A stretch of 43,072 nt of DNA from the NCBI GenBank assembly GCA_017456145.1, contig JAFTJZ010000074.1, positions 1 through 43,072 on the forward strand. Direction: 5' to 3'. The notes beneath the pieces were generated by a model that was not told the origin of the DNA, did no database searches, and saw only the letters and a list, made by a program, of their open reading frames with translations. How positions within the stretch are numbered: position 1 is the stretch's first letter; the number at the start of each line of letters is the position of its first letter. Of the stretch, positions 1 through 43,072 are shown one piece after another. The position numbers and the translations under genes were made by a program. The stretch is from Clostridia bacterium (lineage in GTDB: Bacteria; Bacillota; Clostridia; Oscillospirales; CAG-272).

Positions 1-40
1 GCTCAAAAAATCCAAGCAGATATTTTCACCCAAGTATCCC

Positions 41-244
41 TCAGGGATCAGATCTATTGATCCACACTCTAAATTCTTCCGGGATATCTTCTACCTTTGT
101 AATATCGATTTTGTATGTTAGTATTTTGTGGGAAGGTAGGGGATAAACACCGTAATTTTTGCCTGCCTTGCTAATAAAACGCAATTTCCGCACGTCAAAA
201 AGCCTACCGTCGGCTTTTATACGCAGGGACTGCGCGAATGACAC
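41..244 (-). CDS. small hypothetical protein, 67 aa
   Basis: The frame stays open upstream of this start, but there it overlaps the end of the flavoprotein gene, so I take the GTG at 244. It is preceded by AAGGA about 10 bases upstream and lies just after the flavoprotein stop. The product is a charged soluble protein ending in VEDIPEEFRVWINRSDP, whose composition looks protein-like rather than random. I do not recognise a family. The position directly behind the flavoprotein gene suggests co-transcription. It could also be the remnant of a longer gene, because no motif supports a function. Confidence is low to moderate. Confidence 0.4.
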   Translation of the reverse strand: MSFAQSLRIKADGRLFDVRKLRFISKAGKNYGVYPLPSHKILTYKIDITKVEDIPEEFRVWINRSDP

Positions 245-260
245 AACCCTTTTTTCCTTG

Positions 261-878
261 TTATCTGATGAAATTGGTTGCCACTCTTTTTTCTGTCTTT
301 GGCAGCCCGTATTTTTCCTTTCCAAGGGCAATGCTTTTGATCAGAAAAGACATATTCCTTGCCAATGTGCGCATACTTTGCAGCCCCTCGGCATCCTGTT
401 CTGCCTCCCCGGGCGCTGCTCCATGAATACTGTTCCAATATTGTCCCGAGGCTACGGGCATTCCCGATATGGTGAAGAATTTATTCAGCTCATCAAAGGT
501 CGAGGACAGACCACCCCGACGTGCGGCTACCACAGCAGCTCCTACCTTCATTCTTTTATCAAACCGTGTGCTGTAAAACAATCGATCCAAAAGTGCGGTC
601 AGGGTAGCATTTGCTCCTGCATAATACACCGGACTGCCTACGACCAAGCCATCACACTGCTCGAATTTCGCAGCAACCTCATTGACTATGTCATCAAAGA
701 CGCATTTTCCTTTGTTAAAGCATTGACCGCAGCTGATACACCCACGTATAGGTAGATGACCGATATGGATGATCTCGCTCTCAATTCCTTCTGCAGCAAA
801 TATCGCCTCCATTTCACGAAACGCCAATGCCGTATTGCCATTTTGACGGGGACTGCCATTGATCAATATCACCTTCAT
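261..878 (-). CDS. iron-sulfur flavoprotein / NADPH-dependent FMN reductase family
   Basis: The 205-residue protein starts MKVILINGSPRQNGNT, the FMN phosphate-binding loop of the flavodoxin-like NAD(P)H-dependent FMN reductases. At residues 47-59 it has a Cys cluster C-x2-C-x2-C-x5-C, the compact 4Fe-4S ligand arrangement of iron-sulfur flavoproteins (Isf type). GSPVYY near residue 91 is a second flavin-contacting loop, and the RVATNFIR end is typical of clostridial members. It probably shuttles electrons in the cytoplasm; the substrate cannot be read from sequence. An in-frame TTG lies six codons upstream, but the ATG at 878 has GGAGG and AAAGGA in front of it and begins the conserved beta-1 strand. 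A promoter is visible upstream at 929-958. Confidence 0.9.
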   Translation of the reverse strand: MKVILINGSPRQNGNTALAFREMEAIFAAEGIESEIIHIGHLPIRGCISCGQCFNKGKCVFDDIVNEVAAKFEQCDGLVVGSPVYYAGANATLTALLDRLFYSTRFDKRMKVGAAVVAARRGGLSSTFDELNKFFTISGMPVASGQYWNSIHGAAPGEAEQDAEGLQSMRTLARNMSFLIKSIALGKEKYGLPKTEKRVATNFIR

Positions 879-928
879 TTTTCCTTTGACCTCCAACTGT
901 TGTATGTAACGATATTCGGTACTTATAT

Positions 929-958
929 ATTATACATTCACTTCCGGCTTGTCGTCAA
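929..958 (-). promoter_or_regulatory. sigma-A promoter of the flavoprotein gene
   Basis: Read on the minus strand, TTGACG (958-953) and TATAAT (934-929) are separated by 18 bases. They lie about 50 bases upstream of the ATG at 878. Confidence 0.7.
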
Positions 959-1036
959 GAGGGAAGACGAATTTTTTGTAAATATTCATATCTTTTTGCT
1001 TTTGTTTAACAGAACAGATATTTTTCATAATAACCC

Positions 1037-1065
1037 TTGAATTTTATGAGAATATATGTTATAAT
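1037..1065 (+). promoter_or_regulatory. sigma-A promoter of the lipoprotein gene
   Basis: TTGAAT (1037-1042), a 17-base spacer and TATAAT (1060-1065) lie about 48 bases upstream of the ATG at 1113. Confidence 0.75.
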
Positions 1066-1112
1066 ATAGAAAATTATGCAATTTGCATTTTTTAGCGAAA
1101 AGGAGAGTTTAG

Positions 1113-3281
1113 ATGAAGAAAATTTTTTATCTGTTCCTTGCGCTGCTTTTGTGTGCGACGGTGCTTGTTGCTTGCACACCCGCTGACGGTGACAAGCCCG
1201 ATATCCCCGAAGGTGAGCGCATGGTGTTGCTGCAAGACGGTGCGGCTACTTTTCAGGTCATTCGCTCTGATCTGATCACAAGTACCGATCCTGCTACCAA
1301 AAGTGCGATACGCGTCGTTTCCTCTATTAAGGAATTGACGGGCATGGAGCCCAGCATTTACACGGACTATACGGGCAAGGGCGGTTATGCCGAGATGGAA
1401 TATGAAATTTTAATCGGTGAAACCACTCGTCCCGAGAGTGCAACCGCTTACGAGATCATGGGCGATCAGGATTATGCCATCTGCGTTGTCGACACCAAGC
1501 TCTGTATCGTCGGACGTAATGCAAGATGCCTTGATTTCGCAATCGACGAGTTCTTTGCAGACCATTTGTATTTTGAGGATGGAATTATGTACGTCTCCAA
1601 TCAATTGAGTATCAAAGATGTGTACCGTCTCCCTGAGGGCATTTACTTTGAGGTCGCAGGGCCGAAGGGAAAGGGGTCTGCCAAATTTGATGAATCCGTG
1701 GCGCTTGCCTGCCTGCAGGGTATCATGAACCGTGAATCTCCCAACAAGGTTTACGTCAACAGCGGAACGGAGACAGCAGGTTGGCTTGAGGTCTTCCGTG
1801 AAGAAGGTCGCTGGCTGGCAGACGCTGAATTTTTACAGCTTGAAGGCTTTGACGATCTGCTGGAATTTGGTGAAAAGTATGTAAAAACCGTTGTCATCTG
1901 GGACGAAAGCGTAGATGCAACGCTCAACGTTGCCTGTACCATCGCCGGTGTGGAAGACGGTATCGTCATGTCCGAGACCATGTACAAAAGCTATAAGGAC
2001 ATCTTATCCGACAAGAAGATTGTCAGCTTGGTTGATCAATTTGACGGTAGTGTTACCGGCAGTGCAAAGAATGATGCATACCGCTGGGCAATAGAAAATT
2101 ATCTGGCAAAGGGTCTTTGCTCGACCGAGTACATCTGCAGCTATATTGATGGCTGGTCCTTCCGCGATGCGGGCAATATTTCCTATACCGTTGTTCGTGA
2201 CTGGGGCATCTACCATCGCGCCTTTGTTTATGATCTCTCTCCTTGGAGTGATGAGGCCCCCTTGGACGATCCCGATCAAAAGCTTGGCACCGACAAGGAA
2301 ACGCTGATGATGATCTTTGAGACCATGCTGGAGTTGACCGCAGATATCGGCCCGTATGAGGTCTGCGGATTCTTTGAGCATCAGAAGTACAGCGAATCCG
2401 GGCAGAACAGTGAGTCCAAGCACGGCTCTGTCGCAACCGAGTGGGAATACGCATCGCTGATGACGCCTTACAACGGTTTTCATAACACCTGTATTGACAA
2501 CGCTTGGAACGAGAGTTTCCATGGCTTGTACGACGGCGCACAGCAGCTCACCAATAACCGCCCCACCGAAGAGATCACCTTAGAATCTGACGTTGTATAT
2601 CTCTGTTTCTTCATGGGCGATTATGATTCTACCCACCCCGTCTACCGTTATCTCAAGCAAGCGTGGGACGATCCCAGACGCGGTGAAATTCCGTTTGCGT
2701 GGGCGGTCAATCCCAATCTGTTGGATACCTATCCCGATATGATTGAGTATTATTATGAAACCGCGACACCGAATGATTATTTTGTCTCCGACGCCAGTGC
2801 CGCAGGCTACTTTATGCCCAGTCAGGTTCCCGATGAGCTTTGGCCAAATATGCTGGAGCATAATATTGAATATTTTAACCGTGCAGATATGACCATAGCA
2901 CCCATGGTCCTGGACAGAAAGGGAATTGATTCCGGTGACCTTGATATGCTGGTACAGTTTGCTCCGGATGGAATAGCAACGGTACTGCAGGCAAAAGTCT
3001 ATATGCATGACGATACGCCTGTCGCAGCACTGCTCGGCAGCGGTTACGACCGATATGATTCCGCGGTTGGCGCAGAAAATCTTGCCAAGGTTGTAGAAAA
3101 GCAATTCACAACCAGTAACAGCGGTGCATCCTTGAACTTGCTCCGCTGCGTCTGGACGACCCCCACGGTTATTTGTGAGACGGTTGATCTGTACCGTGAG
3201 GCAAATCCCGACAAGGAGGTCGTCGTGGTCGATATCTACAACTACTTCAAGCTGATCGAGCAGGATCTGAATTGGAAATAA
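1113..3281 (+). CDS. GxGYxYxYP-type putative glycoside hydrolase lipoprotein
   Basis: The 722-residue protein begins with a lipoprotein signal peptide (MKKIFYLFLALLL, lipobox LVAC, modified Cys at residue 21), so it should be anchored on the outer face of the membrane. An N-terminal domain of about 170 residues precedes a large C-terminal domain. The stretches RDWGIYHRAFVYDLSPW, GPYEVCGFFEHQKYSE, VVYLCFFMGDYDS and, near residues 556-572, FVSDASAAGYFMPSQVP resemble the GxGYxYxYP family (PF16216/PF14323), named for the last motif. Here that motif is degenerate (AAGYFMP). The family is annotated only as putative glycoside hydrolase and its substrate is unknown. The ATG at 1113 has AGGAG 8 bases upstream. 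The gene stands alone, with its own promoter and a downstream hairpin. The family call is from memory of motifs. Confidence 0.75.
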   Translation: MKKIFYLFLALLLCATVLVACTPADGDKPDIPEGERMVLLQDGAATFQVIRSDLITSTDPATKSAIRVVSSIKELTGMEPSIYTDYTGKGGYAEMEYEILIGETTRPESATAYEIMGDQDYAICVVDTKLCIVGRNARCLDFAIDEFFADHLYFEDGIMYVSNQLSIKDVYRLPEGIYFEVAGPKGKGSAKFDESVALACLQGIMNRESPNKVYVNSGTETAGWLEVFREEGRWLADAEFLQLEGFDDLLEFGEKYVKTVVIWDESVDATLNVACTIAGVEDGIVMSETMYKSYKDILSDKKIVSLVDQFDGSVTGSAKNDAYRWAIENYLAKGLCSTEYICSYIDGWSFRDAGNISYTVVRDWGIYHRAFVYDLSPWSDEAPLDDPDQKLGTDKETLMMIFETMLELTADIGPYEVCGFFEHQKYSESGQNSESKHGSVATEWEYASLMTPYNGFHNTCIDNAWNESFHGLYDGAQQLTNNRPTEEITLESDVVYLCFFMGDYDSTHPVYRYLKQAWDDPRRGEIPFAWAVNPNLLDTYPDMIEYYYETATPNDYFVSDASAAGYFMPSQVPDELWPNMLEHNIEYFNRADMTIAPMVLDRKGIDSGDLDMLVQFAPDGIATVLQAKVYMHDDTPVAALLGSGYDRYDSAVGAENLAKVVEKQFTTSNSGASLNLLRCVWTTPTVICETVDLYREANPDKEVVVVDIYNYFKLIEQDLNWK

Positions 3282-3304
3282 TAAAGAATGATTGACCACT
3301 GATT

Positions 3305-3345
3305 GGGGGTGAGCCAAATGTTAAGGACATTTGATACTCACCCCC
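3305..3345 (+). terminator. nested hairpin after the lipoprotein gene
   Basis: GGGGGTGAG (3305-3313) pairs with CTCACCCCC (3337-3345), and inside it AAATG pairs with CATTT. A short T-run (TTTT) follows after ATCG, so termination is plausible but not classic. The outer stem is almost the same as that of the hairpin at 5141-5182. Confidence 0.6.
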
Positions 3346-3408
3346 ATCGTTTTGCTTGCCCGCCGAGCAGTGCTCTGTCTGCGCACGGAGAAAAAGCGTT
3401 ATCATCAC

Positions 3409-3437
3409 TTGACAAAGTCAACAGAGTGTGATATAAT
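3409..3437 (+). promoter_or_regulatory. perfect sigma-A promoter of the queuosine-salvage unit
   Basis: TTGACA (3409-3414), a 17-base spacer and TATAAT (3432-3437): both boxes match consensus. The start point would be near 3444, about 40 bases before the riboswitch aptamer. Confidence 0.85.
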
Positions 3438-3483
3438 ATGAATGCGTAACGCACTTGTCCCTTTTTTTGGCAAGGTCATCAAC

Positions 3484-3523
3484 AGACAGTTCGAAACCAT
3501 CCTGTCTTAAAACAAAACTATGG
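3484..3523 (+). promoter_or_regulatory. preQ1-I riboswitch aptamer
   Basis: The aptamer is a small pseudoknot. P1 is AGACAG (3484-3489) pairing with CTGTCT (3502-3507). The loop contains TTCGAAACCAT. The A-rich tail TTAAAACAAAACTATGG (3507-3523) follows at once. P2 can form between CCAT (3497-3500) and ATGG (3520-3523). Layout and tail closely match the Thermoanaerobacter tengcongensis preQ1-I class (Rfam RF00522), recalled from memory. The next genes are a queuine-lyase-like radical SAM enzyme and a YhhQ-type transporter, which fits control by preQ1. ATGGGCG (3520-3526) can alternatively pair with CGCCAT (3554-3559) of the terminator stem with one bulged G. Ligand-stabilised P2 would therefore release the terminator, giving an OFF switch. 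Confidence 0.85.
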
Positions 3524-3551
3524 GCGATAAAAGCATATCTTATGCTCAATT

Positions 3552-3576
3552 TGCGCCATACACGGCGCATTTTTTA
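3552..3576 (+). terminator. riboswitch-controlled intrinsic terminator
   Basis: TGCGCC (3552-3557), a 6-base loop and GGCGCA (3564-3569) form a stem followed by TTTTTT. It lies between the preQ1-I aptamer and the ATG at 3603, and its 5' arm overlaps the partner of the proposed antiterminator. Confidence 0.85.
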
Positions 3577-3602
3577 TTGCTCCCACGAAACGGAAGAATT
3601 AT

Positions 3603-4325
3603 ATGGTCAGATACAGTATCATCCACGAAAAAAATCCAAGAGAAATTTTATTGCTGCGCGGCAGCGGCTGTCGTTGGCGCAAGTGCGCGTTTTGCGACTA
3701 CCATCTGGATTGCTCCACGGATATGGAAGAAAACGATCGGATCAATCAAGAGGCAATGTCCCATGTTACCGGGGTTTATCACCATCTGGAGGTCATCAAT
3801 TCGGGCAGCTTTCCCGAGCTGGGTGCAGGAACACTGCAAGCCTTGGTCGATCTTTGCAAGAAAAAAAACATTCATACCCTGCATTTTGAGTGTCATTGGT
3901 TATATCGTGACCAGATCGCACCCTGGCGAGCAGCCTTTTCTCGCGTCGGTACGCAGCTGAAAGTCAAGATTGGTGTTGAGACCTTTGACGCTCAATACCG
4001 AGAAACCGTACTGAAAAAGGGAATCCGCGAGACAGATCCCGCCAGCATTGCCGCCATGTTTGACGAATGCTGTTTGCTGTTTGGCTTGTCGGGACAAACT
4101 GTGGATAGCATGACACACGATATCTCGCTCGGTCTACGATATTTTGAGCGGGTATGCGTCAATGTTTTCATCGAAAATCAAACGGACATCAAGCCGGATG
4201 TTGACGTTATCCGTGCGTTTACGGAGAATGTTTTACCGCGCTACGCAGATAACGCACGTGTGGACATTCTTTTGAACAACACCGATTTCGGTGTCGGAGC
4301 TAAGGAGGATGGTCATGAAAAATGA
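3603..4325 (+). CDS. queL: QueL-like radical SAM enzyme (queuine salvage)
   Basis: The 240-residue protein has an N-terminal Cys motif GSGCRWRKCAFCDYHLD with Cys at 23, 28 and 31. This CX4CX2C spacing differs from the usual CX3CX2C of radical SAM enzymes but should still bind the SAM-coordinating 4Fe-4S cluster. VKIGVETFD near residue 120 fits the radical SAM barrel. In Clostridioides difficile a dedicated radical SAM subgroup, QueL, makes preQ1 from queuine. The same role is inferred here from size, the upstream preQ1 riboswitch and the overlapping YhhQ-type transporter gene. The ATG at 3603 has only a weak GGAAG-like ribosome site. The gene overlaps the next by 11 bases, which suggests translational coupling. 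No queuosine biosynthesis gene or tgt lies nearby. Confidence 0.8.
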   Translation: MVRYSIIHEKNPREILLLRGSGCRWRKCAFCDYHLDCSTDMEENDRINQEAMSHVTGVYHHLEVINSGSFPELGAGTLQALVDLCKKKNIHTLHFECHWLYRDQIAPWRAAFSRVGTQLKVKIGVETFDAQYRETVLKKGIRETDPASIAAMFDECCLLFGLSGQTVDSMTHDISLGLRYFERVCVNVFIENQTDIKPDVDVIRAFTENVLPRYADNARVDILLNNTDFGVGAKEDGHEK

Positions 4326-5016
4326 AATATTGTTAATTGGATCCATCGTTCTGATTTACGGCATGGTGTTGGTTGCTTATCGTATATTCGGAAAGAGCGG
4401 ACTTTATGCAATGACCGTTCTTGCCACTGTGTTTGCCAACATTGAGGTCTTGATGCTGGTAGAGGGATTCGGCATGGAGCAAACGCTGGGCAATGTCATG
4501 TTTGCCTCAACGTATCTGATTACCGATATTTTGAGCGAAAATGAAGGAAAACAGAGCGCTGCCAAGGCGGTTTGGCTTGGCGTGTTTGCCTCGGTCATCA
4601 TGCTTTTGTTTACACAATACTGGTTGCTGTATACACCTGCCTCCACGGATTGGGCAAGCGAACATATCCACGCCATTTTCTCCTCGACGCCCCGTCTTCT
4701 TCTGGCAAGCTTTGTCGGTTACACGGTGTCACAACGCTTTGATGTCTGGCTGTATCATCGTTGGTGGGATTATACAACAAAAAAATATGGGGACAGCAAG
4801 CGTTTTTTATGGCTGCGAAATAATTTTTCCACCTTGATCTCTCAAGTTATCAACACAATCATCTTCACATCGATTGCATTTGCCGGCTGGTATGATGTCA
4901 AGACGTTAATTTCCGTTATGTTATCCAGCTATGTTGTTTTTATATTTACCAGCCTTCTGGATACGCCCGCGGTTTATATTGCGCGCTTTATGAAGGAAAA
5001 AAAACAAATTCCGTAA
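4315..5016 (+). CDS. yhhQ: queuosine precursor transporter, YhhQ/VUT family
   Basis: The 233-residue integral membrane protein has about six hydrophobic segments. The pattern matches the YhhQ (VUT) family: FANIEVLMLVE in an early helix, then TYLITDILSENEGKQSA, SQRFDVWLYHRWW, and LRNNFSTLISQ with a following helix. E. coli YhhQ imports preQ0 and preQ1; chlamydial homologues take up queuine. Beside a QueL-like enzyme, uptake of queuine or another Q precursor is likely here. The frame is open from 4291, but the ATG at 4315 has AAGGAGG at 4302-4308 and begins the first helix. It shares the preQ1-controlled transcript with queL and ends before the hairpin at 5141-5182. Confidence 0.9.
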   Translation: MKNEILLIGSIVLIYGMVLVAYRIFGKSGLYAMTVLATVFANIEVLMLVEGFGMEQTLGNVMFASTYLITDILSENEGKQSAAKAVWLGVFASVIMLLFTQYWLLYTPASTDWASEHIHAIFSSTPRLLLASFVGYTVSQRFDVWLYHRWWDYTTKKYGDSKRFLWLRNNFSTLISQVINTIIFTSIAFAGWYDVKTLISVMLSSYVVFIFTSLLDTPAVYIARFMKEKKQIP

Positions 5017-5140
5017 GGCTTTTCGGGAGCAAAATCATTGGCAGCATATCTTGTTAAAGCCCGATGGTCGTTTTGTCCATGAACTTTGGACTTTGATAAA
5101 GAATTCAATAAAAATATAGTGTTAACCATCCGAAAATAAC

Positions 5141-5182
5141 GGGGTGAGTTTCCAATGCGTTTTTTCGCATTCGACTCACCCC
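5141..5182. terminator. bidirectional nested hairpin between convergent genes
   Basis: GGGGTGAGT (5141-5149) pairs with ACTCACCCC (5174-5182), and AATGCG (5154-5159) pairs with CGCATT (5166-5171). It lies between the convergent yhhQ and 4Fe-4S genes. The outer stem resembles that at 3305-3345. Confidence 0.65.
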
Positions 5183-5190
5183 AAATGTCG

Positions 5191-5898
5191 TTATTCGTCC
5201 AAAATTTTTCCGTCTATGGATATGATGACCACGCGCCAAGGAATAAACTTCCCGGCGGCCATCAAAGCACGTTTGACGGCATTTTCAATACCGCCACAGC
5301 AAGGAACCTCCATACGTACGACTGTTACACTTTTGATATCGTTGTTTTTAATGATTGCAGTCAGTTTTTCCGCATAATCGATCTCATCCAGCTTGGGACA
5401 GCCGATCAAAGTGATATGCTTGCGAATAAATTCCTGATGAAAATTTCCATAAGCGAATGCCGTACAATCTGCTGCAACCAGGAGATTGGCATCCTTAAAG
5501 TAGGGGGCATGAGCGGGAACCAGCTTGATCTGGATCGGCCACTGTGTCAGCATCCCGGAGGGTACGGCAGCTTGTATATTATCTTTGGTAGCAATCTTTT
5601 CACGTTGAATGCTTTTTACGTTGGTACCGGGACATCCGCAGGGAAGATTCTGCTTTGCTTTTTTATCCTTTGCGGCACGGACAGCGTCCTCATCATACGC
5701 AGGCGCCTCGCGTTCCTCAAAATGAATGGCATCCACAGGACACGCCGGCAGACAGTCGCCAAGGCCGTCGCAATAATCCTCTCGCGTGAGCTTTGCTTTC
5801 CCATTTATCATCTCGATCGCACCCTCGTGACAAGCTGCGGCACAAGCACCACAGCCGTTGCATTTTTCTTCATCGATTTTTATAATTTTTCTGATCAT
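5191..5898 (-). CDS. 4Fe-4S dicluster ferredoxin-like protein
   Basis: The 235-residue protein has an N-terminal bacterial ferredoxin-type region: CNGCGACAAAC gives Cys 13, 16, 19 and 23, and a second cluster motif DYCDGLGDCLPACPVDA gives Cys 43, 49 and 53. A later region adds LPCGCPGT, VAADCTAF and VPCCGGIENAVKRAL, a pattern common in clostridial ferredoxin-like proteins of unknown electron partner. It is likely a cytoplasmic electron carrier or redox sensor. The frame extends 18 codons further upstream, but the ATG at 5898 has AAGGAG 11 bases ahead and begins the family's MxRKIIKIDEEKCNGCG start. It is divergent from a Crp/Fnr regulator gene, and an operator-like inverted repeat sits at -41.5 of its predicted promoter. 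Confidence 0.85.
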   Translation of the reverse strand: MIRKIIKIDEEKCNGCGACAAACHEGAIEMINGKAKLTREDYCDGLGDCLPACPVDAIHFEEREAPAYDEDAVRAAKDKKAKQNLPCGCPGTNVKSIQREKIATKDNIQAAVPSGMLTQWPIQIKLVPAHAPYFKDANLLVAADCTAFAYGNFHQEFIRKHITLIGCPKLDEIDYAEKLTAIIKNNDIKSVTVVRMEVPCCGGIENAVKRALMAAGKFIPWRVVIISIDGKILDE

Positions 5899-5924
5899 TT
5901 TTTTATGTTCTCCTTGAAAAGCTC

Positions 5925-5953
5925 TTGACTTTGTGTTATTATTATAGTACAAT
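5925..5953 (+). promoter_or_regulatory. sigma-A promoter of the Crp/Fnr gene
   Basis: TTGACT (5925-5930), a 17-base spacer and TACAAT (5948-5953). The predicted start is near 5960, about 40 bases before the ATG at 5999. On the opposite strand the same stretch holds TATAAT (5946-5941), the -10 of the ferredoxin gene, with no good -35. Confidence 0.65.
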
Positions 5954-5968
5954 CATCTTAAAATGTCT

Positions 5969-5982
5969 GTTGTATTTACAAC
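5969..5982. promoter_or_regulatory. candidate Crp/Fnr operator
   Basis: GTTGTA-TT-TACAAC is a perfect 6+6 inverted repeat in the divergent intergenic region. Its centre (5975.5) is 41.5 bases upstream of the predicted minus-strand start (about 5934), the classic class II activator position. It falls at about +10 to +23 of the regulator's own transcript, which would fit autorepression. That the neighbouring regulator binds here is inference. Confidence 0.6.
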
Positions 5983-5998
5983 GTAATCGAGGTTTTTA

Positions 5999-6658
5999 AT
6001 GAAAAAATATATATCGGTATTGAAAAACACGATTCTGTTTTCCGGTGTGAGTGAGGAAGAAATTGCGCCCATGTTTTCCTGCCTTGATGCAAAGCTGCGC
6101 ACGTATAAAAAAGGAGAGTATATCCTTCATCAAGGCGATCTCTTACGCCATATCACGGTATTGGTTCAAGGGGAGCTCCACATTCAACGTGATGATTTCT
6201 GGGGAAATCGCAGCATTATCCATCGCATTGCCCCGGGAGAGATGTTCGGGGAGGCGTATCTGGCACCTGATGGCGGCACGGTTGTTAACGACGTCGTCTC
6301 CATCGAAGAGAGTGTCGTTATCTTTTTCGATATCGATCGTATGATGACGACCTGCTCATCCTCTTGTCAATTCCACACGCGCGTGATCCGTAATCTGTTT
6401 TATGCTATCTCGGAAAAAAACAGACGGCTTGTCGAAAAGCTTGGTCATATGTCCAAGCGCACGACACGGGAAAAATTGATCTCTTATCTTTCCGAGGTTG
6501 CAAAGCAACAAAACAGCAGCTGCTTTACCATACCGTTCAATCGTCAGCAGCTGGCAGATTTTCTCTCGGTTGACCGCAGTGCCATGTCAAATGAACTCTG
6601 TAAAATGCGGGATGAGGGACTCTTGGAATTTCATAAAAACCAATTTCGTCTGTTATAG
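5999..6658 (+). CDS. Crp/Fnr-family transcriptional regulator
   Basis: The 219-residue protein has an N-terminal cyclic-nucleotide-binding-type beta roll: YKKGEYILHQGDLLRHITVL at about 37-56, then GEMFGEAYLAP. A long dimer helix follows, with a C-terminal winged helix containing FNRQQLADFLSVDRSAMSNEL as recognition region. It has no N-terminal Cys cluster like Fnr, so oxygen sensing through an Fe-S centre is unlikely; the ligand is unknown. Such regulators in clostridia often sit beside the redox genes they control, here a divergent 4Fe-4S protein. The ATG at 5999 has GAGG 6 bases upstream. A perfect inverted repeat between the two genes is a likely binding site. Confidence 0.9.
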   Translation: MKKYISVLKNTILFSGVSEEEIAPMFSCLDAKLRTYKKGEYILHQGDLLRHITVLVQGELHIQRDDFWGNRSIIHRIAPGEMFGEAYLAPDGGTVVNDVVSIEESVVIFFDIDRMMTTCSSSCQFHTRVIRNLFYAISEKNRRLVEKLGHMSKRTTREKLISYLSEVAKQQNSSCFTIPFNRQQLADFLSVDRSAMSNELCKMRDEGLLEFHKNQFRLL

Positions 6659-6690
6659 TCATAATCGGAAAAGAAAATATCAGCCTGCTC

Positions 6691-6719
6691 TTGCTTTTTC
6701 AGCGGATATCTGATATAAT
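6691..6719 (+). promoter_or_regulatory. sigma-A promoter of the ABM-domain gene
   Basis: TTGCTT (6691-6696), a 17-base spacer and TATAAT (6714-6719), about 50 bases upstream of the ATG at 6769. Confidence 0.7.
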
Positions 6720-6768
6720 AAAACAAAAAGGTTGTTTGAAACACCCAAATCAATTCGGAGGTAACCGT

Positions 6769-7056
6769 ATGTACACCATTTACGTTGTTTTCAAAAGCTT
6801 TCCCGGCAAGCGTGAGGAATTTATCCGTCGCGTCAAGGAAGAGGGAATTGTCGATGCCATCCGTGCGGAGGACGGCTGCATTCGCTACGACTACTATTAT
6901 TCCGAGAAGGATCCAAACGAAATTTTGCTCATTGAAGCTTGGGAGACTAAACAGCATCAGCAGATCCACATCGAGCAGCCGCACATGGCAAAGCTGCGTG
7001 AGATCAAAGGAGATTACATCACATCCACTCATCTCGGTGAATTTACCTTAAACTGA
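6769..7056 (+). CDS. antibiotic biosynthesis monooxygenase (ABM) domain protein
   Basis: The 95-residue protein has the dimeric ferredoxin-like ABM fold pattern: MYTIYVVFKSFPGKREEFI as strand 1 and helix, then AEDGCIRYDYYYSEKDPNEILLIEAWET, QQIHIEQPHM and a final STHLGEFTL strand. Relatives are cofactor-free quinone-forming oxygenases, heme-degrading enzymes or AI-2 processing LsrG types. Clostridial members are mostly uncharacterised, so the substrate is unknown. The frame is open from 6691, but the ATG at 6769 has CGGAGG 8 bases upstream and begins the first strand. It is monocistronic with its own promoter. Confidence 0.85.
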   Translation: MYTIYVVFKSFPGKREEFIRRVKEEGIVDAIRAEDGCIRYDYYYSEKDPNEILLIEAWETKQHQQIHIEQPHMAKLREIKGDYITSTHLGEFTLN

Positions 7057-7084
7057 TGGTTGATAAAAAAGTAAACAGTTTCCC

Positions 7085-7113
7085 TTGACATATTCATCCC
7101 ATTATGATATACT
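7085..7113 (+). promoter_or_regulatory. strong promoter of the 25-codon mini-ORF
   Basis: TTGACA (7085-7090), a 17-base spacer and TATACT (7108-7113). The transcript would run to the terminator at 7262-7287, about 170 bases. Confidence 0.8.
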
Positions 7114-7158
7114 GTTGCAGTAATCAAATTACAAATGTTGAAATGTGAGGTGATCATC

Positions 7159-7236
7159 ATGAAAAAAGCGTTATCGACGATTCTGTATTCTGTCGTTTCC
7201 GAGGTCATGTTGATTGCCGAATGCTGCATTTTGTAA
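7159..7236 (+). CDS. hydrophobic 25-aa mini-protein
   Basis: ATG at 7159 follows GAGGTG at a good distance and opens 25 codons: it starts MKKALSTILY, continues with a hydrophobic stretch and ends AECCIL, with two adjacent Cys near the C-terminus. It has its own consensus promoter and a strong terminator, so it is a dedicated small gene and not part of a longer frame. I do not recognise a family. A lysine start, hydrophobic body and Cys-containing tail fit a signalling peptide, a bacteriocin-like precursor or a small membrane toxin. The heterodimeric ABC exporter just downstream makes an exported peptide attractive. All roles are inference. Confidence 0.5.
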   Translation: MKKALSTILYSVVSEVMLIAECCIL

Positions 7237-7261
7237 TTCGGTTTTTCACTGTCGCTTTTTT

Positions 7262-7287
7262 GCGCACCGGAGACGGTGCGCTTTTTT
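7262..7287 (+). terminator. strong intrinsic terminator
   Basis: GCGCACCG (7262-7269), GAGA loop, CGGTGCGC (7274-7281) and TTTTTT. It closes the mini-gene at 7159-7236. Confidence 0.9.
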
Positions 7288-7353
7288 CATATGGAACCGT
7301 CCTCATTTCGGTGGTTAGATTATCATCCAAAAAGAAAGAGAGGCGTTATTTTT

Positions 7354-7446
7354 ATGCAAAAATTTTTACAATTTTTTTCTTATTCACCCAACCTTTTACC
7401 GAAAAAATGTGTCTGCTTTATATACCAAGGAGGTAATGTAGAATGA
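7354..7446 (+). CDS. 30-aa mini-protein coupled to the ABC exporter
   Basis: ATG at 7354, preceded by GAGAGG, opens 30 codons: MQKFLQFFSYSPNLLPKK, then CVC and an end NVE. The stop TGA overlaps the ATG of the exporter gene in an ATGA junction, a classic translational-coupling arrangement, and the exporter's AAGGAGG site lies inside this ORF. Either it is a leader peptide that tunes exporter translation, or it encodes a small Cys-containing peptide handled by the exporter. There is no recognised family. The base pattern alone cannot prove translation. Confidence 0.4.
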   Translation: MQKFLQFFSYSPNLLPKKCVCFIYQGGNVE

Positions 7447-9245
7447 ATCAATGTAAACTTCTTTTACGATCCATCAGATATTCGTGGCATCTCATATATC
7501 GATCGAGTAAGCTTTTGGTACTACCGTATTTTATCATACGTCTGATTGAGCCCAGTTTGACCTTACTTCAAACCTTTATGTTCAAGATGATTTTAGACAA
7601 TCTGATCACCGCAGATGTGAACATTGCTGCCGTGTTATTCTGCGCGGCACTGTATGGTCTCTCTCTGATCCTTGCGCAAGGGATCAGCACTGCAGGCAAC
7701 CATTTGGAATCGGTCATTTTTTGGCAAAAGGCGGCGCATCTATATGAGTGTGAGCTGGCTGAAAAAATGTCGCAGCTGCCGCTCTCTCTCATGGATTCTT
7801 CAAAGGGCAGAGATATGATCGATGATGTGAAGTATGCAAATAACACAGTAATTCTCATCTTTATCCGTATTACCACGGTGATCTCAAGCCTATATACCAT
7901 CATTGTCGCACTGGTGACGCTTTTGAGATTCAACGTGCTTTTCTCTCTGCTGTTTTTACTCCTGACCATTCCCGGCATCATACTGAATCACGTTTTTGAC
8001 AAAAAGGCAGAGGCGTTGCGCATGAAAACCGCGCCCGACATCCGTAAATTCGCATATTACCGCTGGATGGCGACCGATGCGTGGCCGGCCAAGGACGTGA
8101 GAATGTATGATCTGACCGAGCCGATCAAGACGCGATATCATGAGGAAAAGAATGAATATCTGCGCGCCAACAAAAGGCTTGACAAGCAAAAAACCAAATG
8201 TTATATGTTAGCGGAGTTGATCAAAAGATCGGGTGAGATCGCCTTCACGATCTATATCGTTTATGCCGCACTTACCTCGCAAATCACAATTGGTGACGTT
8301 GCGCTGTACAGCGGCTTTGCGCTGACGCTGTCCAACACCTTTGAATGGATGCTTGACACGATCGTGCTGGGCTACACCCGCACCACGGAGATCATTGGGA
8401 GAGTGCTTGACTTCTTTGCAATGGAAACGGAGAAAAAGCGTGGAGACCGAGCCCTTGAGCGCTTTGAGTCAATCACCTTTGACAATGTTTTCTTCAAATA
8501 TCCGCATACGGAAAAGGACGTTCTGTCGGGTGTCTCCTTTACCGTAAATCGAGGAGAAAAGGTCTCCATTGTCGGAATCAACGGTTCGGGAAAATCGACG
8601 ATGATCAAGCTGATGCTGGGACTTTATGAGATCGAGTCCGGACAAATTCTGATCAATGGGTATCCGATGTCTGATTACGATATCAAAAACGTACGCAAGC
8701 AATTTTCGGTACTGTTCCAGAATTTTGTGCAATACCCCCTGACCTTGCGAGAAAACGTCGCATCGTCAGCCCTTGATAAATCAGAGGATTCGGATGCGAT
8801 TAAGCACGTATTATCATTGAGCGGCGTTTATGACGACCTGCAGCCAAAGCTTGAACACGGCCTTGATTCCTATATGACACGCCAATTTGACGATAAGGGA
8901 ACCGAGCTCTCCAAGGGGCAGTGGCAAAAAATCGCGCTATCCCGTGCGTATTTCAAAAATGCAGCGATCGTTATTTTTGACGAGCCTTCCTCTGCACTGG
9001 ATGCCGAGGCGGAGGATCGGATCTTCCGAAATTTTGAGGAGATCTCGGACGGGAAAACGGGCATTATGATTTCCCATCGCATTTCCGGCGCGCGTATGTC
9101 AGACAGGATCATCGTCCTTGACGGCGGTAAGATCACCGAGCAAGGAACGCATGATGAGCTGCTTGCACAAAACGGTCTTTACGCACATCTGTATGAGCTA
9201 CAGAGGGAAAAATACACACTTAAGGAGGAGAGCTGTCATGAATAA
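7443..9245 (+). CDS. ABC exporter half-transporter, first of pair 1
   Basis: The 600-residue protein has an N-terminal six-helix ABC exporter membrane domain (about 1-320) fused to a nucleotide-binding domain (about 345-590). Walker A is GINGSGKST, Walker B is IVIFDEPSSALD with the catalytic Glu, and the switch His is in MISHRIS. The signature reads LSKGQ, not LSGGQ, so one composite ATP site of the dimer may be degenerate. It sits in the plasma membrane and most likely pairs with the overlapping next gene as a heterodimer. The substrate is unknown; peptides or drugs are usual for this group. The ATG at 7443 has AAGGAGG 8 to 10 bases upstream, inside the preceding mini-ORF. Confidence 0.9.
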   Translation: MNQCKLLLRSIRYSWHLIYRSSKLLVLPYFIIRLIEPSLTLLQTFMFKMILDNLITADVNIAAVLFCAALYGLSLILAQGISTAGNHLESVIFWQKAAHLYECELAEKMSQLPLSLMDSSKGRDMIDDVKYANNTVILIFIRITTVISSLYTIIVALVTLLRFNVLFSLLFLLLTIPGIILNHVFDKKAEALRMKTAPDIRKFAYYRWMATDAWPAKDVRMYDLTEPIKTRYHEEKNEYLRANKRLDKQKTKCYMLAELIKRSGEIAFTIYIVYAALTSQITIGDVALYSGFALTLSNTFEWMLDTIVLGYTRTTEIIGRVLDFFAMETEKKRGDRALERFESITFDNVFFKYPHTEKDVLSGVSFTVNRGEKVSIVGINGSGKSTMIKLMLGLYEIESGQILINGYPMSDYDIKNVRKQFSVLFQNFVQYPLTLRENVASSALDKSEDSDAIKHVLSLSGVYDDLQPKLEHGLDSYMTRQFDDKGTELSKGQWQKIALSRAYFKNAAIVIFDEPSSALDAEAEDRIFRNFEEISDGKTGIMISHRISGARMSDRIIVLDGGKITEQGTHDELLAQNGLYAHLYELQREKYTLKEESCHE

Positions 9246-11022
9246 GCTGAAACAATTTTTCTCCGGGATGTTGAAAAACGTGTGGTTTGGGATCAAGACA
9301 AGTTATCATGCGTCGAAATTTTACTTCGCCATGAAAATGATCATTCTCCTATCCACCACGCTCATCCCCTTATGGAACATACGCCTCTGGCGGGAAATTC
9401 TGAATGGGATCGTCACGCCGGAATACGAAAAACAAGCCCTATATTGGCATCTTTCCCTTTATCTTGTGCTGCTCATGACCCAATATCTGCTCGGTAGGTT
9501 CAATGTTTATGTCAATGAGCGTTACAGCGATGAATTGTTGTTTTATATTGACATCGTCATGATGGAAAAATCGTCTCGCATGGATCTATCCTTTTTTGAC
9601 TCTGCAAACATGGGGGACAAGGTCCGCCACGCAAGAAGTAATTTTTCGGTCATGACGCAAATGGCCTGGCTGGTATTCGATATTCTTTCCGCCTTTATCA
9701 ATGTTATCGCCACCTTATTCATCGTCTGTTCCTATAAATGGTGGTTGGGGCTGATTACGCTACTGCTTTTGATTCCTTTTATGATCTATAATAAAAAATA
9801 CGCCGATCACCGCCTTGCTATGGAGAAGGAACAGCTACGCGAAAATCGTAAAAAGGAATATTACCGCGACGTATTTTTTGATAATAATATTCAGTTTGAG
9901 ATCAAGCTGAACAACATTGGCGGGTATTTTATCGAAAAGTACAAGGAGCTCTGGAATAAGCTCTACCGCATCAATCATCGTGAGAGCATCAGACATCATT
10001 TCGTCAACACCCTGATTATGATTGTCAACGTCACAGGCGAGTTTTTGGTGCTTATTGTTGCGGTGCTTGACGTGACAAACAGGCGGATCGGTGTCGGTGA
10101 CCTTCAGTATCATTTTAGCATGGTGTCACGGCTGCGCAATCAGGCAGAGCGGTTGATGGAATATGTCAACCGTTTTCTGAATAACAATACGCGCCTGATC
10201 GAGCTGCAGGAGTTTATTGATATCAAGCCGGAGATTGAAAAAAGCGGTACACGTACGCCATCCGACAATCCCAAGATTGAATTTTGCGGCGTGTCCTTCC
10301 GTTATCCCAATATGGAGCAGTATGTCCTCAAGAATTGTTCCTTCACCATAGAACCGCATGAAAAAATCGGTCTGATCGGACTTAACGGCGCAGGAAAATC
10401 CACAATCATCAAGCTGATGTTCCGTTTCTACGATCCCGAGGAAGGATGTATCAAACTCGATGGTGTAGATTTGAAGGAATACGACATTTACGCTGTACGT
10501 AAGGTTTTCGGGGTGCTATTCCAAGATTATGTGACCTACTGTCTGCCTCTCCGTGAGATCATTGCGCTCTCTGACTTCGACGAGCGTTTCAATGATGAAA
10601 AGTTGAAAAAAGCTTGCGACATCAGTGGCGCAAGCGAAGTCATTAAAGATTGGGAGAACGGATTTGACAGCGTTCTCGGACGCTATTATGCGGACAACGG
10701 AAAGGACCTTTCGGGCGGTCAATGGCAGCTCGTTGGTCTTGCTCGCGCCTACTTCAAGGATAGTGAATATATGATCCTTGATGAACCGTCTGCCGCGCTT
10801 GACCCGATCTCGGAGGATCGGATATTTGAGCAGCTTTATCATTTGAGTGAAGGAAAGAGCTCTGTCACTATATCTCATCGACTTTCCAATACCACACTTG
10901 CAGACAAGATCCTTGTCATCGGTGATGGACATATCATCGAACAAGGCTCCCATTTTGATCTATTGCGACAAAACGGGCAATATACACGTTTGTTTCATCT
11001 GCAATCGAGCAAATATATTTGA
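9238..11022 (+). CDS. ABC exporter half-transporter, second of pair 1
   Basis: The 594-residue protein has a six-helix membrane domain and a C-terminal ATPase domain with Walker A GLNGAGKST, canonical signature LSGGQWQLVGLARA, Walker B MILDEPSAALD and switch His in TISHRLS. It overlaps the preceding half-transporter gene by 8 bases and starts at the ATG at 9238 behind AAGGAGG. The frame is open further upstream, but that part is an overlap with the previous gene. Together the two would form a heterodimeric exporter in which this subunit supplies the intact signature. The exported substrate is not evident. The nearby 25- and 30-codon peptide ORFs are candidates. Confidence 0.9.
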   Translation: MNKLKQFFSGMLKNVWFGIKTSYHASKFYFAMKMIILLSTTLIPLWNIRLWREILNGIVTPEYEKQALYWHLSLYLVLLMTQYLLGRFNVYVNERYSDELLFYIDIVMMEKSSRMDLSFFDSANMGDKVRHARSNFSVMTQMAWLVFDILSAFINVIATLFIVCSYKWWLGLITLLLLIPFMIYNKKYADHRLAMEKEQLRENRKKEYYRDVFFDNNIQFEIKLNNIGGYFIEKYKELWNKLYRINHRESIRHHFVNTLIMIVNVTGEFLVLIVAVLDVTNRRIGVGDLQYHFSMVSRLRNQAERLMEYVNRFLNNNTRLIELQEFIDIKPEIEKSGTRTPSDNPKIEFCGVSFRYPNMEQYVLKNCSFTIEPHEKIGLIGLNGAGKSTIIKLMFRFYDPEEGCIKLDGVDLKEYDIYAVRKVFGVLFQDYVTYCLPLREIIALSDFDERFNDEKLKKACDISGASEVIKDWENGFDSVLGRYYADNGKDLSGGQWQLVGLARAYFKDSEYMILDEPSAALDPISEDRIFEQLYHLSEGKSSVTISHRLSNTTLADKILVIGDGHIIEQGSHFDLLRQNGQYTRLFHLQSSKYI

Positions 11023-11047
11023 TTTTTTTCCCGATATATGATATAAT
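11019..11047 (+). promoter_or_regulatory. strong promoter reading into the tandem-repeat leader
   Basis: TTGATT (11019-11024), a 17-base spacer and TATAAT (11042-11047), overlapping the end of the exporter gene. The transcript would start near 11054 and carry the whole repeat array as the 5' leader of the sigma-factor operon. Confidence 0.75.
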
Positions 11048-11066
11048 AATATGTGGCTATATAAAT

Positions 11067-11306
11067 TGTGCGAACAAAAACTTGCCACACAGGGATTTCG
11101 CTACGCAAAATCCAGCCACAGAGCAGCATTTGTGCGAACAAAACTTGCCACACAGGGATTTCGCTACGCAAAATCCCACCACAGAGCAGCTTTTGTCCGA
11201 ACAAAAACTTGCCACACAGGGATTTCGCTACGCAAAATCCCACCACAGAGCAGCTTTTGTGCGAACAATAACTTGCCACACAGGGATTTCGCTACGCAAA
11301 TTCCGT
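11067..11306. repeat. 63-64 bp tandem repeat, about 3.5 copies
   Basis: CTTGCCACACAGGGATTTCG begins copies at 11081, 11144, 11208 and 11272, giving periods of 63, 64 and 64 bases; the last copy is partial. Each unit contains two potential hairpins: GGGATTT with AAATCCC around CGCTACGC, and TTTGT with ACAAA around GCGA. Copies differ at only a few positions, for example TCCAGCC versus TCCCACC. The array reads as open frames in more than one phase, but with the same low-complexity peptide and no start site, so I do not call it coding. It occupies most of the gap between the exporter and the sigma factor. Confidence 0.9.
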
Positions 11307-11319
11307 TTTGGAACGGAAT
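11300..11319 (+). promoter_or_regulatory. hairpin at the end of the repeat array
   Basis: ATTCCGTT (11300-11307), TTGG loop, AACGGAAT (11312-11319). No T-run follows, so it is not a terminator. It ends 35 bases before the sigma-factor ATG and could be an operator or an RNA stability element. Confidence 0.45.
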
Positions 11320-11354
11320 AATTAAATTCTTGATGCTTATCATGACGGGAGGTA

Positions 11355-11912
11355 ATGACGACGTTATCCATATTTTTGACGATTGAGAACGATCAACAGC
11401 GTTCTCTTGCCGAGCATCTGTATCTTACATATAAGAGCAAAATGTACGCCATTGCTTTCGCGATTCTGCACCACAGGGAGGATGCAGAGGATGCTGTCAT
11501 GGATGCGGTCTACAAAATCGTAAATAACATTTCGTTGTTTGACGGTGCGGATCGAAACAAAACGGAGTCGCTGATTGTTATAATTAGCAGAAACACCGCG
11601 ATCAACCGCTATCATTACAATCAATATCGTCAGCACGCACCGATCGAGGAGATTGGCGATTCTCTGGCTGATGATGCTCCGATCCCCGAGGATATCATCG
11701 TGGAACAGGAGACCTACAACGAGCTGTTGGAGCGAATTCGGAGTCTTGAGCCGATCTACCGTGATGTTCTGTTGTTGAAATATCTGTATCATTATGACAA
11801 TGAAATCATTGCGTCCACAACAGGTGTCAATGAAACAACAGTGCGGGTACGATTGATGCGTGCCAAGCGATTGCTGCACGCATCACTGAAGGGAGGTGCG
11901 GATAATGAATGA
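11355..11912 (+). CDS. ECF-type RNA polymerase sigma factor
   Basis: The 185-residue protein has sigma region 2 (about 22-90: TYKSKMYAIAFAIL, then HREDAEDAVMDAVYKI) and region 4 (about 125-175: LEPIYRDVLLLKYLYHYDNE, then ATTGVNETTVRVRLMRAK helix-turn-helix). There is no region 1 or 3, as expected for extracytoplasmic-function sigma factors. GGGAGG precedes the ATG at 11355. The gene overlaps the next, which encodes a single-span membrane protein, by 8 bases, the usual sigma/anti-sigma arrangement. Targets are unknown. The lipoproteins and ABC transporter downstream are candidates because they follow directly. Its own leader contains the 63-64 bp tandem repeat. Confidence 0.9.
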   Translation: MTTLSIFLTIENDQQRSLAEHLYLTYKSKMYAIAFAILHHREDAEDAVMDAVYKIVNNISLFDGADRNKTESLIVIISRNTAINRYHYNQYRQHAPIEEIGDSLADDAPIPEDIIVEQETYNELLERIRSLEPIYRDVLLLKYLYHYDNEIIASTTGVNETTVRVRLMRAKRLLHASLKGGADNE

Positions 11913-13215
11913 AAACAGAACGCTGAACGAGCTTCTCCAAGAGATCGAACAAGACAATGTCGATTTGCTTTCCGAGGCTGATGCATCGCACCGATTTTCA
12001 TTTGCTTTTGAGAGGCGCGCTCTTGCAGTTTGCCGCGGAGCGTACGCCGAGCACCACCGATCTGTCCGCCGCCGTTCTCGTCGTATTCCTTTGTGGGTAG
12101 CGGTGATCCTTGTGTTGCTCGCCGCTGCTCTGGTCACAGGCTGTGCGGTTGTGATATCCCGTTATTTTACCCGCTACATCCCGTTTTACGGCGTGGTGGA
12201 AAGTGGGAGTATGGCGGTAATGTATTCAACCACCGAGCCGATCTCTACTCCTACATTGGAAATCGAAACACTGCTTTACGTTAAAGAGGGGGAACGGTGT
12301 CGTCTGATGCTCTGGGGGGTGACCAAAAACGGAAAATTTCTCCATGATGAGATCGTAAGCGTCCGCATCGGAGATATAACATATTCACTTATATGCAGCC
12401 AAAGCTACGGCAGCGCCACCGTGCATGAGATTTACGCCGAGGCCGAGGGTGCTGCTCCTGCGGCAAATCAAGCGCCGCCTTTCACGCTGTTTGTCGATGG
12501 TCAGAGCATGCCTCTTAATATGACGGATATTTCGAGTCAAGGGTATACGGTGGATCAATGGATTCAGATCAATGATCTTACGGTCAAGATTCTGCCGCTT
12601 TATACCAACAACCGTATATTCATTCTGGAAACTGCGGGACTGGAAAACGCAATGATCAGCGGCAGCATTGTTGTTTACGACTCGCTTGGCAATTCTATCC
12701 GCAGCAACGGAGCGAGCACCTACGACGACCGTATGTATACCGTTACCTGTGAGGAAAATCTTCCGGGAGATATCGTCAAAATCGAGCTGGCAAATCTCCG
12801 TATCCGCCGCACCGTCCCGATGCAGAGCTGTAGTATTCCGCTCTCATTGGGCAGGACAGAATGTAATATCACGCTGTTTGAAACCGACATCATGCGCGAG
12901 GTATTGACCGCAGTGGAATATGACGGAACCAATGTCAAGCTGCACACCGTCGCAGCCTTGAAGGACGGCGTACTGCAAAGCGGCGTTTTTTGTGATGAGG
13001 TTCGCGTTGACTATCAACTCGATCTTACGGCGGATATGTCCTGGGATCTGCACTATGAGGATCTTCGATACGGGGAAGTCGGTAAGCATCTTTACACCTA
13101 CGAGATCACGTTATCGGAGCCTGCGGACAAGCTGAACATCTCTGCAGATCATTACGTCTATATGCTGCATGGCGAGGATGGTACACTGGGTGAGATCCTG
13201 GTGGAGAAACAATAA
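11905..13215 (+). CDS. single-span membrane protein, probable anti-sigma factor
   Basis: The 436-residue protein has a short cytoplasmic N-terminus with helices (about 1-60), one transmembrane helix at about 62-84 (LWVAVILVLLAAALVTG) after an Arg-rich stretch, and a large extracytoplasmic beta-rich domain of about 350 residues. The topology and the 8-base overlap with an ECF sigma gene suggest an anti-sigma factor that senses an envelope signal. The N-terminus lacks an obvious zinc-binding HxxxCxxC, so it would not be a ZAS-type anti-sigma. An in-frame GTG at 11896 lies inside the GGGAGG ribosome site, so the ATG at 11905 is the start. The family resembles DUF4179-like anti-sigma proteins, but I am not certain. 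A terminator follows at 13241-13279. Confidence 0.7.
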   Translation: MNENRTLNELLQEIEQDNVDLLSEADASHRFSFAFERRALAVCRGAYAEHHRSVRRRSRRIPLWVAVILVLLAAALVTGCAVVISRYFTRYIPFYGVVESGSMAVMYSTTEPISTPTLEIETLLYVKEGERCRLMLWGVTKNGKFLHDEIVSVRIGDITYSLICSQSYGSATVHEIYAEAEGAAPAANQAPPFTLFVDGQSMPLNMTDISSQGYTVDQWIQINDLTVKILPLYTNNRIFILETAGLENAMISGSIVVYDSLGNSIRSNGASTYDDRMYTVTCEENLPGDIVKIELANLRIRRTVPMQSCSIPLSLGRTECNITLFETDIMREVLTAVEYDGTNVKLHTVAALKDGVLQSGVFCDEVRVDYQLDLTADMSWDLHYEDLRYGEVGKHLYTYEITLSEPADKLNISADHYVYMLHGEDGTLGEILVEKQ

Positions 13216-13240
13216 AAAATACAGTAACAATCCGACAAAA

Positions 13241-13279
13241 AACGGGATAACCGATTTATGGTTATCTCGTTTTCTTTTT
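13241..13279 (+). terminator. intrinsic terminator after the sigma/anti-sigma pair
   Basis: AACGGGATAACC (13241-13252) pairs with GGTTATCTCGTT (13260-13271) with one G-U pair, followed by TTTCTTTTTT. Confidence 0.85.
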
Positions 13280-13361
13280 TATAACATATATTTCATTTTT
13301 ATGAAACAATCGGCGTCTCTCATCTGTTATATTAAGTAGACATAATCAAGGAGGAAATACC

Positions 13362-14528
13362 GTGAAAAGATTAAAGATTATACTTGGAAAAATTTTACTT
13401 TGTTTTCTGCTGCTATCCATGCTTTCCTGCGAGGTCTCAACGAAAAATCCCGACACACTGATGGATCCCGATGCCTATCTTTACACCTCGCTTGACAGTA
13501 CCCTGTATCGTATCAGCCCCTATTCTGCGTCGGTCACTCCCGTTTGTCCCGATCCTTTATGCGAGCACGACAACGCACAGTGTCCATTTTGGCAAATTTG
13601 TCTTGCCCGCATGGAGACGGTTGGGAATTGTCTTTACTATTTGAGAGAAAGTGGCGGGTGGGGAGAGTATTACAAAAAGCTTTGTAGGTATGACCTTGTC
13701 AGCGGGGAGTACACGGTGCTCTACGCGCCGAAGGAAGGCAGCATGACCGAACTGTTTGCCACCGAGGAGGCGCTGTATTTCAATTTTGCCAAGCCTGACG
13801 GAGAGGGCTGGAATACGTTTGACGTATGTCGTTATGATCTTTCTCGTGGGAAGATCCGGGTGTTGAACGATGAGCCGATGAACAGTGCACAGTGGGCATA
13901 CGCGGCGGAAAACGGACGCATCTTCTGGTTGGATTTACGCAGCAATATGTATTACTCCACTGATGCAGATTACGGTGATCGCCGAGACGGCGAGCGCGGA
14001 TTTTCGCCCGATGCCACAAGGGAAAATTATCAATTCGATTTGGAAAATCTCGGATTAAATCAGGAAACCTTGGTGTACGAATACCGCATGAACCGCATCG
14101 ACCGCACAACGGGAGAGGTGGTAACTGTCTTTGATCGGGTAAGCTACATCCCCATCATATACGGTGATCGGATCATTTACGCCAAGGCCGATGCGCCGAC
14201 CTATCTCGGACTTGTGTATGACGAGATGCTTGGAGAATGGGTTGAAGATTATGATCGATGGGGTGGGAAATATTACATCTGCGAGCTTGACGGCAGCGGA
14301 GAGCAGTTGCTGTGCGATTTCGGTGCCATAAGCTTTACCATTCCACAGATCACCAATCTGAGTTATGAGAAGAATGGCGTCGGAGATTGGATCGCACTCT
14401 GGGCGCAGCATTACGCACCCGTTGATGAGAGCAACTCGGGAAAGATCACGTATGATCGCAGTGCATTGCTGCTCATCAATATCATCACGGGCGAGATCAA
14501 AGAGGCCACTATTGAAAAAAAATCGTAG
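13362..14528 (+). CDS. lipoprotein with CPDPLCxH motif, paralogue 1
   Basis: The 388-residue protein has a lipoprotein signal (MKRLKIILGKILL, lipobox SMLSC, Cys 23) and then blade-like repeats of the type LYYLRES, CRYDLVSGEYTVLY and GRIFWLDL, which suggest a beta-propeller outside the cell. Early in the mature protein is PVCPDPLCEHDNAQCPF, a C-x4-C-x-H-x4-CPF pattern that could bind a metal. I have seen this motif in uncharacterised clostridial lipoproteins but cannot assign a function. The start is GTG at 13362 behind AAGGAGG. The closely similar next gene and the ABC transporter genes follow on the same strand with 13-base or overlapping junctions, so they probably act together at the envelope. 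Confidence 0.8.
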   Translation: MKRLKIILGKILLCFLLLSMLSCEVSTKNPDTLMDPDAYLYTSLDSTLYRISPYSASVTPVCPDPLCEHDNAQCPFWQICLARMETVGNCLYYLRESGGWGEYYKKLCRYDLVSGEYTVLYAPKEGSMTELFATEEALYFNFAKPDGEGWNTFDVCRYDLSRGKIRVLNDEPMNSAQWAYAAENGRIFWLDLRSNMYYSTDADYGDRRDGERGFSPDATRENYQFDLENLGLNQETLVYEYRMNRIDRTTGEVVTVFDRVSYIPIIYGDRIIYAKADAPTYLGLVYDEMLGEWVEDYDRWGGKYYICELDGSGEQLLCDFGAISFTIPQITNLSYEKNGVGDWIALWAQHYAPVDESNSGKITYDRSALLLINIITGEIKEATIEKKS

Positions 14529-14541
14529 TTCGGAGGAAATC

Positions 14542-15687
14542 ATGAAACGCTTAATCTATATATTCATCATACTAATACTTGTATCCTTATTACCTTCTTG
14601 TATCGAGGATGCCACACAAAATGACACGTATTCTGATCCGTATCTCTATACGCAAATCGACAACGTATTATATCGTATCAGCACAATCTCCGCGTCGGTC
14701 ACCCCCGTTTGTCCGGATCCGCTTTGTCCGCACGCAGACGAAGGTTGTCCTTTTTTCGGTGTTGAAAACATACGCTTGCAGGGACAATATCTGTACTATC
14801 TGCGCGAATGGAACGCCACGGGCAGCTTTCAAAAGCTTTGTCGTTTCGATCTGAAGGAGGGACGTTATGAGCTAATCTATCAGCCGACGGAGGGTGGGCT
14901 GCAGGAGTTATTTCTGACAGACTCTTATGCATTTTTCTTGCTTGAGGATGTGGATGAGTCGTGGAATACCCAATATACACTTATGCGCTACGATATCACA
15001 CGCGGTCAGGTCAAGCGCTTGAGTGATCAGGTGTTTGATGAGCGCGTTTTTGTTGTCGCTGCTGATGGTGATCGCATCTACTGGAGCTCCATGACCGATG
15101 AGTCTTATTCCACCGATGTCAATTATCAAAACCGCATCGACAATGATCGGGGATATTCACCCAATCTCACTGCGGGAGAGTATTCGTATCGCTATGAGAG
15201 TACAGGACAGACTGCAGGATATGAAGGATATCAAATAATGACGGGAAAGGTCACTCGCATAGATCGGAAAAGCGTGGAGGAGCTGGTTGTATTTGAGCAG
15301 CTTGGTTGTTACCCGATCTTTTATCGGGATAAGATCATCTATTGCAAGCTGGATGAGCTGCGCTATATGGGAGAGCTGTACGACGACTATACGCAGTCCT
15401 ATTCGCCATATTATGACCGTTATGGCGGGAAATTTTATATTTGCGACAGCGACGGAAAAAACGAGCGGTTGCTTTGCGATATTTCCGATACAAGCTATGC
15501 CTATATGATTACTTCCGGTATTCTGGGCGGAAAAATGGGGGTAGGTGATTGGATCGGGCTACGTGTGGCAATGTACACCGATATAGGGCAGGGAACAAAC
15601 CAAATCATCCGTGACGACAATGCTTATCTTCTGATCAATATCGTCACAGGAGAGGTTAAGGAGGCAAAAATTGAAACATATTCTTGA
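14542..15687 (+). CDS. lipoprotein with CPDPLCxH motif, paralogue 2
   Basis: The 381-residue protein is a tandem paralogue of the preceding lipoprotein. The shared order is a lipoprotein signal (LVSLLPSC), DPYLYTQIDNVLYRIS, SASVTPVCPDPLCPH with CPFF, YLYYLREW, FDLKEGRYELIY, then KFYICDSDGKNERLLCD and a YLLINIVTGEVKEAKIE end matching LLLINIITGEIKEATIE in its twin. The frame is open upstream to 14365, but the ATG at 14542 with GGAGG is the start. Its end overlaps the ABC ATPase start by 17 bases. The duplication and coupling to an ABC transporter suggest a sensing or binding role for the transporter. The function is unknown. Confidence 0.8.
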   Translation: MKRLIYIFIILILVSLLPSCIEDATQNDTYSDPYLYTQIDNVLYRISTISASVTPVCPDPLCPHADEGCPFFGVENIRLQGQYLYYLREWNATGSFQKLCRFDLKEGRYELIYQPTEGGLQELFLTDSYAFFLLEDVDESWNTQYTLMRYDITRGQVKRLSDQVFDERVFVVAADGDRIYWSSMTDESYSTDVNYQNRIDNDRGYSPNLTAGEYSYRYESTGQTAGYEGYQIMTGKVTRIDRKSVEELVVFEQLGCYPIFYRDKIIYCKLDELRYMGELYDDYTQSYSPYYDRYGGKFYICDSDGKNERLLCDISDTSYAYMITSGILGGKMGVGDWIGLRVAMYTDIGQGTNQIIRDDNAYLLINIVTGEVKEAKIETYS

Positions 15688-16378
15688 ACTGAAAGGCATC
15701 AATAAAAAGTACGGGAAGATACAGGCACTCACAAACGTCAATCTGACGCTGCATCATGGCATATATGCGCTGCTCGGTCCAAACGGCAGCGGCAAGTCTA
15801 CGTTGATGAATCTGATTGCGGGATTACTCAAGCCCTCGGGGGGGACGATTCTGTATAATGGAAAAGAAATCGACAAATGTGCAGCATTATATCGCGGAAA
15901 GCTCGGTTATATGCCGCAATATCCTGCCATGTATCCAAGCTTTTCCGTGTTGGAATTTCTGTTTTATCTGGCAGAGCTCAAGAACCTCGGGGCGGATGCA
16001 CAGCGGCAGATCGTATGGCTACTGGAAAAGGTGGATCTTTCGGACGTAGCAAATCGTAAGATCGGAGCACTCTCGGGCGGAATGAAACAACGCTTGTCCT
16101 TATGCTCGGCGGTGCTGGGCGATCCCGAAATTCTGATCCTGGACGAACCGACTGCCGGACTCGACCCCGCGCAAAGGGTCGCACTGCGGAGCTTTATTTC
16201 TGAAATCAGCACAGAGAAGACCGTGCTGTGGGCGACACACATTGTATCTGATGTGGAAAGCATCGTGAGCGAGATCATCTGGATGAAGAAGGGAGTCGCG
16301 ACCAACTCCCCACATAATATCGATGCCGCACTCTCACTGGAAGAGAAGTATCTTGCCTATTTCGGAGACATATTATGA
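15671..16378 (+). CDS. ABC transporter ATP-binding protein
   Basis: The 235-residue ATPase has Walker A GPNGSGKST (about 38-46), signature LSGGMKQRL, Walker B ILILDEPTAGLDP and a switch region WATHIVSD. It belongs to the BcrA/CcmA-like class of single ATPases that work with separate membrane subunits. The start codon is TTG at 15671 behind AAGGAGG, within the end of the preceding lipoprotein gene, so the two are coupled. Its stop overlaps the ATG of the permease gene (ATGA). It probably powers export or removal of a compound affecting the membrane, with the lipoproteins as partners. That role is inferred from gene order. Confidence 0.9.
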   Translation: MKHILELKGINKKYGKIQALTNVNLTLHHGIYALLGPNGSGKSTLMNLIAGLLKPSGGTILYNGKEIDKCAALYRGKLGYMPQYPAMYPSFSVLEFLFYLAELKNLGADAQRQIVWLLEKVDLSDVANRKIGALSGGMKQRLSLCSAVLGDPEILILDEPTAGLDPAQRVALRSFISEISTEKTVLWATHIVSDVESIVSEIIWMKKGVATNSPHNIDAALSLEEKYLAYFGDIL

Positions 16379-18315
16379 AGCTTTTATCATTTGAATGGAA
16401 GAAATTGTATCGCTCGGCGGGAATCCGTACGCTCTGTCTTATCATCTTAGCATTGAATTTGGCTTTTTCACTCCTTGGAAACCTCACCACCCCCGATGCG
16501 CTCACTGAGCAAAAATATATAGATACTTATGACGAAAATATTGCGTACGTCATCCGCGTGGCGCAGCGAAATCTATTGGATTACCGCGCAACATTAGGTG
16601 ATGACAGCTATCTCTTACAATATCAGCAAGACGTCATCCACCGATATTCTGAGCTGCAAGCAAGCGGTGTTGCACCCGTCAAGGTCATAGGATGGAACCA
16701 ATATTTTGATTATACAGCCGATGATCTTCTTCTGCTTTTGATGGCTGCCATATTGGGCGTACTCACGGGTATGGTCGAGTGGGATCACGGTACGCACGCG
16801 CAGCTACGAATGACGCCAAGGGGTAAAAAAGCCTGCTTTGCAAAAATTTATATTCTTACCATCAGTTCTTTTTTACTTACGCTATTTATGATGATGATCG
16901 GGCTTGCGGGTATTTTACTGCGGTTCGGTCTTTCTTCGCCCAACGTACCATTGTGCTCGGTGATGCGCTTTGCGTATTGTCCGTATGATCTTTCCATAAC
17001 AGCCTATTTATGCATCTCTTTCTTGGTAAAGGCAGTCAACGCGCTTGTCATCGCATTGTTTTCCGCATGGATTTCATCGTTGTTGAAAAGCTATCTTGTC
17101 GGCATTTTTTCATCGCTTACTGTTCTTGCCGTCAGTTACGGAATATCAACTGCGTTGAATAGCTCGTCCCTGATCTATCTGAATCCATATGCTGCGGGGC
17201 TCACCGATCCCATCTTCGAGCGGTATCGCGCTGTCAACCTTCTTGGAAATTCTGTATCATTTTATCTTTTTGCAGGAATATTTCTCGCGGCGCTGTGTGT
17301 ATCTTTATTTGTACTGTTTCCGTTTGGATTTTTACGCGGAGCTGAGGGTGGTATATTTACAACAATAGAAAAAACGCTTATCGCATCATTATTACACTTA
17401 GCGAAAAAATGTTCTTCCGTTTTTCCGCACCGTAAGGCAAAGAGACACTCTCTGTTTTTTACGGAAACGAAAAAAGTCTTTTTCAAATCACATCTGATTT
17501 TCTTATGCGTGATCATGTTGCTGATCAAAAGCGCTTTTGCGGTATCAAGTGCCCCGATTTCAAGCGCTGCCGAGGAATATTATCGAAATCTCTGTTATGA
17601 AATGAGCGGCGAGCTGACCGAGCAAAAGCGTCAAACCATTTCAGAGGAATTATCCAATTGTGAGCGTGTCATATCTGATATGGATCATATGCGGGCTGCT
17701 TTGCAAAACGGTATGATCACAGGTGCTCAATACAGCGATTATTTGGAAAAATATGACCTTGCGAGCATCAAGCAGTATGCTTATCAGCAGTTATCCAAGC
17801 AGTGCAATCGCATTGACGCTGCAAGATCTCGCGGGCAAGAGGCCTATATTATTTACGACAGCGGATGGAGGACATTGTTCGAACGGGACGCCGACATATT
17901 ATTATTTATTTTTCTGCTGTTGTTCTTTGGTGGTATTTATGATCATGAATACAAATTCGGCTTTGATCGTATTGCTTGCACAACGAAACGGGGAATGCGA
18001 GCATTACATCAAAGCAAGCTAACCCTTTCTCTGATGGTATCCTGCATTGCCTTCACGTTGTTTTTTCTGATCGATCTTTTCTTTTTGTCATCTGCATTCC
18101 CATTAACACATGGCAGCGCTCCTGTGAGTTGCGTTACGGAATCATGGATCGCATTACCGTTGTGGTCTGCCTTACTCATCCAATACCTCGTCGGTACGCT
18201 GCTTGCCTCACTATTTTCTGCCTTGATCTGCCTTCTTTCACGGTTTCTCAAAAGAATCTATCTTGTGATCCCCATCGGAGGAATTGTTGTCGCAATGCTG
18301 CTCAAAGCGGTTTGA
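16375..18315 (+). CDS. ABC transporter permease, 646 aa
   Basis: The 646-residue membrane protein has a helix near the N-terminus (about 17-37), an extracytoplasmic loop, and a cluster of helices at about 118-340. After a hydrophilic stretch comes a second half (about 360-646) with another soluble loop and further helices. The two-half layout suggests a fused ABC-2/bacitracin-type permease pair in one chain. Its ATG overlaps the stop of the ATPase gene by 4 bases. With the two lipoproteins it forms a four-gene unit. The substrate is unknown. No terminator is evident before the promoter of the response regulator at 18364. Confidence 0.8.
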   Translation: MKLLSFEWKKLYRSAGIRTLCLIILALNLAFSLLGNLTTPDALTEQKYIDTYDENIAYVIRVAQRNLLDYRATLGDDSYLLQYQQDVIHRYSELQASGVAPVKVIGWNQYFDYTADDLLLLLMAAILGVLTGMVEWDHGTHAQLRMTPRGKKACFAKIYILTISSFLLTLFMMMIGLAGILLRFGLSSPNVPLCSVMRFAYCPYDLSITAYLCISFLVKAVNALVIALFSAWISSLLKSYLVGIFSSLTVLAVSYGISTALNSSSLIYLNPYAAGLTDPIFERYRAVNLLGNSVSFYLFAGIFLAALCVSLFVLFPFGFLRGAEGGIFTTIEKTLIASLLHLAKKCSSVFPHRKAKRHSLFFTETKKVFFKSHLIFLCVIMLLIKSAFAVSSAPISSAAEEYYRNLCYEMSGELTEQKRQTISEELSNCERVISDMDHMRAALQNGMITGAQYSDYLEKYDLASIKQYAYQQLSKQCNRIDAARSRGQEAYIIYDSGWRTLFERDADILLFIFLLLFFGGIYDHEYKFGFDRIACTTKRGMRALHQSKLTLSLMVSCIAFTLFFLIDLFFLSSAFPLTHGSAPVSCVTESWIALPLWSALLIQYLVGTLLASLFSALICLLSRFLKRIYLVIPIGGIVVAMLLKAV

Positions 18316-18363
18316 ATCATACACGTTTTCGTCTCATCTGCAATTTATGACTTGCTTTTCCTC

Positions 18364-18392
18364 TTTACATTCACAAAAATATGTGTTATAAT
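18364..18392 (+). promoter_or_regulatory. promoter of the LytTR/GHKL operon
   Basis: TTTACA (18364-18369), a 17-base spacer and TATAAT (18387-18392). A small hairpin (ACCCGA/TCGGGT, 18413-18427) lies in the leader before the ATG at 18461. Confidence 0.75.
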
Positions 18393-18460
18393 ATACTTGA
18401 TATCTGAGTTCTACCCGATTTTCGGGTGAAATCATCAAGGCAAACGTAGGCGGGGGTATC

Positions 18461-19159
18461 ATGAGACTGAAAATTGCAATTTGTGATGACGAGCAAGAAC
18501 AAATCGAACAACTTCGGACATTGATCATGCAATGGTGTGCGCAATGCGGGCATACGGCCGATGTTTATCCATTTTCCAGTGCGGAGGCATTTTTGTTTGC
18601 CTATGAAGATGATCGTGTGTATGACATTTTACTCCTTGACGTCGAAATGAAGGCGCTCTCGGGCATCGATCTCGCCAAGCGAATCCGAAAGGAAGGGAGC
18701 CATGCCGAGATCATCTTTGTCACTTCACATTTTGAATTTATCGGTGAAGGATATGAGGTGGATGCGCTGCACTATCTGGTCAAGCCCGTCCATGCGGAAA
18801 AATTGTCGCAGGTTTTAACTCGTGCTGTGGAAAAATTATCCGTCGAGCCACCATCGGTGGTAATTTCCTGCGATGGAGAGACCGTCAAGCTGTACGAATC
18901 CGAAATTCTTTTCGTAGAATCCTTTCTGCATTATATTGTCATTCACACTTGCCGTGGTGAGTACAGGATCAAGGAAAGCATATCTGCGTTTGAAATGAGA
19001 TTGAGCGATGTTTTTTATCGTATTCATCGTTCCTATCTGGTGTCGTTGAAGAATATCTCCCGCATCTCCCGCACCTCGGTTCATATCGGTAAGACGGAGC
19101 TACCGCTGTCGCGTGGAAAATACGATGACGTCAACCGCGCATTTATCGAGCACAATTGA
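18461..19159 (+). CDS. LytTR-family response regulator
   Basis: The 232-residue protein has a receiver domain (1-120) with acidic pocket DD at 9-10, phospho-acceptor Asp 60 in DILLLDVEM, Thr 88 and Lys 108 in YLVKPV. A LytTR DNA-binding domain follows (about 130-230; VESFLHYIVIHT, FYRIHRSYLVSLKNI). This is the AgrA/VirR class, which binds paired 9-10 bp direct repeats two helical turns apart. Exactly such a pair lies just after the kinase gene, upstream of the second ABC exporter. It is co-directional with the GHKL kinase gene 9 bases downstream. The ATG at 18461 has a modest GGGGG ribosome site. Confidence 0.92.
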   Translation: MRLKIAICDDEQEQIEQLRTLIMQWCAQCGHTADVYPFSSAEAFLFAYEDDRVYDILLLDVEMKALSGIDLAKRIRKEGSHAEIIFVTSHFEFIGEGYEVDALHYLVKPVHAEKLSQVLTRAVEKLSVEPPSVVISCDGETVKLYESEILFVESFLHYIVIHTCRGEYRIKESISAFEMRLSDVFYRIHRSYLVSLKNISRISRTSVHIGKTELPLSRGKYDDVNRAFIEHN

Positions 19160-19167
19160 GGTAAGCT

Positions 19168-19818
19168 ATGAGAAAGAAAACATATCTGAAACTGGTGGAA
19201 TATCAGACCGAGCAATCCGAAAAGCATCTGAACGAGGTACGGAGCATCCACAAGGAGATGCGCGGGTACAAGCATGACTTTCACCATCATCTGCAAGCGC
19301 TCAAGGGACAATTGGAGGCAGGGGAGGTTAAGCGGGCGCTTACCTATATAGAGCAGCTGGACGATCAATTGATGAACGTGGATACTCTGCTCAAAACGGG
19401 AAATGTCTCCCTTGATGCCATTCTCTCCGCTAAAATCGCACAAGCCAAGGCCGAGGACATCGCCGTCACCGTCAAAGCCAACGTTCCCGATGCACTGACC
19501 ATCTCGGATGTTGAGCTGAGCATTATGGTCGGCAATTTGCTTGACAACGCCATTGAGGCTTGCCGCACCGCGCAGGATGAGCCCTTTATTCGTATCTACA
19601 TTGCCATGAAGGGAAGTATGCTGTATTTTTCGATGCTCAATTCCGCGGGGGAAAAGAAAGCCAAGAGCGGCTCGCTGTTTACCTCGGACAAGGATGGCGT
19701 CCACGGCTTTGGTCTGCGCCGCGCCGAGGCGATCATCGATGAGCACGGCGGCTGGGTCAAGTACAACAGCGAGGACGGTGCCTTCAGCTCGGAATTTTTA
19801 GTACCCGCAATGGAATAG
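19168..19818 (+). CDS. soluble GHKL histidine kinase, no sensor domain
   Basis: The 216-residue protein consists only of a short N-terminal helix, a dimerisation/phospho-acceptor segment RGYKHDFHHHLQAL (probable phospho-His 36) and an AgrC-like GHKL ATPase domain with N-box LLDNAIEAC and G-box VHGFGL. AgrC-type kinases usually carry five to seven membrane helices ahead of this; here there are none and no signal peptide. It must sense through a partner, perhaps the ABC exporter it adjoins, or work in the cytoplasm. It follows the LytTR regulator gene by 8 bases with a GAGG site. Sequencing truncation is unlikely because the frame and ribosome site are clean. Confidence 0.85.
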   Translation: MRKKTYLKLVEYQTEQSEKHLNEVRSIHKEMRGYKHDFHHHLQALKGQLEAGEVKRALTYIEQLDDQLMNVDTLLKTGNVSLDAILSAKIAQAKAEDIAVTVKANVPDALTISDVELSIMVGNLLDNAIEACRTAQDEPFIRIYIAMKGSMLYFSMLNSAGEKKAKSGSLFTSDKDGVHGFGLRRAEAIIDEHGGWVKYNSEDGAFSSEFLVPAME

Positions 19819-19824
19819 ACGCAA

Positions 19825-19854
19825 TTCGTGCACCGACAATAGCAGTTCGTGCAC
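19825..19854 (+). promoter_or_regulatory. LytTR response-regulator binding site
   Basis: Identical 9-bp direct repeats TTCGTGCAC at 19825-19833 and 19846-19854 are spaced 21 bp start to start, the two-turn spacing of LytTR dimer sites. The second repeat also forms the palindrome TTCGTGCACGAA. The site ends 5 bases before the weak -35 of the exporter promoter, the place expected for an activator. Confidence 0.75.
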
Positions 19855-19859
19855 GAATT

Positions 19860-19888
19860 TTCCTATTTTGATTCCGATGTGGTATACT
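19860..19888 (+). promoter_or_regulatory. weak promoter of ABC exporter pair 2
   Basis: TTCCTA (19860-19865) as a poor -35, a 17-base spacer and TATACT (19883-19888). The poor -35 is consistent with activator dependence. Confidence 0.6.
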
Positions 19889-19911
19889 GTTGGCGAAAGG
19901 ATGTGATTGCA

Positions 19912-21774
19912 TTGAAGAAAAACAAACAATTGAAAAAGAAACCTTATCGCTCTATGCTGAGCAATGCACTCTGGAGCTGGCAAGGTATGCTTAAATACGC
20001 CCCGATTTCGCTGATTCTTTTGGCGCTGCTTATTCCGCTCCATGTATTTCGCGCGTATGCAGGAATCTACTTACCATCGCTGGTCGTACGAGTAGTCACG
20101 GAGCAGCAAGAGTTTACACTCGCGCTGCTGCGTGTCGGTGGTCTGATTTTTGCCATGTTGCTGACGGGTGCACTCTCCACCTTTGCCACTTATTTTGCGG
20201 ATGGCTATGTCCTTCGTTATCGCCATAAGCGAACGTATGAGATCAACGTCAAAAAGCTCAAGCTGTTTTATCAGCTCGCCGAGCGCAAGGACATCCGCGA
20301 TCTTGACAGCCGCGCGCTGCGGGCGACGCAGATGTGGAACGGCTCACAGCCGATCAGCGATATGCCGAAAAAGAGCCTAAATCTGATCGAGAACGTCATC
20401 TGCTACGCGCTCTTTGGCACGGTCATCTCCTTTGTCAGCCCTTGGCTGGTACCCATTCTGACCGTCGCTCCCGTGGTCAACTGGCTGTGTGCCAAAGCAT
20501 ACCGCAACTGGGAATACAAGAACCGCGACAAGTGGACAGCTATTGACCGCAAGCTGTGGTATGTACAAAACAAGCCCTCCGACTTTGCCATGGCAAAGGA
20601 CATCCGCATTTACGGTATGGCGGGCTGGCTGCGCGAGGTTTATGCTGATCTTTGCCGTGCGCGCAGTGAGTGGGATAAAAAGCTGATTCTTCGCAGTTTT
20701 CTCTCTCGCATCGCGGATCTGATCGTTATCTTACTGCGCGATGGTGCAGCGTATGTGCTGCTGATCTCCATGGCAGTAAATGGCGAGATCACGGTGGATC
20801 AGTTTTTACTGTATTTCGCCGCCATCTCTCAGTTTGCCTCCTACGTCGGTAGAATTATGAACACCTGGAACTCCCTACATTCCACCAGTCTTGAGCTTTG
20901 CGATTTTCGCGAGTACATGGATACGGAAGAACAGGACGGAAGTGGCGAGGAGAGCATCGACCCACACCTGAGCAGCGCTCCCGAGATCACCTTTGAGGAC
21001 GTTTCTTACCGCTACGACGGCGCAGAGAAAAACACGCTCGATCACATCAGCTTTACCATCCACGCCGGCGAGAAGATCGCGCTGGTCGGACTCAACGGCG
21101 CGGGCAAAACGACGCTGGTCAAACTGCTCTGTGGCCTCTATCTGCCAACCGAGGGGGATATTAAGATCAATGGTGTCTCTGTTCGCAATTTTCACCGCAA
21201 CGACTATTATCGTCTGTTTTCGCCTGTATTTCAGGACGTCAAGACCGCATTCTTCTCACTTGCGGAAACCGTTTCGGGGCAAATCGGGGAGGGGGTGGAT
21301 TTCAACCGTGCCGAGCAGTGTATGCGTGATGCGGGTCTCGGGGAGAAGATCGACGCCCTGCCGCACGGGATTCATACGAAATTGGACAAGCAGGTTAACG
21401 AGGACGGTGTGGAGCTCTCGGGCGGTGAGCTGCAAAAGCTGATGCTGGCAAGAGCTCTTTATAAAAACGCGCCCGTCCTGGTTCTGGACGAGCCAACGGC
21501 AGCGCTCGATCCGATTGCCGAAAATCAGATCTATCTCCGCTACCGAGAGATGACACGGGAGAAAAGCTCGCTCTTTATCTCTCACCGACTGGCATCCACC
21601 CAATTCTGTGACAGAATTTTATATCTGAAGAACGGACGGATCACCGAGCAGGGAACGCACAAGGCGCTGCTTTCCCTTGGCGGTGAGTACAGAGATCTAT
21701 ATGAAATGCAGAGCTGTTGGTACAGAGAAGAAAACGATCATGAAGAACGAAACGCAAAGGAGGTCACAGCATGA
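19912..21774 (+). CDS. ABC exporter half-transporter, first of pair 2
   Basis: The 620-residue protein has a six-helix exporter domain followed by an ATPase with Walker A GLNGAGKTT, signature LSGGELQKLMLARA, Walker B LVLDEPTAALDP and switch His in FISHRLAS. The best start is TTG at 19912, about 10 bases after AAAGGA. An in-frame GTG at 19903 is too close to that site, and the upstream open frame overlaps the promoter. It shares a 4-base ATGA overlap with the second half-transporter. The LytTR site and promoter just upstream indicate control by the adjacent two-component system. The substrate is unknown; antimicrobial or signal peptides are typical for LytTR-linked exporters. Confidence 0.9.
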   Translation: MKKNKQLKKKPYRSMLSNALWSWQGMLKYAPISLILLALLIPLHVFRAYAGIYLPSLVVRVVTEQQEFTLALLRVGGLIFAMLLTGALSTFATYFADGYVLRYRHKRTYEINVKKLKLFYQLAERKDIRDLDSRALRATQMWNGSQPISDMPKKSLNLIENVICYALFGTVISFVSPWLVPILTVAPVVNWLCAKAYRNWEYKNRDKWTAIDRKLWYVQNKPSDFAMAKDIRIYGMAGWLREVYADLCRARSEWDKKLILRSFLSRIADLIVILLRDGAAYVLLISMAVNGEITVDQFLLYFAAISQFASYVGRIMNTWNSLHSTSLELCDFREYMDTEEQDGSGEESIDPHLSSAPEITFEDVSYRYDGAEKNTLDHISFTIHAGEKIALVGLNGAGKTTLVKLLCGLYLPTEGDIKINGVSVRNFHRNDYYRLFSPVFQDVKTAFFSLAETVSGQIGEGVDFNRAEQCMRDAGLGEKIDALPHGIHTKLDKQVNEDGVELSGGELQKLMLARALYKNAPVLVLDEPTAALDPIAENQIYLRYREMTREKSSLFISHRLASTQFCDRILYLKNGRITEQGTHKALLSLGGEYRDLYEMQSCWYREENDHEERNAKEVTA

Positions 21775-23582
21775 AATTCTCGGAGCACATTAAAATCTAC
21801 ACTCGCGCGGTCAAAATGTTATTCTCGTTCAGCCGTGCATATGCTTGGTGCACGCTGCTTGGCAGCATGATCGCCGCCATCATTCCGTACGTGCCGATCT
21901 ACTTTTCCGCACGCCTGATCGACGCTCTCTACGAAAGAGCGCCGCTGCCGACGCTGCTGCTCTACGCCGCCTTGACGGTCGGTCTTGTCTTCCTTTTACA
22001 GCTTTTGAATACCTATATTTCTTCCCGCCGCTCTATTGCCTCGGGGCAGATGTACCGCGGGGAAAACTGGACGTTCTCCGAGAAAGCCATGCAGATGGCG
22101 TATGAATCCATCGAGGACCGCGAGGTCTCACTGCTCCGCGAGCGTATCAGGATCGAAAGTCAGACGGGGTACAATCTATATTTTTTATATAACTCATTCC
22201 ACAGCCTTGTTTTTGATGCCACCAATCTTTTGGCTGCTCTGACGCTGTCTATTTCGTTTTTTGCCTTGCCGGGCATTCGTCTTTATATGAAATTGTTGTT
22301 TGTGCTCGGTGTTGCACTGACAGTAGCATGTAATATTTGGGCAACCAAGCGAAACGTCAAGCTGAACCACCGTTTTAATGATGAGGTCGTAAAATCCAAT
22401 TTAATTTTAGATAAGTTTTATCAATACGTCGAGGATTACAGCAGCGGAAAGGATATTCGTCTCTACGGCATGGCAGATACCTTGGCTGATTTTGCCGTGC
22501 GTGAGGATGACTTTTTCTGCAGAGCCATGATCCGAAAAAATGTACGAGCCTTTTCTGCATTATTGCTGACCACCGTGGTTCAGCACGTTCTTCGCTTTGG
22601 CACCTACGCCATTCTGATCTACGCAGCCTTAGCCGGTGGCGTCACTGTGGGCTCGATCGCACAATACGTTTCAGCCCTGTTCATGATGCTTGGCGGAATT
22701 TCGGGCTTGATCTCTGCGGCACAAACGATTTTTGAAAACAACAAATATCTCGCCCGCTATTTTTCCTATCACGACATTCCAAATCATATGTACCAAGGCT
22801 CGCTCACGGTGGAAAAGAGGGATGACAACGAATATTACGTCGAGTTCCGTGACGTTTCGTTCAAGTATCCAAATAGCGATGCATGGGCTCTGCGGCATGT
22901 CAATCTGAAGTTCCGCGTGGGAGAAAAGTTGGCTGTGGTCGGCATGAACGGTTCGGGAAAAACCACCTTCATCAAGCTGATGTGCCGATTGTATGACCCG
23001 ACCGAGGGTGAAATTTTACTCAACGGAGTCAACATCAAAAAATACGACTACGACGAATATATGTCCATCTTCTCGGTCGTTTTTCAAGATTTCCGTCTGC
23101 TTTCGTTCAACCTCGGGCAGAATGTAGCAGCAAGCGCGGATTACGACGGCGAGCGTGTCAAGCGCTGCCTTGAGCAAGCGGGCTTTGGCGAACGGCTGAC
23201 CACGATGCCTGATGGGCTGGAGACGCATCTGTACCGAGACATCGCGCAAAACGGCGTGGAAATTTCAGGAGGCGAGGCGCAGAAGATTGCCTTGGCTCGC
23301 GCGCTCTACAAGGACGCGCCGTTCATTATCCTCGACGAACCGACGGCGGCACTCGATCCTATCTCGGAATATGAGGTCTATTCCAAATTCAACGAGATCG
23401 CGGGCGAGAAGACTGCCATCTATATCAGCCACCGTCTGGCATCCTGTCGCTTTTGTGCTAAGATCGCCGTCTTTGATCACGGCGGAATTGTCCAGACCGG
23501 CTCTCATAACCAGCTGATCAGCGATCCGAGCGGAAAATACCACGAGCTCTGGCACGCGCAGGCACAGTATTATACCGAATAG
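21771..23582 (+). CDS. ABC exporter half-transporter, second of pair 2
   Basis: The 603-residue partner of the preceding half-transporter has a six-helix membrane domain and an ATPase with Walker A GMNGSGKTT, signature ISGGEAQKIALARA, Walker B IILDEPTAALDP and switch His in ISHRLAS. Unlike pair 1, neither chain shows a clearly broken signature (LSGGE and ISGGE). The ATG at 21771 overlaps the previous stop and has AAGGAGG upstream. A terminator at 23600-23626 ends the unit, so the exporter is probably a two-gene transcript driven from 19860-19888. Confidence 0.9.
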   Translation: MKFSEHIKIYTRAVKMLFSFSRAYAWCTLLGSMIAAIIPYVPIYFSARLIDALYERAPLPTLLLYAALTVGLVFLLQLLNTYISSRRSIASGQMYRGENWTFSEKAMQMAYESIEDREVSLLRERIRIESQTGYNLYFLYNSFHSLVFDATNLLAALTLSISFFALPGIRLYMKLLFVLGVALTVACNIWATKRNVKLNHRFNDEVVKSNLILDKFYQYVEDYSSGKDIRLYGMADTLADFAVREDDFFCRAMIRKNVRAFSALLLTTVVQHVLRFGTYAILIYAALAGGVTVGSIAQYVSALFMMLGGISGLISAAQTIFENNKYLARYFSYHDIPNHMYQGSLTVEKRDDNEYYVEFRDVSFKYPNSDAWALRHVNLKFRVGEKLAVVGMNGSGKTTFIKLMCRLYDPTEGEILLNGVNIKKYDYDEYMSIFSVVFQDFRLLSFNLGQNVAASADYDGERVKRCLEQAGFGERLTTMPDGLETHLYRDIAQNGVEISGGEAQKIALARALYKDAPFIILDEPTAALDPISEYEVYSKFNEIAGEKTAIYISHRLASCRFCAKIAVFDHGGIVQTGSHNQLISDPSGKYHELWHAQAQYYTE

Positions 23583-23599
23583 ATAGGCTGATCAACATA

Positions 23600-23626
23600 A
23601 AAATGCTCTCACAGGAGGGCATTTTT
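23600..23626 (+). terminator. intrinsic terminator after exporter pair 2
   Basis: AAAATGCTCTC, ACAG loop, GAGGGCATTTTT with a G-U pair; the T-run is part of the stem end. Confidence 0.8.
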
Positions 23627-23665
23627 GTTTGCAGTAAAAAAAATGAAGGAATATGGCGTTTTCGA

Positions 23666-23694
23666 TTGACATCCGGCCAATCATATTGTATAAT
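23666..23694 (+). promoter_or_regulatory. consensus promoter of the Nudix-SDR unit
   Basis: TTGACA (23666-23671), a 17-base spacer and TATAAT (23689-23694), about 32 bases upstream of the ATG at 23727. Confidence 0.85.
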
Positions 23695-23726
23695 ATATAC
23701 ATCAATCTGAAAAAGGATGAATGATC

Positions 23727-24137
23727 ATGACTGAAGTAGTTGCCGCCCTGATATGGAACAACAATCAATTTTTAATATGCCAACGTCCTGCGCACAAGTC
23801 AAATCCGCTTTTATGGGAATTTGTCGGTGGAAAGGTCGAGGCGGGAGAGACCGGGGAGCAAGCACTGATCCGTGAGTGCCGCGAAGAGCTCGCCATCACG
23901 CCCAAGGTTGGTAAAGTGTTTACGGAGGTCGTCCACAAGTACCCCGACATCACGGTACATCTGACACTGTATCATGCCGAGATCTCTGAGGGGACCCCAC
24001 AGATGCTTGAGCATAATGACATTCGTTGGATCACACCCGATGAAATTCCAAACTACGAATTTTGTCCTGCGGACATTGTAATCCTAAAGAAAATTCAAGA
24101 AGAAAAGGGAGCGGCTCATACATATGTATCATTTTGA
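23727..24137 (+). CDS. MutT-like Nudix hydrolase
   Basis: The 136-residue protein has the complete Nudix box from about residue 36: GGKVEAGETGEQ followed by ALIRECREELAI, fitting GX5EX7REUXEEXGU except that Ala replaces the last Gly. Length and the start MTEVVAALIW match MutT-type 8-oxo-dGTP diphosphatases, which clean the nucleotide pool of oxidised dGTP. I leave the symbol blank because clostridial paralogues vary in substrate. ATGs occur at 23721 and 23727; the second is 10 bases from AAAAGG and fits the family start. It overlaps the SDR gene by 14 bases. Confidence 0.85.
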   Translation: MTEVVAALIWNNNQFLICQRPAHKSNPLLWEFVGGKVEAGETGEQALIRECREELAITPKVGKVFTEVVHKYPDITVHLTLYHAEISEGTPQMLEHNDIRWITPDEIPNYEFCPADIVILKKIQEEKGAAHTYVSF

Positions 24138-24834
24138 AAATAAGGTCGCCGTGGTTACAGGCGGTGCAAATGGCATCGGAAAACGTATCTGTGAAGAATT
24201 TTCCAAATACGGTGCCGCGGTATGTACGATCGACACCCGTAAAAATCCTTATTTCATCGGGGATATCGGAGATCAGGATACGCTGCAGGCCTTTGCCGAT
24301 CGGGTAATTTTCGATTACGGCAGAGTTGATTTTTTGATCCATAACGCGCCGCCACTCTCCAAAGGAATCTCCACGGCAAGCTATGAGGACTTTGAGTACG
24401 CACTTCGTGTCGGTGTGACGGCACCGTTCTACCTTACCAAGCTTTTTCGCCCGTATTTTTCGGAGGGTGCGTGTGTGATCAACATTTCGTCCTCACGCGA
24501 TCGTATGAGCCAACCCGAGACCGAGAGCTACACCGCAGCAAAGGGAGGTATCTCCGCACTCACTCATGCGCTGGCCGTCTCATTATCGGGACACGTTCGT
24601 GTCAACTCCATCTCACCGGGATGGATCGATACGGCAAATACTATTTACACAGGAGCAGATGCCGCTCAACATCCCGCAGGCAGAGTCGGAAATCCGCAGG
24701 ACATCGCCGCGATGACGCTCTTCCTTTGCTCCGATATGGCGGGATTTATCACAGGTGAAAACATCTGCATCGATGGCGGGATGACCAAGCTGATGATTTA
24801 CCATAACGACCACGGCTGGAAATTAGAGTCATGA
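24124..24834 (+). CDS. short-chain dehydrogenase/reductase (SDR)
   Basis: The 236-residue classical SDR has cofactor motif TGGANGIG (12-19) and catalytic Ser (about 123, NISSSRDR), Tyr 136 and Lys 140 (SYTAAKGG). HNAPP replaces the usual NNAG. The C-terminal VNSISPGWIDT and ENICIDGGMT stretches are typical of Rossmann-fold oxidoreductases using NAD(P)H. The substrate is not evident. The start overlaps the Nudix gene by 14 bases, so they are probably co-translated. The DUF1295 gene begins 54 bases after its stop and is likely in the same transcript. Confidence 0.88.
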   Translation: MYHFENKVAVVTGGANGIGKRICEEFSKYGAAVCTIDTRKNPYFIGDIGDQDTLQAFADRVIFDYGRVDFLIHNAPPLSKGISTASYEDFEYALRVGVTAPFYLTKLFRPYFSEGACVINISSSRDRMSQPETESYTAAKGGISALTHALAVSLSGHVRVNSISPGWIDTANTIYTGADAAQHPAGRVGNPQDIAAMTLFLCSDMAGFITGENICIDGGMTKLMIYHNDHGWKLES

Positions 24835-24887
24835 TTTCGGATTTATTAACCATTTTATCTGATCCCAAGCCGAAAAAGGAGTTATTC

Positions 24888-25742
24888 ATGAAAAAATTGA
24901 AACAAAACCGCCCGATTAGCTTTATTATTGTTTTTATTGTCTATCTGCTGGCTACACTTTTAGGCTTTATAACATATCAAAATCTTACGCTACCATGGTG
25001 GCTGTCACTCCTGATCGCCGATGTGGTCGCAACCATACTTACATTTTTCTTCAGCGTGATCCTCGGCAATGCCTCGGTATATGATCCTTATTGGAGCGTA
25101 CAGCCTCCCGTCATCCTCGCCGCTTTTGCGTATGGAAATCAGCTGACCGCTCTTGGTATCCTTTTACTGCTCGCTGTCTTCTTCTGGGGAATCCGTCTCA
25201 CAGCCAATTGGGCTTACACCTTTTCTGATCTGACTCATCAGGATTGGCGATATACCATGCTGAAGGAGAAAACAGGAATTTTCTATCCCTTGATCAATTT
25301 CGTTGGAATTCACATGGTTCCGACGCTTGTAGTATATGCGTGTATTCTCCCTGCGGTTTATGCCGTAAATATCGCTCTTGTTGCAAACGTCGGCAGCATG
25401 ATATGCCTATGTGTTTCAATCGGTGCGGTGATCATGCAGGGAATTGCCGATATTCAAATGCATCGTTTCCGCAAAAATCCAAGCAGCACGTTTATTCGCA
25501 TCGGACTGTGGAAGTATTCGCGGCATCCAAACTATCTTGGGGAAATTCTGATGTGGTGGGGAATCGCGCTTTCGGTCGTCTGCGCCGATCCCAATGCTTG
25601 GTATCTCGCAGCCGGAGCCGTGGCAAATACCATTCTGTTCTTTTCCGTCAGCATTCCCATGGCAGACGGCAGACAGGCGCGTAAAGAAGGATTTGCCGCT
25701 TATAAAAAGCAAACTCGTATGCTCTTACCTATCAAAAAATAA
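24888..25742 (+). CDS. DUF1295 membrane protein (steroid reductase/ICMT-like)
   Basis: The 284-residue polytopic membrane protein has about seven helices and the C-terminal motif GLWKYSRHPNYLGE followed by MWWGIAL, characteristic of DUF1295, a relative of steroid 5-alpha-reductases and isoprenylcysteine methyltransferases that binds a nucleotide-type cofactor at this site. WSVQPP and WAYTFSDL are also typical. A frame is open from an ATG at 24831 overlapping the SDR stop, but the ATG at 24888 has AAAGGAG at the right distance and a lysine-rich start. The neighbouring SDR hints at lipid or small-molecule reduction. The biochemical role is unproven. Confidence 0.85.
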   Translation: MKKLKQNRPISFIIVFIVYLLATLLGFITYQNLTLPWWLSLLIADVVATILTFFFSVILGNASVYDPYWSVQPPVILAAFAYGNQLTALGILLLLAVFFWGIRLTANWAYTFSDLTHQDWRYTMLKEKTGIFYPLINFVGIHMVPTLVVYACILPAVYAVNIALVANVGSMICLCVSIGAVIMQGIADIQMHRFRKNPSSTFIRIGLWKYSRHPNYLGEILMWWGIALSVVCADPNAWYLAAGAVANTILFFSVSIPMADGRQARKEGFAAYKKQTRMLLPIKK

Positions 25743-25819
25743 TTGACATACCGATTTATCCGATATTTCGTCAAAAAATCGTATATAACAGACAGAAAAT
25801 ATAATATAAGGGAAATAAT

Positions 25820-26725
25820 ATGCACGATATCTGGAATCCGTGGCATGGGTGTATCAAATGCTCGGAGGGTTGCCAACATTGCTATATGTATTATCTGGAT
25901 CGGATACATAACAATACGGACAGTTCCGTGATCAAAAAAACAGGAACCTTTCGATATCCGTTATCCAAACGACGAGACGGACGTTATAAAGTGCAAAGCG
26001 GAGAGATGCTCCGTGTTTGCATGACCTCCGATTTTTTTGTGGATGGCGCAGACGCTTGGCGGGCAGAGGCGTGGGAGATCATGCGACAACGTCCCGATGT
26101 CAAATTTTTTCTTCTCACCAAGCGCCCGGAGCGTGTTCGAGAGCATCTGCCGCATGATTGGGAAGACGGCTGGGATCATATTTTTTTCAACGTTACCTGC
26201 GAGAATCAGAAACGCGCCGATGAGCGCATTCCCATTCTGCTCGATCTGCCGTTCAAGCACAAAGGAATCATGTGTGCACCTTTGATCGGGGAGATCCATA
26301 TCGAGAAGTACCTCGCAAGCGACCAGATCGAGCAGGTTGTCTGCGGCGGTGAGAATTATGACGGTGCAAGACCTTGTCACTTTGATTGGGTCAGGCATCT
26401 GCGTGAGGAATGTATGGCACACAACGTCACCTTTTGCTTTATTGAAACGGGAACGGTGTTCATCAAGGATGGAAAACGATATCACATCCCGCAAAAGCGC
26501 ATTCAAGCCGAAATGGCATATAAATCGGGAATGAGCTTTGTCGGTAAGCCAATGCACTGGAGGTTGACCGACCGCATGGGGATTCCTATTCCCGAACATG
26601 AGCTTTACGTTCCGCATTTCGGAAAGAATTGTGAAAAATGCGGTTCTAAGCTCATCTGCAACGGTTGCTCCGATTGCGGGAAGTGCACTCCATCAAGTCA
26701 GACCGACGTTGCACCACCAATGTGA
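25820..26725 (+). CDS. DUF5131 (phage Gp37/Gp68-like) protein
   Basis: The 301-residue protein opens with IWNPWHGCIKCSEGCQHCYM, four Cys at residues 11, 14, 18 and 21, the hallmark of DUF5131/Gp37-Gp68 proteins, which look radical-SAM-like but have unproven chemistry. FLLTKRPERV, FFNVTCENQ, PLIGEI and VVCGGENYDGARPCHFDWV are the conserved core strands. The C-terminus has a Cys-rich tail (CEKCGSKLICNGCSDCGKC) like a zinc ribbon. The family occurs in phages and, as here, on chromosomes. The ATG at 25820 follows a short AT-rich gap without a clear promoter. There are no phage genes nearby. Confidence 0.85.
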   Translation: MHDIWNPWHGCIKCSEGCQHCYMYYLDRIHNNTDSSVIKKTGTFRYPLSKRRDGRYKVQSGEMLRVCMTSDFFVDGADAWRAEAWEIMRQRPDVKFFLLTKRPERVREHLPHDWEDGWDHIFFNVTCENQKRADERIPILLDLPFKHKGIMCAPLIGEIHIEKYLASDQIEQVVCGGENYDGARPCHFDWVRHLREECMAHNVTFCFIETGTVFIKDGKRYHIPQKRIQAEMAYKSGMSFVGKPMHWRLTDRMGIPIPEHELYVPHFGKNCEKCGSKLICNGCSDCGKCTPSSQTDVAPPM

Positions 26726-26807
26726 TAGCCGATCAATACTGCAAGTCAAATCAAGCAAAAATCTCTTCGATTTGATATAATAGTTAACAGAGAAGGGAGG
26801 GGTGCTT

Positions 26808-26909
26808 GTGTTTGAATGGTATCAGAACATTCAAAAGATTGTTGACGAGATCGATATATGCATTAAAAGTCATGACTACCAGCCGTGTGAAGTTGTCAAC
26901 AGAAAGTAG
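26808..26909 (+). pseudogene. probable N-terminal remnant of an AraC-family regulator
   Basis: GTG at 26808 behind GGGAGGGG opens only 33 codons. The first 23 or so residues (MFEWYQNIQKIVDEIDICIK) look like the start of clostridial AraC-type regulators (EWYxxIQxIVDEIDxCIKxHD), then the frame turns to unrelated residues and stops. There is an upstream TATAAT (26775-26780) and a terminator close behind. It is best read as a deletion remnant; a real short peptide is the alternative. The family match is from memory and needs a search. Confidence 0.4.
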
Positions 26910-26920
26910 ACACAAAAAAA

Positions 26921-26952
26921 CCGATGAGGAATCCGAACCTCATCGGCTTTTT
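26921..26952. terminator. bidirectional terminator after pduO
   Basis: CCGATGAGG (26921-26929) pairs with CCTCATCGG (26938-26946), with runs of A before and T after. It ends the minus-strand dehydratase operon and can also stop plus-strand transcripts. Confidence 0.9.
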
Positions 26953-26959
26953 TATCTCA

Positions 26960-27985
26960 TTACAGCATGGCAAATGCTTTGATACCGCATTCGCAAAGCG
27001 CGTGATCCTCCTCACCGGTGCCACCGGAGATGCCCAAGCCACCGACGATGGTATCCCCCACCTTGAGCGGAACACCGCCGCCGAAACAAACCATCTTGTC
27101 TACGTTCTGTAAGCCGTAGAAGGTTTGACCGGGCTGCACCAGATCGTACAGATCCTTGGTCGGCATTTTAACCGAAACAGCTGTGTACGCCTTCTTGATA
27201 GCTACGTCATAGCTGACCAAAAAAGCACCATCCATGACATGAACCGCAATGGGGTTGCCCTCACTGTTACAAACGGCAATGACCGCCTGTTTGCCCATCG
27301 CTTTGGCGCACTTTTCAACCTCTTCGATCAATCTGGTCGCCTTGGCAAGATCCAGCGGACGTGCATCAGCTACACGGCGCAGCACCTCTTCGACGATATT
27401 GTTAACTGCACCGTCGGGGGAGCTACCGGTCGCTGCGGGCATCGACTTACCCTCGCGACGAGCAGCCTCATCATAATCTGCCTTGCGCGCCAGCATATAC
27501 AGATAATCCGAAAGACGATTGAGATATGCCTTGGCAGGTGCTGCCGCCGCATATTTTCGGTCCATGACGGCAAGTGTACGCTCTGCACGGCGGGCGATCG
27601 TCCGCGCTACATCAAGACGCGCGGAAAGCTCACAATAACCGGGCAGGATAAACTTGCGCTCACGGGGGAAGGAGTCCTCTACCGTGTCAATAATATATTC
27701 CAGAAATGCCGTTTCTTCCTCGGTGACGGTATGTTTTTTGTTTCTTGGATCGGCAACACCGGCCATGATGGTCATAAGGACATTCTGCACGCGGTCAAAG
27801 TGAGCGATGCAGGTCGCACTGTCTGCCGTATTCATAGATGCAATGTATGCCTTGGCGAGTCCCATTTGTGAGGTCAACTCGTCAATGGTGCCCAGCGCAT
27901 TGATGCGCTCGTCTGCCTTGGAGATCTGCGTTGCAGACATCAGCGTCGTCATGCCGCCGTCTCCGTGTTTGGTGTAGATTTTCAT
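26960..27985 (-). CDS. pduO: PduO-type cob(I)alamin adenosyltransferase fused to GlcG domain
   Basis: The 341-residue protein has two parts. Residues 1 to about 185 are the PduO ATP:corrinoid adenosyltransferase: MKIYTKHGDGGMTTLM, ADERINALGTIDELTSQMG, and IARRAERTLAVMDR with the conserved RRAER. Residues about 205-341 are a GlcG/HbpS (DUF336) domain with a GGVPLKVG and GLGISGGTGEEDHAL end, as in full-length PduO, where it binds heme or cobalamin. The enzyme makes adenosylcobalamin, the cofactor of the dehydratase encoded upstream in the same operon. The ATG at 27985 has AAAGG upstream. It is the last gene before the terminator at 26921-26952. Confidence 0.93.
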   Translation of the reverse strand: MKIYTKHGDGGMTTLMSATQISKADERINALGTIDELTSQMGLAKAYIASMNTADSATCIAHFDRVQNVLMTIMAGVADPRNKKHTVTEEETAFLEYIIDTVEDSFPRERKFILPGYCELSARLDVARTIARRAERTLAVMDRKYAAAAPAKAYLNRLSDYLYMLARKADYDEAARREGKSMPAATGSSPDGAVNNIVEEVLRRVADARPLDLAKATRLIEEVEKCAKAMGKQAVIAVCNSEGNPIAVHVMDGAFLVSYDVAIKKAYTAVSVKMPTKDLYDLVQPGQTFYGLQNVDKMVCFGGGVPLKVGDTIVGGLGISGGTGEEDHALCECGIKAFAML

Positions 27986-28036
27986 TCTCGTGCCTTTCTT
28001 TTTGCGTTAAAGGTCAGTTCGTTAATCAGTTTTCGT

Positions 28037-28393
28037 TTACTCAGGTAAGCGGAGGGGGAGTCGCTTGATCACCCTTGCGCCGTTGGCGCCAAGTGCGCGT
28101 GCGGTCGTCATATCCGGGGCGGTATGAGAGAGCAGGGTAGTCATCTCATTTTCACCGTGACGGATGTTCATGCCCTTGATGTGCAGCGACACATCGTCAC
28201 CGCAAAGACCGATGCCCACGCCCAGCATGGATGCCTCGCAAGCTTTGACGGAGAGAGCAGAGGCCGTGCCTTCCTTGTCGCTCATGATCTCATAGAGAAT
28301 GCCTTCCTCTTCAATACCGGCGCAAATCTCACGGAGCAGCTGCATATCTCCCCGACAAGTATTTATAATAATGGTTGGTTTCTTTACGATCAT
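28037..28393 (-). CDS. pduH: diol dehydratase reactivase small subunit
   Basis: The 118-residue protein has the fold of the small reactivase subunit (PduH/DdrB/DhaG), which resembles the dehydratase beta subunit: IEEEGILYEI, GVGIGLCGDDVSLHIKGM and a C-terminal ARALGANGARVIKRLPL. With the large subunit it exchanges damaged cobalamin for fresh adenosylcobalamin on the inactivated dehydratase. Its ATG overlaps the stop of the large reactivase gene by 4 bases. The pduO gene follows after about 50 bases. Confidence 0.9.
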   Translation of the reverse strand: MIVKKPTIIINTCRGDMQLLREICAGIEEEGILYEIMSDKEGTASALSVKACEASMLGVGIGLCGDDVSLHIKGMNIRHGENEMTTLLSHTAPDMTTARALGANGARVIKRLPLRLPE

Positions 28394-30210
28394 ACGTTGC
28401 CCCCGTTCATTGCCGACAAGACAAGGCCTGTTGCCACTGCATTACGGGGACCCTCGCTGCCGCGGATATTGCCTCGTCCGCAAACAATGCGGAAGGATGC
28501 AAATTCTTCCATCAGCATCTCTGGGATCTCAAAATCCTCCGCCGAGCCGCCGACCAGAACGACGTTGGGAATGCGGCGGAGCTCGCCGGAAGGAGCGATT
28601 TGCTTGAGCGCACGCAGGGCATTGGTGACAAATACCTTGCGCTTTGCCTCACGGCGCACCTGGACAATTTTTTCCATCGGGATATCCTCGTCGATGCGAA
28701 TCATGCCTTCCGGACTCATCAGCACGACGTGCCCAAAAAGCCGCGGATCGATCGAGCCGTCAAAAAATTGCATCTCACCGCTCTCCAGACGCAGGTGGAA
28801 CAAGCTCTCCACCTTGGCAAGCGGATACTTTTTGATCTGTTCTGCCGTGGTGCGCGCACCAAGACCCAGCTCGGTCTGAATCAGCATGGAGACCAGCTCA
28901 CCGGCCCCTGCACAGTGGGTCAGGCTCACACGTCCGTCCTCATCAATCAATGCGGCGTCGGTCGATCCGCCACCCATATCAAGAATGGCAAGAGGTACTC
29001 GCGTACCCGGCGTGGTCAGTGCGCCGAGCGACGCCATGACAGCCTCCACACCTGCGATCACAACGTTGGTGCGAAGATCTGCTGTGAGTGCATCGGCAAT
29101 CTGCTGCATGGGGAGCTGGCGGGTGCGGACCATGGCCGCAATGCCGACTGCCTTTTCCATGCAGGTCTCGCCTGCCAGTGCGCCGGCAATGGCAACGGGT
29201 GCTAAGGTGTCTACGGCAAGGATATCGGTGATGCGAACATCGCCGGCATACTCACCGCTGACAGAGGCCATTCCCTCGCGAATGCGGGAGAGCATTTGCC
29301 CTACATTGGTGCCGCTTTGCCCTTGAATATTATGAATCTCGCCGCACTGCGCCATCGACTGCATGATGGCCTCTGCTCCCTCGTCAATGCTGACGGAGGA
29401 GGGAATAGCTGCCTCAAAGGTGAGTGCGCCTGCGGGTAGAATGTTTTCCTGTATGTTGCCACCCGGGGTTTTTATAACCACGGCGCTACGCTTACCGATC
29501 AGACTCTTGGCGATCGGTGTAACGCTCTTGGTGGCTGCCGCGTCCAGCGACAGTAGAGTAGCAATTCCGTAGGGGTTACTCAGCATCCGAACGGATTGCC
29601 CGGGCAGCGCGACCTCTATGGCGGCTGTCTTACCCTCCGGAATTCGTTCGATGTGACGTACCTCGTCGATGATGGGGATTTTGGTTTGTAATCGGTTTTC
29701 AACCAGCACGGCCTCGTCTGCCTGCATGATCACGCCGCAAATGTTTCTTTGCTGCGCGACGCGATTGATCCTCTCAGCGGCGACTTCATAACCGATCGTG
29801 CGGGGGACGGTGACAAGGTATGCCACGCCGGCGCGCGTGAAGTCAAGACGATCAAAAGAGACGATCTCTCCCACCGCCGTTCCCGCACCCGCAGGGGTGG
29901 AGGGATTGTGTCCAATCATGGAGGATTCCGTGATAATGGTCTCCGTGATGGTTTCCATCGCTGTGTCGCCAATGACGGGCGCCGCCTCGTTGATGCGGAT
30001 AACGGAAAGCTCGCTCATCTCGCGCCCTGCCGCATTGACGGCCGCCTTAAGTGCCGCCTTAATGCCGTGCACGTTTGGCAGCGTACCCTTGGTTCCCGTG
30101 GTGGGGCGGAGAGCGGAGGCAAGGAAGGTCATACGACCATCCTCCATGCGTTGTCCGATACAAACCTCTGTGGTGGAATTGCCAATATCAACACCGGCAA
30201 TCAATTTCAC
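28390..30210 (-). CDS. pduG: diol dehydratase reactivase large subunit
   Basis: The 606-residue ATPase of the actin/Hsp70 superfamily starts MKLIAGVDIGNSTTEV with the phosphate-binding motif. Later regions include VPLAILDMGGGSTDAALID and NVVLVGGSAEDFEIPEM, as in DdrA/PduG/DhaF (usually 605-610 residues). It drives release of inactive cobalamin from the dehydratase using ATP. The start is GTG at 30210, overlapping the small-subunit stop as GTGA. Its own stop overlaps the pduH ATG. All reactivase genes are thus translationally coupled to the enzyme genes. Confidence 0.95.
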   Translation of the reverse strand: MKLIAGVDIGNSTTEVCIGQRMEDGRMTFLASALRPTTGTKGTLPNVHGIKAALKAAVNAAGREMSELSVIRINEAAPVIGDTAMETITETIITESSMIGHNPSTPAGAGTAVGEIVSFDRLDFTRAGVAYLVTVPRTIGYEVAAERINRVAQQRNICGVIMQADEAVLVENRLQTKIPIIDEVRHIERIPEGKTAAIEVALPGQSVRMLSNPYGIATLLSLDAAATKSVTPIAKSLIGKRSAVVIKTPGGNIQENILPAGALTFEAAIPSSVSIDEGAEAIMQSMAQCGEIHNIQGQSGTNVGQMLSRIREGMASVSGEYAGDVRITDILAVDTLAPVAIAGALAGETCMEKAVGIAAMVRTRQLPMQQIADALTADLRTNVVIAGVEAVMASLGALTTPGTRVPLAILDMGGGSTDAALIDEDGRVSLTHCAGAGELVSMLIQTELGLGARTTAEQIKKYPLAKVESLFHLRLESGEMQFFDGSIDPRLFGHVVLMSPEGMIRIDEDIPMEKIVQVRREAKRKVFVTNALRALKQIAPSGELRRIPNVVLVGGSAEDFEIPEMLMEEFASFRIVCGRGNIRGSEGPRNAVATGLVLSAMNGGNV

Positions 30211-30599
30211 AAAAGGATTCCTCTCTTTTCATAAATGTCAGCTGCCTCGCGTACCATTTTTGCGCAGCTTTTGGCGTGATACTTGGTTTCAAGCTCAGCT
30301 GCCATATCAAGCAGCTGCGTTTTGGTTGCGCGGTTGGGACGCAGTAGGTTGTACATGGACAGGATCACGTCGTCCGGGACATCTACCAGCTCAGCGGCGC
30401 GCTCAAAGTTCTTTTCCATGGCGGGACTGTCTGCCTCCTTGGCGACCTGACCCTGCTTGCGCAGCATCTCCTTGGAAATTTTAATGTCTTCGCCGGAAAT
30501 GTCGCCGCGCTTGACGGCCTCCAGCGTAATGTCGTCCAGCTTTTTGCCCGTCTTGGACGTGATGGACGAACGCTCGTTTTCACCTAAAGGATATTTCAT
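30207..30599 (-). CDS. pduE: diol/glycerol dehydratase small (gamma) subunit
   Basis: The 130-residue protein contains the gamma-subunit signature regions: LDDITLEAVKRGDISGEDIK, an AEDIYEKR-like end (REAADIYEKRGIL) and LLRPNRATKTQLL. An in-frame TTG lies three codons upstream directly against AAGGAA; the ATG at 30599 has proper spacing from that site. It shows no extra N-terminal targeting helix; it begins immediately with MKYPLGENERSSI. It is separated from the medium-subunit gene by a REP-like hairpin element. Confidence 0.92.
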   Translation of the reverse strand: MKYPLGENERSSITSKTGKKLDDITLEAVKRGDISGEDIKISKEMLRKQGQVAKEADSPAMEKNFERAAELVDVPDDVILSMYNLLRPNRATKTQLLDMAAELETKYHAKSCAKMVREAADIYEKRGILL

Positions 30600-30620
30600 A
30601 ACAATCAATTCCTTGTTTTG

Positions 30621-30694
30621 AAGTTTTTGAAGATTCCAAAGAAACTTTTTTCAAAAAATTTCTTTGGTGGGGCGCGGGGCAACGCCCCACGTAC
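30621..30694. repeat. REP-like double-hairpin element between pduD and pduE
   Basis: Two adjacent hairpins fill the gap: CCAAAGAAA (30636-30644) with TTTCTTTGG (30659-30667), and GTGGGGCG (30667-30674) with CGCCCCAC (30683-30690). A trailing AAGTTTTTGAAGATT is part of the unit. I recall near-identical units scattered in other clostridial genomes, so this is probably a dispersed intergenic repeat inserted inside the operon. Copy number in this genome cannot be seen here. Confidence 0.7.
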
Positions 30695-30703
30695 TATCCC
30701 CCG

Positions 30704-31810
30704 TTACTGCATCGGCCAAGCGATGATGGGGTAGTTCGGATCAACCTGCTCGGTCTCGGCAATGTGCATGATAGCCGCCTTAACCTGATATTTGGCACGA
30801 CACATGGGGTCATTGACACTGGAAATGGGCGTGACCTGCTCGCCTTTGGCGTATTTCGCTGCATTCTGCCCGATCTTTCTGTATGTTTCAAGATTCATCA
30901 GCGGGGCCTGCGGGAACAACTCCAGATTGGACAGCGGGTAAAGATCCTTTTGGTGAATGACCGCCGTACCCTTGGACTGCAGCCCGATACCGATACCGGA
31001 TCCACTGATCTTTGCAGCCTCCAGCCCCATAAAACAAACGTCGGATGTTTTGAGCACCTTGACAACGCGGGGAACCATGCCTTCTTCCTCAATGCCTGCC
31101 TTGACCTCTCGGATCACTTCCTCAAGCGGGATTCCGCAAATGGTAGCGCGAATTTCCTTTTGGAACCCGGGACCGACACCGATGACGACCTCCTTGGGAT
31201 CGGTGCCCTTCTGTGCCAGAGGTGCGCGGCTGTAATCAGTCTTTTCGGGATTGATGCGCTCGGTGCCGACCATCGATGCAGGACGGCGGGATGCGCTCGG
31301 TGCGGATACAGTTTCGGTGGTATTGGATTGTGTGGCCTCGGCCGGACGCAACGCCGAGAGAACCTTCTGGATCATCTCAGCAGGAACGACACCGTCAAGC
31401 TCGGCGGATTCCTTGAGCACCGCCTCGGTAACCAGCTTGGCTACGTTCATATCTACACTCACACCGCGCTCTTTCATAATGGCGCTGTCGTTCGTGACAG
31501 CAGGGACGGGAACAACGCTCTCCCCCTGCAGTGCACCGATCACCTTCTGCACCATTTCTTCGGGATTTACTCCTTCCAGCTCCTCGGATTCCTTGATCAC
31601 CGCCGCTGCGATCTTGCGTACGGTGTCCTCGGTCACCTTGATCCCCTTATGGGAAACGACTTCGGCAATTCCGCAATACGAACGGGGCTTTTCCTCTCTG
31701 AGGTAGCCTGCAACCTCGCGCAGCATCTGTTCCGGCTGTACACCGTCAAGCTGTGCGGATTCTTCTACGATCGCCTGCGCGATCTGTTTCATAATATCTT
31801 CATTCAGCAT
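30704..31810 (-). CDS. pduD: diol/glycerol dehydratase medium (beta) subunit with triple N-terminal repeat
   Basis: The C-terminal 165 or so residues match the beta subunit (VVIGVGPGFQKEI, GIEEEGMVPRVVKVLKTSDV, SGSGIGIGLQSKGTAVIHQ, PLSNLELFPQAPLMNLETYR). The normal subunit is about 224 residues; this one is 368. The extra N-terminus holds three copies of a helical repeat at about 5-37, 61-95 and 121-155, of the form xxVxKIxxAVxKESxELxGVxPEEMxxKVxxAL, joined by linkers. Single amphipathic helices of this kind on PduD direct it into microcompartments. The ATG at 31810 has AGGAAA; upstream in-frame starts at 31834 and beyond are less likely. The start differs from the large-subunit stop by 35 bases. 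Confidence 0.93.
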   Translation of the reverse strand: MLNEDIMKQIAQAIVEESAQLDGVQPEQMLREVAGYLREEKPRSYCGIAEVVSHKGIKVTEDTVRKIAAAVIKESEELEGVNPEEMVQKVIGALQGESVVPVPAVTNDSAIMKERGVSVDMNVAKLVTEAVLKESAELDGVVPAEMIQKVLSALRPAEATQSNTTETVSAPSASRRPASMVGTERINPEKTDYSRAPLAQKGTDPKEVVIGVGPGFQKEIRATICGIPLEEVIREVKAGIEEEGMVPRVVKVLKTSDVCFMGLEAAKISGSGIGIGLQSKGTAVIHQKDLYPLSNLELFPQAPLMNLETYRKIGQNAAKYAKGEQVTPISSVNDPMCRAKYQVKAAIMHIAETEQVDPNYPIIAWPMQ

Positions 31811-31845
31811 ATGTATTTCCTGCCTTTTGCTCATAACAATTCTAA

Positions 31846-33510
31846 TCAAAGATTTTTGGGATCGATACGGTGCGGGATATCCTTGATCTCCTCCCAGCGC
31901 TCACCATCAAGACGGTAACCTGTACCCGGACCTGCGTAGGTGTTGGGCGTATTGACAGCGCTGAGTACGCGGTAATCCTTATCAAGAATGGCAGAGGTCT
32001 GCATATAGTCACCAATAACGCGCTGCTTGAGCATATTCAGAATACGCTCGGCGATCTCCTCGTGACCGGTCTCAGCAAGTGCACGGCAAACATCAATGCC
32101 CGTAATGCCACGCTTGAGCACGTCTTCTGCCGCCAGAAGATCTGCGGGAACATCGCGATCCAGTGTGTCCTTGGAGCCGTGTGCATAAACAACAGCCTCG
32201 ACCTGCTCGTCCGTGATCTCGGTCAAGCCAAGATAAGAGAAGACCGATTGAATTGCCTTGGCAGCCTTGCGGCGAACGGCGATAACGTCCTCTTCCAGAA
32301 CAGGGCGAAGGCCACCGTCTACCATCAGGTCGCGCTGCAGGACGTTGTAATCGTCAAAGTCTTCGGCATCAAAGTTTGAGCCGGCGAACATATTATCATA
32401 ATTGGGCTCTGCGGCATATCCGGAGAAAATGAAGTCGGTACCGGGCATCAGCTCGATCAGCGTACGTGCGGTACGACGGGCTGCAGAGTTGGAAAAACTC
32501 TGGTCGTTACCGGAGGCACACTCCAGTCCCAGCAGCGTAGCGGCAAGGTTCTCGCCAAGCACCTCGCGGATACCGGAGGGAACCGACGCAGGAACGGCGA
32601 TGCAGCTGATAGCTCCGTTCTGCGTACCCTGAGCACCTGCGCCCTTGGTAACGTACAAACAGCGACACTCAAGATAAAGCATCGACTTTTTCTCGCTGTA
32701 ACCCATCAGCACCTCGGAGCCTGCACCTGATGTGAAACGGACCTTCAGACCGCGGGACGCATACGCCGAGTTGAGGAATGCCTTGGAATAGGGCGTATCG
32801 TCGCCGTCAACGAACACCTTTTCGGTTCCGTAGACCGAAACGGTTTCTGCATATGTAGTTAAGCCACGGATCCCCAGATCCAACTCGGTCGCCTCCTCGG
32901 AGGAGCACTGGGTCAACACACCCGGTCTGCCAACCTGCGAGCCGATCAGAATGGCCATGGCGGACAACGGTGCATAACGAGCAATACCCATCGTTGTTTC
33001 TTCCTCAGCAAAGCCGCGAAGAGCACCCTCGGCTGCATCGGCAGCGAGCTGCACGGGGTCATCCTTGAGGTTGGTGATGTGTGCTTGGTTAGAGGGCTTG
33101 AGACGTGCACGCATCTTCTGCATCCCCATCATCAGCTCAACGATGTTCAGATGATTGATAACCTCTGCCATCTTGGCGGGGGTGATGCCGGAGCAAATTT
33201 TTAAGACCTCCTTGCGAGAGACGTTGATATCCACAATCTTACGGGCAATTTCCAAGGAGGGAATAGACATAGAGACGGTCGCACGCTGTAAATTGATGGC
33301 ATAATCTGCGATAAAGGTGTCGATAAAATCAAAATCCTCTCGTTTTTTGCCGTCAAGCTCCGTGACCTTTCCCCCCACAATCTTAATAGAAGGTTTAGGG
33401 TCGTAGGGACTGTTCATGGCTACAAAGCCCATCTCGGGCCATTCACCGATATAACCGTCCAGATTGACAGGACGGGCGTCCAGTGTTTCAAATCGTTTTG
33501 ATCTCTTCAT
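31846..33510 (-). CDS. pduC: B12-dependent diol/glycerol dehydratase large (alpha) subunit
   Basis: The 554-residue TIM-barrel subunit has the same length as the Klebsiella oxytoca enzyme, with a constant +1 offset. Active-site residues are all present: His 144 (QAHITN), Glu 171, Glu 222 (YAETVSVYG), Gln 297 (AQGTQNG) and Asp 336 (SGNDQSF). The enzyme converts 1,2-propanediol or glycerol to propanal or 3-hydroxypropanal by an adenosylcobalamin radical reaction. Sequence alone does not separate the two substrates. ATG at 33510 begins MKRSKRFETLDARPVNLDG, the family's usual start. It is the first gene of the operon, driven from the promoter at 33637-33665. Confidence 0.97.
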   Translation of the reverse strand: MKRSKRFETLDARPVNLDGYIGEWPEMGFVAMNSPYDPKPSIKIVGGKVTELDGKKREDFDFIDTFIADYAINLQRATVSMSIPSLEIARKIVDINVSRKEVLKICSGITPAKMAEVINHLNIVELMMGMQKMRARLKPSNQAHITNLKDDPVQLAADAAEGALRGFAEEETTMGIARYAPLSAMAILIGSQVGRPGVLTQCSSEEATELDLGIRGLTTYAETVSVYGTEKVFVDGDDTPYSKAFLNSAYASRGLKVRFTSGAGSEVLMGYSEKKSMLYLECRCLYVTKGAGAQGTQNGAISCIAVPASVPSGIREVLGENLAATLLGLECASGNDQSFSNSAARRTARTLIELMPGTDFIFSGYAAEPNYDNMFAGSNFDAEDFDDYNVLQRDLMVDGGLRPVLEEDVIAVRRKAAKAIQSVFSYLGLTEITDEQVEAVVYAHGSKDTLDRDVPADLLAAEDVLKRGITGIDVCRALAETGHEEIAERILNMLKQRVIGDYMQTSAILDKDYRVLSAVNTPNTYAGPGTGYRLDGERWEEIKDIPHRIDPKNL

Positions 33511-33636
33511 AGGAGTGTTGATTCCTTTCTTTGCGGATACCGAATTGCCTTACCATACCCGGTATCTCACGTCATTTCTATCCTTATTATTTTGCTATAG
33601 ACACAACTTGCCATTATTTATCTATTATATTACTAT

Positions 33637-33665
33637 ATTATACTACAAGAATGCTCAAAAGTCAA
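33637..33665 (-). promoter_or_regulatory. promoter of the dehydratase operon
   Basis: On the minus strand TTGACT (33665-33660), a 17-base spacer and TATAAT (33642-33637). The leader is about 115 bases and contains a small hairpin (GATACCG/CGGTATC, 33536-33566). I find no cobalamin-riboswitch features in it. Confidence 0.8.
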
Positions 33666-33807
33666 TGATGATTTTAAGAAAAATGATAAATTCTTCGAAT
33701 TTTTTAAGAAATATTCTAACAAAATCGATATGCACGCGCTCGTGTAGCAATCCGCAGTTAAAATTCCCGTTAAATCCGATGTGTTACTACTTTTTCACAA
33801 ACAAATA

Positions 33808-33836
33808 TTGACACGAGAATAAAAATATAGTATAAT
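33808..33836 (+). promoter_or_regulatory. consensus promoter of the DUF4132 operon
   Basis: TTGACA (33808-33813), a 17-base spacer and TATAAT (33831-33836), about 50 bases upstream of the ATG at 33886. The rest of the roughly 375-base divergent gap (33511-33885) contains only this, the dehydratase promoter and AT-rich sequence. Confidence 0.85.
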
Positions 33837-33885
33837 TAAAATATCACATAATGTAGACAACAAAATTCCGTTTTCGGAGGCAAAT

Positions 33886-34326
33886 ATGGATAAAAAAAGC
33901 CAAGGTATCCGCATCTATGTAGCCATCAAACATATGGGGAACATTACCAAGTCCGTGAAGGAATATCCCATCCTTCTCGATCATCACCCGCTTACATTTC
34001 GAGAATTGATCGAAGATATCGTCAAATCTTGCGTCACTGCCTACAAGGAGCGCGCCAATAATGCAAAGATTCCGTCTCCACTGACCGATGAGCAGTGGCA
34101 AGAAATGCAGCAGATCGGAAAATTTGCCTTTGGTGTACATTATAATGAAACCGCAGTTGATTACGACAAAGCGGTCAGCACAGCGATTGAGTCTGTATCT
34201 GACGGGCTTGTTCGGGTATTCAAGGACGGGTACGAGATCACTGACCTTGACAAAGACTTGTGCCTAACCGAAGGAGATGTTCTTACCTTTGTAAGGCTGA
34301 CCATGTTATCCGGAAGAATGTGGTAA
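33886..34326 (+). CDS. putative beta-grasp (ThiS/MoaD/ubiquitin-like) protein
   Basis: The 146-residue protein is not in a family I can name. Its pattern fits a beta-grasp fold with an insertion: strand IRIYVAIKHM (8-17), strand SVKEYPILLD, helix LTFRELIEDIVKSCVTAY (36-53), a helical insertion (about 56-100), then VFKDGYEITDLDKDLCL and TEGDVLTFVRL. The last two resemble the ING-YEI-DLDTPL and EGDEVTF motifs of ThiS/MoaD. The end is LSGRMW, not a free Gly-Gly. It starts behind CGGAGG and is followed 12 bases later by the DUF4132 giant, so the two are surely co-transcribed. The fold is inferred; a scaffold or modifier role would need proof. Confidence 0.7.
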   Translation: MDKKSQGIRIYVAIKHMGNITKSVKEYPILLDHHPLTFRELIEDIVKSCVTAYKERANNAKIPSPLTDEQWQEMQQIGKFAFGVHYNETAVDYDKAVSTAIESVSDGLVRVFKDGYEITDLDKDLCLTEGDVLTFVRLTMLSGRMW

Positions 34327-34338
34327 AGGAGCGTAGCC

Positions 34339-37300
34339 ATGACAGACAAAACCCATACGGAAATTGCAAGAAAAAAAGCACTTGCCGCCGAGTACGCAGA
34401 AAAATTACGTCTGCAAGGGGAAAATCTTCTGAAAAGCCTGACGCGCGCACAATATGATTTTTTAACAAATCGCGCCTCGGCTGACCCGAGTGATCCCCCT
34501 AACACAACGATATACGACGCCCTTGTGCGCGCGATGCGAAAGTCCGAGACAGTACCATCAACATACATATCCCAAGAGCTTTCTTGGCTTTTTCAGGGTG
34601 CACTTGACAAGGGGCAAAGGGAGATCATTTTATATTATGCCGACCGCCTGCAAGAGTATCCTTATTCTCTCTCTCATTATCGCAGATCCTTCCGAGCTGC
34701 TAATAATGCTGCATACACCCAAAAGCTGGTCGCCATGATTCGCGCTTTCGGACGCACCTGCATTGTGGATGCTCCGCTCTATCGTATTCTGAACAGGGAG
34801 CTGCCCGAGGATGTTCAAGCGTATCTTGATGAATACAAATGGATCGGATGTGGCTACGTCAGCTGGCAGGTGGCTTATGCTCTGGATTCCAATGATCCGC
34901 AAGCAGAGGCTGCCATCCGTCGCGTGCTGACCGAGGATACTGCCTCACATATGTTGACCACCGAGCTCATTCGTGGTGTTCTTTGCAGCCATCGCAACGA
35001 TTTTCATGCGCTTGTCGCCAAGCTGCTTGTCGCAGCAAGGCTCGAAGAAGGCCTGCGTCAGGTCATCTGTGAAAATGCAGACTATGGAACGAGAGCAGCT
35101 TTTCTTACCATTCTTCAAGCAATTGAAGAAAATAATCTGATTCGTTATTCCTCCGTCAAGCGTGCAGTCGGCACCTGGCTCGGTATACTTCCCAGCGAGA
35201 TACAGGAGCTTGAGCGTGTCAGCGCCAAGAGCATTCGATTGATTTCAGACTGTCTTGAAAATGAAAACGAGCAAGCAGCGTGTCTTGCATCCGAGGATGC
35301 TATGAGCATCTATATTGCACTTTGGAGCTATGCTTTTGACGATGTCAACATTGCCATCGATAAAATTGCGGGAATTGTCGAAAACGGCTCACATCATCAA
35401 CTCCTTGTTGCAGGATATTTCACGGCAAATATGGATTTACCTTATGCGTCAAATAAAATCGCCAAAAGGGTTTTGCGTTTGCAACACGACAAAGACGATA
35501 TTCTTGCCGTATGGTTGCCCTGCTTTTTACCCAATCGACTATTGGAGCTTCGCAATTCTGTAAATAATCGTCCTTCCTTACAATATGATCCATGGTTTGA
35601 CGGCAAAGACGAGATATGTGAGTATAATGAGATATTCCAATCGATATATTCATCCTTTTCCGGCAATCGTAAAACCTTTTCTCCCTGTGTGTTCCCATGG
35701 CTTGAGGTAAAAATAGAAAAAAGTGATTTAGCAGAAATACTCTGCATACTGGCACTGCTCTCAAAGGAAAACGATAAGCTTGACCGCGCCTGCTCTCTGA
35801 TCAAGCACTGTCATTCTCATCAACGTCATTTGTATTTTTCCGCCCTTCTGCGTCAGCCGCAAACTGCACCGCAGCGAAAGGCATTGCTGGAAGGGCTCAC
35901 CGACAAAGAATCCTATACACGCAAAGCGGCCTTCGATATCATTTCAACGTCAGCATTGACCGATGACGAATATCGATCCATCGAAGAAAATCTTCGTTTC
36001 AAAAGCGCGGATATTCGTAATTATTCCACGACAATTCTGCTGCGTCAGAACGATCACGCACTATTTCTGTGCATTTCCCGCTTGCTTGAGAACGAAAATG
36101 ACAACATTCGTTTTGCTGCACTGGATATGCTGATGCAGCTCAAGCAAGACCCCACGCGAAACAATATTCTATATTCTCTCAGGACAAAGCTTGTGCCGCT
36201 CTCACAATCGCAGGAGCCTGACGAGAGAGGAAAACGGTTGTTGGATTCCTTGCTCGGGGAAGATATGGAAAAAGCAGGGAAGGGAGCTGCGCTCTTCCGC
36301 GAGAAGGATACGTATTTACCAACTCAATTCGATGAAGATAATATCGCTCTTTGCTTAGAGACCTTTTTGGATTATTTTCCCGATTCCAAGCTGCCCGCGC
36401 AGGTTCTCGGCAACAAGGGAAAAATCCATCTGTTTGAAAAGTTGATCTCGACAATCGGTAAAAATGTCGCCTGCAAATCAGCCGTCCAAGCAGCGGAAGA
36501 TCTGCTCTCGCTCTCCGCTTTCATCCAAGCGCACGTGACAGATTCCTTTACCAACCAGCGGGGTGAATCTGTCCTTATCGGCGAACTTCAGTTTCCGCAT
36601 CAATTTCGCGATCATGAGGGAAAACTGCCCCTGCCCGCACTCTGGGATGAATGGATTCAGACAAACGGTATCACCTCGCAGCGACTCGTCCGTGCATTGG
36701 TGTTGCGTTTCGCCTATTCTCAGAAAACCAAATTTGCTGAAGATTGTGCTGACTCCATCCGCGCACTCTACGGAACAGGCTTTGAATGCGGAAGACCGAT
36801 CCCAAATCAAAGATTGGTTAAAATCATTCTTATAAGCTTTTGCAACTACCTCCCCGAGCAGGACCGCATCCGCCTTGCCTCGGCACTTGCGATCTGGTTT
36901 ATCCGTTGCGTTCCCGACCATCTGGTATTGATCGATGCACCGACACCTGAAAAGCTCCCCAGATGCCTTGAGGTGGCACACCTGTTGGCTCATGAACAGC
37001 TTTATTGTATTTTTTCGTGGTTGTCCTGCAACAATGATGAGCAGTTGCCTTATACCTTTCCCCTGGCGGTGGCAGCTGCTGCACGTTGCATTTCCGCATA
37101 CAAACAAATTCCCAAGCCGGAAAGGTTTGAAACCCGTACCTCATACCATTATATGAATATTGATGAGCGTACGCTCCGTCCGCCATACCGCGGTGATTAT
37201 CCGACGGGATATCCCCTTGTTGGCATCAATGCATACCTTTATGCGGCATACCGAGGAATAATCACCGAGCCTGAGCTTTATCGATTTTTACTGCATCCCG

Positions 37301-39585
37301 ACACCCTATGCAAATCCGTCGAGATCGTGAGCGCCATAGCCGCAAATTATTATGATGCAGGTAAGCTGATCACCTCCCACAATCCATATAAAAGTCTGCG
37401 AGCTGCGGATGTCGTTAAGAATTTTCTCGGAAAGACGGAGGAGCCAACCCCTCAGGATATACAGCTGCTTCGTTTCGTCGCACACGTTTACGATACGATC
37501 ATCCCCGCCATTCTCACCTCCGAGCTTTCGCGTGGCGATACTCCGACGGATTATTCTCATGCAATTGGTCGTATCACACGTATTTATGGGGCGGATCATC
37601 TTGCGGACATTCTTGCTGCCTTGGGGAATGAAACACTTGACAGAAATATATGCTCCGGCTACCATAACTACAAGGATCGCGCCGCCTCACTCTCCTATCT
37701 GCTCTCAATCTGTGTTCCCGCAAATGACGATAATGCCGATACTCTTCGTACAGCACTTGCAGGAAAAATGATCACGACCAAGCGTCTGTTCGAGACGGCA
37801 TTGCTCTCTCCTGAGTGGATCCCGATCATCGGTGCATACCTTCAGATTGACGCCTTTGAGTCGGTCTGCTATTATTTTATCGCGCACATGAATGAAGAAT
37901 TCGACGACAAACGCAGAGCGATGATCGCAAGATTTACCCCGCTTACCGAGGATGAATTGAACCACGGTGCGTTTGACGCGAATTGGTTCCGCTCCGCTCA
38001 TCAAATGATCGGAGAGAAGGACTTTTTAATGATATATGATGCCGCGAAATATATTACCAACGGTGCCAAACACACCCGCGCACGAAAATATGCGGATGCA
38101 ACGCTCGGCAAATATACGGAAGAGCAGCTCCGGGCAACGGTGTCAGATAAGAGAAACAAAGATCTGTTGATGGCTTATGCACTCATACCGCTTACGAGCG
38201 ATGACGATCTTTGCAGACGTTATCTCTATATTCAGCAATTCCTCAAAGAAAGCAAGCAGTTCGGTTCCCAGCGCGCCGCAAGTGAGAGTAAGGCTGTCGA
38301 GATGGCACTTCGGAATCTCGCCACAAACGCAGGATATTCCGATACGATGAGACTGACGCTGCGTATGGAGGCCAAGATCATTGATGATCATCGCGCGCTG
38401 CTGGAAGAGCAGAGCATAGAAGATGTCACAGTACGGATTTCTCTGGACAATACAGGGAAGGCCAAACTTGTCTGCTCAAAGGACGATAAGCCTCTTCGAA
38501 GTATTCCCTCAAAGATCAAAAAGCACGATATGCTCATAAAGCTGACCAATCTTGTCAAAACGCTTGACGCACAACACCGTCGCACTCGCGTGATGCTGGA
38601 GCAGTCCATGGAGGACAGCACGGTCTTTACCTTTGGGGAATTATGTGCGCTCGCAACACATCCCGTTGTTTATCCTATGTTGAATAAGCTTATATTTATC
38701 AGTGGAAATGCGGTCGGATTTTTTACCGATACGGGACTTGCCGATGATAAAGGAAATATTCAACCGCTCCCGGCAGATAGCCCCTTGAAAATTGCGCACC
38801 CATATGATCTGTATCAAATGGGGTGCTGGAAGAACTATCAGCAATTTCTGTATGATAAAAAAATCACCCAGCCATATCGTCAGGTATTTCGCGAATTATA
38901 TGTTAAGACAGCGGAGGAGAGTGAAACCTATCACTCCTTGCGGTATGCAGGTAATCAAATTCATCCCGGAAAGACGGTTGCCACCCTCAAGAGCCGCCGT
39001 TGGATCGCAGACATTGAAACAGGACTCCAAAAAGTGTACTACAAGGAAAACATCATAGCAAGAATTTATGCTCTCGGCAACTGGTTTTCTCCCGCGGATA
39101 TTGAATCTCCCACCTTGGAATGGGTTTGCTTTGCCGACAGACAAACCGGGGATGAACGCAAGATCTCCGAGATTCCCGACATCATTTTCTCTGAGGTCAT
39201 GCGAGACGTTGATCTTGCGGTCAGCGTTGCACATGCCGGTGGCGTTGATCCCGAGACAAGCCACTCCACCATGGAAATGCGTGCGACGATCCTTTCCTAT
39301 ATCCTGCCGATGTTCGGCATCGATAACGTCAAGACGGAGGGGCATCACGCGATCATTCACGGAAAAATGGCAAATTATTCGGTTCATCTCGGCAGCGGCG
39401 TTGTTCATCAGCTCGGCGGTACCATGATCCCGGTTCTTCCTGTTCATTCACAGCATAAAGGAAAGATTTTCCTCCCCTTCGTCGATGACGATCCCAAGAC
39501 GGCGGAGATCATTTCCAAGGTTCTTCTGTTTTCTGATGACTGTAAGATCAAGGACCCGATGATACTCTCCTGCATCCGTAACTGA
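34339..39585 (+). CDS. DUF4132 domain giant protein with HEAT-like repeats
   Basis: The 1748-residue cytoplasmic protein has no signal peptide or membrane segment. It is mostly alpha-helical with HEAT-like repeats, clearest near 515-620 (SYTRKAAFDIIS, DNIRFAALDMLMQLK). The DUF4132 region begins at about 1385 (RSIPSKIKKHDMLIKL) and the C-terminus carries the strongly conserved segments VDLAVSVAHAGGVDPETS (about 1625-1640), VHLGSGVVHQLGG (about 1680-1693) and FLPFVDDDPKTAEIISKVLL (about 1711-1730). E. coli relatives include MolR/YehI-type proteins, often fused to WGR domains; their biochemical function is unknown. AAAGGAG precedes the ATG at 34339. A conflict or stress role has been suggested for such families but is not shown. 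Confidence 0.9.
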   Translation: MTDKTHTEIARKKALAAEYAEKLRLQGENLLKSLTRAQYDFLTNRASADPSDPPNTTIYDALVRAMRKSETVPSTYISQELSWLFQGALDKGQREIILYYADRLQEYPYSLSHYRRSFRAANNAAYTQKLVAMIRAFGRTCIVDAPLYRILNRELPEDVQAYLDEYKWIGCGYVSWQVAYALDSNDPQAEAAIRRVLTEDTASHMLTTELIRGVLCSHRNDFHALVAKLLVAARLEEGLRQVICENADYGTRAAFLTILQAIEENNLIRYSSVKRAVGTWLGILPSEIQELERVSAKSIRLISDCLENENEQAACLASEDAMSIYIALWSYAFDDVNIAIDKIAGIVENGSHHQLLVAGYFTANMDLPYASNKIAKRVLRLQHDKDDILAVWLPCFLPNRLLELRNSVNNRPSLQYDPWFDGKDEICEYNEIFQSIYSSFSGNRKTFSPCVFPWLEVKIEKSDLAEILCILALLSKENDKLDRACSLIKHCHSHQRHLYFSALLRQPQTAPQRKALLEGLTDKESYTRKAAFDIISTSALTDDEYRSIEENLRFKSADIRNYSTTILLRQNDHALFLCISRLLENENDNIRFAALDMLMQLKQDPTRNNILYSLRTKLVPLSQSQEPDERGKRLLDSLLGEDMEKAGKGAALFREKDTYLPTQFDEDNIALCLETFLDYFPDSKLPAQVLGNKGKIHLFEKLISTIGKNVACKSAVQAAEDLLSLSAFIQAHVTDSFTNQRGESVLIGELQFPHQFRDHEGKLPLPALWDEWIQTNGITSQRLVRALVLRFAYSQKTKFAEDCADSIRALYGTGFECGRPIPNQRLVKIILISFCNYLPEQDRIRLASALAIWFIRCVPDHLVLIDAPTPEKLPRCLEVAHLLAHEQLYCIFSWLSCNNDEQLPYTFPLAVAAAARCISAYKQIPKPERFETRTSYHYMNIDERTLRPPYRGDYPTGYPLVGINAYLYAAYRGIITEPELYRFLLHPDTLCKSVEIVSAIAANYYDAGKLITSHNPYKSLRAADVVKNFLGKTEEPTPQDIQLLRFVAHVYDTIIPAILTSELSRGDTPTDYSHAIGRITRIYGADHLADILAALGNETLDRNICSGYHNYKDRAASLSYLLSICVPANDDNADTLRTALAGKMITTKRLFETALLSPEWIPIIGAYLQIDAFESVCYYFIAHMNEEFDDKRRAMIARFTPLTEDELNHGAFDANWFRSAHQMIGEKDFLMIYDAAKYITNGAKHTRARKYADATLGKYTEEQLRATVSDKRNKDLLMAYALIPLTSDDDLCRRYLYIQQFLKESKQFGSQRAASESKAVEMALRNLATNAGYSDTMRLTLRMEAKIIDDHRALLEEQSIEDVTVRISLDNTGKAKLVCSKDDKPLRSIPSKIKKHDMLIKLTNLVKTLDAQHRRTRVMLEQSMEDSTVFTFGELCALATHPVVYPMLNKLIFISGNAVGFFTDTGLADDKGNIQPLPADSPLKIAHPYDLYQMGCWKNYQQFLYDKKITQPYRQVFRELYVKTAEESETYHSLRYAGNQIHPGKTVATLKSRRWIADIETGLQKVYYKENIIARIYALGNWFSPADIESPTLEWVCFADRQTGDERKISEIPDIIFSEVMRDVDLAVSVAHAGGVDPETSHSTMEMRATILSYILPMFGIDNVKTEGHHAIIHGKMANYSVHLGSGVVHQLGGTMIPVLPVHSQHKGKIFLPFVDDDPKTAEIISKVLLFSDDCKIKDPMILSCIRN

Positions 39586-39665
39586 TCACACCCACTCCCG
39601 ATATTATTTAGATCAGACATCACGTAGCACCGCTGTAACACGAAGAAAGGAGCGTGAATAAAGAA

Positions 39666-40094
39666 ATGAACCACTTCGGAATGTCCATGCTTTGGTTCTG
39701 GATCAGCTACATATTTGTTACCTGTGCGGGGATGATTCACACCATAATCAATATTTACGTACTTGGGATGAAACCTATGGATGAAAACGGTATGGGTGAA
39801 GGGTATGAAAAAACCAAGCCGTGGCACCCTCTATATAACATCATATCGTTTTCAATCTTTGGATTTGCCTATATGAACGGGCTTACCACACCTACCTTTA
39901 CCGAGGCGCTTATCACGGGTGTGATATGGGTCGGCATCTGTATTGTGGTCGATGTGTTTGCTTGGGTACTGATCAAGCACCCGTGGAGCCTTTCATTTAG
40001 AGAATTTTATATTGATTATCAGCCGTGGATCACACTGATCTATCTTGCAATATTGATCGGACCGTTGATCGGATATTTCATTACGCTTATTTAA
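39666..40094 (+). CDS. small four-helix membrane protein
   Basis: The 142-residue protein has about four transmembrane helices: roughly 6-28, 58-76, 80-102 and 118-140. Conserved-looking stretches are KTKPWHPLYNIISF between helices 1 and 2 and WVLIKHPWSLSFREFYIDYQPW before helix 4. I know similar hypothetical clostridial proteins but no function. AAAGGAG is 13 bases from the ATG at 39666; a GTG at 39654 is too close to that site, so the start is uncertain by four codons. It follows the DUF4132 gene by 80 bases with no promoter or terminator between. Confidence 0.75.
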   Translation: MNHFGMSMLWFWISYIFVTCAGMIHTIINIYVLGMKPMDENGMGEGYEKTKPWHPLYNIISFSIFGFAYMNGLTTPTFTEALITGVIWVGICIVVDVFAWVLIKHPWSLSFREFYIDYQPWITLIYLAILIGPLIGYFITLI

Positions 40095-40159
40095 GAGCAT
40101 ATATCGCTGCATCACCGCCGCCAAACCATGCGGCGACCTACTTGTCAGGAGGTATCACG

Positions 40160-41089
40160 ATGTCCAAATATCCAATTAATAAAGAATTTTTCCCGTTCTC
40201 TCGTTTCACACCGCCCATCAGCGAGAAGTTTTTGGCGATGGCTGTCCCCTACATGAAAGCACCAAGATCCATTTTTCACGATAAGGAGCTTGATGTAAGT
40301 CGCCACAAGCTCGCAAGCTACGACGGTGAGACGATCGAGTGTTTACTTATGTCCCCCAAAAGCATAAAGGGAGATGCGCCTTGCCTCATCTATATCCACG
40401 GTGGTGGATTTGTGCTTCCTGCGGCGGGGTATCACTATCATAACGCCATGCGTTATGCCAAGGAATCGGAGTGCAGAGTTCTCTTTGTCAATTACAGACT
40501 TGCACCAAAGCATCCGCATCCCGTGTTCTTTGAGGACGCTTATGCCGCGTTTTGTTGGGCGTATGATCATGCACAAAATTTGAACATCGACGTATCTCGC
40601 ATCGGCATTGGCGGGGACAGCGCAGGTGCAACACTCGCAGTGGGAGTATGTATGATGGCGCGAGATCGGATGCATCCCGTGAAATTTCTATTTCAGATGC
40701 TGCCGTATCCGTTCCTTGATGCTCGGAACAACAGCGAGTCTTGTAAAAAATACAACGATACGCCCATGTGGAATTCCACGCTCTCAAATCGCATCGCACC
40801 GATGACGAAGGTTGATAGGAACAATCCCAACTACGCTTATTACTCTCCGGTGGAAGCCGGATGCTTTGAGGGACTTCCTCCTGCATATATTGAAACCGCG
40901 GAGTTTGATTGTCTTCACGATGATGGCATCCTATATGCAGAGAAATTGCGCTCTGCGGGGATTGCCGTTGTAGTAAATGAGACCGAAGGCACTATGCACG
41001 GCTTTGACATTATGCAAAAAGCGGAAACCACGAAAGCTGCAATAAAAATGAGAATAGAGTTTATGAAAAGGTGTTTTTCTCACCAATAA
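40160..41089 (+). CDS. alpha/beta hydrolase, hormone-sensitive-lipase family esterase
   Basis: The 309-residue protein has the HSL-family oxyanion motif HGGG (80-83), nucleophile motif GDSAG with Ser 154, and likely catalytic Asp 250 (ETAEFDCLHDDG) and His 280 (TMHGFD). YRLAPKHPHP is the usual segment after the oxyanion loop. No signal peptide is present, so it acts in the cytoplasm on esters such as acylated small molecules or short lipids. The frame is open to 40025, but the ATG at 40160 has AGGAGG 8 bases ahead. A terminator follows at 41135-41163, so it is probably the last gene of the operon starting at 33808. Confidence 0.9.
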   Translation: MSKYPINKEFFPFSRFTPPISEKFLAMAVPYMKAPRSIFHDKELDVSRHKLASYDGETIECLLMSPKSIKGDAPCLIYIHGGGFVLPAAGYHYHNAMRYAKESECRVLFVNYRLAPKHPHPVFFEDAYAAFCWAYDHAQNLNIDVSRIGIGGDSAGATLAVGVCMMARDRMHPVKFLFQMLPYPFLDARNNSESCKKYNDTPMWNSTLSNRIAPMTKVDRNNPNYAYYSPVEAGCFEGLPPAYIETAEFDCLHDDGILYAEKLRSAGIAVVVNETEGTMHGFDIMQKAETTKAAIKMRIEFMKRCFSHQ

Positions 41090-41134
41090 ATTATATTTTA
41101 ATAAAATCATCGGGGATCTGACCGAGCAAGAAGA

Positions 41135-41163
41135 GGGGGCTGCGTTATTCTCAGCCCCTTTTT
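41135..41163 (+). terminator. intrinsic terminator after the esterase gene
   Basis: GGGGCTG (41136-41142), a 9-base loop, CAGCCCC (41152-41158) and TTTTT. Confidence 0.9.
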
Positions 41164-41186
41164 CGATTAAAATTTCTTCTGACTGA

Positions 41187-41215
41187 TTGACAAATCTGAA
41201 AATAAGGTGTATAAT
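41187..41215 (+). promoter_or_regulatory. perfect sigma-A promoter of the LuxR-type gene
   Basis: TTGACA (41187-41192), a 17-base spacer and TATAAT (41210-41215). Operator repeats begin 4 bases after the -10. Confidence 0.88.
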
Positions 41216-41219
41216 ATAC

Positions 41220-41294
41220 TACGCGAAAGCGAACAGTAACACACTTCGCATTTGCGAACGATATTACCATTCGCGAATGCGAACGATAAAACGT
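41220..41294. promoter_or_regulatory. three palindromic operators, 25-bp spacing
   Basis: Three 25-bp units start at 41220, 41245 and 41270. Each opens with a palindrome: TACGCGAAAGCGAA, TTCGCATTTGCGAA and TTCGCGAATGCGAA, then C(A/G)(A/G)T. GCGAAC recurs at 41229, 41254 and 41279, exactly 25 bases apart. They lie between the -10 box and the ribosome site, where bound protein would block transcription. The adjacent regulator is the obvious candidate ligand; this is inference. Confidence 0.8.
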
Positions 41295-41313
41295 CTTCTT
41301 TGAGAGGTTGAAA

Positions 41314-42549
41314 GTGGATTATATAGGCATAAATGAAGCCGCTAACAGATGGGGGCTTTCTAAAAGATTTGTTCAGTTTCTTTGTTCTAACGGGAGAATA
41401 GAAGGTGCAACACGTTTGGGCCGTGCTTGGATGATTCCGAAGGATGCCGCAAAACCTGTTGACGGCAGAACCAAGGCGGCGAGAGCCGAGCATGATGCGG
41501 ATATGCCGCTGCCTCGCAAAACACCGTTTCTTTATATGACCGACCTTTATCACACTCCGGGAACTGCCGATGAGGTAGGCGAAAGTCTTACATACAACCA
41601 CGAAGCGCAGGTGCTCTTTTTAGCTGAGGTTGCCTATTCACGTGGTGAGATCGACAAGGTTTACGACAGCGCAAACTATCTGCTTTCAAAGCACTCCGGC
41701 TTTTACGCCGTCCTTTCCGCGGGTATGCTTCTTGCGATGTGCGCGATATGGAAGGGCGACATTGATATGTGGCGCAAAGCCAAGATTCATATATCCGAAG
41801 CACCCGCTAAAAACGACTATGACCGAGATACGATGCAGCTTGCGATAAGTGCCGTGGATATTATGCTTTACAGCGTGCAAAACTTCCCAAAGTGGTTCCA
41901 GATCGGTTGTTTTGAGCCGTTGCATAAGGATGCTTACCCTGCGGCAAAGGTATATTACGCCAAGTTTTTGTATACCGTAGCGTACTCGGTTGCAACAAAT
42001 GCGTTGAAACTCCCCGGTGCACAGGGGCTCTACGTTATGACCTCCGTGCCCTATACGCTTGAACCGATGATCTGCTGGGCAAACGAGAAAAACACGGTAA
42101 TGTCCGAGATCTATCTGCGCCTTACCTGCGCTGCCGTGTATCATAATGCCGGAAACGATACGGAAGCATTTCGACACATCGACAGAGCCTTAGCACTCGC
42201 TCTCCCCGACAAGTTTTACGGCGTGCTCGCGGAATATTGTCGTGCACTTGACAGCCTCATGGAGAAACGATTAACACTCATCGACGTGAACGCCTGGACG
42301 GAAGTCAAGAAACTCTACAAGGTCTATAACGAGGGCTGGGCAAAGCTCTCGGGAACCGTTCGCGGCAAGACGATTCTGACCACGCTATCCGATAAGGAAC
42401 GCGAGGTAGCTAAGCTCGCCGCCTTCGGCATGGGGAATCAAGAGATCGCAGATAGCCTGCATCTTTCGCTCTCCGTAGTCAAGCAATCGGTGCGGATCGT
42501 ATCCGAAAAATCGGGCTTGCCGCGTTCGAGTTTTGCCGCAATTCTTTGA
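41314..42549 (+). CDS. transcriptional regulator with N-terminal HTH and C-terminal LuxR HTH
   Basis: The 411-residue protein starts MDYIGINEAANRWGLSKR, an excisionase/MerR-like winged helix (1-50: GRIEGATRLGRAWMIPKDA). A middle alpha-helical, TPR-like region (about 80-340) follows, then a LuxR/GerE HTH at the C-terminus (about 352-411: LSDKEREVAKLAAFGMGNQE and IADSLHLSLSVVKQSV). Two DNA-binding domains in one chain are unusual but recur in clostridial genomes. The start is GTG at 41314, six bases after GAGAGG; the TTG at 41308 touches that site. The three palindromic operators upstream suggest autoregulation. Targets are unknown. Confidence 0.85.
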   Translation: MDYIGINEAANRWGLSKRFVQFLCSNGRIEGATRLGRAWMIPKDAAKPVDGRTKAARAEHDADMPLPRKTPFLYMTDLYHTPGTADEVGESLTYNHEAQVLFLAEVAYSRGEIDKVYDSANYLLSKHSGFYAVLSAGMLLAMCAIWKGDIDMWRKAKIHISEAPAKNDYDRDTMQLAISAVDIMLYSVQNFPKWFQIGCFEPLHKDAYPAAKVYYAKFLYTVAYSVATNALKLPGAQGLYVMTSVPYTLEPMICWANEKNTVMSEIYLRLTCAAVYHNAGNDTEAFRHIDRALALALPDKFYGVLAEYCRALDSLMEKRLTLIDVNAWTEVKKLYKVYNEGWAKLSGTVRGKTILTTLSDKEREVAKLAAFGMGNQEIADSLHLSLSVVKQSVRIVSEKSGLPRSSFAAIL

Positions 42550-42550
42550 A

Positions 42551-42587
42551 TTTATATATCTTTTTCACTCCCAAAAGGATATATAAA
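42551..42587 (+). terminator. AT-rich hairpin terminator after the regulator
   Basis: TTTATATATC (42551-42560) pairs with GATATATAAA (42578-42587), extended inward by TTTT/AAAA, followed by TTTTCCTT. A second hairpin ACCTAAAA/TTTTAGGT (42623-42644) lies further on, without a T-run. Confidence 0.65.
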
Positions 42588-42669
42588 TTTTCCTTGGGAA
42601 CCAAAAATGCCCGAAAAAAAAGACCTAAAAAAGTGATTTTAGGTAATACCGCAAACCGAAAAAATCTGC

Positions 42670-42675
42670 TATACT
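42670..42675 (+). promoter_or_regulatory. -10 box for the last gene
   Basis: TATACT lies 58 bases upstream of the ATG at 42733. No convincing -35 is seen 17 bases upstream (TACCGC), so this promoter may need an activator. Confidence 0.4.
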
Positions 42676-42732
42676 ATTATCATCGAGAGTGTGGCAGATT
42701 TTTCTTTTGATGAGATGCCGAAAGGAGCGACT

Positions 42733-43072
42733 ATGTTTCGTAAGATAATTCAGAATGATTACCCACAAGCAAAGGTCATCCCAAAGGAAGGCGATCTATA
42801 CAAGGTCGTAGAAACCTTTGGAAAAACCTTTGAGCTCCGTTACGGTTACTACGGAGATTGTGACCGAAGGTACGAGCCGGATGTGATCTATCCCGACTTT
42901 ACAAAAGACCCCGTATACACCGATGAGGGCACCCCTTTCGTCACAATGATGCAGGATGCTTGCAGGAGCTACAGCGGCGAATCCAAGCGTACCTCCGACA
43001 CCACCTGCGAGGAATGTAAATACTTCAAGCGCGGCGAAGAATGGTTCGGCATCTGCACTTGTACGATGAACA
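42733..43072 (+). CDS. unknown Cys-containing protein, 3' end beyond window
   Basis: An open frame starts at ATG 42733 behind AAAGGAG and runs through the window end (113 codons seen). It begins MFRKIIQNDYPQAKVIPKEG, is polar and soluble, and has KTFELRYGYYGDCDRRYEP, VIYPDFTKDPVYTDEG and a Cys set CEECKYF...GICTC near residues 98-112 that could bind zinc. I recall uncharacterised clostridial homologues but no function. The gene is partial here. Confidence 0.75.
   Translation, partial: MFRKIIQNDYPQAKVIPKEGDLYKVVETFGKTFELRYGYYGDCDRRYEPDVIYPDFTKDPVYTDEGTPFVTMMQDACRSYSGESKRTSDTTCEECKYFKRGEEWFGICTCTMN

Follow-up and report, generated by a model that had tools for sequence, protein, structure and literature searches.

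A gene for a small predicted ubiquitin-fold protein (gene 1) and the adjoining gene for a giant DUF5724-DUF4132-DUF7737 protein (gene 2) form a conserved pair in distant bacteria, possibly a ubiquitin-like stress module that has gone unrecognised. The pair was studied in a 43,072-nucleotide contig of a Clostridia bacterium (JAFTJZ010000074.1, the window). Its counterpart in the radiation-resistant Deinococcus radiodurans is the operon drA0165-drA0166 (DRA0165 = SEP068184), whose genes are homologous to those of the window and stand in the same order. We propose a patchily distributed two-protein stress module in which the gene 1 protein is a non-covalent subunit or adaptor of the giant and the following genes 3 and 4 lie outside, a reading to which we give about half of our confidence. 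Rather than a classical conjugated modifier, gene 1 most likely encodes a subunit that docks onto the giant by its tail. Docking would be non-covalent and would use the beta-grasp face together with the C-terminal tail, which is fixed as Leu-x-Gly-Arg-x-Trp-COOH (in Deinococcus, Leu-Ala-Gly-Gly); the component under control, as scaffold or effector, would be the giant.

Organization of the locus

The first-pass annotation had described a consensus promoter, four same-strand genes with gaps of 12, 80 and 65 bases, and a terminator, and this layout was reproduced by ORF calls, a promoter scan and folding. The sigma-70-type promoter (33808..33836, + strand) consists of TTGACA and TATAAT with a 17-base spacer, a 12/12 match to the consensus in the pattern scan. 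Two perfect promoters occur in 33000-43072, whereas 300 dinucleotide shuffles of it contained 0.003 on average; the other is located at 41187, ahead of gene 5. Gene 1 (33886..34326, +) encodes 146 residues, and 12 bases separate it from gene 2 (34339..39585, +), which encodes 1748 residues. Gene 3 (39666..40094, +) encodes a small protein, hydrophobic by eye, with no Pfam family above cut-off; the gap of 80 bases to gene 2 is counted from its ATG at 39666, and GTG 39654 is an alternative start. After a further 65 bases, gene 4 (40160..41089, +, from ATG 40160) encodes a 309-residue esterase assigned by Pfam to Abhydrolase_3 (hormone-sensitive-lipase-like). The intrinsic terminator (41135..41163, +) reads as a GGGGGCTG/CAGCCCC hairpin followed by a T-run, and the folding energy of this stretch is -22.7 kcal/mol. 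It is absent from the pattern-scan list because its loop exceeds the 8 permitted there; the seven terminator-like sites on that list within 33000-43072 do not exceed the number in its shuffles (mean 9.3). Judged by position, genes 1–4 appear to form one transcription unit in the window.

Conservation of the gene pair

The expectation that gene 1 stands immediately ahead of the giant's gene in other genomes holds for all intact pairs: in 22 of 22 (window included), gene 1 adjoins and directly precedes the DUF5724-DUF4132 gene, with gaps of -7 to 58 bases. These pairs come from the window's family, class and phylum, from Bacteroides and from Deinococcus. Left out of the count were L029 (a single in-frame stop interrupts gene 1, and the broken gene 2 runs off the contig), the Fusobacterium remnant L041, three loci with a broken gene 2 (L084, L088 and L092), and G461, where gene 1 is cut after ~80 residues and adjoins a gene 2 piece; L024 and L020, being one locus, entered the count once. 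The broken gene 2 copies may reflect decay or assembly error.

Within the window's family, genes 1 and 2 co-occur in the same 9 of 98 genomes (window included), a patchy spread over 9 of 69 genera. DUF4132 is present in 10 of these 98 genomes, nine of which carry gene 1. The suggested tie of gene 1 to DUF4132 thus stands for the DUF5724-type protein but not for DUF4132 as such. DUF5724 was found in none of 14 control genomes, with E. coli serving as the positive control for the DUF4132 search.

The earlier view of the locus as a four-gene system, in which the ubiquitin-like protein, the giant, a membrane anchor and a hydrolase act jointly, is highly improbable. The single promoter and single terminator would suit it, as would L021, in which a 49%-identical esterase lies on the same strand upstream of gene 1, with two short-gapped genes between them. 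However, among 25 relatives (some with flanks cut by contig ends), none was found to have gene 3 close to the pair and only one to have gene 4 there. Gene 4 also has DNA matches in two of five other genomes of the genus that gave no DNA match to the pair. The four-gene order is therefore not conserved in other genomes, where only genes 1 and 2 stay together. Gene 3 is outside the conserved module, and gene 4 is a passenger by position.

Fold and C-terminus of the gene 1 protein

No Pfam, NCBIfam or PADLOC family matches gene 1 above cut-off. Its AlphaFold2 model (mf4b7f33e5a49) has, with moderate confidence, a ubiquitin fold, with the beta-beta-alpha-beta-beta-beta topology that marks the ubiquitin-fold/beta-grasp superfamily, and comparison with VIA-align supports, as a prediction, the original assignment of gene 1 as a ubiquitin-like beta-grasp protein. 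The predicted fold and the position of the C-terminal glycine are common to gene 1, Urm1, MoaD/ThiS and ubiquitin. In contrast to these proteins, gene 1 has extra helices after the central helix and before the last strands (68-81 and 93-105 in the model), a fixed Arg-x-Trp/Phe end outside Deinococcus, and no sequence-family match.

The conserved C-terminal tail of the window's gene 1 comprises residues 137-146, R-L-T-M-L-S-G-R-M-W-COOH (34294..34323, +). Tail counts gave Gly-Arg-x-Trp/Phe as the C-terminus in 18 of 18 intact pairs outside Deinococcus, whereas all four Deinococcus pairs end in Gly-Gly. In the alignments, Gly143 of the window's protein corresponds to the first glycine of the Deinococcus di-glycine end, and this glycine is invariant across the 22 intact pairs. 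The C-terminal Gly-Gly of conjugated modifiers is thus found in the four Deinococcus relatives only, and the window's protein ends in Gly-Arg-Met-Trp.

Search for conjugation machinery

These features could also be explained if gene 1 encoded a true ubiquitin-like modifier, which an E1 would activate at the C-terminal glycine for attachment to proteins; the giant would be its ligase, receptor or main target, and outside Deinococcus Arg-x-Trp would be trimmed first. We regard this as rather unlikely. The Gly-Gly ends aligned to Gly-Arg, the invariant glycine and the predicted fold would all agree with it, and D. radiodurans has a JAMM protease, whose authors raised as a speculation the existence of a ubiquitin-like (Ubl) modification system (PMC8832034). 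A ThiF-family (E1) protein is encoded somewhere in 11 of 12 carriers, so that an unlinked E1 is compatible with the data. However, none was found in G007, which is 94% complete, and for 11 of the 13 ThiF proteins over cut-off the best match is the tRNA enzyme TcdA, in each case short of the curated TcdA cut-off. Moreover, a removable pro-segment would be unlikely to hold Trp/Phe as the last residue in 18 of 18 pairs. A conjugated-modifier role is disfavoured because the 12 carriers have no ThiF gene beside the pair (several are on short contigs) and no Prok-JAB protein above cut-off; this set, all from outside Deinococcus, gave two weak JAB matches below it.

A ThiS/MoaD-like sulfur carrier for a cofactor or tRNA, with the giant as acceptor enzyme, appears very unlikely. 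DUF4132 has an older link to molybdate through MolR, which would suit such a role. Against it, the Gly-Arg-x-Trp/Phe end of the 18 pairs, as it stands, provides no terminal glycine for a thiocarboxylate, and the same 12 carriers lack an adjacent ThiF gene. Pfam and NCBIfam scans gave no ThiS/MoaD family match for gene 1, and a free Gly-Gly end is absent. In addition, molybdate-metabolism genes were unchanged upon DdrO depletion, according to PMC8533742.

Returning to the docking subunit, we infer that the small protein and the giant bind each other through the tail and that conjugation does not take place. YukD/EsaB of type VII secretion is likewise a small bacterial ubiquitin-fold protein that is thought to work without conjugation; gene 1 differs from it in its partner, the DUF5724 giant.

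The giant protein

Three Pfam families match the gene 2 protein over their gathering cut-offs, all on the + strand: DUF5724 (residues 57-1343, 34507..38367; E 4.7e-268, 893 bits), DUF4132 (residues 1384-1555, 38488..39003; 142 bits) and DUF7737 (residues 1645-1745, 39271..39573; 114 bits). DUF7737 ranks among the best-conserved stretches of the protein. The AlphaFold2 model mc08d5ca7561a, compared using VIA-align, covers residues 1040-1748 only and suggests that the protein is probably in part an alpha-solenoid. The DUF4132 domain is shared with the MolR/YehI-type (WGR-DUF4132) proteins, but the giant differs from them in having the DUF5724 region and in showing no WGR match at E up to 1, the MolR type carrying this domain at its N-terminus. 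The literature searched does not mention DUF5724 or DUF7737, and the passages on DUF4132 in three papers offer no mechanism. Its pairing with a ubiquitin-fold protein whose tail is fixed would provide a first testable mechanism for the giant.

The Deinococcus operon and stress

Control of drA0165-drA0166 by DdrO/IrrE and its induction by DNA damage have been published (PMC8533742, PMC9650054), which supports, in Deinococcus, the stress part of the stress or conflict role suggested earlier. The DdrO box, as printed in PMC8533742, sits 82 bases 5' of the annotated start; a scan of the 21 other loci found none ahead of gene 1. For the window's species, a role in stress would be an extension of the Deinococcus findings. 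DRA0165 has been described as Deinococcus-only (PMC9650054), a restriction that the pairs reported here correct. The word "ubiquitin" is absent from the main texts of PMC8533742 and PMC9650054, and DRA0165 is not recognised as ubiquitin-like there.

Upon H2O2 exposure of Deinococcus, loss of gene 1 raises survival and overproduction lowers it (PMC9650054). This would also fit a role of the pair in phage defence or conflict, with the HEAT-like giant as a sensor or effector that gene 1 restrains or arms, as would the patchy distribution, the sole PADLOC match of gene 2 (HEAT-ARM_XIII, weak, E 2.4e-4, over 104 residues) and the divergent PIN7-domain gene that adjoins the pair in L083. We nevertheless consider such a system unlikely: the ORF lists of the flanks contain no constant third gene, gene 1 was not found in the phage records and viral contigs searched, and the DdrO control in Deinococcus indicates DNA damage.

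DRA0165 ends in Gly-Gly, in contrast to the Gly-Arg-x-Trp of the window's gene 1. It is conceivable, but quite unlikely, that DRA0165 acts in a damage-induced Ubl modification, being activated at Gly-Gly and attached to proteins with the giant as ligase or receptor, and that the Gly-Arg-x-Trp form of the other lineages is locked and non-conjugating. If this were true, the DUF5724 giants would form a class of ubiquitin-like receptors that is new. That a single family naturally switches between Gly-Gly and Gly-Arg-x-Trp ends would offer a test ground for the divergence of conjugating and non-conjugating ubiquitin-like proteins. The window's pair, which also occurs in gut bacteria (two of its relatives come from roe deer gut), is now linked to an operon that DNA damage induces in a laboratory organism amenable to genetics.

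Results and Discussion

The Four-Gene Unit

The window, 43072 bases long, makes up an entire contig (G000:C58). The first-pass annotation had placed a four-gene operon at 33808-41163. These coordinates are borne out by the promoter, gene and terminator positions re-derived in the window: a promoter with 12/12 consensus matches is followed by four co-directional plus-strand genes and a terminator. Gene 1 (33886-34326) encodes a predicted ubiquitin-fold protein of 146 residues, which matches no family over cut-off in Pfam, NCBIfam or PADLOC and has no relative in the PDB below E 0.6 by sequence. Gene 2 (34339-39585) encodes a 1748-residue giant with the Pfam domain order DUF5724-DUF4132-DUF7737. 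No mention of DUF5724 or DUF7737 was found in the open-licence literature, which most subscription journals lie outside; DUF4132 does occur in print there. Gene 3 (39666-40094) has no family match in Pfam or NCBIfam, and gene 4 (40160-41089) is an esterase (Abhydrolase_3) in the Pfam and NCBIfam scans.

Genes 3 and 4 in Relatives

The proposed conserved linkage of all four genes did not hold. In tblastn searches of the fetched flanks of 25 relatives bearing genes 1 and 2 (10 + 11 + 4 Deinococcus), gene 3 was found in 0/25 and gene 4 in 1/25; contig ends truncate some of these flanks. In that single locus, L021, gene 1 is preceded on its own strand by an esterase 49% identical to gene 4, with two other co-directional frames in between and short gaps throughout. 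The pair there belongs to a longer co-directional run (L021 7060-16435), in which other frames resemble, by eye only, SDR enzymes and a nitroreductase. Among the best 40 candidates in four of the five other genomes of the genus, and in the fifth, the region spanning genes 1 and 2 has no DNA match; gene 4 is matched in two of the five, G778 (75% protein identity) and G031. The dehydratase, gene 4 and regulator of G031 lie on three separate contigs, and gene 1 and DUF5724 are absent from G031 and G092 by protein search. Given these results, genes 3 and 4 are incidental neighbors of the pair in this genome. We regard the reading of all four genes as one system as extremely improbable.

Co-occurrence of Genes 1 and 2

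Across 98 family genomes, including the window's own, gene 1 occurs in nine and DUF5724 in those same nine. DUF4132 occurs in these and in one more, G088. Gene 1 is thus present in 9/10 DUF4132 genomes; in G088 the search found neither gene 1 nor DUF5724. The DUF4132 protein of G088 is another architecture, with the domain inside a 994-aa frame (L102, G088:C54). In the class (391 genomes), gene 1 is found in six, two of which (G272 and G461) have broken genes. DUF5724 passes the cut-off in eight, namely those six, G105 (truncated gene 2) and G335 (interrupted gene 2); a ninth, G290, falls below it. The contig of G335 stops at the start of gene 2, so the position of gene 1 lies outside the available sequence. 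In the phylum (299 genomes), gene 1 occurs in seven and gene 2 adjoins it in each of the six others, being broken at L084 and L088. The plasmid collection added the pair from Bacteroides finegoldii and four Deinococcus records. It also holds a gene 1 remnant from Fusobacterium vincentii (L041 10001-10078), which consists of its final 26 codons and carries the usual tail; no open gene 1 and no gene 2 match were found at this locus.

The gaps between genes 1 and 2 range from -7 to 58 bases in the 22 intact pairs, window included, that we compared. The pairwise protein distances of the two genes correlate at r = 0.92 in this set, an uncontrolled value that common descent might fully account for. 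Among other neighbors, the B. finegoldii locus (L038 5563-13320) has a same-strand rhomboid protease before the pair and a GAF-domain protein after it, and at L083 (5584-6597) a divergent gene for a PIN7-domain (nuclease-like) protein lies directly upstream.

The C-Terminal Tail of Gene 1

All 18 gene 1 proteins of intact pairs outside Deinococcus end in Gly-Arg-x-Trp (17) or Gly-Arg-x-Phe (1). The four Deinococcus proteins end in Leu-Thr-Ala-Leu-Ala-Gly-Gly, the first Gly of the Gly-Gly end aligning with Gly143 of the window protein. Deviant tails appear at L084, L088 and L092 (Gly-Arg-Met-Gly; Gly-Ala-Ile-Phe; Gly-Ser-Cys-Phe and longer), and gene 2 is broken in all three; L029 and L041 retain the usual end although gene 2 is broken or missing. 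Deviant tails are therefore seen in 3/5 readable-tail loci with a broken or missing gene 2 versus 0/22 with an intact one (p 0.003, a guide only, as the set was assembled after the odd ends were known). Their confinement to loci with a broken gene 2 suggests that the tail is maintained because of gene 2.

The reading we find likeliest, though it could as readily prove wrong as right, makes the gene 1 protein a dedicated subunit of the giant. The protein would join the giant non-covalently, the giant would grip it by its tail, and the two would work in a stress module in the window's species.

Conjugation Machinery

One alternative is covalent modification by the gene 1 protein. PMC8832034 raises, as a speculation, the possible existence of a Ubl modification system in Deinococcus radiodurans. 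We searched 12 carriers of the pair, all from outside Deinococcus, and 14 controls. A ThiF-family protein passed the cut-off in 11/12 carriers and 12/14 controls; none was found in the carrier G007 (94% complete). TcdA was the best match for 11 of the 13 proteins over cut-off, all under the TcdA curated cut-off. Of the remaining two, L068 passes the ThiF cut-off and L056 is ThiF/MoeB-like. Prok-JAB passed its cut-off in 0/12 carriers versus 7/14 controls. We read the unlinked or TcdA-like ThiF proteins and the lack of Prok-JAB over cut-off as evidence against conjugation outside Deinococcus, and consider covalent modification unlikely. No ThiF-family gene stands beside the pair in any of the 12 carriers, and sulfur transfer by the gene 1 protein appears very unlikely.

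The Deinococcus Pair

A 20-base DdrO box is printed for DRA0165 in a table of PMC8533742. We found it at L039:8716-8735, in the D. radiodurans locus, 82 bases before the annotated start of the gene 1 homologue, which is therefore DRA0165. PMC9650054 reports no RDRM upstream of DRA0165, in conflict with the printed box; the L039 sequence contains it. A DdrO-type box precedes gene 1 in 4/4 Deinococcus loci (one mismatch to the printed consensus in three, two in one) and in 0/21 other loci scanned.

According to PMC8533742, DdrO depletion strongly raises the drA0165-drA0166 operon, irradiated irrE mutants show no rise, and DRA0166-V5 increases after mitomycin C in wild-type cells, an increase that an irrE mutant does not show. 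PMC9650054 describes DRA0165 (SEP068184) as Deinococcus-only with a conserved C-terminus. In that study it increases under H2O2 and gamma rays and bound Trx1 in pull-downs; H2O2 survival rose on its deletion and fell on its overproduction. In the open-licence literature, DRA0165 and DRA0166 occur as whole words in these two papers. The word ubiquitin is absent from the main texts of both, and DRA0165 is not named in the beta-grasp surveys PMC1779556 and PMC1949818. The view of the pair as a conflict system seems to us unlikely.

Surroundings of the Operon

On the opposite strand to the left of gene 1 lies a diol/glycerol dehydratase cluster (26960-33510, minus), comprising the large and medium subunits, a reactivase (DDR) and a cobalamin adenosyltransferase with an HbpS-like domain. 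To the right of the terminator, a regulator gene (41308-42549) with an N-terminal excisionase-type HTH_17 and a C-terminal LuxR-type GerE domain has its own perfect promoter at 41187. Between this promoter and the gene, at 41223-41290, recurring palindrome-like sites (TTCGCATTTGCGAACG, TTCGCGAATGCGAACG) look like operators. The intergenic sequence at 30618-30690 is a hairpin-bearing dispersed repeat (CCAAAGAAA...TTTCTTTGG), about 73 bases long; it has a fold z of -2.1 and no Rfam family. A DNA search of the own genome gave 56 matches, 54 of them to this repeat (some being both strands of one place), and more copies occur in the five other genomes of the genus.
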